Shown one piece after another: positions 1-64,000 of a stretch of DNA of 64,000 nucleotides. How positions within the stretch are numbered: the stretch's first letter is position 1; every line of letters starts with the position of its first letter. The DNA comes from Hygrocybe punicea (Eukaryota; Basidiomycota; Agaricomycetes; Agaricales; Hygrophoraceae), in contig OY744471.1 of assembly GCA_963556145.1 (NCBI GenBank), positions 3,279,590 to 3,343,589 on the forward strand, given 5' to 3'. The translations under genes were made by a program, and so were the position numbers. The notes below the pieces were generated by a model. It saw only the letters and a list, made by a program, of their open reading frames with translations. It was not told the origin of the DNA and ran no database searches.

Positions 1-414
1 CATTGTGCCGTTCTCCCGCCCTGTGACATGGTCTCGGATTCTTGCCTCTACATCGTCCAAGTTCGATAGGGAGAGCTCCGGAATTTCCAGTCGACCTCTA
101 GAGATAGAAAAGGCTGTCGCTGAGAATGCCTCTGGATCGTCTTTGTTGCGGGCTTCATACACAGGCTGACCGGCAGACCAGGAAAAGTTGACAATGCCTC
201 CCCAATGGGATGCTCGCAGTTGGAGTGCCTTCTGGACGGATGATGTCTTTCTAGCGGGAAATTCGCCAGGAGGATGAGAACTGTGCAGTAGAATATAACA
301 CTGGTGAGATGGAATGGTTCCAGCCAGACGTGCTTCCAAGTCCGCAGTGGCTTGGGTTGTGAGGGACCGCGTTGCATGTCGATGAACCTGACAGAGAATA
401 TTTACGGGTAGCAT
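1..414 (-). CDS. AIM32 / sucrase-ferredoxin-like protein, N-terminal part (runs off window)
   Basis: An uninterrupted reading frame of 138 codons runs from an ATG at 414 to the window edge with no stop. The N-terminus (MLPVNILCQ, then Arg/His/Thr-rich) looks like a mitochondrial presequence. It is followed by a segment with TIPSHQCYILLHS, HPPGEFPAR, ALQLRASHWGGIVNFSW. These resemble the thioredoxin-like N-terminal region of the fungal Aim32/Apd1 (sucrase/ferredoxin-like) family, thought to hold a 2Fe-2S cluster in the mitochondrial matrix. The cluster ligands expected in the C-terminal part lie outside the window, so the family call rests on N-terminal resemblance only. It is divergent from triosephosphate isomerase, with 441 bp between start codons. 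The gene is confident; the family is moderate. Confidence 0.55.
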   Translation of the reverse strand, partial: MLPVNILCQVHRHATRSLTTQATADLEARLAGTIPSHQCYILLHSSHPPGEFPARKTSSVQKALQLRASHWGGIVNFSWSAGQPVYEARNKDDPEAFSATAFSISRGRLEIPELSLSNLDDVEARIRDHVTGRENGTM

Positions 415-855
415 GACCGCAGAGGTACAAGAGACAGCTGACGCTTAGAGGAGTTCAAGATGATCTTACTTGGGAGAGTACTCTGAAAAATGTATATGAG
501 AATTGCTACGCTACGTTCGAACCGTAAAACCCCACCTCGGACAACTATCCTGGCAGTCGACTCTTATTTCTTCTGTGCAAAAGTTCCTTCAGAAGAAATT
601 CAATACGAATAGCATTATCGGGAACAGCAAATCGAAGAAACCCCTTTGAAGCAACCTGTTCGAAATTTAGGATGCTTGAAGTTTCCTCAAGTTTTACCAT
701 GTACAGTGTCATTGTTGCCTCCAGTGCCTGGGCTGTCCTGGTAGAAGTCGCAATATAATATTGTTGCTTCCGAGACACATAACTTTCGTGGGAAAGAGAC
801 ACCATCCTTGCAAGTTGCCAGTGTCAGATCGCCAACTCACTCGGAAACTGTCAAC
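415..855. promoter_or_regulatory. Divergent intergenic region
   Basis: This 441-bp spacer separates the start codons of the AIM32-like gene (minus) and triosephosphate isomerase (plus). It must hold both 5' UTRs and core promoters. I see no clear TATA box or repeat. Open frames here are short and unsupported. Confidence 0.4.
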
Positions 856-1979
<1,124 letters not shown>

Positions 1980-2485
1980 AAGATAGAATGTTAGAAGGAA
2001 GCGCGAGTATTGTTCTGCGCCGTGTACGAATTGCTCAAAGAAATGCATAGATTTTCGATTTGAGGTTCACTATTCCACCGCTCAAAGATTGTAATAACAG
2101 TCAGATGGCGCTGTTCTGCCACGATATCATCCATAGCAGAACAGTTTTCTGGGGATGCGCTTGTGAGGTCTAAGCTGAATCGATCAATACACCACCCTCG
2201 TGGAAAGCCTTGAATAAGACTTGTCGGTGGCCTGACCTGGTGTTGAATGGGTTAGCAATGTTAGTGTGTTTGGATCTACCACGTTGGGGCAGGTTCTCGC
2301 TCCGCTGGGGAGAACCGACTTGTGGACAAGCTCACGCTGCGCAATTGAAACAGTAACTCTAGCAAGCCCTTCTCATTTATGACGTTAGGGCAATCAGAAT
2401 CGGTTATGCCGACACCGATTACAAGCAATGGTATGACAGCCAATACAATGCTGTGAAGACAATCAGATTCTCATAAATCCACAGT
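1980..2485. other. Convergent intergenic region
   Basis: About 500 bp between the stop codons of triosephosphate isomerase (plus) and the RBR ligase (minus). It holds the two 3' UTRs. No gene, RNA or repeat is recognisable. Confidence 0.4.
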
Positions 2486-4057
2486 TCAAAAATGCCCACT
2501 CACGTAAACATATCGATCCAAAACATCATAGCATCCAACACACCTTCCCCCACCATCTCTATATAACCATCTGATATGCTGGCAATCGTGTTCCACTCGA
2601 AGTTCATCCATTGCAGCCTGAATCAGTTCTGCTCGGTTCCGTCGAATTCGTAGCGGTCGTGGGGCTATGTCGAACCGTGCCAGGACTGGAACTGGCCCAG
2701 CAACATCATTGGCCTCGTTGAGTTCGAGCTCGTGGTCAATATATTCTTCGGCTACCGCTACGAGGCGGGTCTCATCCCATTGCGAACAAGCGCAGGTTTT
2801 CCAGCGGGCTTGGCAGAGATAGCAGAATTCGGCCTGGTGCATGCAAGTTCAAATAGAAACACTCGGTAGTAGGTAGTATGTAGGAGAAGGGCCCACCTTG
2901 CACAAACATGTCATATGATAACACCCCATATTCAACTCAATCATCGTCCTACATCCTGGACATCTAGCCCACCCATTGTCCTTCCCCAGCGCCAACACAA
3001 CCTCCATACCCTCATCCGTACTGTTGCTACACGTGTGTTTCATGCCGTCCTTGTGTTCGTTTTTACACCGGCAACATGTGGTCATCCCACACGTACATAT
3101 GTACACCTTCCGTCCAGGTGCGAACCGAGCTATCCCTTTTACCTGTGAACCTAGGAAACGACTACAACTCGGATCAGCGCAGTAGACTCTCTGCGATGTT
3201 CTGAATTCCCTTGATTTCTCGAAGAATTCCTTCTTGAGAGCGGGAGAAAAATGCTTCCTGACCCTAATGATCGGAATCGACTGCCTGCAGCAGCGGGGAG
3301 GAAAGAGAGATTCATCCTTTGTCGAGGCTTGGAAGAGGGATATGATGCACTCCTTATCATAGTAGTGTCCGCAAGGTACACGTATTTCCATGTCTTGGAT
3401 GGATTCTTGACAGATGATACAATCGTGAACTGGGCTAGACATGACATTGCGTTATGAGGAGTATCGAGAAAGAAGTGACAAGAACAGAAGCGTACTGCAG
3501 CATAGGAGATTTGGATTTAGACAAGATCCTTCTGAAGGCAGACGTGAATCGGCCTCCTAGTGTTCGATTGTTCCTCGGAGCATCTGCGGTTCCAGGAGCT
3601 CTGGATGTTGTTCGTTCCATCAGCACGGTTTAATGCAACAATTAAACATAACATACGGTCCAGGATGGATACGTTCGATCGCACGCCCTAGGACCATCCC
3701 AATCCGAGCGGGACCATCCCTCAGTATGTCTTGCTCTTCTGCCGGTGCCGATGCCGCCTCCTTGGTTTCTGTCTGCTCCTGTTCCTTTTCTGATCCTTCC
3801 TTGACCCCCAGATCCGCCTCTTCGACATTAACCTCCATCAGATTGCACAACCCCTGCACGTCTTGTTCCCAATCAAAAAGGATCCCCAAGTCTGCGCATT
3901 TGCCTTTCCCTGTGCCCTCACTGGAGGGGTCTATCGCCGTATCACGATGGTCAGGAGATAAAGTCGACGTGCTGGTGTCTCTAACGGAGTGCGCAGGGAA
4001 ATGACGGAGGAATAGGGAGGTGCTTACTGGCAGACTAGAAGGACCCGCGAGCGCCAT
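2486..4057 (-). CDS. RBR-type (RING-IBR-RING2) E3 ubiquitin ligase
   Basis: Four exons read on the minus strand: 4057-3657, 3600-3496, 3434-2897 and 2833-2486, with introns of 56, 61 and 63 nt and consistent phases, giving 463 aa. The N-terminal third is acidic and low complexity (Glu/Lys/Gln-rich). RING1 starts near residue 174 (CIICQES, then VPCGHYYDKEC). The IBR spans about 255-300 (YCADPSC, CTCGMTTCCRC, KHTC). RING2 starts near 326 (RCPGCRTMIE, GCYHMTCLC), and its Cys pairs continue across the last intron into EFCYLC. RBR ligases pass ubiquitin through a catalytic cysteine in RING2; the GC-x-HMTC segment is where that residue sits. Joining the exons restores the RING2 pattern, which supports the splice model. 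The exact start codon is less certain than the RBR part. Confidence 0.85.
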
Positions 4058-4592
4058 CGGAGCTGGGGGGCGATGGGGTGCGTGAGTGAGCTCTCTATAT
4101 AGGTACCGTATTGTTCAGGGTTACGGGAAGGCGGTGCACGATAATCGATTTGACATACAAGTCCGTTAAGGGCCTGGGTGTGTAATTGACTCCTGGCGGT
4201 ACTGGGCGCAGCCCAGCGAAAAAGCACACTGCGGCGAGGTATTGCTCACGGCACGGTATGATCTCGACTTCAAGCAACAGTACTTAGCGAGGTGTCAAAT
4301 ACATAAAATTCCGAGATTGATACTATTAATAAACCAAAACCAAAACCTCTGTTATTGTCTTGGTAACTTGCAGAATGGAAGAAAATCCATCGGCAAAAAC
4401 GTAAACTACACATAAATCGGAGTTGGAACCCCTTCAGCCCAATAAGGACGTCTGTGCTTTTAGGATTTCGGTCTCCGAAGAGCAACCCATAAACTGACGT
4501 CGCGGCTTTTATATTATAGATGTACATCTGCCTCAGGAAATTAAATAAATTAAATACCTAAAATTAAATAAATTAAATATATGAACAATGAC
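4058..4592. other. AT-rich intergenic region
   Basis: Upstream of the RBR gene; AT-rich, especially after 4540 (runs of AAATTAAATA). I see no gene or named repeat. Confidence 0.3.
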
Positions 4593-5285
4593 TCATTTGA
4601 TTGACTAATGTTGGCAGAAGACCTCATGTTATTTTACATGGTTGACACACTCAAATAATTTGGTGATTTTATCAAATTTATTGAGAAGAATATAATCACT
4701 TTTCCCAAAGTAACAGCCTATGCTAAGTTCCAAAGTTCCCCTCCCTAGTTCCCTTCCCTATACAGTTCCTGCCACCTCCCTACAGTCTCTCCGGCTCAGA
4801 GAAGAACACACTATGGCACCCACTCCTCTCACCATCATATTAACAGTGTTTTCAACTAAGATTACAAATGGCCTTTGCTACCACTACTGTGACTGTGTTG
4901 AAATAATGTAAGTGCCATGCCTGAGCATTCCATATCTGTTGTCATTGATTCATTTCACTTTTGATTATTTATTGTTTCTTTTATAATTATATTTCCCTTT
5001 TGGAGTTCATCTACTTTCAATAGAACAAGCCTATACTTTCTCATAGTATACTATGTACCTTAGTGATTCTCCTCCAGTGTATCACTGAGTCTACAACACA
5101 GTCTACACTGCTTGTGTAGCTCAGTCTAATACACTGCTTCAGCCTCACTGTCACCATCACCTTCACCAATGGTAAGGGAGAGTGAGGCCTGACAGATGTT
5201 TTTCAAGAAATGGCTATATCATTCCTAATGAAATGGCTGAAATTACAAGAATAGTTGAGCCAGCCAACATTAGTTGATTGGATGA
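4593..5285. mobile_element. MITE-like non-autonomous DNA element, copy 1
   Basis: The ends form imperfect terminal inverted repeats of about 24 bp (roughly 19 matches), sharing the core ACTAATGTTGGC at 4604-4615 and its complement near 5263-5275. No transposase frame lies inside. An inverted, diverged copy starts right after element 1 at 12506: the segment around 5195-5260 matches the complement of about 12568-12630. The superfamily and target duplication were not determined. Confidence 0.5.
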
Positions 5286-5286
5286 G

Positions 5287-5358
5287 CCTTTGCTCACTTA
5301 TTTGACCAGCTTTGAATCAGCTACAATTTAAAGCTGATGTCAAATAAGTGAGCAAAGG
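5287..5358. repeat. 72-bp hairpin at the element 1 insertion point
   Basis: A perfect 19-bp inverted repeat (5287-5305 and 5340-5358; arm begins CCTTTGCTCACTTATTTGA) with a 34-bp spacer. Element 1 starts immediately after the right arm, and the last five bases of that arm (AAAGG) are the target duplication. Confidence 0.7.
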
Positions 5359-5924
5359 TGTTACGGATCGCTGTTCGTATGGCGGCGAACTCCGGCAACA
5401 ATAAACCAAACGAGGATGCGTGTATAGAGATAAGCAAGTACAAACGGATAGGAGAGAAGAGGTATCTGGGTTTCGTGGTAGCGATCGGGGGAAGAGTAGC
5501 TATACTAAACTTAAAGTTATTGACTACGAATGTCAATGATTATATACTTGTGAACAACTTCAGGGCCGGCTTCTTCGTCATGCGTGGCTGCGTGGAGGAT
5601 AAGCTCCGGGATGAACGGCGTCTTGCTTGGCTTCGTGGTCTATGCGTTTTGGGGTGCCAACGAGGTGGCCAACGGCTGTGTTGCAGGTCCGGTGTCAGCA
5701 GACAGCTGATCCGATGATTGTGTTGCGCGGTGTTATTGAGTGCTTGAATCAACGTGTATGATGTATCGGCGGTGATCGGTTGATGAGGGTAATCACGGGG
5801 ATTGGGATACCGTCGTTGGTTGTCTTCGACGATGTTCCGGACCCAGGTTATGATGTTGTCTTGTGACGTTGAGTCAGGGACGTCGGGGTCGGAAGCGGGG
5901 GTTAAATCGGGGTAAAACGTAACA
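5359..5924 (-). repeat. Element 1 3' LTR
   Basis: 566 bp, TG...CA, matching 11935-12500. In element sense it holds a TATATAA box (complement of 5540-5546) with an AAGTTTAGTAT segment about 34 nt downstream (complement of 5502-5512). Just internal to this LTR, element sense reads CCGGGGGTAT before TGTTACG, a short G-rich stretch that may serve as the polypurine tract. Confidence 0.92.
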
Positions 5925-6304
5925 ATACCCCCGGAACAAGGGGAATCGTCCCGATTAACCGGAGGGAAAACGGAATCATACACGGCAGCGCAGTCGATGA
6001 ATTCGCGGTAGGGATCCACGGGATCATCGGTGAATCAGACGGGAACGGTGGGAGGGACAGCAGGAGGGGGAGGCCCAATGGGACGCACGGAGTAGAAGGA
6101 TCGTGGGGCGAAGAACGGGTCAACGCCAAGATGGGCGATGGCCGTCGTTGGATGAACGGAGCCGAAGGAAGAGGGTCGCATGAGGTCAACAGCGAAGCGA
6201 ACACCACGATCGCAGAGGCGGCGTTTCGAGTGAGGGATGCGAAAGCGAGGAGGAAGAAGACGGTAATAAGGGGAAGAAGGGAGATAAACGTCAGAGGCAG
6301 ACAT
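5540..6304 (-). pseudogene. Element 1 third reading frame (ORF3), broken by one TGA
   Basis: Downstream of pol a single minus-strand frame runs from an ATG at 6304 to a stop at 5540, interrupted only by a TGA at about 6035-6037. It reaches some 385 bp into the 3' LTR. The first part encodes MSASDVYLPSSPYYRLLPPR; the part after the TGA includes DPYREFIDCAAVYDSVFPP and a basic, Ser-rich tail. No known domain is recognised. The TGA is followed by TTC and would be Arg if it arose from CGA. It may be an accessory protein gene or a chance frame. Confidence 0.35.
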
Positions 6305-6385
6305 GGGGAAGAAGGCAAAGAGCGAAAAAAGGAAATAAAAGAGAACAGACGATATATACGAAAGGGAAGATTAGGGCCGGTACAA

Positions 6386-9300
6386 CTAATAAACGAGGTG
6401 ATCGGGGTTTACAGGGTGATCGCGTGTGAACGAAGAAGGAAGCAACGAAAAACGATGAGGAGTAGAAATGTCATAATCATGTGAAAGGGCGGCGGAGGGG
6501 ATAGGTGATGGAAGGTGATAGTAATGTAAGATAGGGAAAGCGTACGGACAAACTTTGACACGGGTGTTGAAGTCGGAATTGCCAATGCCTTTGTCGTCGG
6601 CAATTACGGCAGGAGCAATGATTGGGGGGGCGATTTTGATGATGGCGGTGACAGCGTCGACGGGGGCGGTTTCGTAAAGATAGGCGTGGGTGATATTATT
6701 GGGGAAGATGTATTTTCGGAATTCGTGGTTCTTTGTACGATTGGCGATGAGGGTGGCGTTTTTGGGATATATAGCAAGTAAAATGGAAGAAGAAGAAAAA
6801 GGGGGGATAACGGAAGGGGGAAGAGTAAAAAGGGAACGGAGAGATAAAAAAGATGGAGCTTTGGGATGTAATCTATGGAAGTCATTGACGAGATCCTGGC
6901 AGTATGTGGTTTCGGATGCCGGGATCCAGGAATCTTCGTCGCGGGGATAATCGAGCCAATGAACTAAGTAATATAATTTATTTCGGCGAATACGGGAGTC
7001 GAGAATATGTTCTATTTCGTAATGGTCATCATTGTCGATGATTTCGGGGGGAGGTCGAAGATGGTATTTTTGTTGAATGGGAGAAGAAGGAGGTCGAAAA
7101 GGGGAGAGGAGAGCGACGTTGAATATGGGGAAGATTTTCCAGGTTTTCGGTAATTTCAGTTTGTACGATGAAGAACCGATTTTGTCGAGAACGGTAAACG
7201 GACCGAATTGCTGATTATCGAGCTTCTTGCTAGGTCGATCTGTGGTTAAATTCTTTCCGTTTAGCCAGACTTTGTCACCAGGGGAAAAGACAATTTTCTT
7301 GACATGACTGTCATACTTATCCTTCATTGTTTGCTTCGTGACATCCGCTATTTCGCCGATCTTTTGTTGTATCGTTTTCATTCGTGTAATGAAATCATGA
7401 ACGGCTTCGTTTGCGATGGGTGTGTATTTGTCAGGCATGAGACCTGTCCATGGATGTTGTCCTTGTGTTGCAAAGAAGGGGGAAGTTTTGATGGCGGAAG
7501 ATTCGCGATTGGCTAATGCAAATTCTGCGAGGGCAAGCCATTCATGCCAATCGTCTTGTCGATAATTGGTGAAAAATCGAAGGAAAATTTCGAGTTCTTG
7601 GTTCATCCGTTCCGTTTGTCCATCAGCACGTGGATGATATGCTGTCGTTGGGCGTCCTTTGATACCGATCAGGGAATATAATTCGGTGATAAACCATGAG
7701 ACGAAAACAGAACCACGATCGGAGATGACAAAGCGCGGCATGCCGAAACGCTTGAAGACATGATCACGGAATAGTCGTGCCCATCCTTCCGAAGTCAATG
7801 TCGTATTTGTGGCAACAAATATGGGATGTTTCGACCGCTTATCGACAACAACTAGAATGGCGTCAAAGCCATGTGACTCCGGTAGGGGACCAATCATGTC
7901 GACGGAAATTGTATGCCAGTTATAGGGTGGTACGTCATGTGGGAAAAGTTGTCCAAGTTGTTTTCCACGTCGTGGTTTATTCTGTTGACATCCTGTACAA
8001 CCATTGATATAACGTTCTACATCTTCGCGTATAGTTGGCCATGTTGTTGTCCGTGAAATCAACTCGATTGTTTTGTCACGGCCGGGATGACCGGCGGTGG
8101 GATTGTCATGATGGAGGGCAATAATGTTATCGTTTGTAGGAGAAGTATGCAATATTTGACGGATCGCTTGTTCTGGTGGGATGAACAATGAGTTAGGAAG
8201 ACCAACCATACCTGTATTGTCTATTTCTTTTGGCTTGTGATCGACACGTCGGGAAAGGAGGTCGGCTTTTTTGTTTTGTGATCCTTTTCTATACAACAAG
8301 CGGAAATTGTAATCTTGTAGGAATGCAATCCATCGTGCTTGTCGTCTTGTGAGGTCTTGAGGTTTCCGGTAATATTCAAGATTTCGATGATCGGTGAAAA
8401 CATCAACCTGTTCTTTTGCTCCGAGTAGGAAATGACGCCATTCCTCAAAACTTCGTATAATCGCGAGCAATTCTTTGTCGAAGATTTGATAGTTATGTTC
8501 TGCTGGTGACATTGTTGTCAACATATACGCGACAGGTCGGAAAAGCCCATCGGATTGTTCTTGTGACAAAATAGCACCTATGGCATAATCGGAGGCATCA
8601 CATTCGATGATGAATTTTTTATCGGATGTAGGTAGGACAAGGATAGGATCGGTTGTGATGATTGTCTTCAATCGATCGAATGCGTTCTGTTGTTCTTCCG
8701 TCCAATCCCATTTTGCTTTTCCTGTTAACCTATGTAGAGGAGCAGCGATTTGGGAAAAGTTTTCGACGAAACGACGATAGAAATTCAGAAAACCGATAAA
8801 CCGTTGCAATTCGGTGAGATTAGTAGGAACTGGCCAATCCGTAATTGCGTTGGTTTTAACGGGATCCATTTGGACTTGTCCTTCGCCGACGATAAGGCCG
8901 AGATAATCGACTTTTGGTTTATCGAATGTACATTTCTTGGGTTTCAGGAACAAGTTGTTTTCCCGAAAGATCTTCAGGACTTGTTTCGTACGTCGTTGAT
9001 TTTCCTCTAGTGATTTTGAGAAGATCAAGATGTCATCCATGTACACCAAAAGCCAGCCTTTGCGAATTTCATATCGAAAGACATGGTTCATCAACCGTTG
9101 GAACGTTGGTGGTGAATTCTTCAACCCGAAGAACATCACAGTTGGCTCAAAAAGACCTTTCGGGGTTAGGAAAGCAGCTTTGTGTTCATCGCCTTCTTTG
9201 ATCCGGACATTATTGAAACCCCACCGAACATCGAGTTTTGTGAAGAATTTTGCTTCAGCAAGTTGATTGATGATGTTGTTAATCAACGGTAACGGATACT

Positions 9301-10672
9301 TGTCATCGACCGTCCATGAATTTAACCAGCGGTAATCCTGTATTGGTCGTCGTTCGGCAGCGTCCTTCTTCGATACAAAGAAGAAAGGGGATGCATAAGG
9401 TGATTTCGATGGTCGAATTCGTCCTGTTTTGAGATTATCATCGAGAAACTTGTCGAGGTCTTGTTTTTCGATGGGAGACAACGGATATAGCTTGCAGTCG
9501 TGATGGTCTGGCGCATCCGGTTTCAGGGTAATTGCATGATCCCAAGGTTTCCGTGCAGGTAATTCATCAAAACCAGAGGGTTCGAAGACATCGCGATATT
9601 CATGATACGTTTCGGGGATTAGTTCTTCGAACGATTTCTCTTTTTGTTGTTTCTGTGCATTGATCGCGAGTTCTGTTGATTTGGTCATGAATGAACAAAA
9701 ATGCGCTGGGCTCATCGTTTCTTTCATTACTTGATTGAACCAAAGTGGTCGTTCCCAGACCACAGTATTGAATTCGGTTGACCGTATCGTCGATGGTTTG
9801 CCACAACCCGAAAGACATCGCGAGAACTTGACCTCGTTTTCGCGCCAATCAATTTCTGGGTTATGTTTTTTGAGCCAGTCGTATCCGAGGAAGATGTCCA
9901 TTTTCGCTAACGTTGTTACCGCGAAACGAAGTAATTCTTGATGATCCCCAAGTCGCATTTGCAACTCGCAATATTCAGTGATCTGTCCTGTTTTCGGTTG
10001 CGTCCCATCGCTCATATACGAATTAAACGGGTTTACGTATGGCTTCGTGGGAATGTTATGTGCTTTAACGTAACCGATATCGATTGCACAGATCGTACAA
10101 CCACAATCGATCAAACCGGTCATGGGATATTGACGACCATCTTGAGTGACCGAGACGAAACCATGGACGAGTAATGCCATACGAAGTTCAGAATCTTTCT
10201 GTGTTACTGCTCGTATTGGTTCAAGAGTTCGTGGTTCATGTGGCGATTCTTGCGGCATGTTTTGTACCAACCATTGAACTGCTTCGTCAATTGTACGACG
10301 ATTGAGAGAAAGCACCAAACCTGGTGAAATCTTCTCGGTCCATCGACCGTATACATCATAATCAAGCAAGAGGTCGAGGGCAAAACCCATTGTGGTCGAT
10401 CGGATAGCCACAATCGTTTCCATGGCATTGAATTCAGATTCGACCGTTGTTTTCTTCTTCGTTGTTTTGTCTTCATCAGCTGTAACATGGGTATCTTGCC
10501 ACGTGTTACTTTCCTGTTTCGGTTTTGTTTCTGGTTGTTCTTTTGGTTGTTGTCTTAGGTCATTGCGGAGGTCTTTGAGTTTCGAAAATACACCATTAAA
10601 TTGTTTGCATACGTGTACATCTTTCTCGAGTTGTGCGATCGTGGCCTCCTGCGCTTCACGTCGCCTTCTCAA
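6386..10672 (-). CDS. pol: Element 1 Pol polyprotein (protease-RT-RNaseH-integrase-chromodomain-ASCH-like)
   Basis: 1428 codons without a stop, read in the -1 frame relative to gag. The first codon in the stated span is TTG, so translation presumably enters by frameshifting at 10672-10678 rather than at its own start. Domains by rough residue: coiled, charged N-terminus (1-100); aspartic protease near 186 with LIDCG where D-S/T-G is usual; reverse transcriptase with YMDDILIFS near 542; RNase H with ECDASDYAIGAILSQ near 687; integrase zinc site (HHDNPTAGHPG... CTGCQ) near 849, then catalytic Asp (VDMIGPLP), Asp (VISDRGS) and Glu (GQTERMNQELE); chromodomain near 1213-1268 (YLVHWLDYP, DSWIPASE); ASCH-like domain near 1293-1390 (LLAIYPKNATLIA, RTKNHEFRKY). 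The chromodomain places it among the chromoviruses. Confidence 0.93.
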   Translation of the reverse strand: MRRRREAQEATIAQLEKDVHVCKQFNGVFSKLKDLRNDLRQQPKEQPETKPKQESNTWQDTHVTADEDKTTKKKTTVESEFNAMETIVAIRSTTMGFALDLLLDYDVYGRWTEKISPGLVLSLNRRTIDEAVQWLVQNMPQESPHEPRTLEPIRAVTQKDSELRMALLVHGFVSVTQDGRQYPMTGLIDCGCTICAIDIGYVKAHNIPTKPYVNPFNSYMSDGTQPKTGQITEYCELQMRLGDHQELLRFAVTTLAKMDIFLGYDWLKKHNPEIDWRENEVKFSRCLSGCGKPSTIRSTEFNTVVWERPLWFNQVMKETMSPAHFCSFMTKSTELAINAQKQQKEKSFEELIPETYHEYRDVFEPSGFDELPARKPWDHAITLKPDAPDHHDCKLYPLSPIEKQDLDKFLDDNLKTGRIRPSKSPYASPFFFVSKKDAAERRPIQDYRWLNSWTVDDKYPLPLINNIINQLAEAKFFTKLDVRWGFNNVRIKEGDEHKAAFLTPKGLFEPTVMFFGLKNSPPTFQRLMNHVFRYEIRKGWLLVYMDDILIFSKSLEENQRRTKQVLKIFRENNLFLKPKKCTFDKPKVDYLGLIVGEGQVQMDPVKTNAITDWPVPTNLTELQRFIGFLNFYRRFVENFSQIAAPLHRLTGKAKWDWTEEQQNAFDRLKTIITTDPILVLPTSDKKFIIECDASDYAIGAILSQEQSDGLFRPVAYMLTTMSPAEHNYQIFDKELLAIIRSFEEWRHFLLGAKEQVDVFTDHRNLEYYRKPQDLTRRQARWIAFLQDYNFRLLYRKGSQNKKADLLSRRVDHKPKEIDNTGMVGLPNSLFIPPEQAIRQILHTSPTNDNIIALHHDNPTAGHPGRDKTIELISRTTTWPTIREDVERYINGCTGCQQNKPRRGKQLGQLFPHDVPPYNWHTISVDMIGPLPESHGFDAILVVVDKRSKHPIFVATNTTLTSEGWARLFRDHVFKRFGMPRFVISDRGSVFVSWFITELYSLIGIKGRPTTAYHPRADGQTERMNQELEIFLRFFTNYRQDDWHEWLALAEFALANRESSAIKTSPFFATQGQHPWTGLMPDKYTPIANEAVHDFITRMKTIQQKIGEIADVTKQTMKDKYDSHVKKIVFSPGDKVWLNGKNLTTDRPSKKLDNQQFGPFTVLDKIGSSSYKLKLPKTWKIFPIFNVALLSPFRPPSSPIQQKYHLRPPPEIIDNDDHYEIEHILDSRIRRNKLYYLVHWLDYPRDEDSWIPASETTYCQDLVNDFHRLHPKAPSFLSLRSLFTLPPSVIPPFSSSSILLAIYPKNATLIANRTKNHEFRKYIFPNNITHAYLYETAPVDAVTAIIKIAPPIIAPAVIADDKGIGNSDFNTRVKVCPYAFPILHYYHLPSPIPSAALSHDYDISTPHRFSLLPSSFTRDHPVNPDHLVY

Positions 10673-11682
10673 AAACCCTCTTGCTTCAACTTCATCGCTG
10701 CCAACTCATCCATTAATGCGGCAATTCGAGCGTCTTTGCCATCGTCTTGTTGTTGTCTCGGCGTTTGTTGAACGGTTTCCATAGAACGAATCTGTTGCCG
10801 TCCTTGTTGTTCCGGACAATTGCGTGAGATGTGTCCGGGTTGTCGACATTTGAAACAGATTCCTTTTTTCATGAAATCCAACCGTTGCTCGTCCGTTAAA
10901 CGAGTAAATGTTTGCTGTCGGGGTGTCGTTTGTCGCGTATCGACGTCCATCGGGACAGATTCTGACTGTGGACGAGGTGTTGATGTTTGTTGTGGTCGGG
11001 GGGTTGTCGATGCGGTTGGTGTGTTTGGGTTATATCATGTTTTTGTGGGTGAACTCATGGATCGTATCTGGTTCTGACGACGTCGCCATTGTTGGTCCAA
11101 TTGAACCGTTTGCGTGCGCCATTCGTCGACGGTGGTTGGGATCTTCATACCGGTATAGATCTGGTCGATCAGTGGTTTGTTCATATGTAATTCGACGAGT
11201 TGAATGAGATATTCGTCGTTCAAGAGTTCGCCAAGTCCAGCGATGCGTCGGAGAGTGTCAAACTCAATCCAAAATTCATCGGCTGTCATTTTTCCTTGGC
11301 GCAGGTTGTTCAACTTTGTCAATGCGTCCTTCTTCTGATCCGGTTTCTCAAAGTGCCGCTTGAATTCCTTGGTGAAGTCCTCCAGGGATCCGAAGTTGAT
11401 GGGGGAGTGCTGTAGGGCAATGTCGACGTACTCGTCCGCCCATCGTCCAGCGAGTCCGCCTTGCAGGTACGAGAGGATAAAAAGGATTTGTTTTTCTTCA
11501 CTGTCGAATGCAGTCCTGTTTGCGCGGATGTAGATGAAGGCACTGCGGAAGAATGTTTTAAATCCTTCTTTGTTCCCATCGTACTTAGTCGGCGGAGCAA
11601 TATGAGATTTTGGAGGCGACGGGGCTGCGGGTGCAACAGTGGTGGTGTCTCGGGTTTCGTGGTTCTCTTCGGTGTCTGACAT
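10669..11682 (-). pseudogene. gag: Element 1 Gag (capsid plus CCHC nucleocapsid) with an in-frame TGA
   Basis: The frame starts at ATG 11682 (MSDTEENHE). It covers a capsid-like region (FKTFFRSAFIYI, FILSYLQGGLAGRWADEY, FKRHFEKPD) and reaches a TGA at 11035-11037. The same frame then continues open through a CCHC zinc knuckle (CFKCRQPGHISRNC, about 10870-10830) to the stop at 10669. Capsid and nucleocapsid are thus separated by one stop codon (ACA TGA TAT). It could be a CGA-to-TGA mutation in this copy or a readthrough stop. The frame is also open upstream of 11682 without an ATG. Confidence 0.8.
10672..10678 (-). promoter_or_regulatory. -1 ribosomal frameshift heptamer at the gag/pol junction
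   Basis: In element sense the end of gag reads GAG GGT TTT TGA, giving the heptamer G GGT TTT (X XXY YYZ form) directly before the gag stop at 10669-10671. Slipping back one base continues GGG TTT TTG AGA into pol. The position, phase and adjacency to the stop match classical retroviral -1 slippery sites. A downstream stimulatory fold was not established. Confidence 0.75.
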
Positions 11683-11921
11683 TCTGGTTTGGGTGTGGAA
11701 TTGAGATTGATAGTGAGAAGTAGATGTTGGAGGAAGAAATGATGACGAGGGGAAAGGCGCGGTTCGGACACTTGTCTGTGTTGCGACGTATTGGTCGAAG
11801 TCGTCGTCAGAGGAATCTGACGTTTCGGGCGCGAGATGATATTCGTCGTCGCGTTCTGAGTCTGGGGTTTGGTATCGTCGGGGTTCCAGGACGTCTTGGT
11901 TTATTGTCGAGGGAGTAGAGA

Positions 11922-11932
11922 AAGTTTAGTAT
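11922..11932 (-). other. Element 1 primer-binding site, self-priming type
   Basis: Two bases inside the 5' LTR, element sense reads ATACTAAACTT. Its exact 11-nt complement, AAGTTTAGTAT, lies within the LTR at 12078-12088 (and 5502-5512), about 34 nt downstream of a TATATAA box, where the RNA 5' end is expected. This is the layout of Tf1/sushi elements, which prime from their own folded 5' leader instead of a tRNA. Confidence 0.65.
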
Positions 11933-11934
11933 TA

Positions 11935-12500
11935 TGTTACGGATCGCTGTTCGTATGGCGGCGAACTCCGGCAACAATAAACCAAACGAGGATGCGTGTA
12001 TAGAGATAAGCAAGTACAAACGGATAGGAGAGAAGAGGTATCTGGGTTTCGTGGTAGCGATCGGGGGAAGAGTAGCTATACTAAACTTAAAGTTATTGAC
12101 TACGAATGTCAATGATTATATACTTGTGAACAACTTCAGGGCCGGCTTCTTCGTCATGCGTGGCTGCGTGGAGGATAAGCTCCGGGATGAACGGCGTCTT
12201 GCTTGGCTTCGTGGTCTATGCGTTTTGGGGTGCCAACGAGGTGGCCAACGGCTGTGTTGCAGGTCCGGTGTCAGCAGACAGCTGATCCGATGATTGTGTT
12301 GCGCGGTGTTATTGAGTGCTTGAATCAACGTGTATGATGTATCGGCGGTGATCGGTTGATGAGGGTAATCACGGGGATTGGGATACCGTCGTTGGTTGTC
12401 TTCGACGATGTTCCGGACCCAGGTTATGATGTTGTCTTGTGACGTTGAGTCAGGGACGTCGGGGTCGGAAGCGGGGGTTAAATCGGGGTAAAACGTAACA
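11935..12500 (-). repeat. Element 1 5' LTR
   Basis: 566 bp, apparently identical to 5359-5924. In element sense U3 runs from 12500 to about 12089, then R/U5 to 11935. Confidence 0.92.
12116..12122 (-). promoter_or_regulatory. Element 1 LTR TATA box
   Basis: TATATAA in element sense within the 5' LTR. The predicted start about 34 nt downstream falls on the segment complementary to the primer-binding site. Confidence 0.6.
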
Positions 12501-12505
12501 AAAGG

Positions 12506-12830
12506 CTGATCAAATCGACTAATGTTGGCAGAGGACCCTTTAGCTTGTCATGTCCTCTACATGCTCTAATATTCTTGTAATTCTAGTCATTTTATTGGGA
12601 ATGATATAGCCATTTCTTGAAAAACATTGGTAATAGCTGTAGAAACACAAGGGGCACTTACATATTAGCTCCAGGTACACTCCCAGAACTCTCACCTTCC
12701 AACTTTTCCCCCTGCAACTACCATTATGGCCCAGCCCTGGACAACAAGTGTGATGAGGACTGACCACCTCAACTGCTGTTGGAGATGGCACCTTCACACC
12801 TAAAGTATGAGTGTTTTTCATCGTAAAGCT
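12506..12830. mobile_element. MITE-like element, copy 2 (inverted, diverged, end not found)
   Basis: Begins GATCAAATCGACTAATGTTGGC just after element 1's target duplication, and shares with copy 1 the terminal core ACTAATGTTGGC and an internal block (about 12568-12630). Similarity fades after about 12660 and the far end was not located. Confidence 0.4.
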
Positions 12831-13760
12831 TGAATTCTGAAGGCATTTTCTAACAGCTAAATCTCAGAAAAATTATAATCTACTCCCAAACAGCTATTGT
12901 ACAATAGTCTCTGCAAGACCCAAGCAATAGAAATTGTATTTGACCTAAAAGAAAGCAAAAACTTCATGATTTTGCTGATTTTGGTCATTTTCACTTTATT
13001 TTGCATCTAATACCGCTTATATCACTTATTTCTTGCAGGAAGAATTGTAGAATAGCATACCAGGAGTATATCATAATTTTTCCAATATTTATTTATCAGA
13101 AAACACAATCACTAGAGGCTCACTGGTGCAGATACCTGTGAATATTTGGTTGTGTTACATTTGTTTGTCCTTAGTTATATTTTCAAACTCAGTTATATCA
13201 TGGCCGGTGTCCAGCTATAGTATGACTGCCGACGTCGCTTCATAGTGCCGGACATCACTTAGTGATGCCAGACAGGCACATTGCCATTTTATCGAGTTTA
13301 AAAAATAATTTTACTCAAGTCTAATAGACGAGAGCTTTTCTGCTACACGCGATTTCGCTGTATCCCGTTCTATGGCGTAATTCCCTCACGCAGGCGTACC
13401 TCCTTTCTGACAAGCGTAACCCTACCCTTCGGGTGAACCCAGACTTGCGCGGATTATCCCTCGTGCTCCACTTAAGCAGAGTTGATTAGCCACAAAGTTG
13501 AATCCTTCCAAACAAGTTCATGTCCCAGCTGGCTAATCAACACGTGCAACTCGAGCAGAGTCGATTAGAGTGAACAGTTTACGATTTTAAAAGTCCGCAC
13601 TGGAAGGGGGGTACTGACCCCCTTACCAGATTTCAAGTTTAGGACGTCGTTTTAGGCTGTCAGGGTATGAAAACCTTTCCGGGGTCACTGCGGCATCCTT
13701 GCCGATAAGGTTCAACAGTGGAATTTATATCTAGTATTTAGAATCTGTACTGTGGATATT
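12831..13760. other. Gene-free stretch
   Basis: AT-rich to about 13200, then a more GC-balanced block (13200-13740) with a hairpin GGGGGT-ACTG-ACCCCC near 13607-13622. No reading frame, tRNA or known repeat is supported. Confidence 0.3.
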
Positions 13761-13764
13761 CTTC

Positions 13765-13960
13765 CAATACAATGGTAAATGTTCGAATTTGAGAAAAAGT
13801 TTGACAGTTTGACTAAAAGCCCGGATTACCATATGGGAAAATCTCGGTACTCCATTTGGCAACTCCGGTACTCCATATGGTAATCTGGGATTTTATATTG
13901 TGAGGATCTTAAAGTCAAACTTTTTGTTTTCTCAAATTTGAAATTGTATTATTGTAATCT
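13765..13960. repeat. Foldback element of about 195 bp
   Basis: Two arms of about 70 bp are inverted copies. The inner arm ends are GGATTACCATATGG and CCATATGGTAATC; the outer parts share TTTGAGAAAA and AAGTTTGAC with their complements. No coding capacity. It resembles a foldback MITE. Confidence 0.55.
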
Positions 13961-14462
13961 GCAAGCTACAAAGACACAACAAAATTAGTGTTTACTTTTT
14001 GTTTTAGGTTTAGTTTGTAGTACTACAAATATATTTGCATACCTTCCAAATGTCTTTTTGCATGCTATGAGTAGAATTGGGGTACTGTTCAATTTAAATC
14101 AATTTGGCACTGACTGTAACAGACCTGTCAAAATGTTAGACTCATGTTTTCTTGGCTTGGATAGGGACTAGAGTACAGAGCGAGGGATTATTAATAATAT
14201 AGTGATGTGACTTGGACTCCTGTCATAGGTTTTTGGGAGAAATCAGAAGTTGGGGAAATGTAGCTAGCACGAGATAAAGAGAGGGCTAAATCTACAAGAA
14301 CATGACTGATGATTTAGGTGTGATGTGCAGGCATAGTGAATATCACAGGTACAGGTAAACCCATGGGTTTTACCGTGAGTTTTGCCTTGGGTCTGGGTCC
14401 GGGTCACACTTTGTGACCTGTGGCTGTACCTGTACCCATGACACACCTGACCTTCCCACACT

Positions 14463-14515
14463 ACCAGCCTTATAAGGCTGGTTAAACACGTGTCTCAACC
14501 AGCCTTATAAGGCTG
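14463..14515. repeat. Twin palindromes around a CACGTG box
   Basis: A perfect 20-nt palindrome (ACCAGCCTTATAAGGCTGGT, 14463-14482) is followed about 35 bp later by a nearly complete second copy (14499-14515), with CACGTG between them. Function unknown. Confidence 0.5.
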
Positions 14516-14934
14516 AAAAGTGTTATTTCCCAACACCGGGCATAAACCCTGCCCCAATACTACCTTTTGTACTAAGTCATAGATAGCATTCTAAATACAG
14601 TAATACCTGTTCCGGCAACACTTCCAATGTCAGGAACAAGGGTGCTGATGGCCCAGAACTTTCCCGTCACCGTTGCCACGGCCCCGCCCATCACAACAGG
14701 GTCCCTTGCTCATTGTTGTCAACGATGAGCTCAACTAATTCCTCGTCCCGCTGTTTCTTTCCTTAGATTTTTGCATATGTCATGTATTAGTACTACTACA
14801 TGATATCTATAGACTAATATACATGAAAAAAAGCGAAATAAATGAGAAATAAGAGAAATATAAAATGGGGATACATGGGGTGCTGGAACTGAACTGGTGG
14901 GTACTCACCTTCACAGAGGGGTCGGACTTGGTCC

Positions 14935-15249
14935 ACCCTTGATGAGGAAGGGCCCCAGGGGGTGGGTAAGGAGTGGGGAGTATGCTGGGGGTCGGGGAAG
15001 GGGAGCCTGGGAAGGGGTCAGCAATGGGTGGTGGGGAAGAGGTAGGGATGTGATTTGGGTGGGGGAAAAGGATATGGGATGGATGGGGGAGGGTTTCTGG
15101 CCCTGAACAAGCGGCAGGAAGGGGTCAGTATGTGGGAGGAAAGGCAAGAGGGGGGGGTACTTACCTATGCCATTAAGGCCCCCCACGGCCGTCCCTGTAT
15201 TCCACCGTTAATAAAAACACTGGGGACATCATTTTCGATGTCCCCAGTG
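14935..15249. repeat. G-run cluster followed by a 13-bp hairpin
   Basis: From 14935 to 15165 the plus strand has many runs of three or more G (quadruplex-prone by composition). At 15218-15249 a perfect 13-bp stem (arm CACTGGGGACATC, 6-nt loop) follows. Reading frames across the G-rich part are compositional. Confidence 0.4.
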
Positions 15250-17525
15250 GCCCCGTCGTGGTTTTCGCCGTCCTGATCGGTCCCGTCATTGAGTTGCGCG
15301 AGGGTGGTGATGGCGGCGGTTGTGGCGACGATACCTCAACAACGACGGCGCCGTTGATGACGCCATCGCTGTGGGCAACATTCTACGTTGCCTTCGTCAT
15401 GTTCGTTGCAGTGCACTGGAGTGGTCCCGAGGGACCTCTTGGGATCAGGGACGGAATCACATGGGATGGTCTGGGTGGATGGGATGGGATAGGACAAGAT
15501 CAACTGACTACTACATCCGGAAGGGCTACTGACTAAGGGACTGGTCACGTGATCTGTCAGGCACAACCACTACAGCGCCCATGCCGCTGCCGCTAGTTCC
15601 GATGTTCGAGGCCGTTGGTTGAAAACGGCGGGGGCGCCCCTACTCGGTTTTGAGGGTGTCCAGAGGGATGCACTTGGTGCGAATCATCGCCGACGTCGTC
15701 CTCCTCCTCGTTTCTGTCGTGGTTGAACGAAAATGATGACGACTGAAATGACAACGACTCAATACCCGTACCTGTTGAAAACCCGTACCCACCCTCAGGG
15801 TATGGGTTTTGTTGTGGGTGTGTATGTTCCAACCCTCGGGTTACCCAGGACCTGTATCTGTGGTGGGTAACCCACGGGTCTCTACTATTTTCTGGCCCAT
15901 ATCACCTATTTGACCTCGCGACATGAGATGCACATCAATTGACACATCGCTGTGTATTCGCGAGGTGGAATGGGCTTGGGGCATCTTCACATCTTTGGGT
16001 GTGCTCTGGCCTGGCTTGGTGACCTCGCGACGCCGGACACACATCAATTGACGTGGCACTGTGTATTTGCAAGGTGGGCTTGGGGGCATCTTCAGGCTGG
16101 GGCGTCTTTGGGTGCACAGTATGCCCTGGTCTGGTATGGTGCAGTTGGGTGCATTGGCAGGCAGATGGAGGTGGCAGCGTTGAACACATGGGCCATGCCT
16201 GTCTATGGGCAGAGGCTGTGTCGTTGGACGGTTTTCAACAGGTACAGGTATGGGTTTTCAACAGGTACGGGTACGGGTACCCTCAAAAAAACCTGAGGGT
16301 TACCCATGAAGTTCACTATGCAGGCAGAGACAATCTGCCCAAAGAAAGGTGACAAGGAAGAACTGATGAAAGGCAAGCCTGAATGGCAAAACAAAAACAA
16401 AAAACAAAAACCTCAGAAATTAATGAAGGAACACAACAAGGGAAATCTCATATCAAGCTAGGAAAGAAATGTGGTATAAAAGATTAATGACAAGTGTGGG
16501 ATTTAGCAAATGAAGAAGGAGGCAGGAGGAGTTCTACATAGAGAGGGGTGATGGATTCAAGATCTCTCCAATAGTGCAAGAAAGTGTCAGAAGACCAGCA
16601 TCTGAGCATCTTTACAACATTGGTCAGGATGCCGCAAAGGAGAAGTTCTGTTGTTCTGCTGATGTGAGAGCTGTGACCCAAAAAAATCAGGTAACTGAGG
16701 TGTGTCCAAACACTGTTACAACGGGTGAGATGCCCAGAAGGAGTGTTATACACTGATACGCTATATGTAGCTATAAGAAGGAAATCCTACAACTACTAAT
16801 AGGGCATAGCATGGGTACGGGTTTACCCACAGTTATTCCAAAACGGGTAATTCGGGTTCGGGTACGGTGTTTCGGTTTGCACACCTTGTCAAAACTGTAC
16901 CCGTTATCCGCGGGTGACGGGTTTTCACGGGTCTGTCAACCCAAGCCCCAGGTAGGTTTTTTCTTTGTTATTTACTTTATTTTCACATTAATTTCTTTAC
17001 TTTTGCTAAGTTCGCGTGATATTTGCTACCACAACCGTGACAAGTGCAAACACAACAACAACGACAACAAGAAAACCCACGAACGACAATGACAACGACA
17101 ACCACGACAACCCCGCACGCCAAAAACGAACCACCAAAGTCGCGATGGCAACAACAACGATAGAAAGGAAAGCCGGGAGGGTGGTGCGCCCACCTACCAG
17201 CCCAGGTACATCCCCCCAATCCAGTCCCAACGACATCGGCTAACGAGGGGAATGGATGAGGCGAGGACGAAGACGGACACAGCAACAACGGTCCCACCTC
17301 GCGAACACGCTCCGGCCGCGGCAATTGACGTGCGGACGCCCATGGAAAGTCCCCAGCCCCATCCAACCTCGCAAAAACAGACGGAGCACGTCAATTGACG
17401 CGTCCCCGTTGTTCGCGAGGTAGTTAGCATGCGCAGACGCCCATGGAAAGTCTCCGGCCCCATCCAACCTCGCGAAAACGGTCCCACCTCGCGAAAACAC
17501 CCTGGCCGCGTCAATAGACGTGCGG
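15250..17525. repeat. Repeat-rich gene-free stretch: GGGTAC-type repeats and ~55-bp units
   Basis: Clusters of GGGTACGGGT and its complement occur near 15765-15870, 16235-16300 and 16810-16930. A separate ~54-56-bp unit with inverted ends (ACCTCGCGA / TCGCGAGGT) and a central CAATTG or GTCAATTGAC palindrome occurs at 15913-15966, 16022-16075, about 17296-17345 and 17366-17421. A last copy is cut by element 2's LTR at 17526. I see no supported gene. Confidence 0.45.
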
Positions 17526-18437
17526 TGTTTTGCGTGGGAAGTGTTTGAACAAATCCACACCAAGGGTTTCTGGAGTGCGTCGTTGATCGGGAAATTACCT
17601 TGTTGTCCTTTAGGAACAAGGATTTAGCTCTTTAATAACTCTGGGGTATTCCTGTTGGGTGGTTGGGTTGTAGTGTGAATCCTATCAAAGGTTAGCTTTG
17701 AGGGATACAACAAATACTTAACAATAATATAAGTCAGATGTATGACTTATAGAGGATGAGTGAACAGTGAGGTCTTCCCTACTGAAGGTAAAGACTTTGA
17801 GTGACAAGAGGTATGCGAGAGTATAAGTGGATAATAACTCAAGCAAGTATGAACAGTGTAAGATGAACAAGTGTACAACAGTCAAGTATACAAGTAGCAA
17901 GTATACAATGAGCAGAGGTACAATAGAGATGAGCAATAGATTATAGACAATGGGTGGTAGACGATGGGCGATGGGCGAGTGTAACAGTAGATGTCAAACA
18001 AAGGGAGGTGTGACGAAATACTATGTACAGAATGAATGAACTGAACAATAGGCAAGTAGGATTGATGATCAAGATATCGGACTTTATTCCGAAGCTTCAA
18101 ACGCACATTGGCTACTAGTGCAGAATAAAGTACTGGGATATCTTTGGTGATGATCAATAGAACTTGAAAGAAGATGAATGTGACTGTACTACGTGACAGA
18201 ACACAAAGAATATATATCAAACAAGTAATAAGGGAGTATCAATAAATCTGAGATTGATATCCTTAAACAAATGAATGATGACTTGAACTGCAATTGGTAT
18301 TTGGGTACTAGCTACTACCCAAGTAGGTAATACAAAACAAATACAGATGGGGTGAATCAGAATCTGGGAGAGGGACTGTCCTGTGACTGGGCCTGTCAGA
18401 TTAGGTGACTGAGCCATCTCCAGCAGAAACTGGGCTC

Positions 18438-18445
18438 TATATATA
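18438..18445 (-). promoter_or_regulatory. Element 2 LTR TATA box
   Basis: TATATATA in element sense (TATATATAGAGCCC), with its twin in the 5' LTR at 32586-32593. A start near 18408 would give a U3 of about 1 kb. Confidence 0.5.
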
Positions 18446-18469
18446 CCTATTCTACAGCAGGAGTCATAC

Positions 18470-18818
18470 TGAGTCATAGAATGGTATATCAAATGGAGAG
18501 CATAGGATATGACTCATAGGGAGTCATATAGAGGAGAGGCATAGGTTTATGACTCATAAGGAGTCATAATGATGAAAGGCATGGGGGGTTATGACTCATA
18601 AGGAGTCATAAGAAAGGAAGGCATGGGTTTGTGACTCATACAGAGTCAATTAATGAGTCACATAGGTATTATAATCAAAGGAGGGGGCATAATGAGTCAG
18701 AAATAGTCATAATTAGTCATGGGTGGTCATAATGAGTCATGGGGGGTCATGAGTATGTCATAAGGGTCATAATTTGTCATGGATAGACCAATGAGTCACA
18801 TTTGATGGGAGTGAGTCA
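18470..18818. promoter_or_regulatory. Array of ten TGA(C/G)TCA bZIP (Gcn4/AP-1-type) sites in the element 2 LTR
   Basis: TGACTCA or TGAGTCA occurs at 18470, 18510, 18550, 18592, 18632, 18654, 18693, 18733, 18792 and 18812, several in the full ATGACTCAT palindrome and paired with inverted GAGTCATA halves. The array is directly upstream of the TATA box in element sense and recurs in the 5' LTR at about 32618-32966. The heptamer is the known core of Gcn4/Cpc1-type and AP-1 factors; binding here is inferred. Confidence 0.65.
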
Positions 18819-18957
18819 TGCCACTGGTCTAATCTTGGGTGTGTGAATCAGAGGCAAGGGCTGTGCCAGGGTATGCTTCTAGAATCATCTTCCTGAGGCT
18901 GTGCTTCTTGATCAATTGATGCCATGCCATGTGTGTATCCTTATCAGTTAAGAAAAA

Positions 18958-19289
18958 GATAAGATCTGGGCTGGGCTGTATTTGATCAATTGATATGAAA
19001 TGTGATGTGCTTCTTGATCAGGGAATGATGGGTGGCATGTGTTATCTCTATGATTGGAGATAAGGATGTGGCTGTGCTTCTTGTGCTTCTTTGGCCTCTG
19101 ATAAGATGTTTTGGGGGCCTTATCAGTTAAGATAAGGGTATTCCTTCATTTCTTCTGCATAGATAAGGGTTTTCTTGCATGTCCCTTCTGTAGATAAGGG
19201 TTTCCTTGCATGTCCCTTGTATAGATAAGGGTTTCATGTATGTCCTATGTGCAGATAAGGATTTCCTGTGTGTCCTATATGCAGATAAG
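18958..19289. promoter_or_regulatory. GATAAG array in the element 2 LTR (partly ~33-bp tandem repeats)
   Basis: At least eight GATAAG motifs lie between 18958 and 19289. The last six sit in diverged tandem units of about 33 bp containing GATAAGGGTTTCC and TGTCC. GATA motifs are bound by fungal GATA factors, including nitrogen regulators. The array is upstream of the bZIP array in element sense and is present in both LTRs. Confidence 0.55.
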
Positions 19290-19879
19290 GGTATTCCTTT
19301 CTACTCCATATGCAGATGGGGGCTTTCCAGTATGAATGGTCCTTGTAATGTGATGTGTGCTGTAGGGATGGTGACTAGTGACAGCATATTACTATGTTTT
19401 GATCCGAATCCTGTTTGGATCATGACATTCGCACAAGACAAGAAAAATCAACTGTCCCCAGTTGCTACTCCTCAAACAATGAAATCATTCCTCCCATCAC
19501 CAAGATGCTTGTGAGATTGTCTATGCAAGGCATCTTGTGCATTTATTACTGTTTCAGATGTGTTCTTGGGTCATTCTGGACTCCAGAATGAACAATATAA
19601 AATTGTCCTCCAAATCCGATGGAAAGGTGAATGTGAATTGAAATTGTTGTGATGGAAGAATTCTGTGATGAACATGGGAGTAGTGACGGCGGGGGTGAAT
19701 TCCATATGCTGATGATGGCTTCTGAGGATGAGGGTTTACAGGGAGGATAAACATTGTTTCTTGTCTGACTTTCTGGACTTAGTCAGAGAGCAGTGAGGGA
19801 TGTGGAGCGTTGATTCAAGTTGATGATAATACAAAAAACAAATAAAAAATAAGGAATGTGGGGTGCTTCAAAAAAAATG

Positions 19880-20431
19880 TCAAGTGCAGAATAGCACTTG
19901 TAAAGAATCGAGCCACTTCCTTGCAGCCTCAGCGATTCCTACAGTCCTGTTCGCCTGACCTTCTTGTGTCCAATATTGAGGAACGGCTAATAAAAAACGA
20001 GTTCCGAAGATCGTGCTGCAAAGAAAAATAACATAACCATTCCTGATGGTCCAAATTCTTTCTACATCTCCTGCTCCCATAGATCCAGTAACGTGCATTC
20101 CAATTGTAATCTGCTTAGGCGGAGTATAGCAAAGAAGCCAAACGTTGACTCCTTGAAGAAGGGGCTTCTGGATCTTGTTGAGAAGTGCTACGCTGAGGTA
20201 TACGGTTTCTTGATTGGGATAAGTGTGACGTATGTGATACTGGGTAAGATAAATGCGGGGATGGGGAACAGGTGTGTAGATTCGATCAGGGACGGTTATG
20301 GGCGTCAAGTGGACATGATGACGTCTAGTAATGGCAATAGGAAAGAGGCTGATTGTAGCGCTGGTGATTTCATTCGAAAATTGAGAGAGCATAGTGAATG
20401 AAGTATCTGAAGAATCGAGCGAATAAGGCAT
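19880..20431 (-). CDS. Element 2 downstream reading frame of unknown function
   Basis: 183 codons in element sense, between the end of pol (21237) and the 3' LTR. It starts MPYSLDSSDTSFTML and ends with NGYVIFLCSTIF, AVPQYWTQEGQ, EAARKWLDSLQVLFCT, with mixed hydrophobic and polar stretches. I recognise no domain and see no signal peptide. It may be an accessory or captured gene of the element, or a chance frame. The rest of 19428-21236 shows no supported gene and no obvious polypurine tract next to the LTR. Confidence 0.35.
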   Translation of the reverse strand: MPYSLDSSDTSFTMLSQFSNEITSATISLFPIAITRRHHVHLTPITVPDRIYTPVPHPRIYLTQYHIRHTYPNQETVYLSVALLNKIQKPLLQGVNVWLLCYTPPKQITIGMHVTGSMGAGDVERIWTIRNGYVIFLCSTIFGTRFLLAVPQYWTQEGQANRTVGIAEAARKWLDSLQVLFCT

Positions 20432-21236
20432 GATATTTAAGGAATGTGTAGAACACTACTTGTAGTGTCCAAAAAAAATAAACAGGTTCGGCAATGAATG
20501 TATTTGGCATGTCCGGCATATTGGTCCAATGGTTCTGATTTAGGCTAGTTGCGTGCCTGCGGCAACATAGTCTACATTAAGTAAATGATTGATGTGTCCT
20601 GATTTGTCAATTGGTAACAAATTTCCAGTTTGGGAATTCTAAGGGTCTGATGTGTGATGCGCCACAATTCGGTCCAGGCTTCTGGTCATATGGTTGCTGA
20701 GCACATGTGTGCCATGTGTTTGATGGGTAGGAGCGTATATTAGACTGACGTTTGTGTTCCCCTTTTTCCTCAGCTTTGTCCTGCGCGTTCGAGCGCCAGC
20801 TCCTTTTCTCCTGCTATTCCGCTGCCAGGGAATCGTAACTATCCACGGCTATGAATTCTGCTTGCCCCAATTATTTATTCTCCTAAAAAAAACAACGGCC
20901 CCTTTTCGAAAAAGGGTGGTGAGTCGTTCTTTTGTAAACGCTTTTCTTGTCATTAACTATTTCTTGGCCTAGTCTTGCGTTATTTTTCTAATTCCGAGCT
21001 CCAGCGATTGTACGTTCGTTTCCGGCAAATGATGGGAGGTGGGAACGGGGGATGTCCTTCCATAGAGTGGTACACTGGTCTCTGGGCGTGTAGCAGGGGT
21101 GGAATATCTGGGATTGGCTTCTAGGATCTGGGTGGGGTCACTGTTTGTCTGTCTCTTTTTACATCTCCTTTCCATACACATTTCTTCATTATTTCTTGGA
21201 CTAAGCATGGCGCGATATCGTATTTTATTTCTTCCA

Positions 21237-24200
21237 TTAATACTGGTGTGATGTATTTTTATCTGAATGAATGGAATCGGGTTCGCTAGGGGAATCATGG
21301 TCTGAGCTTGAATCCATGGGATTATCTGAATCTTCTGGATCAATCGGGTCTAGAAGGAATGGGTGATTCCGAGAAATATATGGCAAGATTCTGAACGCGG
21401 CGTAACGTTCAGCATGTTTGGTTCCATCTAGTTCTTTCAATATGTAGTTCCCTTTGGGAGTTCTCTGAACAACTTCAAAGGGTCCAAGATAACGTGGTTC
21501 AGTCTTGAATTTTCCTACAGTAGACTCCAGTCTACTGTTCTGAATTAAAACTAATTCTCCTGATTCGTAATTGTGTTTCTGCAGGCGTTTATGAAATCTG
21601 CGTTCAAATTGCAATTTTGATCTGAAACGTGCTTGTTCCAATGTGGTAGCTGCTTTGTCTATGTCTTCTTGATGCCTTTCTAATTGCCTGATGTGGAGCA
21701 TCAGCAATTCTGAGGTAGAGAGGCCTGAACGAAAGCCTTCAACCATAAAGGTTGCTTCTGAAAGATCAAATGGTAGGAGAGGGTGCATTCCATGTAGGAG
21801 GTAGTAGGGTGAATATCCTGTCACACTACTAACTGTGATTCGATCTGCGAACATAGCAGCTTCAACATGCTTATGCCAGTTTCGAATTCCTCCAAATTTG
21901 TCCTTGTCACAAGATTTGACAATAGCTTCTCTTAATGTGAAATGTCCACGTTCCACCACTCCATTGGCATGTTTGTTATAAGGTGTGATGCGAACCTGAG
22001 GAATCTTCATACGACGAAGTAGGATTTCAAATGCACCTTTAACTTCGCTTCCATTGTCTGTGACTACATGACCAATGGCTCCATAGCAACAATAGATCTG
22101 TTCCCAGAAGAACTTGGCTAGGTTCTGGGAATTGTTGGAACGAATGGCGCGAACTTCAGTTGTGCCTGAGAGATCATCACGAGCAGCAACAATGAAATTG
22201 AATCCTCCTGATGGTGGCATAGACATCACATCAATGTAAACCTTTTGGAATAGAGTGGTGGGTGTAGAAATGGTGGGGGATATCTCCATCTTCTTTAAGG
22301 TACGAATTTGACATTCATGACAGGATGAAACATGATGGCGAACATCTGTCCTGAGGTGTGGCCAATAGAAACGAAGTCGTACTAAATCGAATACTGCATG
22401 TTCCCCTTTATGTCCTAGGTTCTCATGAGCCTGAGTCAGAATGGCTATTCTCTTCCTTGGGTTCATGATTACCAATAAAGGAGATCGTTTTCCATTTCTC
22501 TTGAACATGTGTCTTGCTTTGAGATAGAATTCTGAAACCTTCTTCAGAAATCTTTTACGAGCCTGCAAAGATTCTGTAGGAGGCATTTCTAGTGTGGAGA
22601 GGAAATGATATACATCCTGAAGTATTTTCTCCTGTTTCGATCTAGGAGCATTTGAGGATGGGAGTGTGCTAGTCTTGTATGGCAATTTTGTGGGAGTAGA
22701 GAAACAATATCTCTTGACTTGGTGAGGGTCTGGGACATGAATGAGCAGTGCAATGTCATCCAGCCAGGAATCATCATGTTCTATTATTTCTTCATCCTCT
22801 GCTAATTCTCTCCTGGAGAGGGCATCTGGTCCTTTAAATTGCTTTGCTGGGACATGAATTAAATTGAAATCAAAAAGAAGGATTCCCTGAATCCATCTGT
22901 TGATTGCGGCATTGGGTTGGAGATCAGGTTCATTAAGCATGCCTCTGATGTATTTAGCATCAACTTCAACATGCAAATTCTTCACTCCAATAAGATGAAT
23001 TCGCCAGTGACGTAATGCGCGATAGAGTCCATATAATTCCAATTTGGGCTGGGAATATCTGGACTCTCTTTCATTCATGGGTAGTAATCCATAACGAGCT
23101 GGACGGCGTCTTCCATTGTCATCAATCTGTGAGAGAATAAATCCTGCAGCGATAGCACTGCTATCAACTGATAAAAAGACAGGGTTGTCTGAATGATAGT
23201 CAATGGGATTTAAAGCAGGAGCTGATGATACTCTTTGCTTCAGAGTATCAAAGGCTGCTTGTCTCCTTTCATCCCAAATGAACTCTGCTCCTTTGTGAAC
23301 TAATTCTGTGAGGGGTCTTGCAAGAAGGGAATAATCTTGAATCCAAACACGAACTGTGCCACAGAGTCCCAAAAATCCTCTGACATCTCTGGGAGTCTTA
23401 AGTGGTGGCCAACTAAGAACTTTTGAAACTTTGTCATCTTCAGGAATGCGTCCTGCTGGGGTACACTTCTGTCCGACTATAATAGCTTCTTGTCTGCAAA
23501 TCTGTGTCTTCTTGGCTGAAAAAGTAGCTCCAGCACGTTTAATTCTGTGCATTATGCGATGTACATCACAAGCATGTTCCCAGATGAATCTCCTGATTCC
23601 TGGGTTGTCTGTGAGCACTTCTGGTTTTCCTTCTGTGTCCAGGTAATTTGAAACTGGTCCTTTGATAGAGCAATCATCAATAAAGATATTGGCTATCTCA
23701 GGCATTTCATCTTGAAGAACGAAAGTCATGCATCTCTGGAATTCAGCAGGTGAATTGGTGAATCCAGTGGGCAGTGATGTAAGGCGAAGTAATCCAAGGG
23801 GTGACCAAAATGCAGTCATATCGCGTGAATCTGGATGGACTTTCCTAGCATCAAATCCCCACATTAAATCAAACACTGTGTAGCATTGCCTTCCAGCAAA
23901 TGGCTCCACAAAGTCATCAATAATGGGTAAAAGTCCAGCATCTCTGATAGTGACTTTGTTCAGAGGCTGCAGGTCATGGACAATTCGAAGCTTTCCATCT
24001 TTCTTCAACACACAAAACCACCTGGATCTATATGAAGATTGACTGGCTTCATATACATTGGCTTCAACCTTGAGCTTGAGGACTTCAATGACTTTTTCTC
24101 TAATTCCTGGGGGGATAGGGATGTTCCGATATACCCATGGGGTATGTGGGATTACTGGCATGATATATGGGGAGAAATATGAATCCTTGAGTGTTCCTCT

Positions 24201-24857
24201 CTCTTTGTCTTCAAATGCAATAGATTCTTGATTGAGGAACATCACATGAGCGAATAATTTCTCTTCTTCTGGCCATAAAAATCCTGTATGATTGATATTG
24301 AGAAACTCTAAACGTTCCAATGAGAGTTTCTGGGTAGGGGTGAATGTTGGAGGGTGTGTTGGCAATTGAGGGAGATTGGCAAGGGGGTCATGGGGAAACT
24401 GCCTTGTGACTCTAGCAGTCTCTGGGAATGTTCCTTGCACTGGATGCACTTTCTGATCAACTCTCTTGTAAGCTGATAGCACATTTGGATATCCTTCAAC
24501 ATCATAGTCTTGAGAAGGGACAATGAGGATGTCATCCTCACTGTATGGTAAGGTCTCTTCTCTTCCTCCAATGGTATAATAATAATCTGCTTCTTCTTCT
24601 TCTTCATCCTCTGAATCTGAAATTTCTAGAAGAAAAGGCATAGCATCTGCCTCTTCAGAATTTTCATTTTCAGAGTCTGATTTATCTTCTATGTGGATCA
24701 TGGTGTTCTTGACTGAACGATTAGGAGTAGGATTATCTGATTCTTCTTGGTGATGCACAGTGGCATACAGAACAAAGAGTTGTTCTTCATTTACTGCAGT
24801 GGCTTGTACAGTACTTGAATCCTCTGGACTAGTAATGGTACTTTGCAAGGTATTGTC
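21237..24857 (-). CDS. pol: Element 2 Pol (RT, RNase H, integrase)
   Basis: The open frame begins at 25463, but its first 200 codons are AT-rich and overlap the end of the upstream frame. A polypyrimidine-CAG acceptor ends at 24858, so I take 24857 as the likely start of coding. After an acidic N-terminus (SDSEDEEEEEADYYYT) come reverse transcriptase (LRIVHDLQPLN, TSLPTGFTNSPAEFQ, active site FIDD in NIFIDDCSIKG), RNase H (LSVDSSAIAAGFILSQ), integrase zinc site (HENLGHKGEH... CHEC), catalytic DVMSMPP, VVTDNGSEV, GVVERGHFTLRE, and a GPY/F-type module (RYLGPFEVVQ). There is no chromodomain. No stop interrupts it. How the ribosome reaches pol, by splicing, internal initiation or frameshifting, is unresolved. 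Confidence 0.88.
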   Translation of the reverse strand, partial: DNTLQSTITSPEDSSTVQATAVNEEQLFVLYATVHHQEESDNPTPNRSVKNTMIHIEDKSDSENENSEEADAMPFLLEISDSEDEEEEEADYYYTIGGREETLPYSEDDILIVPSQDYDVEGYPNVLSAYKRVDQKVHPVQGTFPETARVTRQFPHDPLANLPQLPTHPPTFTPTQKLSLERLEFLNINHTGFLWPEEEKLFAHVMFLNQESIAFEDKERGTLKDSYFSPYIMPVIPHTPWVYRNIPIPPGIREKVIEVLKLKVEANVYEASQSSYRSRWFCVLKKDGKLRIVHDLQPLNKVTIRDAGLLPIIDDFVEPFAGRQCYTVFDLMWGFDARKVHPDSRDMTAFWSPLGLLRLTSLPTGFTNSPAEFQRCMTFVLQDEMPEIANIFIDDCSIKGPVSNYLDTEGKPEVLTDNPGIRRFIWEHACDVHRIMHRIKRAGATFSAKKTQICRQEAIIVGQKCTPAGRIPEDDKVSKVLSWPPLKTPRDVRGFLGLCGTVRVWIQDYSLLARPLTELVHKGAEFIWDERRQAAFDTLKQRVSSAPALNPIDYHSDNPVFLSVDSSAIAAGFILSQIDDNGRRRPARYGLLPMNERESRYSQPKLELYGLYRALRHWRIHLIGVKNLHVEVDAKYIRGMLNEPDLQPNAAINRWIQGILLFDFNLIHVPAKQFKGPDALSRRELAEDEEIIEHDDSWLDDIALLIHVPDPHQVKRYCFSTPTKLPYKTSTLPSSNAPRSKQEKILQDVYHFLSTLEMPPTESLQARKRFLKKVSEFYLKARHMFKRNGKRSPLLVIMNPRKRIAILTQAHENLGHKGEHAVFDLVRLRFYWPHLRTDVRHHVSSCHECQIRTLKKMEISPTISTPTTLFQKVYIDVMSMPPSGGFNFIVAARDDLSGTTEVRAIRSNNSQNLAKFFWEQIYCCYGAIGHVVTDNGSEVKGAFEILLRRMKIPQVRITPYNKHANGVVERGHFTLREAIVKSCDKDKFGGIRNWHKHVEAAMFADRITVSSVTGYSPYYLLHGMHPLLPFDLSEATFMVEGFRSGLSTSELLMLHIRQLERHQEDIDKAATTLEQARFRSKLQFERRFHKRLQKHNYESGELVLIQNSRLESTVGKFKTEPRYLGPFEVVQRTPKGNYILKELDGTKHAERYAAFRILPYISRNHPFLLDPIDPEDSDNPMDSSSDHDSPSEPDSIHSDKNTSHQY

Positions 24858-25074
24858 CTGCAAGAAAAAATTTAAAAGAAAGCATAAATAAAACACAACA
24901 ATTCTGGAGATTATGGAGATTAGGGGTAAATGTTCAACTATAGTGAGAAAAAGGCATAACAGCAATTCTGTAAAGGAGAAGCAAATTCTGTACATCAATA
25001 GAAATAGCAGCATATAAAATAAAATCATTGGTTCAAATATACAAAACAGACTTGTCAAAATTGGATGCTGTCCT
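24858..25074 (-). other. AT-rich gag-pol junction, possible intron
   Basis: 217 bp in element sense after the gag-protease stop (25075) and before a strong acceptor (TTTTTTCTTGCAG). In the pol frame it would encode an implausible run of hydrophobic residues. No convincing donor inside gag was found, so splicing is only a possibility. Confidence 0.35.
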
Positions 25075-28000
25075 TTATTGAGAAGGCCTATGATGGGATT
25101 TGCTGAAATCCGGTGGGTCAAAGTATCCTTCATCAAAGAGAGCATTGATGGTATCAGAGCGACGAAAGCGCATGTCCAGGACAGCATTAATTGCATCTGC
25201 AAGTAGAAATCTGCGATTGGAACGAAATACCATGGAAGCATTTCGAAGAAATTCAATCTCTTCATGAGTGAGAAGAGGATTGGATTCCAGAAAACGAATA
25301 GGCTTGTTGTGAGAAGTAGGGTTGGATGGAGGAGGTAGTTTGTTTTCTCTGTCCAGAAAACGAAACAGATAGCATTGATGATAGAAGTAGAGACGAACTG
25401 GATCATTGACAGGTCTCTGGTCAATGCGAAACTTCCAAGCTTGAGTAGCAAGTCTTGCTCCAATATGACGAATTCCTTCTACAATGGCACCACGAATTGC
25501 ACTAAGAATTCCCAAATGAACATCCTGAGTAGTATGGAAGTCTGGCTCAGCTGCAAGGATCTGTGCTGCAGCTAAGTCACGAGGTTGTGGATGATCATGA
25601 GGTTGTGAGTGGCCTTGATCTGAAGTGGTAATAGCGAATACTTGAATAGGGGTGGATGAAGATTGAAGGGGTACTTCAGCTTCCAATTGACAGAGAATAT
25701 TGGTCTCTGGGAAATTAGACCTAAGAGCAGGGATGGTTTCCAGAGAGATAGGGGATAATAATCTGGGATTTTTCTCTTGAGGAATATTGGTCTCCAAGGC
25801 ATGTAAAGACTTTGCCTTGTCAAAAGGAATCTGTGTATCTTCATCAGACAATGAGGTGATCTCTGGTCCTTCTGGAGGGGGCCAGGGATCATCTGAAATG
25901 TGAATGGATGATGATGGAATGAATGGCTTGGCCATTGGATTTAATGAGCTATTTTTGAGGATGTCCACATCAGTTGTGGATACAACTGGGGGAGGTGGGT
26001 CACAATGAGAACTTGATCCTGAATTAGGGCTGATTGTTGGATGGTCCTTCACTTCTTCCTCCCATCTAAACATATCCAATTCATCTTCTGAGTCTGTCTC
26101 CAGGTCCATTGAACAATCTGAAGAGTCTGAAGAATCTGAAAATTCTTCATCTGAAGATCCAAAAATAGATTCAGGACTGATCCAGGTCCTGCTGGGTGGG
26201 TGTCCTTGAATTCTATTGTCACTGTCTCCAGTCTCCTCTAAATTTGGACAAGGTAAGGGTGGCCTAAGAGTTTGAATTTTGGGAATGAGGGGTGTGTCTG
26301 AGGAGACACTGTCTTCTTCAGCTGAGTCTTCCTGATCCATGTACAAGGAAGAGCTGTCATCATTGGTAGAGGAAGATGGGTGTACAAGGTATTCCAGATA
26401 ATTTACATTGGCTGGATCACTAGGATCAGCATTGGGGTGGACTTCATAAACAGTAGAAGGGGATTCTTCAAAGGGGTCACAATCTGGACTAATAGGATTT
26501 AATACTGGAGAATACATGGGTGACACTATGGGTGAAGGAGTGGCATAGGGATTTCGATAGAAAGATGGGGAAGGAGAAGGAGGGGGTGACTGAAATGAGG
26601 AGTGGAGGTCTTGAGGGAACCAGGGTCCATTGAGGAGGGGTTTCGGGGGTGGTTCCTCTTCAGGATGGATGAGGCTAGGTGGCGTGGAGGGATTATCGCG
26701 TACTGCGGAAATGGGGTGACATGTGATACGGATATTCGATGTCGCGAGGAAGCGCGAGGGGGCGGGTAGCTCCTGTGCCTCCATATCATTATTCACGAGA
26801 GCTAAAGATGGGTCACGATCCATACGTACCGATATCGCGTGTGATCGCGATTCGGCCGTGGTGTAATCGCGTAAGTCATTGTCGAAGTCGGGGAGGTCCA
26901 TGTTGATGGACGGCACTATTTGTGCGACGAGGTTATGCACAAGGGCAGCTTCGGGGGGTTGCTCGAGGTGGGTACCGGCATACGATGCTGGTCGTTTGTG
27001 ACTGGGGGGATTATTCGAGGGAGGGCTTAAAAATGGTCTTGTAGTAGATTGAATGGTGAATAAAGCAGCCAATGGGGCCTCAGCGATGGCGACGTTCGCC
27101 GCCGGGGCGAATCGTTCGTCATCCGAGTCTGATTGATTCATCTTGCGAGGGGGTGGTGAACATTCTCTGAGAGTATTGGTATAGCTACTCACGGCGTCTC
27201 CGTCCCACTCCCATCCTTCAATGGAATTGTCGCAGTTCCATTCGTCGTCCGCGTACTCGCTCTGGTCGTCGCCATCGATACGGTCATTGATGGCCGGTGT
27301 TGATGCGCGAGATGAAAGAGTGCACGAAGAGGGACAAGGGGGCGGTGATGACGGTGACGTGGCAGACGTGTGGACTGGGAAGAGCAGTGGAAATAATGGA
27401 CGTGGATCAAACATAGACGATAAAGGTGATAAATGTAACGTAGATTCCGAAGTAGAGTCGTCCGACGTGGAATACGAAGGGGGTGGTGATACAGGATAAA
27501 ATTGAAAAACGAGGTGCCCCATCCTTAACGAAGGAGGGGCACCGGACGAATCCATGGCGGCCAGCGTCGTATTTAAGAGGACCCCATGTTCGAATGGAGT
27601 CCCGAAGCGATCCCGCTTGGGGGGGAGTCGATATCCGAGAGGCGATGCGAAAAGGAAACGGGCTGATTGGGGTTGGTCTTCTATTTGATCGCCGAGCGCA
27701 GCAATGATCGTCTGGGCCGCATTTGGGTTCCACTCAGTGTGGATCCAATCTACAGTGCGGGGAAGTGGAATTTCATTGATTAAAAATTGGGGGGGGTTCC
27801 TCTGCATGCCAGAGGGTTCTGTGGTAGTCTCCTCTGGACCTGCACTTTTATCTGCTTGTTGTCCATTGTTCTCCAAAACTAATTCCACTATATCCTTATA
27901 AGAATAATTTCTTTTGGAATTTGATTCTGGTTCTGAGGACAATGGAGCTTCTTCATGAGCCTGTCCATCAGATATCCTAGGGGGTTTATCAATTTCAGGG

Positions 28001-30567
28001 TCACTTCTGCAGGGTGTCTCCAAATCTATGATATCTCCATAAGAGTTAATTAAATCTGGAATGTCTTCCAAGGACATATTAAATTCCAGGTTATCCTCCT
28101 CTGGGTTTTGACAATTTATTTCTTCATTGGAAGATAATTCTGCTGAATCCAGGGGTTCCGGAATGGGATACCTCCTAAATCTGGGTGGTATGCAATCTGA
28201 ACTGGTGCTAGGAGTAGCACTTTTGCATGAAGAATTATTTTCAGATGCAGTAATTGTGAAAATCTGGTCATGTCTTTGAGGAGCAGGATAATGGTCAGCT
28301 GTGACCATTATTTCAAACTTGGCTCCAGAGTCTGAGGCATCTTTAAAAACTAGATATGTTCCTTCAATTCTTTCATCAATAGTGACAAAATTTCCCCTTT
28401 GCCAGGGTCTTCCAAGAAGTAAATCGAATGGTACAGACTCACCAATGAATAGATCTGCATAAGTAAGAACACCTCCACATGTCAATGGGACATTTGGTAC
28501 CAGACCTTTGAGGGTTCCTACTCCTCCATTAGCATCATTCATGGTAAGACTTTTTCCTAAATCAACTGGTCTGCGTATTCTTGCTTTCCAAATTTCTTTG
28601 TTGACAACATTGAGCTGGGATCCTGTGTCAATAATGGCAGTGATAGGATAATTATCACATTCCATTCTGAGCTTGATTAATATTCCATGTTGTCTTGGGG
28701 CATATGTGCTTGCAACTACAGAGACCTTGGGATTCTTTCTCTTCAGCATCTCTGTAAGCTGATCTGATAAATCTCTGGATGAAGCTAGAACTTCCCTTAC
28801 TTGAAGAGTAACTGGGGTATCAAGGATTTGGTTGATAACCTGAGTATCTCCCATGTTAGATGATAGTTCTGACTGCCTGAGTGGTAACTTGGGACGTGGA
28901 ATTGACTTGTCAGGAGTTGCTTTAGAAGTGTGAGACTTGTTTGTAATGTCCTGCATTTCAATGTCTCCATTGGCAACTGGGGGTTGTACAGTCCTAGGTA
29001 CTCTGATATCAAATGGAATGGGTTGCATTTGACGAATTTCTTCAATGCGAGTAGGTGGATTTCCTTTAGGAATGTTGGCTGGTGCAGGAACATTTTCCTG
29101 ATTGAGATTCTGCTTTGAAGCAGGTTTGGCAGTAGTGCCTGTAGATCTTGGTTTAAGGTTTTCTTTGTCCTTGTTCCTTTGTCTAGCAGGTGGGTAAACT
29201 CCATCAAATGCTTCTTTTCTGGCAGAGGTAATCTTGTGCTGGCCTCTGTCAGCAGCCATAATCTGAACATCTTCTATACCATTGTGTCCAACATAAGTGG
29301 CCGGTGTATAGAATGCATCCATATCTTCTTCAGCATCTGACTGATAGTAGTCAGAGAATGGGTCTTGAAGAGCATAGAAGTTGGTCTGTAATGCTTCTGA
29401 AGCGTTCCGTTCTAGAGCATGAATTATTGTTTCACCCATGCGGCGGCGTATGTTGGATCCATCACTCTTGACTAGTTTCCCAAGGGGATCTCTAATGAGA
29501 GTTCCTGACTGAATAAGTTCATTTATCTTGGGGCATATCTGGAGTCCATGTCCTTTTATACCACAACCGAAACAGGTGATGGGTTCACTTTCTTCAATGT
29601 TTGCAGTAAATGGTGCTTTGCTAGGTATTTGATTCTGAAGGATTCCAGGAGGCTTTGGAAGGGTTCTTGGTTGGTGTAGGAGGGGTGCTTTGACACAATG
29701 GGCAACATCTGGGTCTAGCTTAATTGCCTTATAATAAGCTAGTCCATAACGCTGATCATCCAGTGATAGGTTTCCCATTTGTTTGATTAGGGCTTCAACC
29801 TCATCTTGTACAGATTTGGTCTTCTTCTCTGGCCCTTTCTTGAAGGTATCCTTCCTATCAACATCCTTCTTGGTAGCTTTCTTGGGGGTTTCATATTCAG
29901 AATCCACTTTATACCTGTGACTCTTCTTCTTCTTTTCCAACTTCTTCTTCTTGTATCTTTCATTATAATCAGAATCACTTTCATCATCTGATGATTCATC
30001 ACTGGAAGAATCTGAATCATCATCCCTGTCTCTATCAGGAATTTCATCATCAGAATCTGCCAGATTAATGTCAAATCGATTGCGTTCAAATAGGATCTCT
30101 GCAACCTTGATGACTTTGTCCATTGGGAATGGCTCGGTTACATCTAGGGGAGTTGAGCCAGAGCTAAGTCTGAGCTCAATGCGATGACGTTCATAGCGTT
30201 TCCATCTGGTAAGTGTCTTGATCTCTTTTTGTTTCCAAAGGCATGTCAGAGTTGAGAGATCTCTGAGGATGTAATGTGTTTCTTTATAAGCAGCATCATA
30301 GTACTTCAAGAAGTCTGCTTCTAATTTGGTCCAGTCAGATCTCATGAAGCTATCCAGAGCTTCAATCAATTTGACTACCTTGCGAGAGCAATAGTCCACA
30401 ATGCGATCACATTTGTCAGCATCTGTGAGACCATATGCTTTGCTAACTTGGTTGTAGTGCCTGAGGAAGCGTTTGATATCCTCATGGCTGCCTGTGAACT
30501 TTGATGGTGCTCCCTTCTGGCCTAGAAGGGGCATCATGTCTGGGGTAAGAGTGGATGTAATAGTCAT
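25075..30567 (-). CDS. gag: Element 2 Gag-protease with a very long C-terminal extension
   Basis: 1830 codons from ATG 30567. The capsid-like N-terminus includes MMPLLGQKGAPSKFTG and YGLTDADKCDRI. A charged linker (DSDSSSDESSDDESDSD, Lys-rich) leads to a CCHC knuckle (CFGCGIKGHGLQIC, about 29,570-29,530) and a retroviral-type aspartic protease (IIDTGSQLNVV, about 28,640). About 1000 further residues are Ser/Pro/acidic low complexity, closing with a better-ordered tail (LATQAWKFRIDQRP, YFYHQCYLFRFLDREN, LTHEEIEFLRNASMVF). The N-terminus is clearly related to the family 3 Gag at 41407. Within the extension, about 26650-27750 is CpG-rich while its surroundings are CpG-poor, yet the frame stays open. 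Confidence 0.85.
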   Translation of the reverse strand: MTITSTLTPDMMPLLGQKGAPSKFTGSHEDIKRFLRHYNQVSKAYGLTDADKCDRIVDYCSRKVVKLIEALDSFMRSDWTKLEADFLKYYDAAYKETHYILRDLSTLTCLWKQKEIKTLTRWKRYERHRIELRLSSGSTPLDVTEPFPMDKVIKVAEILFERNRFDINLADSDDEIPDRDRDDDSDSSSDESSDDESDSDYNERYKKKKLEKKKKSHRYKVDSEYETPKKATKKDVDRKDTFKKGPEKKTKSVQDEVEALIKQMGNLSLDDQRYGLAYYKAIKLDPDVAHCVKAPLLHQPRTLPKPPGILQNQIPSKAPFTANIEESEPITCFGCGIKGHGLQICPKINELIQSGTLIRDPLGKLVKSDGSNIRRRMGETIIHALERNASEALQTNFYALQDPFSDYYQSDAEEDMDAFYTPATYVGHNGIEDVQIMAADRGQHKITSARKEAFDGVYPPARQRNKDKENLKPRSTGTTAKPASKQNLNQENVPAPANIPKGNPPTRIEEIRQMQPIPFDIRVPRTVQPPVANGDIEMQDITNKSHTSKATPDKSIPRPKLPLRQSELSSNMGDTQVINQILDTPVTLQVREVLASSRDLSDQLTEMLKRKNPKVSVVASTYAPRQHGILIKLRMECDNYPITAIIDTGSQLNVVNKEIWKARIRRPVDLGKSLTMNDANGGVGTLKGLVPNVPLTCGGVLTYADLFIGESVPFDLLLGRPWQRGNFVTIDERIEGTYLVFKDASDSGAKFEIMVTADHYPAPQRHDQIFTITASENNSSCKSATPSTSSDCIPPRFRRYPIPEPLDSAELSSNEEINCQNPEEDNLEFNMSLEDIPDLINSYGDIIDLETPCRSDPEIDKPPRISDGQAHEEAPLSSEPESNSKRNYSYKDIVELVLENNGQQADKSAGPEETTTEPSGMQRNPPQFLINEIPLPRTVDWIHTEWNPNAAQTIIAALGDQIEDQPQSARFLFASPLGYRLPPKRDRFGTPFEHGVLLNTTLAAMDSSGAPPSLRMGHLVFQFYPVSPPPSYSTSDDSTSESTLHLSPLSSMFDPRPLFPLLFPVHTSATSPSSPPPCPSSCTLSSRASTPAINDRIDGDDQSEYADDEWNCDNSIEGWEWDGDAVSSYTNTLRECSPPPRKMNQSDSDDERFAPAANVAIAEAPLAALFTIQSTTRPFLSPPSNNPPSHKRPASYAGTHLEQPPEAALVHNLVAQIVPSINMDLPDFDNDLRDYTTAESRSHAISVRMDRDPSLALVNNDMEAQELPAPSRFLATSNIRITCHPISAVRDNPSTPPSLIHPEEEPPPKPLLNGPWFPQDLHSSFQSPPPSPSPSFYRNPYATPSPIVSPMYSPVLNPISPDCDPFEESPSTVYEVHPNADPSDPANVNYLEYLVHPSSSTNDDSSSLYMDQEDSAEEDSVSSDTPLIPKIQTLRPPLPCPNLEETGDSDNRIQGHPPSRTWISPESIFGSSDEEFSDSSDSSDCSMDLETDSEDELDMFRWEEEVKDHPTISPNSGSSSHCDPPPPVVSTTDVDILKNSSLNPMAKPFIPSSSIHISDDPWPPPEGPEITSLSDEDTQIPFDKAKSLHALETNIPQEKNPRLLSPISLETIPALRSNFPETNILCQLEAEVPLQSSSTPIQVFAITTSDQGHSQPHDHPQPRDLAAAQILAAEPDFHTTQDVHLGILSAIRGAIVEGIRHIGARLATQAWKFRIDQRPVNDPVRLYFYHQCYLFRFLDRENKLPPPSNPTSHNKPIRFLESNPLLTHEEIEFLRNASMVFRSNRRFLLADAINAVLDMRFRRSDTINALFDEGYFDPPDFSKSHHRPSQ

Positions 30568-30642
30568 TGGGAAGGACTATTAACTGTAGAGTTGATAATG
30601 GATATGAGTGGGAATATGAGAGAGTTATTGATGAACCTTGGC

Positions 30643-30659
30643 CCTCGCGGTGGGCTCCA
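30643..30659 (-). other. Element 2 primer-binding site
   Basis: In element sense TGGAGCCCACCGCGAGG, starting 5 nt after the LTR, complementary to a tRNA 3' end (...GGCUCCA). The same 17-mer is the primer-binding site of family 3 copies A and B. The donor tRNA was not identified. Confidence 0.7.
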
Positions 30660-30975
30660 ATTTCTGTTTTGCGTGGGAAGTGTTTGAACAAATCCACACC
30701 AAGGGTTTCCGGAGTGCGTCGTTGATTGGGAAATTACCTTGTTGTCCTTTAGGAACAAGGATTTAGCTCTTTAATAACTCTGGGGTATTCCTGTTGGGTG
30801 GTTGGGTTGTAGTGTGAATCCTATCAAAGGTTAGCTTTGAGGGATACAACAAATACTTAACAATAATATAAGTCAGATGTATGACTTATAGAGGATGAGT
30901 GAACAGTGAGGTCTTCCCTACTGAAGGTAAAGACTTTGAGTGACAAGAGGTATGCGAGAGTATAAGTGGATAATA

Positions 30976-31982
30976 CATCAGGAAATTGAACATGAAATGA
31001 GAAAGTCTTATAAGACCTGATCTGATACATCATAAGTAACATCCAGTATCACTATGATGACAGCCAGGTCAACTCAGATAAATTATGGTTACCTAGATGA
31101 AAATACATCACATCAAGCATATTGATGTCAATGTAGCATTAGTTGCCAACAATGTCTTGACCACTAATTCTGGTATTCATTGGTAACCAATGATATTAGA
31201 ATATCTGTTATTGAGTAATAGGAGGGGAAAAAATTCTGCCTTTTAACCATTGTCTTTCTCATTCACTTATCTTATAATGGTCTCATGTTAAATCTTCTTG
31301 GAATTTATCTGATGTTATCTCAAGGTCTTAGAATTAATTTTATCTAATCTTATCTCAAGGTCTTGAAAGTATCTTATCTCACTTATTGTCTTATTGTCCA
31401 GTTTGAATGCTTAATATAAGTGTAAGGATGAAAAATTGAGACATGAACAAGATTTTGTATTTTGTTCAACCCACAGGTGTGCAGCCAAATAGTGCCAACA
31501 TATGTGTACATATTTATACAGACTCCAGGTACAAGAAAGATAGTTACTTGCCAATGGAATGCCAAATCTTAACAGTGTGACCATGCATAGATTTTAATAT
31601 ATCACCACATACAAAATGATTCCAGTCTTGCAATACCTCTGAGAAGAATTCACCATCTTAACATCAGAATTACATGACATGATCTTAGAATATCAGTGTG
31701 ATAGCTACAGGAATAGTGTGACAATATTGTTATCAGAATTACATGACTTTATCTTAAAATATCAATGTGATAACTACAGGAATAGTGTGACAATATTGTT
31801 ATCAGAATTACATGACTTTATCTTAAAATATCAATGTGATAGCTACAGGAATAGTATGACAATATTGTTATCAGAGTTCTAAATTGTGATAAGCTTATAT
31901 ATCACTAGATCACATGATATCAGTCAGCTATCTGTTGATAAGATCTGTCTGGAAATCCCTGTGTCTCCACGTTTTCCTGATG
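30976..31982. mobile_element. MITE with TA target duplication inside the element 2 5' LTR
   Basis: 1007 bp. The ends CATCAGGAAA and TTTCCTGATG form a 10-bp inverted repeat and are flanked by TA on both sides (30974-30975 and 31983-31984). The empty site is present in the other LTR (about 17834-17837), which proves the boundaries. No transposase frame is seen. TA duplication suggests mobilisation by a Tc1/mariner-like transposase (inference). Confidence 0.88.
31672..31876. repeat. 69-bp tandem repeat, about three units, inside the MITE
   Basis: ACATGAC recurs at 31672, 31741 and 31810, with the intervening 69 bp nearly identical (ATATCAATGTGATAGCTACA, GAATAGTGTGACAATATTG). Because 69 is divisible by three, it creates a repetitive short frame on the plus strand that I do not regard as a gene. 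Confidence 0.8.
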
Positions 31983-33575
31983 TAACTCAAGCAAGTATGA
32001 ACAGTGTAAGATGAACAAGTGTACAACAGTCAAGTATACAAGTAGCAAGTATACAATGAGCAGAGGTACAATAGAGATGAGCAATAGATTATAGACAATG
32101 GGTGGTAGACGATGGGCGATGGGCGAGTGTAACAGTAGATGTCAAACAAAGGGAGGTGTGATGAAATACTATGTACAGAATGAATGAACTGAACAATAGG
32201 CAAGTAGGATTGATGATCAAGATATCGGACTTTATTCCGAAGCTTCAAACGCACATTGGCTACTAGTGCAGAATAAAGTACTGGGATATCTTTGGTGATG
32301 ATCAATAGAACTTGAAAGAAGATGAATGTGACTGTACTACGTGACAGAACACAAAGAATATATATCAAACAAGTAATAAGGGAGTATCAATAAATCTGAG
32401 ATTGATATCCTTAAACAAATGAATGATGACTTGAACTGCAATTGGTATTTGGGTACTAGCTACTACCCAAGTAGGTAATACAAAACAAATACAGATGGGG
32501 TGAATCAGAATCTGGGAGAGGGACTGTCCTGTGACTGGGCCTGTCAGATTAGGTGACTGAGCCATCTCCAGCAGAAACTGGGCTCTATATATACCTATTC
32601 TACAGCAGGAGTCATACTGAGTCATAGAATGGTATATCAAATGGAGAGCATAGGATATGACTCATAGGGAGTCATATAGAGGAGAGGCATAGGTTTATGA
32701 CTCATAAGGAGTCATAATGATGAAAGGCATGGGGGGTTATGACTCATAAGGAGTCATAAGAAAGGAAGGCATGGGTTTGTGACTCATACAGAGTCAATTA
32801 ATGAGTCACATAGGTATTATAATCAAAGGAGGGGGCATAATGAGTCAGAAATAGTCATAATTAGTCATGGGTGGTCATAATGAGTCATGGGGGGTCATGA
32901 GTATGTCATAAGGGTCATAATTTGTCATGGATAGACCAATGAGTCACATTTGATGGGAGTGAGTCATGCCACTGGTCTAATCTTGGGTGTGTGAATCAGA
33001 GGCAAGGGCTGTGCCAGGGTATGCTTCTAGAATCATCTTCCTGAGGCTGTGCTTCTTGATCAATTGATGCCATGCCATGTGTGTATCCTTATCAGTTAAG
33101 AAAAAGATAAGATCTGGGCTGGGCTGTATTTGATCAATTGATATGAAATGTGATGTGCTTCTTGATCAGGGAATGATGGGTGGCATGTGTTATCTCTATG
33201 ATTGGAGATAAGGATGTGGCTGTGCTTCTTGTGCTTCTTTGGCCTCTGATAAGATGTTTTGGGGGCCTTATCAGTTAAGATAAGGGTATTCCTTCATTTC
33301 TTCTGCATAGATAAGGGTTTTCTTGCATGTCCCTTCTGTAGATAAGGGTTTCCTTGCATGTCCCTTGTATAGATAAGGGTTTCATGTATGTCCTATGTGC
33401 AGATAAGGATTTCCTGTGTGTCCTATATGCAGATAAGGGTATTCCTTTCTACTCCATATGCAGATGGGGGCTTTCCAGTATGAATGGTCCTTGTAATGTG
33501 ATGTGTGCTGTAGGGATGGTGACTAGTGACAGCATATTACTATGTTTTGATCCGAATCCTGTTTGGATCATGACA

Positions 33576-34052
33576 CCGTCACGTGGCGCACCCCTTGTAT
33601 GGGATCGTGTTGGTGTCAGTACTCCGGTTCTCAATTTTATATTGTTCATTGTTTCCACTTTCGTCTTATTTTGTCACCATATATTGGACCTCCGCCCCCT
33701 CGACACCTTGCTCAAATTTTTGCAAGAAGCTCTTCGTCTCCTCTTGTCATTCCACCTCCGCTCTTCTTTCAGAAACTCTTGTGGGGATGAGGATTCGTTT
33801 CCGTCTCCTATTTTTGCGTTTTTGCCTTCCGTTCCGCTTTCCGTTCCTGTTCCCATATCTCCTTTATTTATATTTTCATTTCCGTTTCTAGTTTTCTTTG
33901 TTTCCCGCTCATTCCGGTCCCTTTTCGTTTCCGCTATATTCCGGTGCCGTCCTCCACCTCGACCACCAGATTCTGTTTCACTTTGTTTTCCATTTCACTT
34001 TGTTTTCCGTTTCACCCTTTCCATCTATAGATTTTATTATGTACTCTTTTAG
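33576..34052 (+). pseudogene. Family 3 Gag C-terminal remnant (copy D)
   Basis: The frame matches the C-terminal part of the copy A Gag (VGVSTPVLNFILFIVSTFVLF, SFRNSCGDEDSFPSPIFAF, RCRPPPRPPDS). It is fused by chance to an open frame in element 2's LTR. The N-terminal capsid part is missing. Confidence 0.7.
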
Positions 34053-34106
34053 TTTATGTACATTGTCCCGCATTCCATTTCCCGTCCATTTCTGTCCATT
34101 TCCCTT

Positions 34107-35657
34107 TTATTCCCTTCCCCCTTTATCGAGTTTCGTGTCAATTAGGTTGAGTTGACCAAGGATGGGGGCTTGGTTCATGCGGAGTCGGTTTAGCTCTTTT
34201 GTCCAATGGGTTAGTTTTGTATGGACCTCCGCGATGTATTCCGATAAGCCGTCCGCAATGGCTGATATCTCCTGTTGTGTTTCTGTCACCATCTTCCGCA
34301 TAGCATGGACATGCTCTTCAATTCCGGCACCGATCCGCAGCTGCTTGAACAGATTCTCTCGTCTCCCATTGTCCCATTCCAATTCTGTGTCTGGTTCGAT
34401 GTTGGTTAGCGTCCGTTTACTTGTCGACACCTCTCCGGCCCGTAGCTTGGGCTTCTTCACAGCCTTCGGAATCTTCTTTGCGACGATTGGTCTCTTTGGA
34501 CTTCCCACCTTCACCTTCCCTTTCCATTCCGCTTTCCCAGTTCCGGTGGCCGGTCCCTTCGTCGATAACCCGCAGTGTCATTTCAGCCTTTTGCATCAGT
34601 CGCATGCGTACCCTTCAATTCCGCGACAAACCACATTGGCAGTCACACATGCATTGCACTGTCGGATCCAGAACGACTGCATGTACTACAGATTAGTTAG
34701 GCACCACGGATATACGAGTTTGTGAGACATTACTTACCCCCAGAAGCTTTCCCTTTGGTCCCGTGTCCCCATTTCCGCTCGCATTCGAGAAATCGTCCCC
34801 GCTATTGTACTCTCTGCGAATGGTCTCATTGTCTCGGATGGCCTTTTTGTTTTTGAGCGCCTTAAGAGCTTGGAGCCTCTCGTATTTCTGGAGTTGTTGC
34901 TTGGCCCAGTCGCCGTCCGTATCCTCATCCTCGTCCTCATTTCCATGATCGATGGCTTGTCCAAACTCCTCCCAGTCTCTTTCCATGGCTTCCTCAGCCT
35001 CCCTTTTTGCTGCCTCTGCTGCCTTTGCCCTTTCCGCCTCCTCGATCCGCTTCACTTCCACCCTCCTATTTATCTCCTCCTCGTACTGGCGCAATTCCTC
35101 CACTCATTTCTGCTCGAGCTCCGCCACCTCCACAACCCGTTGTCTCCTTGCTTCCTCCTCCTCCTTTTCCTCCTGCAACCGTGACGCTTCCTTGACTTCC
35201 AGACACACCACCTCTTCCCGTTCCCGCTTCATGAACTCCTCACGATTCTGCAACCATTCCTTGACCTCGACCACCATCTCTCCACCCATCGAGAAGTCCC
35301 TTGGTTCCATCACATTGATTCCGTCATCCCAGATTTCCGTTGTAGGCCCCCTGTAGTTCCGCTGCTGGGTATCATTAGTTTGTGCCGTTTATGAGAATGG
35401 AATCACTTACCATGGCCCGTCATCATCTCACCACCCATTGCTGCGCCTCGTCCTCGTATCCATCGCGTATAATCTCGATTCCGGCTGCGTCCACTGCCAC
35501 TAGCTCAGCCACGGCGTTCTCGAAGTTTTTCCGCATATCCGCATCGAGTTTTCCAAGGAAGTGGTTGTATTCCGTCGACATTTGGTGTTGGAGTTGGGGT
35601 TTGTTGGGATTGTTGAGCTTGTTGAGGTTGCTGTCGAGATTGTCGAAGTTGCGTTGA
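34107..35657 (-). pseudogene. Antisense coiled-coil/zinc-cluster gene, copy D (broken)
   Basis: Same three-exon layout as the intact copy at 48092-49641, but with in-frame TGA codons: after LEQK near 35104, and twice in the zinc cluster (near 34643 and 34625), where the intact copy has Arg codons or CGA/CGG. Splice sites (GTAAGT at the first and CTAAC...CATGCAG at the second intron) are still recognisable. Confidence 0.75.
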
Positions 35658-35916
35658 AAGGTTTTCCTGTTTGTATTTGTTGCCCCATCACGTGACCATT
35701 ATTCCCTTGTTTAGCCGTCTCGCCCATACTATTTTGGTAGCTCCGGGTCGACCCTCCCGAAGCTTCAATACCCACCGGCTTTGACTCCGCTCACGTTGTA
35801 CTCCTGTTTCCACCCATTTTCGACATCACTTCCACTATTTTCTTCCCACAACCCTAGGATCTTTGTTGCTTCATATGGATCGACCAGGGATGGTCTCAAT
35901 CTGAGACCTGACTGGA

Positions 35917-36520
35917 TGTAGAGGCTCCAGATCATGTGGATCCGTTTCCCCTTCATATCAGACACCGTTCCCATCCATTCCCATTCCCGTATCATTGATT
36001 CCGTTCAATTCCGCTTGTTTCCATCAATTCAGCTCCAGATTCCGCCTCTGGAATCATTCCTACTCAAGATGCAATGTCCCTAACGACCCAGAATCAGTAC
36101 GTATATAGTTATATATCATGTATCTTCGTTTCCCATCTCCTAGTACATAGCACTCCTCCTCTCCACTCACCCCTATCACTTACAGCCTTTGCTTGTAGTA
36201 CATGGTTACTACAGCACAGGATCCTCACAGTAGTATAAAAGTAGCACATTTATACTATAAACCATATAGAAAATACAGGGTACCATTCCCCCTCACGTCT
36301 TATCATCCCACTTTAGTTCTATTTCTGAGTCCACTCTTTGTATCGTCTACACCGCTCATAGTCCTTTCCCCACACTCACCCTCTGATTCCAGAACCCCTG
36401 GATTCGGGTTGGATTGACTAGACCTTTCTAAAAGAAACTAAATTCCTCTAATCACTTCTTAGCTGATCACCCCTTTCCGTAGATTCCCATTCCGGATCTA
36501 CAACCCCACTTGCCGTCACA
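35917..36520 (+). repeat. Family 3 LTR, copy D
   Basis: 604 bp, TGTAGAGGCTCC...GCCGTCACA, aligning with the 599-bp LTRs of copy A but clearly more diverged. Confidence 0.85.
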
Positions 36521-38011
36521 CCACTCCAAGGTCATGCAGGTCACTCAACTCTACCACTCCCTTGTCTACAAATGTGGCTGCATATTGCATGTAGTTCAGA
36601 TCCTTGCGGCCTCGAATAGGATCGCGATCAAGTCCTGCGAGCCAAGCATCGATGTCAGGATCCTCAATGGGCACCGACAATTCAGCAGAGCGTTTATGAT
36701 GGGGTGTTGATGGAGAGCATGAAAGTGAAGGGTAACGATCATTGCGAACATACTCATGATCATCATGAACAGTTTTCTTGTGAGGGCTGCAGCCATTCAC
36801 CATGCCAATGAGGGCCATCATAGGCAATGCCCACTGAGGGATCGCATCACCCTGACTTGTCAGTGGGGCATATTTTGCAGACCTCTGGCGTGGGGCAGCA
36901 TCTGTGAGTTTGAGCTCCTGGGGTGGAGTGTCGAGTGTCGCCTGGTGACAAACCTTTATTGATCCATCAGCATGTGAGACATGGCTGCATTCAAGATAAG
37001 AACCTTACCAGCAGTAAAGACCAAGTGATAAGATCATGGTGTGTTAGGTTATAATGCTCGCCTCCAGTCATGATGTAACACAGCTTGTTGCACTTCTCAC
37101 AGTGCCATTTGTCTTCAAGTTTCTTCAATAATTGGTGCTCCTGTTGTTCGGCGCTGGTGAGTGGAAGTGCCGGCACAGGCTCACCCTTTCTCCCCTAGGA
37201 TATATATTTTGGTATGTAGGAAGCAGCATATGACAAATGCCACTTACCTTCTTAGATCCGATATCTTTAGGATCACCGCCAGACGTATCAACAATGACAA
37301 CTGTAAATGACTTGACAACCCCGAGGCCCTTGTTCTTGGCTTTGGATGTACATATATAATCTCTGACATCGGCTACAAGTCTTGCCCAGTCTTCTTCATC
37401 CTCAAGCAACTTGGGCACAGGTTTAGGAGTCTTAGGACGATATGAGGGAATGTACACAATCTTTGACATCAAGGTAATGCAGGTCAACATCTTTCGAGCT
37501 GCGGCTACAAGAAATTCATCAAATGATGTATTCAACTGGATTCCGGAGAGGTCGCGGCTTGCAGAGTTGAAGGGAACCGTGAATGGTATGTCAAAAGTGT
37601 TGGTACCTTGGCCAATGCTGAGTTCAGGTACGGGTGCAAATGAAGGATACTATGCTTACCATCAGGCAAATCAGGTGTGATTTCTCTGGAACTATTCTCC
37701 AGCTCATTGCTGCTGTTGTCACTGTCTAGGTCTTCTGGTGCAACGCTAAGAGCCTTATCAACAACTCTGCCAGAACGACTGGTGGGTGGCTTTCCAATGA
37801 GCATCAGAGCCTCAGCACCAGCCAATTCCTTGTCAGCTGAGGATTCATCTGTGTCAGGTTTGGTAAGGGGGCATGGTTTTGGGTGCGGTTGAGTGCTGAC
37901 AGATGCTTTTGGAGAGGGGGAGTCGTTTTCCTTATTTTTCTTGGATTTCCTGCTTCCCATGGCATGAGATGATACCTTTTTGCGAGATGAAGACCGTTGC
38001 TTGTTGGCCAT
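36521..38011 (-). pseudogene. Hypothetical C2H2-like protein gene, frameshifted and cut by LTR D
   Basis: Minus-strand exons include 38011-37248 (MANKQRSSSRKK..., LPDGKHSI, then after a frameshift near 37645 IGQGTNTFDIPF, SASRDLSG, IPSYRPKTPKPVPKLLEDEE), 37194-37009 (VPALPLTSAEQQEHQLLKK, then CEKC...H-x4-H in WHCEKCNKLCYIM / GGEHYNLTHHDL), and an exon from about 36949 (TPPQELKLTDAAPRQ) to DPDIDAWLAGLDRDPIRGR, ending at LTR D. I recall similar hypothetical proteins as common in agaricomycete genomes, but know no function. Possible partners could be DNA or a zinc ion through the CxxC/HxxxxH motif. Confidence 0.6.
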
Positions 38012-38820
38012 ATAAGCAGAGTCAGGTTGTGAGCCTAATGATAAGTGTAAGACTGGCACAAAAAATTGGCTATCGGCTGCATAAATATGACAGTGAACTC
38101 CGATTTCCACAAATTCTTTTTGGGGGCTGCCTTGGGAAGGTCTAGATGGACAGTTTATAGTAATAGAACCTTTTATTTTGACCGATATTTCAGGTGTAAT
38201 TCACAGCATACAGTTCCGAGAGGTGTTGAGAGCAGTAGAGTAAAACGTGGTGAAAACAGAAATGTGAAGTGGGGGCTGCCTAGCCCCAGTAAAGTACTGT
38301 GTATTTGCCCTACTAGGTGTGTTGATCAGGCAAGAATTGAGCGAGCTAGAGCTCACACAAGAATTGGGGGTTTTACAAAAAAAGTAAAAATGTGCATGTG
38401 ATGACAGCTTTTCTGAAAGTGGCAATAAATTATACCATGCATGCTTTGACATTTCCCAAAGCAGGAGGCTAATATAGATAGTTCCCATAGTCATAGATCC
38501 TTTTAGCCTTTTATCTTTGAGACCCCTGCAAGGTTTTAACTCCACATCCCATGAGTAAATAGAGCTAAATCAAACCCTTTGGGATCACCTGTAGCTCCTC
38601 ATGTCTGAGTACAATCTAGCACTACCAGCAGTAGCCACAACAGCATAAAATGCTACCAAAATGGCTCATAACTATTTAGCTATACTGTAACAATAGGTAT
38701 GTCTGTAGAAGGAGATTGTGAAGAAATATGTTGGAGATTTTGATTTTAATGATGAGCACTATGTAGGTTAGAATACTGTTAATGGAGAGAGGTATGGACA
38801 AATTCTTGAGATAGTCATCA
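38012..38820. other. Gene-free stretch
   Basis: Upstream of the broken gene at 36521-38011. I see no supported frame or repeat. Confidence 0.3.
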
Positions 38821-38970
38821 GGCCAGGACTGACCCTGACCTGGCCCTGACCTGGCCCTATTGACCCCGGGCCAAGCAGGGCCAGGGCCAAGGCCAGCCTG
38901 AGATGTCATGGTCAGGGTCAGTCAAAAACAGGCTGGCCCTGGCCCAGCCCGGCCCAGCCCCTGGACAGTG
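38821..38970. repeat. GC-rich GGCCAGG/CCCTGGCC repeat block
   Basis: About 150 bp of overlapping direct and inverted copies of GGCCCTG, TGACCCTGACC and GGCCAGGGCC. It interrupts the copia-type gag remnant just downstream of FSSMGVSY. Confidence 0.6.
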
Positions 38971-39087
38971 TATGTATGACACCCCCATGCTTGAGAACTG
39001 TTCTCTAGCAGCATTGAATTTCCCAAGGTAACGCTCAACATCTGAGGTGTCTTTGAGATGAATGGTGGCTACATTGGAGTAGGTCAT
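38971..39087 (-). pseudogene. Ty1/copia-type gag remnant, distal piece
   Basis: Encodes HLKDTSDVERYLGKFNAARE and QFSSMGVSY, the middle of a copia-type (UBN2-like) Gag. The proximal part of what is probably the same Gag is at 50740-51162 on the same strand, so the ~11.6 kb between them looks like inserted sequence. Confidence 0.55.
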
Positions 39088-39443
39088 CAGTAGATCTACA
39101 CATCCGCTTTTGGCGTCTTTGCGTGCTTTTTTAAGCTCAAAAAAGCTTCATAAGTTCAAAAAGCAATAAGCATGCCGTGCTTAAATTGGCGGGGTCGATC
39201 CACTTTTATAAGACTAGAAAAGAATGAAAAAGGAAGGGAAGGCACTTTGTACTTATGTAAAAGAACCGGAGCTTTATGTTTTCTGGCTCAATTTGTCACT
39301 CGTTATTACGGTTCAAAGCAGGGGTTATATTTTAATACGATACTACAAAACGACCTGTATTGGTTCCTACCGCTCTCATCTCCGTTGTCTCTCATCGTCC
39401 CACTATAGTTAGTCAGTACAGGACAAGTATAAGGCAATGAAAC

Positions 39444-40125
39444 TTAAATTTTCAGCGGGGATGGGTGTACCATCCCCACTGCATCCTCATGATTTTGGGC
39501 TTGACGCTTCATCAGCTGCGCTGTCTGGTAAAGCCACGAGGTCGCGAACTCGGTAGCCTTGACTGTCCTCGTCACGTTGCGTGTCCGTCCTTCAGCGTGT
39601 ATCGCTGCAATGTTTTGCTGCGTGTCCTTCGATTCTGGGGAGTCTTTCCAGATATCGTACCAATTCTGTTCGCTCGTTGCAGTTGCCCGACGGCTGTCAC
39701 CAGAGTAGTCAGAATAGCTGCAACTAGAACGAACAGAAACCCTACCTGACGTATACTGTGGAGTAGGCATATCAGCAACCCACAAAATAAGAAAACGACA
39801 AGAGACACGTACGTGCACAATATGGCCTGTCCATGGTCAACGGCCAGACTACGAAGGAACAACATGATAGCCCAAGCGCTCTGCGTATCAAGTCCCGAGG
39901 TCGGCTCGTCGAGGAACAACAGGAGCTTTGGCTGAGAGAGCGTCAACATAGGAAGGGCGAGAGCGGCAGGATAAAGTTGCTCTCACCTTGGCCGCTAACT
40001 CCACGCCAATGGTTGTCCGTTTACGGTACTCGATTCCAAGAGACCCAACCATTGCATCAGTGTATGCCTCCAATCCACACATCCTGAGACACTTTTCAAT
40101 GCTGTCACCCCATTTAGCGTGAACT
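39444..40125 (-). pseudogene. PDR-type ABC transporter fragment
   Basis: Minus-strand coding segments resemble the second nucleotide-binding domain of a pleiotropic drug resistance transporter: CGLEAYTDAMVGSLGIEY, the signature-like KRTTIGVELAAK, then across an intron (about 39931-39981) the Walker B/D-loop [19 protein letters not shown] and QAILCT, and further on [25 protein letters not shown]. The Walker A region, the stretch after the H-loop and all membrane segments are missing, and the H-loop His reads as Arg. The introns are retained, so it is a DNA-level fragment, not a retrocopy. Confidence 0.7.
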
Positions 40126-40624
40126 TGGCTGAAAAAGAGCCATTTGTTGCTGTTGCGTAGCGGTGTTCTGAGTATGAATCCTTCCAGTGGATTTGGGGTT
40201 GATGGTGGCGGCTTTAGAGTGAAAGTAAAAGTCCCACATATTAATATTAATTCATGAATAAAGAAGAAAGTGACTTACTTACCTTGGGTGCTCTTCCGTC
40301 AATGGTTGTTGTCTAAGTTGAACCGTGTACAAACAAAGCCAAAGGAAGGACTTAGCGATTTTGAGTTGCGACCAGTTCAAACCACGACACAGGCAACAGC
40401 AAGGGACAATAACGGGCACCCATGGGAGAAGAGGAAATGTGCAGTGGGAGTGGGGCACCCACCGCCACTTCACTAGGTACGTTTTTTAAAAGAATTGGAT
40501 ACGGGGGGCACATTTGAAGTTGGGGTACTGTATAGTGATCAGCTACCATGTCCGAGTCGATTCTCCTCCCAGAAGACAGAGCCGAATTCCATTCTTAATA
40601 GTTACTATATGTCAACCAATATGT
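40126..40624. other. Gene-free stretch left of element A
   Basis: About 500 bp between the transporter fragment and the copy A LTR. No supported frame or repeat. Confidence 0.3.
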
Positions 40625-41223
40625 TGTAGAGGCTCCGGGCCCTCTAGACCCGAATCCTCTTCATATCCCACTTCGTCCCCGTCCAGTCCCATTCATGTAT
40701 CGTCGATTCCGCCTGATTCCGGTCGTTTCCATCGATTCCGCTCCGGATTCCGCCTCCGGATTCGTTCCTACATGCACTGCAATGTCTCTAACGACCCGGA
40801 ATCAGTACGTTTATAGTCACATATGATATATCTTCATTTCCCGTTACTTAGTACATAGCACCATTCCCCCTATACTCCGCTCCACCTCTCTACCATCAGT
40901 TACAGCCTTCGCTTGTAGTACCTAGTTACTACAGCACAGGATCTCTCCCAGTAGTATAAAAGATGTACTCTTATACTACAACCATATAGAAAAATACAGG
41001 TTATCGCTCCCCTTCAGTTCTATTTCTTAGTCCTCCCTTCGTATCGTCTCCATATTAGTCTTCGTAACTCCACTCCCTACACTTCCCCTCTAATCCAGAA
41101 CCCCTGGATTCGGGTTGGATTGATTAGACACTACAAAGACACTAAACTCCTCTGATCACTTCTTAGCTGATCACCCCTTTTCGTAGATTCCCATTCGGGT
41201 CTACAACAGAACTCGCCGTCACA
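40625..41223 (+). repeat. Copy A 5' LTR
   Basis: 599 bp. A TATAAAAG box lies at 40955-40962, giving a U3 of roughly 360 bp. Confidence 0.88.
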
Positions 41224-41225
41224 AC

Positions 41226-41242
41226 TGGAGCCCACCGCGAGG
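41226..41242 (+). other. Copy A primer-binding site
   Basis: TGGAGCCCACCGCGAGG, 2 nt after the LTR; identical to that of element 2 and copy B (47360-47376, min strand). Confidence 0.75.
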
Positions 41243-41406
41243 AATTTATTTCTTTTGTCTTTTCATACCCTCCCCACCGTCGGGTTTGACTTTCATGACG
41301 TTTTTCTTTTGTTCCCGACTCTAATCGCTCAGCCCTGCTTACGACTTCGACCCCTTCCTCATACCTCCCCGACCCGACCTGCTTCCCGATTTGGAAATTC
41401 CCCGAT

Positions 41407-43134
41407 ATGACGCACGGATTGATGCCTCTCCGAGGTGATCGTTCAGCCCCGACGTTTCACGGTGACGAACACGACCTTCCCCGCTTCTTTGACGAAATTG
41501 ACATGCTCGGCTCCGACTGTGGACTCACGGACGCTATGAAGATTCGCTACATGCTCCGGTACCTCGATAATGACGATTACGAACTTTGGTCTACCCTACC
41601 CGCCGCTTCAGCAAAGGACTTCATTGCTTTCCGACGTGCCGTTTTCGCCTTCTATCCCGGTGCCACGGACAGTATTCGGTATATGATCGCGGATCTTGAT
41701 CAATTGATTAGACGACAATCGGCTTATGGTATAGAAAACAAGATGGACTTAGGACAGTATTTCCGGGACTTCATACGCATATCCGGAGTACTATACGACA
41801 ACGGCCGTTTATCGGACAAGCAGCGGAATGAGTATTTTGCCAACGGATTTGACTCAGATCTTCGTCAACGTGTTGAAGAACAACTCCATTACCTTCTTCC
41901 CAGTCATTACCACGACGATCCGTACCCGGTTGATATTTTCCACAACGCCGCGTTATTTCTCCTTTCCGGTTGCCATTCCGTCCCGGAATCCGTTGTCACT
42001 GCAGCCCCCGTTGCCATTTCCAGTCCCGATTCCAGTCCCGCTCCCGCACCCGTCACAGTCATTTCACCTCCGGAACAGATCCCGTCCTCGATCCCGTCCT
42101 CGATCCCATCCTCGATCCCACCCACTGTCGTTCGTTCCGTCCCCCACATTCATTCCGGTCCTTCGTATACTCCGTCCCCATCATCGTGTTCCCCGTCCCC
42201 ATCCATTCCGGTGCCCGTCGAGACCGTCATTTGTTTACAGGTTTTGTCGTCCAGTCCCGTGTCGCCCCCGTCCGATCCCACTCCCGATTTATCGATGCCG
42301 GTCAACGATTTATCCATTCCGTTTCCTATTTCGTCCCCGTCATCTCCGGTTTCGTCCCCTCCGGTTTCCGTCCACGAACTCATACCAGACCCGCTCCAAT
42401 TGTCATCGGATTCTCCAGAAATAGACATTCCGTCCCCGACATTGCCGCCATATTGTCCTCCGTCACCGTCTATCGAGATTCCGTCGACTTTGGTTGAGTA
42501 TTCCGTACCCGTTCCCATTCCGGACTCCATTCCACCCCTTGTATTTGATTTCGATTCCGGTTCCGATTCCGTTATGTCGACCCCTTCGTTCCCAGTTCCC
42601 CTCGTCGTTCCCACTCCCGTATCGTCTCCGGTTCCCTCCTCGCCCACTTGGGGCACTTTGTCGTTTCCACCCGCTTGGGGCACCCCGTCGTTTTTAGACC
42701 CGTCACGCGGCACACCCATTATATGGGATCGTGCTGGTGTCGGCACTCCGGTTCTCAATTTTATTTTATTCCTCGTTTCTGTTTTCATTTTACTTTGTCA
42801 TCGCATTCTGGACCTCCGCCCCCTCAACTCCTCGCTCGAATATTTGCAAGAAGTTCTCCGCCTCCGACCTTCTTTCAGAAACTCTTGTGGGGATATAGAC
42901 CCGTTTCCGCCTCCTATTTTTGCGTTTTCATCTTCCGTTCCGCTTTCCGTTTCCGCTCCCGTTTCTCATTTATTTATATTTTCGTTTCCATTTCTAGTTT
43001 CCTTTGTTTCCCGCTCGTTCCAGACCCGTTTCGTTTCCATTGTATTCCAGTGCCGTCCTCCTCCTCGACCCCCAGATTCCGGTGTGACGGCGAGTTCGGT
43101 TGTAGACCCGAATGGGAATCTACGAAAGTGGTGA
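41407..43134 (+). CDS. gag: Family 3 Gag, copy A (3' end displaced by copy B)
   Basis: 575 codons; the last 17 lie in copy B's LTR, so the native part is 41407-43082. The N-terminal capsid-like domain (MTHGLMPLRGDRSAPTFHG, CGLTDAMKIRYMLRYLDNDD, FIAFRRAVFAFYPGA, LGQYFRDFIRISG) is homologous to element 2's Gag. A long Ser/Pro/Val-rich low-complexity region follows, then two hydrophobic segments (TPVLNFILFLVSVFILLCH and HLFIFSFPFLVSFVS) that could span a membrane, unusual for a Gag. No zinc knuckle or protease is seen. Reading through where B is removed, the native frame would stop near 48016, about 75 bp from the convergent antisense gene's stop. Confidence 0.82.
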   Translation: MTHGLMPLRGDRSAPTFHGDEHDLPRFFDEIDMLGSDCGLTDAMKIRYMLRYLDNDDYELWSTLPAASAKDFIAFRRAVFAFYPGATDSIRYMIADLDQLIRRQSAYGIENKMDLGQYFRDFIRISGVLYDNGRLSDKQRNEYFANGFDSDLRQRVEEQLHYLLPSHYHDDPYPVDIFHNAALFLLSGCHSVPESVVTAAPVAISSPDSSPAPAPVTVISPPEQIPSSIPSSIPSSIPPTVVRSVPHIHSGPSYTPSPSSCSPSPSIPVPVETVICLQVLSSSPVSPPSDPTPDLSMPVNDLSIPFPISSPSSPVSSPPVSVHELIPDPLQLSSDSPEIDIPSPTLPPYCPPSPSIEIPSTLVEYSVPVPIPDSIPPLVFDFDSGSDSVMSTPSFPVPLVVPTPVSSPVPSSPTWGTLSFPPAWGTPSFLDPSRGTPIIWDRAGVGTPVLNFILFLVSVFILLCHRILDLRPLNSSLEYLQEVLRLRPSFRNSCGDIDPFPPPIFAFSSSVPLSVSAPVSHLFIFSFPFLVSFVSRSFQTRFVSIVFQCRPPPRPPDSGVTASSVVDPNGNLRKW

Positions 43135-43673
43135 TCAGCTAAGAAGTGATCAGAGGAGTTTAGTGTCTATAGTCTAGTCAATCCAACCCGAATCCGGGGT
43201 TCCGGATCAGAGGGGAAGTGAAGGGAGTGGAGTACGAAGACTAATATGGAGACGATACGAAGCGAGGACTAAGAAATAGAACTGAAGGGGAACGACAACC
43301 TGTATTTTCTATATGGTTGTAGTAGAAGAGTACATCTTTTATACTACTGGGAGAGATCCTGTGCTGTAGTAACTATGTACTACAACCGAAGGCTGTAACT
43401 GATGGTAGAGAGGTGGAGCGGAGTATAGGGGGAATGGTGCTATGTACTAAGTAACGGGAAACGAAGATATATCATATGTAACTATATGCATACTGATTCC
43501 GGGTCGTTAGAGACATCGCATCTTGAGTATAAACGATTCCGGAGGCGGAATCCGGAGCGGAATCGACGGAAAGGACCGGAAACGGGCGGAATCGACGATA
43601 CGTGAATGGGACTGGACGGGGACGAAGTGGGATATGAAGAGGATTCGGGTCTAGAGGGCCCGGAGCCTCTACA
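43083..43673 (-). repeat. Copy B 3' LTR
   Basis: 591 bp, matching 47379-47969. Confidence 0.88.
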
Positions 43674-43863
43674 TCCGGTCAGGACTCAGATAGAGACCAT
43701 CCCTGGTCGATCCATACGAAATAACGAAGATACCGGGGTCGTGGGAATAAATGAGTGGAGGCGATGTCGAAAATGGACGGAAACGGGAGTACAACGTGAG
43801 CGGAGTCAAAGCCGGCGGGTATCGAAGCGTCAGGAAGCAGTGGTCCAGAGCTACTAAAAGAGG

Positions 43864-45407
43864 GTGGGGCGAAACGGCTGGATAAAGGAACAACGGTCAC
43901 GTGATGGGGCAACAAATACAAACAAGAAAACTTTTCAACACGACTTCAACAATCTCGACAACATCCTCAACAAGCCCAACAAACCCAACAAACACCAACA
44001 CCAACACCAGATGTCGACGGAATACGACAATTTCCTCAACAATCTCGATGCAGAAACGCGGCAAGATTTCGAGAGCACCGTGGCCGAGTTACTAGAAGTC
44101 GACGCGGCCGGAATCGATATCGTACGCGACGGATTCGAGAACGAAGCACAGCAATGGGTGGTGAGACGACGACGGGCCATGGTAAGAGATCCCGTTTCTG
44201 TAAACGGCACGGACTAACGATACCCGGCAGCGGAACTACAGGGGAATCTTGACGGAAATCTGAGACAATGGAATCGACGTGACGGAACTGAGGGATTTCT
44301 CGATGGGCGGAGAGATGGTGGTCGAGGTTGAGGAATGGTTGCGGAATCGTGAGGAGTACAAGAAGCGGGAACGGGAAGAGGCCGTGCGTCGGGAAGTCGA
44401 GGAAGCGTCACGTTTACAGGAGGAGAAGGAGGAGGAAAATAGGAGGGCGGAAGCGGAGAAGCGGATTGAGGAGGCGGAAAGGGCGAAGGCGGCAGAGGCA
44501 GCAAAAAGGGATAATGCAGCTGCGGAAAGGGACCGGGAGGAGACTGCACAAACCAGCAATCACGGAAGGGAGGACGAGGAGGACACCTGGTCCAACCAAC
44601 AACTACGAAAATACGAGCGGCTTCAAGCACTCAACGCGATCAAACACAAAAAGCTCAACCGGGATAAGAGGGTCACCCGGGACGACGAAACCGTTCACGG
44701 GGACTACAACAGCGGCAACGATTTCTTGAATGCGAGCGGGAACGAGGACGCGGAACCGAAGGGAAAGATTCCGGGGGTAAGTGATATCTCGTGGACTCGT
44801 ATATCATTTCCATCTAACTAATCCGTAGTATATGCAGTCGTACCGGATCCGGCAATGCGATGCATGTGTGACCGCCAACGCGGTTTGTCGTGGAATCGAA
44901 GGATATGCGTGCGATCGGTGCAAAAGACTTAAACGACGTTGCGGATTGTCGACGAAGGGACCGGCCACCGGATCCGGAAAAGCGGAAAGGAAAGGGAAGG
45001 CGAAGGTGGGTAGTCCGAAGAGAAAGGTCGTCGCGAAGAAGATACCAAAGCCCGTGAGGAAGCCTAGGTTGCGGACCAGAGAGGCGTCGACAAGTAAGCG
45101 GACGTTGACCGACGTCGAACCGGATACGGAATCGGAGCGGGACGAAGGGAGACGAGGGAATCCATTCAAGCACCTGCGGATTGGAGCCGGAATCAACGAC
45201 CACGTCCGGGCAGTACGCAAGATGGCGACGGAAACGCAAAGGGAGATATCGACGATCGCGGACGGCCTTTCTGAATACGTCGCGGAGGTCCACACCAAGC
45301 TAACCCGTTGGACGAAGGAGCTAAATCGACTACGCGCGAACCAGGCCCATATCCTGGGTCAACTCGACCTAATCGACACCAAACTCGACGAAGGGAGAAG
45401 GGAATAA
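43864..45407 (+). pseudogene. Antisense coiled-coil/zinc-cluster gene, copy B (one stop)
   Basis: Exon 1 43864-44175 (HQMSTEYDNFLNNLDAETRQ, EAQQWVVRRRRAM), exon 2 from 44226 to about 44776, exon 3 44834-45407. In exon 2, shortly after the splice, ATC TGA GAC replaces ATC CGA GAC of the intact copy: a single CGA-to-TGA change that truncates the protein. Downstream the coiled coil (REEAVRREVEEASRLQEEKE) and the cluster CDAC-x6-C-x7-CDRC-x6-C remain intact, so it decayed recently. Confidence 0.8.
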
Positions 45408-45534
45408 AAGGGAACGGACGGAAAAGGAGGGGAAACGAACCGCGGGACAATGTACATAAAAATAAAATGAGTACATAATAAAATCTATAATGGAAAGGGA
45501 GAAACGGGTAACTACATAAGCCAGAATCTGGAGG

Positions 45535-47184
45535 TCAAGGTGGAGGGCGGGACCGGAATACAACGGACACGGAATGGGATCGAAACAAACGGGAAACAAG
45601 GAAAACTATAAACGGAAACGAAAATATAAATAAGTGGAGGCCGGGAGCGTGAATGGAAAGCGGAATGGAAGACGAAAACGCAAAAATAGGAGATGGAAAC
45701 AGGTCTACATCCCCACAAGAGTTTCTGAAAGAAGGTCGGAGGCGGAACGACGAGAGGAGGTGGAGAACTTCTTGCAAATATTCGAGCGAGGTGTCGAGGG
45801 GGCGGAGGTCCAGAATGCGATCACAAAGTAGAATGAAGACGGAAACGAGGAATAAAATAAAATCGAGAACCGGAGTGCCGACACCAACACGATCCCATAT
45901 AATGGGTGTGCCACGTGACGGGTCTAAAAACGATGGGGTGCCCCAAGCGGGCGGAAACGACAAAGTGCCCCAAGTGGGCGAGGAGGGAACCGGAGACGAT
46001 ACGGGAGTGGGAACGACGAGGGGAACCAGGAACGAAGGGGTCGACAAAACGGAACCGGGACCGGAATCGAAATCAAATAAAAGGGGTGGAATGGAGTCCG
46101 GAATGGGAACGGGTACGGAATACTCAACCAAAATCGATGGAATCTCAATAGACGGTGACGGAGGACAATATGGCGACAATATCGGGGGCGGAATGTCTAT
46201 TTCTGGAGAATCCGATGACAATGGGAGCGGGTCCGGTACGAGTTCATGGACGGAAAGCGGAGGGGTCGAATCCGGAGACGACGTGGACGAAATAGGAAAT
46301 GAATTGGATAAATCGGTGACTGGCATCGATAAATCGGGAATGGGATCGGACGGGGACGACACGGGACTGGACGACAATACCTGTAAACAAATGACGGTCT
46401 CGACGGGCACCGGAATGGACGGGGACAGGGAACACGATGACGGGGACGGAGTATACGAAGGACCGGAATGAACGTGGGGGACGGAATGAACGACGGTGGG
46501 TGGGATCGAGGTCGGAATCGGGACCGGAGATGACAAAGCTATGACGGGTGGGGGACTGGGACCGGAATCGGGACTAGAGATAGTAACGGCAAGGGAAGGG
46601 GATTTTGGAACGGAGCGATAACCGGAAAGTAGGAATAAGGCGGCATCGTGGAAAACGTCGAGCGGGTATGGATCGTCGTGGTAATGGTCGGGAAGAAGGT
46701 AATGGAGGCGTTCTTCAATACATAGACGAAGGTCTGAGTCGAATCCGTTGGCGAAGTATGTGTTCCGTTGCTTATCCGATAGACGGCTGTTGTCAAACAA
46801 GACACCGGAAATGCGTATGAAATCCCGGAAATATTGTCCTAAGTCCGCTTTGTTCTCTATACCGTAAGCCGATTGTCGTCGCGTAAGTTGATCGAGATCC
46901 GAGATCGTATACCGGATGGAATTCGTAGCACCAGGATAAAAGTCGAAGACGGCACGTCGGAAAGCGATGAAGTCCTTTGCTGAAGCGGCGGGTAGGGTAG
47001 ACCAAAGTTCGTAATCGTCGTTATCGAGGTACCGGAGCGTGTAGCGAATCTTCATAGCATCCGTGAGTCCACAGTCGGAGCCGAGCATGTCAATTTCGTC
47101 AAAGAAGCGGGGAAGGTCATGTTCGTCACCATGAAACGTCGGGGCTGAACGATCACCTCGGAGAGGCATCAATCCGTACGTCAT
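45535..47184 (-). pseudogene. gag: Family 3 Gag, copy B (early stop)
   Basis: 549 codons, about 90% alike copy A over the capsid part (MTYGLMPLRGDRSAPTFHG, FIAFRRAVFDFYPGATNS). It stops at 45535 (CCT CCA CCT TGA), where copy A has CGA. The C-terminal hydrophobic segments are kept. Confidence 0.78.
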
Positions 47185-47378
47185 ATCGGGAATGTCTAAA
47201 TCGGGATGCGGGTCGGAAAGCGGGTCGGGTCGAGGAGGTTCGAGGTCGAGGTCGAAGGCGTAAGCGGAACTAAATAACTAGAGTCGGGTAGAAGAGGGAA
47301 ACATCATGAAAGTCAAAGCCGACCGTGGGGAGGGTATGAAAAGACAAAAGAAATAAATTCCTCGCGGTGGGCTCCAGT

Positions 47379-47969
47379 TGTGACGGCGAGTTCGGTTGTA
47401 GACCCGAATGGGAATCTACGAAAGTGGTGATCAGCTAAGAAGTGATCAGAGGAGTTTAGTGTCTATAGTCTAGTCAATCCAACCCGAATCCGGGGTTCCG
47501 GATCAGAGGGGAAGTGAAGGGAGTGGAGTACGAAGACTAATATGGAGACGATACGAAGCGAGGACTAAGAAATAGAACTGAAGGGGAACGACAACCTGTA
47601 TTTTCTATATGGTTGTAGTATAAGAGTACATCTTTTATACTACTGGGAGAGATCCTGTGCTGTAGTAACTATGTACTACAACCGAAGGCTGTAACTGATG
47701 GTAGAGAGGTGGAGCGGAGTATAGGGGGAATGGTGCTATGTACTAAGTAACGGGAAACGAAGATATATCATATGTAACTATATACATACTGATTCCGGGT
47801 CGTTAGAGACATCGCATCTTGAGTATGAACGATTCCGGAGGCGGAATCCGGAGCAGAATTGACGGAAAGGACCGGAAACGGGCGGAATCGACAATACGTG
47901 AATGGGACTGGACGGGGACGAAGTGGGATATGAAGAGGATTCGGGTCTAGGGGGCCCGGAGCCTCTACA
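47379..47969 (-). repeat. Copy B 5' LTR
   Basis: 591 bp, followed in element sense by a 2-nt spacer and the 17-nt primer-binding site (47360-47376). Confidence 0.88.
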
Positions 47970-48091
47970 CCGGTTATCTTATCTCGTCGTTCTGTTTCCC
48001 TCTTTTCCGTTTATAGTTTTATTATGTACTCTATTTTTCTTTTTATGTACATTGTCCCGCATTCCGTTTTCCCTTTTCGTCCATTCCCCTT

Positions 48092-49641
48092 TTACTCCCT
48101 TCTCCTTTCGTCGAGTTTCGTGTCGATCATGTCGAGTTGGCCGAAGATATGGGCTTGGTTCGCGCGTAGTCGGTTCAGCTCCTTCGTCCAACGGGTTAGC
48201 TTGGTGTGGACCTCCACAACGTATTCAGAGAGGCCATCCGCAATCGTCGATATCTCCCTCTGCGTTTCCGTCGCCATTTTGCGCACTGCCCGGACGTGGT
48301 CGTTGATTCCGGCTCCGATCCGCGGGTGCTTGAACGGATTTCCTCGTCTCCCTTGGTCCCGCTCCGATTCCATATCCAGTTCGACGTCAGTCAACGTCCG
48401 CTTACTCATCGACACCTCTCCGGTCCGCAACCTAGGCTTCCTCACAGGCTTTGGTATTTTCTTCGCGACGATTTTCCTCTTTGGACTACCTGCCTTCGCC
48501 TTCCCTTTCCTTTCCGCTTTTCCGGATCCGGTGGCCGGTCCCTTCGTCGATAACCCGCAGTGTCTTTTAAGCCTTTTGCACCGATCGCACGTGTATCCCT
48601 CGATTCCGCGACAAACCGCGTTGGTGGTCACGCACGCATCGCATTGCCGGATCCGGAACGACTGCATATACTACGGATTAGTTAGGCACAACGGATATAC
48701 GAGTCCACGAGATATCACTTACCCCCGGAATCTTTCCCTTCGGTTCCGCGTCCTCGTTCCCGCTCGCATTCGAGAAATTGTTGCCGCTGTTGTAGTCCCC
48801 GTGAACGGTCTCGTCGTCCCGGTTGACCCTCTTATCCCAGTTGAGCTTTTTGTGTTTGATCGCGTTGAGTGCTTGAAGCCGCTCATATTTTCGTAGTTGC
48901 TGATCGGACCAGGTGCCCTCCTCGTCCTCACTTCCATGATGGCTGGTTTGTGCAGTCTCCTCCTGGTCCCTTTCCGCGGCTGCATTATCCCTTTTTGCTG
49001 CCTCTGCCGCCTTTGCCCTTTCCGCCTCCTCGATCCGCTTCTCCGCCTCCGCCCTCCTATTTTCCTCCTCCTTCTCCTCCTGTAAATGTGACGCTTCCTC
49101 GACTTCCCAACGCACGGCCTCTTCCCGTTCCCGCTTCTTGTACTCCTCACGATTCCGCAACCATTCCTCAACCTCGACCACCATCTCTCCGCCCATCGAG
49201 AAATCCCTCGGTTCCGTCATGTCGATTCCATTGTCTCGGATTTCCGTCACGATTCCCCTGTAGTTCCGCTGCTGGGTATCGTTAGTCCATGCCGTTTACA
49301 GAAATGGGATCTCTTACCATGGCCCGTCGTCGTCTCACCACCCATTGCCGTGCTTCGTTCTTGAATCCGTCGCGTACGATATTGATTCCGGCCGCATCGA
49401 CTTCTAGTAACTCGGCCACGGCGCTCTCGAAGTCTTGCCGCGTTTCCGCATCGAGATTATTGAGGAATTTGTTGTATTCCGTCGACATTTGGTATTGATG
49501 TTGGTGTTGGTGTTTGTTGGGTTTGTTGGGCTTGTTGAGGATGTTGTCGAGATTGTTGAAGTCACGTTGAAAAGTTTTCTTGTTTGTATTTGTTGCCCCA
49601 TCACGTGACCGTTGTTCCTTTATCCAGCCGTTTCGCCCCAC
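48092..49641 (-). CDS. Coiled-coil, Zn2Cys6-like protein carried antisense in family 3 (intact copy A)
   Basis: Three exons, 49641-49318, 49268-48723 and 48661-48092, give 479 aa; an internal ATG at 49488 (MSTEYNKFLNN) would give 428 aa. Introns are 49 and 61 nt with GTAAGA/GTAAGT donors, ACTAAC/CTAAC branch sites and CAG acceptors, and phases fit. Domains: Asn/His-rich start; acidic helical segment (LDAETRQDFESAVAELLEV); long Glu/Lys/Arg coiled coil (about 120-230); then a cysteine cluster C-x2-C-x6-C-x7-C-x2-C-x6-C in exon 3, the spacing of fungal Zn2Cys6 DNA-binding clusters; a basic linker (SPKRKIVAKKIPKPVRKPR); and a C-terminal helix (TKELNRLRANQAHIFGQLD). It lies between gag and the 3' LTR, convergent to gag. 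Role unknown: perhaps DNA binding or regulation of the element. Confidence 0.8.
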
Positions 49642-49831
49642 CCTCTTTTAGTAGCTCTGGACCACTGCTTCCCGACGCTTCGATACTCGCCGGCTTCGAC
49701 TCCGCTCACGTTGTACTCCCGTTTCCGTCCGTTTTCAACATCGCCTCCGCTCATTTATTCCCACGACCCCGGTATCTTCGTTATTTCATATGGATTGACC
49801 AGGGATGGTCTCTATCTGAGTCCTGACCGGA

Positions 49832-50430
49832 TGTAGAGGCTCCAGGCCCTCTAGACCCGAATCCTCTTCATATCCCACTTCGTCCCCGTCCAGTCCCATT
49901 CATGTATCGTCGATTCTGCCCGATTCCGGTCGTTTCCATCGATTCCGCTCCGGATTCCGCCTCCGGATTCGTTCCTACATGCACTGCAATGTCTCTAACG
50001 ACCCGGAATCAGTACGTTTATAGTCACATATGATATATCTTCGTTTCCCGTTACTTAGTACATAGCACCATTCCCCCTATACTCCGCTCCACCTCTCTAC
50101 CATCAGTTACAGCCTTCGCTTGTAGTACCTAGTTACTACAGCACAGGATCCCTCCCAGTAGTATAAAAGATGTACTCTTATACTACAACCATATAGAAAA
50201 ATACAGGTTATCGCTCCCCTTCAGTTCTATTTCTTAGTCCTCCCTTCGTATCGTCTCCATATTAGTCTTCATAACTCCACTCCCTACACTTCCCCTCTAA
50301 TCCAGAACCCCTGGATTCGGGTTGGATTGATTAGACACTACAAAGACACTAAACTCCTCTGATCACTTCTTAGCTGATCACCCCTTTTCGTAGATTCCCA
50401 TTCGGGTCTACAACAGAACTCGCCGTCACA
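49832..50430 (+). repeat. Copy A 3' LTR
   Basis: 599 bp, matching 40625-41223. No clear polypurine tract precedes it. Confidence 0.88.
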
Positions 50431-50739
50431 ACGTAGACCATCATAGTCACAAAATTGCTTGTTGATGCTCCCCGCTCACTGATCAACTCAAAAGCACCAG
50501 TCCAATTGAATAAGCAAAAAGCATTTGAAAAGCTTTGATAAGTTGGGTTAAGTCCACTGACAAAAGCATAAGCTTGACTAAATAAGCACAAAGCCGTGCA
50601 AAGCCAAAATAAGAAAGTGTAGATCTACTGATGGTGGAAGCCCTACTCCATGAATGGTCAAGTCAGTGCCATAGTCTAGCTCTCTCTACTACAAGTCTAA
50701 TCCTACAAAGTCTCTATCAACTGTGGGAACATCACATGA
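50431..50739. other. Repeat-derived spacer right of copy A
   Basis: AAGC/GCTTTT-rich subterminal motifs lead to the 17-bp inverted repeat at 50617-50633. A 10-bp hairpin (GGACTAGTGG...CCACTAGTCC) follows near 50749-50776 and breaks the copia gag. Confidence 0.35.
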
Positions 50740-51162
50740 TCACTGGACTAGTGGGCCACAATCCACTAGTCCAACGTGAGTGCGAAGTGTGAATTGTGCA
50801 GCAGTATCAACATGATCATATACAGACCAGAGATGTTTCCAGGTGCTGCGTGCACTATCATCACAGTGAGAAGGGATGTTAGTGGCAGTGAGAGGAGCAA
50901 CATGGCAGCGTATGATGGCATTAGCTTTGGCCTCGTTAGTGACAAAGATGCGAGCTTTGGCAACATCTGGCTCCGAGTTCTTCTCAACAAGTTTTGTTGG
51001 AGTAAGAGTCCCAAACTGAATGAGGTCGAGAGGGTTACTACCCTCGCTGACATATGTCCAAAGGTCTTCACCTAGAAGGGTGTATCGCATGGATTTCAAC
51101 CAATCACAGTAATTCCAGGCCCCCTCAAGGAGAGGGATGTGATTGAGATGCAGATTGGACAT
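50740..51162 (-). pseudogene. Ty1/copia-type gag remnant, proximal piece
   Basis: 140 codons from ATG 51162: IPLLEGAWNYCDWLKSMRYT, LLGEDLWTYVSEG, ARSTWKHLWSVYDHVDTAAQ, FTLRTH, then unrelated residues. The order and motifs match the N-terminus of copia-type Gag proteins (UBN2/DUF4219 type). The remainder is displaced to about 39087. Confidence 0.7.
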
Positions 51163-51190
51163 TAAAAAAAGGTGGCGTGGCTCAGATAGA

Positions 51191-51768
51191 TGATGTGTGA
51201 GGAGGATTTGATCTATTTCTTTTTATGAAATGTGATGGTCAGGGCACCATAACCTGTAGATCAAGTCTCAGTCAGAGGAAAAGAATGGCTGTATTTGATG
51301 TACCTGTAGATCGAGTCTACAACTACATAAGTTCAGGTACTACAAATGAAAGACAGATGATCTCACCTCAGTCAGGGGAAAAGAATGACTGAGGGAGCTG
51401 AATGAATGATGAAGCTATATATACGAGAAGACATAAACATGTGAAGGAGAAGGTGATGCCATGGTGGTGACATGTGATGATCAAGTGCAGAATCAGAGTG
51501 ATCGAGTGCGGAATCAGAAAGGACAAAAGAGGTAACAGGACATGAAGAAGAAAGAAGAGAGGAGTGCAAGGTGAACTACAACACACCCAACTCCAGCAAC
51601 CACAATACAGGTGGTGGGTGTTCTTCAGTGGGACTGATGACAATGAATACGGGACAGAAATGGCATGGGACAACCATGGTGAGGACAACAGACAGAGATG
51701 ACAATGAAGGATGACAACATACACAGAATGACAACAATGACAATGGTCTGCCCACACCATCATGGTCA
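51191..51768 (-). repeat. Possible 5' LTR of the copia remnant
   Basis: In the sense of the copia gag, the sequence from TGACCATGATGG (51768) to CACACATCA (51191) begins TG and ends CA. It is followed 2 nt on by TATCTGAGCC, a near match to the initiator-Met type binding site TATCAGAGCC, and contains TATATATAG near 51420. No second copy is in the window, so the limits are tentative. Confidence 0.35.
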
Positions 51769-52769
51769 TAGGTTATTTAGCCTAGTAGATGATGTAGATC
51801 AATATAATTATTTTTGCTTTTCTTTTATATAACAATGAAAATATTGGAATATAAATATAAAATAAGTGCTCTGGCTGCATTCTTGATGCTGTTATGTAGT
51901 ACTATACAGATAGTTGACAGCTCTATACAGGTGAGACGGCCAACTGCATAGACTTGCATAGATGTTGTGTGGCACTATATAGATTTAGACATACAAAGAA
52001 GTAGTCTATGACACTATGACACTATGGACATCTGCACAGCATGTGGCAGACCTGTATCATTGAAGGCTGTTTTGCTGATGTCTCGGCCAGCTGAAGGACA
52101 ACATTTTCACAGACTTGTCCATGTTTTATAATACCAATAATATTTTGATAGCCATCAGAGGGATATGGCTCCTCATACCCGAGATGCAATATATTTTGCG
52201 ACTGTGGTTACTAAATAATTATTTGATTACTTTGAGCCAATATTACATCATTACTATGCTTGTCTGCATTGAGATCATGACTACAAAAGTCATAAATATT
52301 GGCTCAAAGAACAAAAAAATGAAGAAAAACACAGTATATGTACTTGACAAAATGAACAACTTTCTCTCTACAATCTTCTTCATAGGAGTTCATTTGATGG
52401 CATTACTTGACAATATCATTTGGGGTGTCACAAAGTACTGGTTTACCTTTTGTTTTATCCACAACTCACCACACACTAAATATTTAATGTAATTACAGGA
52501 GTAGATAGCCCTTAAGACATAGTACAACTTTCCCTCTATAACCATGTCAATTCATGCAGTATTTCATGAGATATACAGCACTCAAAAACTTTCTAAATCA
52601 ACATTTTTCTAAACTATCAAAAAAACCCAAGAAGTCTCAAGATTTTCAAAAACGGCTCTAAATAAAACGGCAGGTTCGAGATGCCCGTCCCGAACTATGG
52701 CGGTACATGATGATAAGAGGCGTGGCGCAGTCAAAGCTTGCAGAGAAAGTTTAAGCCCATTGTTCCCCA
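51769..52769. other. AT-rich gene-free stretch
   Basis: AT-rich, with a short inverted pair (TTGAGCCAATATTA near 52232 and its complement near 52300). A plus-strand frame at 52115-52492 has no recognisable features. Confidence 0.3.
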
Positions 52770-53964
52770 TCAACAGTCTGACTTCGTGATCCTAGTGTGA
52801 ACACCGATTGTGCCAGAATCAGCACCGAATGAAGCCAGCTCAGCATCGCCATTTTTGTGCTTGTCAACCGTGAACGTGACCTTGGTGTTTCTTGAACCGA
52901 AGGTGGTGACCTTGGTTTTGTTTGTGTCGATAGCATTTCCCATTCCGACGCGGAGAACGATTAAGGCTGGAGCAATGCCCTGTCGGGTCCAACAGTCAGT
53001 GAGAAATGCGTGTGACGAACGGGAAAAAAACGTATACGGACATAGAGTTGCTCGGCCCCACAGACAGGAATGTTTTGCGCGGGATTATTGAGGACGAAGA
53101 GCACGCAAGAAGCTATCTGAACCACAACGACCATGGCACCAGATTCAACAACCACTGCTATAGCTGCTTGAATGGCCTTCGAAGGGAGTAGATCGGGGGT
53201 CCCCCGAGAGATGAACCAGATCCGACCGATTATCAAAGACGTCAATAACATGTTTGTACCCAATGGCAGTCCAAGAGCAACTCCTGCCAACTGGTAAACG
53301 CCCTGCGGGGCGACGGTTGCATGCGGATCTTTGATGATTAGGATACCCATGGCAGCCAAACCCAATGCTGAGGGAATATGAGCAACCAGATTGAGGAAAA
53401 ATGGCGATATACATACCGAGGGAAGTCAATGACATAAGCAGAGGGAGCAGGACAATAATATAGCGCTTTTGCCATACAAGCCAACAACGGTATATCTTAA
53501 AGCGGGTGTAAAACAGAGATACTGCACGATATAGGTGTACCTCACCAGTACGATTTGACTCAGGCAGTCCGTGATGAAGATCAAGCAATCACCAGCTAAG
53601 AGGTAATTATCCTCGGTGCCAATCGAATATGGTGTGATCATCTGAAGAACATCAACAATTTTATTGATAAATGAGGGCCCATCTCACCAAGCCCTTGTAA
53701 ACATTGGTGAAAACGAGTGCAAAGTGCGTAGTGCAAAACGCGAAGAGGATGATCATCGCTGTGAACAGAAAGATGTTCATGGACCTCCGCTTTCGGTTCT
53801 CGAGAAGGACCGAAAGAGCGAAGGTGAATATCACCAGATGGCTGCCTATGAGTGCAATGTTAATAGACAAACATTGCAAAAGCGGTGGGCTCACCCCACA
53901 GAATGCCCTCCACGGCAAAACCTATGAAGTATCCTCGGTCTAGTAGCGTAGTATCCTGGCTCAT
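52770..53964 (-). CDS. Multi-pass (7-TM-like) membrane protein of an agaricomycete family
   Basis: Six exons on the minus strand: 53964-53895, 53845-53688, 53641-53546, 53495-53417, 53367-53042 and 52979-52770, phases consistent, 312 aa. The sequence begins MSQDTTLLDRGYFIGFAVEG. Hydrophobic segments include LVIFTFALSVLL, NIFLFTAMIILFAFCTTHFA, DCLIFITDCLSQIVL, YIIVLLPLLMSLTSL, VYQLAGVALGLPLGTN, AAIAVVVESGAMVVVVQI and GIAPALIVLRVGMG, fitting six or seven membrane spans. I recall this layout from a large family of uncharacterised agaricomycete membrane proteins; ligand and function are unknown. The C-terminus is hydrophilic. The fifth intron's donor (GTCCGT) is weak, so that junction is the least sure. 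Confidence 0.78.
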
Positions 53965-55252
53965 GGTGTCACTGCGATGGGTTATTCACTTCGAGCATCT
54001 GCCGGGTTTATAACTTTCCGAGACGACTAAGATAGGACATTCTTATCCTGAGCAATGGTCACGATTGACGAGGCGACCCTGTTGTCGCACATCGTGCAAG
54101 CATCCATTTGGGATCCCTGAGTGAGGAAGAGGGCAAGTGGTGTAGCCCATCACAAGTTGGCATGGAAATCGGTAAAAGCTCGCGCACCTCTTTTCACTAT
54201 AAGTATCACACTCTACGCTATGGTCTCTATCGGCAGCCCGCCTTGAGCTTGATTTGAAAAGGGCTTGTCATTGGCAATTCTTCATTGGCAACAGCCAATT
54301 GGCTGTTGCCAATGAACCGTTGATGTACAAGCTCCAACGTTCAACGTGCAACCTCGGATCCGGTAGCCCGCTGTCAATGGCCGACTCCCCGTCTGCTGGG
54401 CATCGATTAGGATTGTCTATCCACAATTTCGCTGTAAACACAAATCCGTCGGTGCAGAACGAACAATCTGCGATCCGTGTACCAAACCCGAGACAGAACT
54501 AGTGTTCTGAAGCAAAATAGCCGAGGGTAAAATTGGTAAATGCTAGTTTATACAGTTTATACCCGTGCTCAGTACTTGTCATCTTTATTCTTATTGTCAC
54601 GGTATTCTTATAAGTAGCCATCATGTACGGATATCAGGTGTGCTTGAGGCTTTCCGTCATTATATTGTCATGAAATCGCAGAGAGCACCATCCAAGTGTT
54701 TCCCCCCTCGACTCGTTGGCTGATTTGAAAGAGCCAAACGGGTCATCTTGAGAAGCTCGGTCTGACGATGCACATGGACACCACTCAGGCCTCAGGCTCG
54801 TTGTAAGTATTCGATTAACAGGGGCTACGAAAGCCCACTCAGTCACTCAGTCACTCAGTCACTGGGCTTGGTTCGATTGTCAGTATTAGTGCTAATGGGC
54901 GCGACTGCAGGTAACTGTAACTTCAAATTCGGTTATCGGTTATCACTCTGAAGTCAGGCCTCATGGCCTCATGGTTTAACGTTTAACCATAAAACTCCAC
55001 CGGAACAAAATCTTGTGCGATGCCATTTCCTACCTCCAGTATTCCATATCAAATCCAATTATCACATCACTCTCTCCCCGTGAATCGCCTCTCGCCCCCC
55101 TGAAAGTCGTCTTCAACCGACTCCTCAATCCCGTCTTGCTCTTCTCCCCAACCCTCCCTTAAATACTCATGCCCCACAAAGCTCATCACACTAGTAGCAT
55201 CAATCACACGTAGGTCAGCATGATCCATGCCCGGATTAAGAAACTATACGCA
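53965..55252. other. Intergenic region with palindrome and 8-bp repeats
   Basis: Holds a perfect 36-nt palindrome at 54281-54316 (centre CCAATTGG), a short ACTCAGTC tandem array near 54837-54864, and CATGGTTTAACGTTTAACCA near 54969. No supported gene. Confidence 0.45.
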
Positions 55253-58200
55253 CTATATCGTCCCATCCGCACACCCAACCACGACCTCCTCGTGGCTCAA
55301 TTGCATCGACATCGGGTTCTTCTCTGGCGTCGCAAGCCCATTAAACTTCCCCGGGACCGTACCCATAAGCCCACGCACTCCCGCAACACCAGCACCCGCA
55401 TCTACTCCCTCCACAAGCGCGCCCCACACGCCGTGCAGAGGTGTCATCCCGGCTTCTACGAATACAGACGCTGGGGGGGAGGAGCTAGCTACCCCGGTAT
55501 CTGTACTGGTATCCGTACCAGTTCCACCATCCACGGCTGCACCCACCTCCTCGCCGTTCACCGGTTCTTCCACAACCCCTCTCCTCTCCTTCTCTCGATG
55601 CGTCGTCAGAAATATCTATACACCCACAGCTCAAAATAAAACGAAGCTAAATAAACCATTCAATCACTCACCCGCCGATCAGCACCTGCCCGCGAACTAA
55701 ACCGCGTCGCTGTAACAACCCGACGCTTCCGTGCATCAACAGCACCGACAGCCACGTCCGGCGTCTCCACTACCGCCACAAGTCGGGGAGGTGCAGTCAG
55801 GATCGCCGCCCGCCCGAACCGCACCACTCCTCCGGCTGGCGATACCGGAACTGGCGAGGTACCGATGGCGATGGTGGTTGATCGGGGACTTGCCGGTCCC
55901 ATTCCCATGCGCATTCCAGTGTTGAGTGCGCTGGCGTTGGAGGTGGAGCGTGCGAGAGACTCGCGACGTGGAGGCGTCTGGAGGGCCGCTGACGCTGTGC
56001 GTGAGCGGGACAAGGGTGTACCATGACGTTGGGGGCTTAACGGTGACGTGGGTGTTCCGGGTGCTCCGAGTCTGGGCCCTAATAGGTGGTTATCCATGCC
56101 TGTGCCATTGTTGGTGGGCTTGGCGACTGTAGCAGTGTCTCCTTCTTGCCACTGTAGATGCAGGATAACCGACTTGGTGGCGCACTATCAAGAAAGTGAT
56201 TGTGAATTACGATATGATGGTCAAAGTTATGATGAGACCTACTGTCATTTGGGTACCCTTTGCAGCAAACCACCTGAGGCTCGTGTGAGTGCGAAACACG
56301 GCATACTGTTGGGGGAACGCACTGAAGCATATTATTCGGAGCCGCTCCGACATTGAACAATTTGGCATTCAGGACCGTATCACCACCACCAAGCTCTGAC
56401 AGCTTGAACTGCGAAATCATGATACGTTGCGCTGAGAGCAGAAAGAAGGAAATTCGCAGCCCGGTCAAAGAGGTATGAAGACAAGGTCCCTAAAACTGTA
56501 ACTCACTGATCGAAAACACCCGCACGATCCCATCAATGGTCACGCTGACCACCTTCTCCCCATCCTCCATACCCGCACCACCGCCACCACCACCATCCGC
56601 AGCAACAATCTGCACGCCGATATTAACCGTAGTCTGCTGCCCAAACCGCACGATCTTCGTCCCAGACCGCCAGTCCCAGCATACCAATGCCTTGTCCGCT
56701 CCCGCTGACACCAAGTTCTTCGACGACAAAGCGACCGCGCGGATACCATTGAGGTGCCCTGCCAGTTGTTGCAGTGGCGTGAAAGTCAAGGACGAGTATA
56801 AATGCACACGACTGCCCCATTCGTGGATTATCAGCTGGAGTAAGTTTTCTCACGTGATAAACAAAAACGCACCCGACGTCATGGAAACCGACGACAAACA
56901 CCTCTGATGTCGAAAAGCATGAAAACCGGTCAGTCATTAGAGAGGGAGAATGCAAATACGGACCTTCCTCGGCTAAAAAGTCCACGCAACTCACAGGCTT
57001 CTTTACCTGTAAGCATTTCTTCATCTCGCCCGTTTCAATGTCCCAGAACCGAATGGATTCGTCATACGAGCCGCTGATAAGCCTTTTGCCTTCGAAAAGA
57101 GAAGCGTCGTCATCAACAATAAAGAAAGAGGTAACTAACTCACCTCTCAAGAGCAAAGTGGTGCAGAAATTCGTATGCCCTTGCAAAAAGCGGATGCTCT
57201 GCGGGAGCGCATTGTGGAAATTCGACTCGCGGTGGTGCAAAGATCGGTACAGCGGCTCCCTGCCGCATGAGTTAACATTCCTTCGCATGCGACTAGCGAA
57301 TAAACACGCACCATCCCTCGGGCGTGGGAGGGGGTTTGACGGGCATTGGATCCGTAGCAGTCAGCTTCAGGCAATGATACCGCCACAGGGACGGGTGGTG
57401 CACCATCTGCTGCCATTTCCTCGATACCTGCAAAACCAATGATATTAATAATAACTTCGTCTTGTTCAAACACACTTCTATAAATACTCACAGGCTCGAT
57501 TCGGAGCAACTCTTGCACACTTAGACGTCTCAAGACCTTGAAAGCGAGGTCCGGCGCCAAGTTCCCGATAACGTCGAAAGTGGATTTGGCGTATTTTTCT
57601 AGAAGTAGGATTTGTAGGCGGATGTCACCAGGCATGCAAGCTGCACGACGTGTTAAGCAGACATAAGGGTAGATAGAAATACGCACACTCTAGAATGATA
57701 GCAATCCTACAAATTATTAATAATCGGTTTCGATAACTGAAGAGAGCCACGGATTCCAAACCACTCACAATCGCATGCGATCTTCCCTTCCCAATCCCCT
57801 AATGGCCTTCTTCACCTCAACCTCACGGAACCCGCCTTTGCCGTCTCCCTTCAAGACCTTCGCCAGATCAATATCGCCTTCGTCCCCTTCACCTTCCCGA
57901 TACCCACTCCAGTATCCCGTCCTCTTCTTCCCCCCACATATGCAGAATGCACTGTCAAGCAAAGAGAGACCGGGGCTCTTACCCGCACCAGCTTGTCGCT
58001 CATTTTCCCGCAGAACTCGTACTTCTGCCTGTAAAGCGTGTAGCTGTGCTGCCGCCGATGCTTGTGCACGTTCCAGTAAGCGCTTGTAGCGTAGGATCTT
58101 TCGAGTGTGCATTGTGAGAACACTGTTCAATGCGGAATCCATCTAGATGGAAATTAGTGGAAGGAGAATATAAGAATGTCCGCGGCATGCCTCTTCGTCA

Positions 58201-59216
58201 ACGCTCCCATCATTGACATCTGTGACCATCTCCATTGTCATATCATCACCATCCCATACCGAGAATGCATCGTCGTTCTCCAGCGCAAGGAGCAAGTTTT
58301 GATCGACCAACTTGCTGTCCAGAAGTGCGCGACTCTCCGATAATAACGCCGGGGCCTGCACCTTCTTCGCCCCCGGAGGAGACCAGGGAAGGGTGGGATC
58401 TGCGAGTGAAGAGCTGCTAGAACCATTTCTAGACTTTTGGAGCTTTGGTCCAGCTGCTGCAGACCGAGAGGATGATTGTTTCGGTGGCGTGCTGCGAGAG
58501 TTGTTGAGTTGCCTCAAACTCGGAGTAGAGTATTGTGGAGAAGGATTTTGCAGCTTGAGTTTGCCTTTCGGGCTGGGCGAGATGAGACTAATTGCTGGTG
58601 ATGAAGCTACACAAGTCGACTTTGGGGTGTGGCGCGGGGGTGTCGAAATCTCTCCAGATCGTAAAGGGACGGAATGGACAGAATCCGAGTTCTCCTTGAC
58701 GGTCGATGAACGCGGTTTGCTTACCACAAAGTTGAGAGAAGTGGAGCGAGCGCTGCGAATGGATCCGGAGACGGAAGGAGACTTTTGGGGCGATGGTTGC
58801 GGTGAGAGTGGGGTGCTGTCCTGCTGCACAAGTGATTTACGCGTAGAAGTAACTGGAGGATTTGTACCCAAGGTAAATTTTGCAGGGTCCAATCGAGGAG
58901 TGCTTTGCAGAGGCACAGAGACGCGACGAGATGCCAGAAAAGGAATCGACGTCGACAGCCTCTTAGACAGACTGGACGACAATGGGACTGGTGTTGCATT
59001 GGGCGAGCGCTGTGTCGTGGCTGTCGACGGCTTCAGAGCTGATCTGACGGTAGTGCTCCCGCTGAGATCAGTGTTGAGCGAGGCGTTGGACGGGCTTCTG
59101 GGCTTCTTGATCCCAGAATACGACGTGCTGAGCGATGAACGCGCCGTGGACCTCGATACACGCGTCGATGTTTCAGACGGTGTTACACTACCTCTAGGCA
59201 GCGAGACAGCAGACAT
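55253..59216 (-). CDS. F-box/WD40 repeat protein (13 exons)
   Basis: Exons: 59216-58191, 58142-57769, 57706-57687, 57640-57492, 57427-57312, 57259-57144, 57089-56964, 56903-56873, 56811-56507, 56431-56323, 56273-56243, 56184-55672, 55615-55253; 1092 aa, all phases agree. The first third is Ser/Pro-rich. A coiled coil follows ([33 protein letters not shown]), then [14 protein letters not shown], and an F-box near 498-543 ([35 protein letters not shown]). WD40 repeats run from about 575 ([64 protein letters not shown]). The tail has [10 protein letters not shown] and ends DGTI. F-box/WD40 proteins are SCF substrate receptors. Exon 3 is 20 nt, exons 8 and 11 are 31 nt, and intron 1 appears to be GC-AG. 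Confidence 0.88.
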
Positions 59217-59382
59217 TATTGGGGGCGCCCACGGGCAGGAGGTAAAAAAAAGCGAGAAATTAGGCCAAATGAAATTTGCACACGCCACCAATACCGATCA
59301 CGACCCCTCCTCGATTTGGGCAACCGTCCGGAACATTTCTTATCTACCTCAACACTCACCTCGACCTCCAAGTATCTGCAAA
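59217..59382. promoter_or_regulatory. Compact bidirectional promoter between two F-box genes
   Basis: Only 166 bp separate the start codons of the F-box/WD40 gene (minus, 59216) and the F-box gene (plus, 59383), so both 5' UTRs and promoters must share it. No TATA box is evident. Confidence 0.6.
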
Positions 59383-61342
59383 ATGCTGCATATTTTGCCT
59401 ATAGAAGGGATCCTCGAGGCCTTGTCGTACTTGCCGGTGCAGACATTACGGAATCTCCAACTGGTGTCTCGGGACTGGAAGATATTCATGGACGTGAACG
59501 AGACATCGATATACAAGAGGGCAGCCTTGCTGCACGGCTACTTGCCCTCGTCAGATATAACCTCTGTGTCCGAGCTACAAGCCATTTACGCTCAACGGTG
59601 TTTGACTGGGGTTGAAGGATGGAAGGATTTCTGTAAGCTGGCTCGGATATCTTCCCTATCTACACCCGATAACACACTTGTCAGGCTGGAAGCGGCGTCT
59701 GATAGAAAAAGGATGGTTAGGTCATGGTTATGCTACCGTCAAAAGGTACCCCTCAACAGGCACTGCCGTCCACCGCATCAAAGTCGATGATAGAGCGGGA
59801 TATATCATCACCACGTCCAAGCAAGGAGGCCTCTTTGTCACCGATTTAGTGCACGACGAGTTGCTGTGGTCATTGCCCGAGGCACGCTTTATCCGCTTTC
59901 TGATGATTTTAGACACTTTCTCGCTCAATGTTACTTGGTATGATAGGAATACGTCCGGTCTCGCGCCCATTGTGAGTATGGCAACGGGTTCCTCGTTTTT
60001 GACCGTTGGGATGGCACCAAGGAAGTTTGGCGTCGAGCATGTGACTACGAAGCCGAAAGTTGCCCGGTACTATTTCCGCCAGATGTATTTCAAACACGAG
60101 CTTCCATGTTCGCACAACTCGCTGGGTCGATAAGTGGCCAAGGTCATTTCAAACCATGGGCACTGTTACGAATGCCAGAACCTGGGCGAGCATACCGGCT
60201 TGTGTACCCTACACTCCTTGTCGCAACCAGCAACGAGGCATACGTTTGGGACATCCCTACGGCCACCCTAATCCAGACCATTTATGACACAGGGTTGGAC
60301 GGACAAATATGTTATGTGGAAGTGAGCTCTCGTCATGTTTTCATCTGCGGTACGCATATACTCCGCATATTTTCTCGGGAGGACGGGAGAAATGTCCTGG
60401 ACATTTCGTCCACACGAGAATTATATGCAGACTGGAGGCTTTCTTTGTCGCCAGCCAGTGGTCCCCAAACAACTGACACGCATGCTGTTCTGGTCCCGTT
60501 CCCCATCCTCCATCAGTACGATGTTGAACAGCTGTCGCATCCACGTATGGACCGATTCGTTGCGGGTGTGTATCGTTCCTGTGCCATGGCCATGCATCTC
60601 ACGTTTCCGTTTTTAAATAGTTCACGTGTCCTCTTGTGGTTCACACCTTGTTGCACTGCTTCTCAGATCACGGTTACTTGTATTATATAACTTTGAGCGT
60701 GTCGTGGCAAGGGAAATTCAACTGGACGACGCCATCGTAGACATCCAACTGGGGCCCACATATTACTCTTCGAAATATCTTGCATTCGAGAACGATAGAG
60801 TTGCGGTTGCCACGGTACATTTCCTCCTGTCTGGTCTTTTTGTTCATCATTTTATAACTCAGCGGCCCTTCAGGGATACGGCATATTCGTTCTTTCTATC
60901 CAGCCTGAGCCTGGTCCACTTGAGGTTATCGCGGACCCACTCCCCGGCCGCGCCTTCAGCTGCCTTGCCAGGTGTTTCAATGACCATCCTTTACTCCGGC
61001 GCATCAGCTGCCTCCAAATGACGGACACCAGCCTATATCTGAATTGGGCTCTCAACGATCCACTCGGTTCTGAAACTATCGAAGAGAATTATTTCCACTC
61101 TTTGATTGCGTCTGTCCAAGCTCTCAACTCTGGTGAGTGCAAGTATTTTGATCTTTACTTGCAAATCCCGCTGAGCAGGACGGGCAGTAGCTGGTGGGGA
61201 TGACCTTACCGACGAGGATATTGTAGGTGAGATTGGAGTTCTGTCTCTCCCCCCTTTTTTTTTACGCCCAAGACTAACCTGTTTCCTCAACTTGTATTTT
61301 TTTTCTCGAAAAGGCAAGTCCATCTTTCCTTTCCGAATGTGA
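59383..61342 (+). CDS. F-box protein with beta-propeller-like C-terminal part
   Basis: Exons 59383-59632, 59685-59881, 59947-60565, 60621-60814, 60874-61132, 61188-61226 and 61314-61342; 528 aa with consistent phases. The N-terminus is an F-box (LPIEGILEALSYLPVQTLRN, LQLVSRDWKIFMDVNE). The rest has short blade-like repeats (GYIITTSKQGGLFVTDL, LVYPTLLVATSNEAYVWDI, HVFICGTHILRIFSRE, RLLVLYNFERVV), as in the WD40-like F-box proteins of basidiomycetes. It probably bridges an SCF complex to a substrate; the substrate is unknown. The second intron (59882-59946) starts GCACGC, so it is GC-AG if the model is right: the joined product reads SLPE-EYVR, as expected from the surrounding frame. Confidence 0.78.
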
Positions 61343-62477
61343 ACGAGGCTCACCTATCTATCACAAAGACGTCGATCTTGAACGAGGCCAATCCACAGTC
61401 TTTTCCATCGATGTATTGCCCGTGTAGGTACCGAGGTAGGCTACCGCACGGCATGACGTCGAGTTCATCACCAAAAAACACGTTGCCTCGCAGCCGAGTA
61501 TGAAAAAATTCCACTGGAGGCGAATCGAAAAGCTATGTTTCGATTTCTTTTCCTTCCCGAGCAAAAAAAAAAAGTATCAAAGGCGAGCGAGCTCCGGACA
61601 CCTAGCCATTTTTTTCTTTTATCTTCAGAAATCGACTGCCGAGATTATTAATGCCTACTAAAAAACCATGAAAACTGTTGGACAATCTGACGGGCCCCTC
61701 TTCTGGACACAGTTTTTTTACTGTTACTGTTGTTCGCTGAGAGCCGGTGGGACAGAAACGACCGTCAAAGAACCAAATGCCACCTGCTGTATTCATCGAT
61801 GGGACGGTATCTGCGGCGGTGTGTTAATCTTTTTTTTTTGGCTGTTGGGTAAATAACTGATGTCCGGTTATCCTTGAACATGACAATTACCGTAGCCCCA
61901 AGATACATCCCAATGCAAGTGAGTTGCCAGTTTGACAACAACTTATCTCTCCATCTTCACGCTGGTTCTGAGTAGCCCCTTGCGTTTGGATCCGGGATGT
62001 ACCCCCCCATCAACTTAGCCGTCGACGTCGACGTTGACGTCGCCCGTCCCTTAGCCAAAAAGGGAGAAATACCATCCCATAATTTTTTTCCGATTTTGAC
62101 GGATGACGTGGACGATAATATCGACCAAGTGGGACTGCTGTGTTTTGGCGATTTAGCCAAATTGGACTAGCAGAAAGAAGAACCTTATCGTTACTTGTTT
62201 GATATTAATAATGGTTACAAACGGCAAGTTTTTACATAAAATGATGTACCCTATCTACAGCAAGCACATGTACATGGATCCATATCTATAACAAGTTGAC
62301 CTTTTCACTTGACAACACACCGTACAGAACATCAATTATAAATGGTATGTAATTTAAGCACAGTCTCCATCAATCACATACCACAACACCCTATCGACCA
62401 GTCGGGTCATATACCGGTATCAGTATACATACTACCTATACCCGGACTACGAGTTTGTTGTACAAACTCACTCCACC
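61343..62477. other. Intergenic region
   Basis: About 1.1 kb with homopolymer A/T runs and a GACGTCGACGTCGACGTTGA stretch near 62021-62040 (CRE-like TGACGTC occurs there). No supported gene or RNA. Confidence 0.35.
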
Positions 62478-62863
62478 TCACACATACGCAGCGGAAGCAG
62501 GGCGCAACGATACGCATCCAGAATCCGAAGATCGTCTCGGGGCAGGAGGAGGAGGAGAAGACGGAGAAGGTGAGGACGGCGATCGGGTACCGTTGGCCGT
62601 CGTCGATCCTGTTCGGCCGCAGGACTGTCTTAGTCGTGGTGGTGGTGGTAGTGGTAGGTTGAATGGCAGTGGCGATCGGTATTGATACGACGAGTAACGT
62701 TGTCTAGCGAGCGATGCGATCGACGGAGAAGGAGACGGAGATGCGGCGTTCGAGGAACTACCCATATCGTCGTCGTCGTCGTCGTCATAGTCGTCCCCGT
62801 CGTCGCCCTCCTCCACGTCCACATCCTGATCACTACCCATGTCCACCTCCCCTTCATCTTCCC

Positions 62864-62894
<31 letters not shown>

Positions 62895-63964
62895 TTCCTC
62901 TTCCAACACACGCCGATGATGACGACCAATATTCAACAACGAATCTGCATTCCTTGTGGGCGCGGATATCAGTATTGGGAATTTTGTTGTGTTGGGTAGG
63001 TTCGGACGAGTGGCCGAGCGAGGTATCCGCCGTGTTCGTTGTCGATGATCTTGGTGGGATGAACGTGATAAGCCAGGTAGACCGTGGTTTCGGTAATGGC
63101 GCCGCATGTTGGAGTTGACATTGAACTCGCGGCCACAGGTTGGATGGGGACATCGAAATGCTATATACATGATAAAATTAAAGTTATTACAATAATAATA
63201 ATGAATAATAATGATAATAATCAAAAGAAAGTTAAGAAATTGTCGGAAGGACACTAACGTGTGGCTCCAGTGTGGGTGTTCACGTGAATTCTCAAGCTAC
63301 TCGGACGGTTGAAGCGCTTCGAGCAAATGGAGCACGCGTGTTTCTTGCCCTTCTCGTGAGGAAGGAGCGTGTCGCCGCTGTCGCCTTCATCGTGGCTGTT
63401 ACCAGCATCACCACTCGGCATCTCCGGAACCGAAGATCCCGAGGCAGGGAAAGTGATCATGGTCACATATCCCATGTGTACATCGCTCGCACTCGCGTCG
63501 CCCGGCGAGTCCGTAGTAGTAGTGCTGTGCTGCTGCCGCATGCGTCGTCCCGCGAGGGTATGCGGGACCTGGCCTTCGTGGCATGATGTGCTGCGAGGAG
63601 GAGGAGGAGGCGGTGCCACAGAAGGTGGTGATACGGCGACTCTGAAGACGGGGGTTGACCCGTTGGCGATCCCCGCGGGGGAGCCTGCATGATGATGCGA
63701 GAAGGGGGTCGTGCTGCCTTTGGACAGGGTGCTGCTGGAGGAAATGTGTTCGAGGGAGGACGTCAAGGGGTCGGAACGAAGGATGTCGAATGAATAGCCC
63801 TCAGAGGTCGCTGCTGCTGCTGGCTGTGGTGGTGGTGGTGGTGGTGAGATATGCTTGGCGTGTGATTGTGTGCTCGGCGATGCGGGTGATAAATTTACAG
63901 GAAATTCAGGGCGACGGCGGTCGTTGTGGGGAAGGGCATTTTGAGATGCTGATTTGTCGATCAT
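62478..63964 (-). CDS. C2H2 zinc-finger protein, probable transcription factor
   Basis: Exons 63964-63259 and 63160-62478, joined across a 98-nt intron that lies in the linker between two fingers; 462 aa. The N-terminal 200 residues are Pro/Ser/His-rich (poly-Pro, Thr runs). Finger 1: CSICSKRFNRPSSLRIHVNTH; linker TGATPF; finger 2: CPHPTCGREFNVNSNMRRHY with RNH. After a basic stretch (HQDHRQRTRRIPR) comes a strongly acidic region (long Glu and Asp runs), then a Ser/Pro-rich tail. The architecture suits a nuclear DNA-binding regulator with an acidic activation region. The frame is open upstream of 63964 to a possible acceptor near 63986, so a 5' exon may lie outside the window. Confidence 0.82.
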
Positions 63965-64000
63965 GTAGTCTACGGGTATCTTTCTGGTGAGATAGAGAAA
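63965..64000. other. Window edge upstream of the zinc-finger gene
   Basis: Too short to interpret. A CACCAG sequence in gene sense could be the acceptor of an upstream exon. Confidence 0.2.

Follow-up and report, generated by a model that had tools for sequence, protein, structure and literature searches.

A pol-less LTR retrotransposon family in Hygrocybe punicea carries a conserved, predicted spliced antisense gene encoding a cysteine-cluster protein

The window analysed here, a stretch of 64,000 nucleotides from contig OY744471.1 of Hygrocybe punicea, contains members of a non-autonomous LTR retrotransposon family with only gag on the sense strand and one antisense accessory gene, located between gag and the 3' LTR. 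Copy A (40625-50430, from LTR end to LTR end) has gag but lacks pol and is flanked by a 4-bp target duplication with one mismatch (ATGT/ACGT). Copy B (43083-47969, minus strand) is inserted inside copy A, has an exact target duplication and interrupts the gag of copy A at 43083. The features of the two copies are as follows.

40625..41223, + strand: copy A 5' LTR, with TG..CA ends and 99% identity to the 3' LTR (6 of 601 aligned bases differ)
LTR position 331, + strand: TATAAAAG in the copy A 5' LTR, at the TATA position
41226..41242, + strand: copy A primer-binding site TGGAGCCCACCGCGAGG, directly adjoining the LTR
41407..43082, + strand: copy A gag, an ORF split by copy B, with 86% identity to the copy B gag
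43083..47969, - strand: copy B, a complete element nested in A, with CCGG target duplication
43083..43673, - strand: copy B 3' LTR
43895..43924, + strand: block GGTCACGTGAYGGGGCAACAAATACAAACA ahead of the antisense ATG of copy B, conserved among copies; it may be a core promoter or part of a 5' leader
44011..44181, + strand: copy B exon 1, starting at ATG 44011
44182..44230, + strand: copy B intron 1, 49 nt, GT..AG, CTAAY branch site
44231..44776, + strand: copy B exon 2, highly charged, with one premature TGA
44777..44828, + strand: copy B intron 2, 52 nt, GT..AG, CTAAC
44829..45407, + strand: copy B exon 3, including the stop codon; it encodes the six-cysteine cluster, a basic linker and a C-terminal helix (helix predicted on copy L048)
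45535..47184, - strand: copy B gag, ORF of 549 aa; capsid-like fold modelled on copy L048
47360..47376, - strand: copy B primer-binding site
47379..47969, - strand: copy B 5' LTR, inner end placed by its CA terminus
48092..48670, - strand: copy A exon 3 with stop
48671..48722, - strand: copy A intron 2, from splice signals
48723..49268, - strand: copy A exon 2
49269..49317, - strand: copy A intron 1, from splice signals
49318..49488, - strand: copy A exon 1, beginning at ATG 49488
49581..49610, - strand: block conserved among copies that contains CACGTG, upstream of the antisense ATG in copy A
49832..50430, + strand: copy A 3' LTR, from LTR pairing and TG..CA ends

An earlier sequence-only reading had described this order of LTRs, gag and antisense gene, and the sequence bears out the order, its coordinates and the splice signals. 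The antisense gene of copy A is fully open, as had been claimed. The length of 479 aa then given to its product came from a GTG start just after a stop; from the conserved ATG the product has 431 aa, and in open copies it ranges from 426 to 489 aa. The arrangement had also been reported for copies A, B and D. It is found in all three, but the gene of copy B has a single in-frame TGA at codon 68 and copy D is a broken relic with several stops. Directly before the copy A 3' LTR (49832), where a candidate polypurine tract would lie, no clear purine run was seen by eye. A predicted tRNA 3' end complementary to the primer-binding site occurs at two places in the genome.

Only the 3' part of copy D (33576-36520) was found, and it abuts a large Ty3-type element that shares the primer-binding site.

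33576..33962, + strand: copy D gag remnant, 82% identity to the copy B gag
34107..35581, - strand: copy D antisense gene, with three exons and both introns recognisable and several stops
35917..36520, + strand: copy D 3' LTR
30643..30659, - strand: 17-nt primer-binding site identical to that of the family, in the large Ty3-type element (candidate helper lineage)

The 4-mers flanking this Ty3-type element (GCGG, CCGT) differ and thus do not establish a target duplication. The shared primer site is suggestive of a Ty3-type affiliation of the pol-less family and, together with a weak gag match (28% over 102 aa), may link the family to a helper of this kind. Another element, perhaps with the same tRNA primer, would provide reverse transcriptase and integrase in trans. 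Among 141 RVT_1 places (the best-scored 150 of 594 candidates, less nine on C39), none lies in sense downstream of a listed gag within 9 kb; three are within 9 kb of gag in other arrangements.

The family is large. We fetched 20 further copies by their match to a probe comprising the 3' LTR and the antisense gene, so that only gag and the 5' LTR count as independent evidence. The arrangement of gag and antisense gene seen in copy A recurs in 19 of the 20 copies, and 17 have the full order of LTR, gag, antisense gene and LTR. In the assembly as a whole, an opposite-strand gag lies downstream at 124 of 150 scored exon-3 places (the best of 496 candidates) and none is listed at the other 26; for each repeat family, the search lists the best-scored places only. 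In the genome, the primer-site region is matched 534 times with at most three mismatches, compared to none for the reversed control, although some of these may come from other families with the same primer site. This arrangement is far beyond chance. Exact 4-bp target duplications flank 10 of the 18 two-LTR copies and five more have one mismatch (no duplication was found for L031, L032 and L036). Four copies have LTRs that are at most 0.33% apart.

These counts bear on whether the gene could instead be a captured host gene, constrained by its function for the host, with the LTR element as a passenger. Its spliceosomal-type introns resemble those of a host gene, gag is absent from the stretch retrieved for copy L043, and gag is missing from the list at the 26 places noted above, which the listing of best-scored parts could explain. 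However, 19 of the 20 fetched copies adjoin gag inside elements, and the selection described below was measured across element copies, internal branches included. We regard a host gene as highly unlikely; the proposal that the element stably carries the gene, rather than LTRs having arrived by chance beside it, is borne out by the gag found opposite it in the fetched copies and at most of the scored places.

Both introns of the antisense gene retain GT..AG in 31 of 31 copies, as they do their branch sites (CTAAY in intron 1 and CTAAC in intron 2), and their lengths are 49 and 52 nt in all but two copies. The start ATG is kept in 31/31, and 16 of the 29 complete copies have an uninterrupted reading frame. 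The six cysteines (C-x2-C-x6-C-x7-C-x2-C-x6-C) are present in 27 of 28 full-length exon-3 copies, a count that leaves out L043, L026 and L036 (the first two lack full length). Exon 2 varies from 531 to 813 nt and is a multiple of three in 28/31 copies; in copies other than B it includes a 31-codon repeat unit. The conserved block upstream of the ATG, detected in 28/31 copies, changes barely more slowly than the whole LTR (about 0.60 compared to 0.65 changes per site, 19 copies).

A probe of 79 residues that spans the junction of exons 2 and 3 revealed no intronless copy among 150 scored places (the best of 600 candidates, leaving out C40:2712984, which has a 398-codon frame); unbroken matches of useful identity were absent. 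It gave one 62% match at C41, which overlaps an ordinary intron-bearing copy. The retention of antisense introns, anticipated in the sequence-only reading, is seen in every copy examined (31 of 31) and is expected if the copies derive from sense RNA. Reverse transcription of this RNA would copy the antisense introns unspliced, and they would therefore persist. Spliceosomal-type introns have been carried through many rounds of copying in this family, and the antisense placement would explain this.

Purifying selection acts on the antisense frame and not on the overlapping sense frame. We inferred 1290 changes in 29 copies (L043 and L026, both lacking full length, are left out) and classed the 1034 that start from the commonest base; 631 of the 1034 are at CpG sites. 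Changes at the first, second and third codon positions are 0.86/0.60/1.42 in exon 1, 0.89/0.74/1.31 in exon 2 and 0.70/0.61/1.83 in exon 3. Selection across the copies, which the earlier reading had named as a check, is purifying, with a context-matched omega-like ratio of 0.59 overall and 0.36 outside CpG. New stops in the antisense frame outside CpG are nearly absent (1 seen, 12.1 expected). The conservation resembles that of gag, for which the ratio outside CpG is 0.25 for residues 1-200 and 0.77 for residues 201-549 (16 copies: A, B and 14 of the 20 fetched). The availability of many natural copies in one genome, some of them young, made the frame test on substitutions possible.

The sense strand offers a competing frame. 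Gag extends through the region to 847-860 codons in four of 15 copies (L031, L044, L047 and L048) and reaches 789 in L032, and the true gene could then be a gag extension, with the antisense frame as an artefact. In 10 of the 15, however, the sense frame stops short of codon 570, and 30% of synonymous recodings are expected to leave the frame opposite exon 3 free of stops by chance. Over exon 3, changes silent in the antisense frame exceed expectation both where they alter the sense protein (17 seen, 8.2 expected) and where they create a sense stop (5 seen, 1.6 expected), and antisense-changing, sense-silent changes are weakly below expectation (8 seen, 11.2 expected). Changes that alter the antisense protein while creating a sense stop fall short of expectation (2 seen, 5.7 expected), as selection on either frame would predict. 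On the strength of the two-frame substitution test together with the chance estimate, we reject the gag extension as the true gene and consider this reading extremely improbable.

The antisense transcript could also act as RNA, through dsRNA or transcriptional interference, with the protein being incidental. The convergent arrangement of gag and the antisense gene would suit such a role, and antisense RNA functions are discussed for other elements in passages of PMC7264820. The codon-level selection, the suppressed nonsense changes and the in-frame length variation point to the protein, and the context-matched substitution test largely refutes the RNA reading, which we rate as very improbable.

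Zn2Cys6 clusters have the spacing C-x2-C-x6-C-x5-12-C-x2-C-x6-8-C, carry their basic residues between cysteines 2 and 3, and bind two zinc ions and CGG-containing DNA. The cysteines of the antisense product fit this spacing, but its basic residues lie between cysteines 5 and 6, in the second half of the cluster. The first 14 positions of the Pfam Zn_clus profile (PF00172) align to this CDRCKRLKRRC half, with scores of 14.9 bits in copy B, 9.3 in copy A and 15.2 in L048, all below the cutoff of 21; 15 of the 17 members reach the profile only with E values up to 1 (best 0.02). The Zn2Cys6-like spacing noted earlier is thus upheld; the Pfam cutoff is missed and the order of the basic half is reversed. 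No solved structure matched the product by sequence, and only the C-terminal helix is confident in the exon 3 model of L048. The cluster is shared by relatives: among the matches listed from a protein collection, the three exon-3 metagenome relatives from JGI sources (P0001, P0002 and P0004) all have the six-cysteine spacing, and the six cysteines and the CDRCKRLK core are kept in relatives down to 45% identity. Searches of viral contigs by exon 3, gag or profile gave no confirmed relative.

The gag model of L048 has a capsid-like fold at residues 91-189. A Foldseek search with this model had no hit with E of 0.001 or less, and structural re-alignment placed retroelement capsids at ranks 1-5, with Z below 13 for helical bundles to be interpreted with care. 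No CCHC pattern was found in the gag frame in the 10 copies scanned, whereas a CCHC-type motif was seen by eye in P0003, the nearest metagenome relative of gag and the single one listed (JGI source; 7993 candidates sharing most words were scored), in which Pfam finds no family. These observations bear on the main rival to a nuclear role, in which the antisense protein would be a trans-acting nucleocapsid or packaging factor that provides RNA binding or chaperone work for the CCHC-less gag. Its basic linker and C-terminal helix, and the joint retention of gag and the antisense gene, would be consistent with this. However, we know of no precedent for a nucleocapsid made from a spliced antisense mRNA, a non-autonomous element could use the nucleocapsid-bearing gag of its helper, and in its CDRCKRLKRRC half the protein is similar to zinc-cluster DNA binders of fungi, albeit below the cutoff. 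We consider a packaging factor unlikely.

The signs of selection on the antisense gene suggest that this element produces a nucleic-acid-binding accessory protein of its own, and the most likely role of this protein, by analogy with HBZ of HTLV, would be that of a nuclear regulator of the element. The promoter of the antisense gene would lie around the conserved CACGTG block, just internal to the 3' LTR, and both introns of its transcript would be spliced. The product would enter the nucleus, bind nucleic acid through the six-cysteine cluster and the basic linker, multimerise through its helices and regulate LTR output, and hence copy number or silencing. A CGGAAT cluster in the LTR could be its target. 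The number of CGGAAT sites varies from 0 to 5 per LTR copy, the part of the LTR with the cluster is among the faster-changing parts (19 copies), and the motif is also dense throughout gag and the antisense gene; its density there and its variability between LTRs weaken the case for it as a specific LTR target.

Alternatively, the protein may counter host silencing or genome defence instead of regulating LTR transcription. The many copies and the heavy CpG decay, which suggests methylation, would fit with this, but sequence searches of Pfam and PDB name no relative among silencing suppressors, and we think it quite unlikely. Returning to the nuclear regulator, we judge the chances to be evenly balanced for the explanation as a whole, namely a pol-less family with a predicted spliced antisense regulator of its own element and helper enzymes acting in trans. 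A bolder version is possible but doubtful: a capsid-only parasite would have evolved a spliced antisense transcription factor, convergent with HBZ, that binds CGGAAT-type sites dense in LTR and body and sets the expression of the whole family (at least 150 gene copies), with antisense placement as a route to permanent introns.

Among known systems, the TR-GAG elements of plants consist of LTRs and gag without pol. By this definition our family is similar, with paired LTRs, a primer site, target duplications and gag without pol, but it is fungal, and we know of no antisense gene in TR-GAG elements. Zn2Cys6 proteins (PF00172) resemble the antisense product in cysteine spacing and in the profile match of one half, and differ in the order of the basic half and in exceeding the Pfam cutoff.

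Antisense genes in fungal and plant elements are already in print, and the novelty claimed in the sequence-only reading must be narrowed accordingly. Boty-like elements of Botrytis cinerea carry the antisense gene brtn between pol and the 3' LTR (PMC7264820; title by Zhao et al. 2011 cited in PMC8365987). They are similar as fungal LTR elements with an extra antisense gene; brtn, however, lies beside pol, and the account in PMC7264820 does not mention splicing or a cysteine cluster. In plants, the antisense aORF-3R elements include Grande (gene23), RIRE2 and Retand (TRP28), which, in the parts of PMC7264820 and PMC11963269 that describe them, mostly carry the antisense gene close to the 3' LTR and have proposed nuclear or DNA-binding products and some non-autonomous members; about half of Retand elements have tandem repeats in the same region. 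Grande gene23 is nuclear and has its own promoter (PMC7264820). Likewise, our family has an antisense ORF between gag and the 3' LTR in 19/20 copies and at 124/150 places. Pfam scans of its product gave no TRP28 match, and introns are not mentioned in the PMC11963269 text on the plant elements. The account in PMC7264820 describes the roles of antisense genes of LTR retroelements as not determined. Among the literature matches listed, no spliced, cysteine-clustered antisense gene is reported in a fungal LTR element, and what is new, as far as searched, is the combination of two introns, a cysteine-cluster product, a pol-less carrier and frame-resolved selection.

The closest functional analogy is HBZ of HTLV-1, described in PMC10186651 as the nuclear product of a spliced antisense mRNA that acts on the 5' LTR. 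Both genes are antisense, with transcription from the 3' side, splicing and the nuclear role being predicted in our family; HTLV-1 differs in being a complete retrovirus, and HBZ in having a bZIP domain. If the product regulates its LTR, this family would offer a non-viral parallel to HBZ, evolved convergently in an element that is non-autonomous.

Three copies of one pol-less LTR family lie in the window, and each has gag followed by a convergent three-exon gene on the opposite strand, as the sequence-only reading described. Two of them are laid out as follows:

40625-50430, plus strand: copy A, read from the sequence as 5' LTR, primer-binding site, sense gag, antisense three-exon gene and 3' LTR
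43083-47969, minus strand: copy B, a complete member of the family nested in the gag of copy A, with a CCGG target duplication

Copy D (33576-36520) is represented only by the end of gag, the 3' LTR and an antisense gene interrupted by several stops. Copy A has 6 differences between its two LTRs over 601 sites, and copy B has 7 over 591. By eye, gag residues ~430-540 of copies A and B include two hydrophobic, membrane-like stretches after a long Pro/Ser-rich region.

We searched the 92.2-Mb assembly (42 contigs), whose short introns and types of element suggest a fungus, with several probes. The LTR-plus-gene DNA probe gave at least 84 matches (best 40 of 872 candidates scored), and the exon 3 and gag probes each matched at least 150 places (best 150 of 496 and of 692 candidates scored, respectively). 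Twenty further copies, which scored highest with the LTR-plus-gene probe, were taken with their flanks and compared by BLAST. The full order of LTR, gag, antisense gene and LTR is present in 17, including three with gag interrupted by an insert (L034, L036 and L037); two lack the 5' LTR in the stretch taken (L039 and L041), and one (L043) lacks gag, retaining just a truncated gene and the 3' LTR. Since both the gene and the 3' LTR were part of the probe, the independent evidence here is the presence of gag and of the 5' LTR. In the search that used only exon 3, an opposite-strand gag lies downstream within 12 kb at 124 of the 150 scored places, at a distance of 1.5-2.3 kb in 104 of them. No such gag was found within 12 kb among the matches listed for the other 26 places, which matches beyond those listed may explain. 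The position of the gene between gag and the 3' LTR, proposed from the window, is borne out in most of the copies compared, and the element is a family and not a local accident. Five exon 3 places at an exact 4334-bp spacing (contig C35, 1851870-1869778) form an apparent tandem array of the element.

Allowing up to three mismatches, the primer-site region is found at 534 places and its reversed control at none; other families sharing the site may contribute to this count. The same 17-nt primer site is found in a neighboring element:

17526-33575, minus strand: large Ty3-type element with RT, RNase H and integrase domains (integrase core below cutoff)

The gag start of this element is distantly similar to the family gag (28% over 102 residues), and these sequence similarities make it, or a related element, a candidate supplier of pol to the family. 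The element has LTRs of ~1.9 kb with an insert of ~1 kb in the 5' LTR, a separate pol frame, and a 1833-codon frame with the gag start and, by eye, a CCHC-like motif. A chromodomain Ty3-type element at 5359-12501 is probably very recent, since its 567-bp LTRs are identical. Elsewhere, C39:5092-225248 has nine reverse transcriptase (RVT_1) matches in reported open frames of 1,089 to 23,230 codons, possibly a withheld stretch or runs of N. Among the 18 two-LTR copies, target duplications are 4 bp long, with a central CG (N-CG-N) in nine of the ten exact ones; the tenth is GTGG. This rises to 14 of 15 if five with one mismatch at the CG are read as CG, as CpG decay would give, and no duplication was found in three of the 18. 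The CpG frequency of the window is 0.047, and the integrase serving the family seems to choose CpG steps.

The exon limits of copy B were transferred to a set of 31 copies made up of A, B, D, the 20 copies taken with flanks and eight shorter loci. The ATG, GT..AG at both introns, and the branch sequences CTAAY and CTAAC are kept in all 31, so the good splice signals first noticed in the window are retained throughout. The introns are 49 and 52 nt long, except that intron 1 is 48 nt in one copy and 50 nt in another. Exon 2 ranges in length between 531 and 813 nt, owing in part to a 93-nt (31-codon) repeat, yet its length is divisible by three in 28 of the 31; of the 29 complete copies, 16 have a fully open gene. 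The 479-aa product originally read must be shortened: that frame starts at GTG, and the conserved ATG gives 431 aa in copy A. Antisense introns would be copied because they are not substrates for splicing in sense genomic RNA, and no copy of the 31 has lost an intron, consistent with such copying. Among the best 150 scored places, none matched a probe spanning the exon 2/3 junction contiguously at a useful level of identity; nearly all alignments end at the acceptor, and the single exception overlaps the intron of an ordinary copy.

A tree of 29 copies gives, for first, second and third codon positions, 0.86, 0.60 and 1.42 changes per site in exon 1, 0.89, 0.74 and 1.31 in exon 2, and 0.70, 0.61 and 1.83 in exon 3; the introns have 1.33 and 1.06. 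We calculated an omega-like ratio, taking the expected silent changes from a random placement of the same base changes on sites matched for base and CpG class; of 1290 inferred changes, 1034 entered this classification. The ratio is 0.59 for all changes, 0.47 when internal branches are taken alone and 0.36 outside CpG, where one new stop codon was seen against 12.1 expected, indicating purifying selection. Outside CpG, gag (16 copies) gives 0.25 for residues 1-200 and 0.77 for residues 201-549, so that constraint on the antisense gene is somewhat below that on the capsid part of gag and above that on the rest. The family carries a strong CpG-decay signature, and in-frame stops at exon 3 places are nearly all TGA, as C-to-T decay of CGA predicts.

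Among 15 copies, some have a gag frame that stays open across the antisense gene, reaching 847-860 codons in L031, L044, L047 and L048, and 789 in L032. Codon-position counts alone cannot decide the frame over exon 3, because third positions of the two frames coincide, and each change was therefore classed in both frames at once to separate antisense from sense. Antisense-silent changes that alter the sense frame (17 seen, 8.2 expected) or make a sense stop (5 seen, 1.6 expected) are in excess. Antisense-changing, sense-silent changes differ little from expectation (8 against 11.2), and the count of antisense-changing ones that make a sense stop (2 against 5.7) is explicable by either frame. 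A stop-free frame opposite exon 3 arises in 30% of random synonymous recodings. These change classes and this chance of an open frame argue against the gag extension as a real gene; most simply, it is a by-product. The antisense gene is real and, as a selected gene of the element, well supported.

The exon 3 motif C-x2-C-x6-C-x7-C-x2-C-x6-C is intact in 27 of 28 copies and is kept in three metagenome relatives at 88, 79 and 43-45% identity. The Zn2Cys6-like reading therefore stands for the spacing, but the Pfam Zn_clus model matches only the second cysteine half, over its first 14 positions, at 15.2 bits, below the cutoff of 21 for membership. The product looks like a zinc cluster protein and, judged by its sequence, may work as one. 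The exon 3 sequence also has a helix predicted at residues 119-190 (high confidence over most of its length) and a basic linker with nuclear-signal-like runs, identified by eye. In copy B, a 30-nt block containing CACGTG precedes the antisense ATG by 116 nt, and 28 of 31 copies have this block intact. It likely forms the core of a promoter or leader for the antisense gene, although the rate of change in this region is close to that of the LTR. Across 40625-50430, CGGAAT occurs at 3.7-8.3 per kb in the LTR, gag and antisense gene, at 0.3-0.8 per kb in four other window parts, and not at all in the short leader or the 184-bp stretch before the 3' LTR; in copy A it clusters ~160-250 bp before the LTR TATA box.

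We infer that sense transcription from the LTR would give genomic RNA and gag, while a separate, spliced antisense transcript would encode a nuclear protein that binds nucleic acid and regulates the element itself; to this scheme, the most likely one, we give about an even chance. That the protein is instead a packaging or nucleocapsid factor seems unlikely, and an anti-silencing factor less likely again.

The published elements Grande, RIRE2, Retand and PvRetro13 carry an extra antisense gene close to the 3' LTR (PMC7264820; PMC11963269), and one is mentioned for Boty of Botrytis (PMC7264820; PMC8365987). Spliced antisense transcripts are likewise described for HTLV-1 to HTLV-4 (PMC10186651, in part). 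The novelty suggested at the outset is accordingly narrower, since antisense genes in LTR elements, Boty included, are already published. Among the literature matches listed, which come largely from open-access papers, none describes a fungal LTR element with an antisense gene that is both spliced and cysteine-clustered, though such a gene may have been described elsewhere. Within the literature searched, what is new here is an antisense gene, in an apparently fungal LTR element, that has two predicted introns and a cysteine-clustered product.
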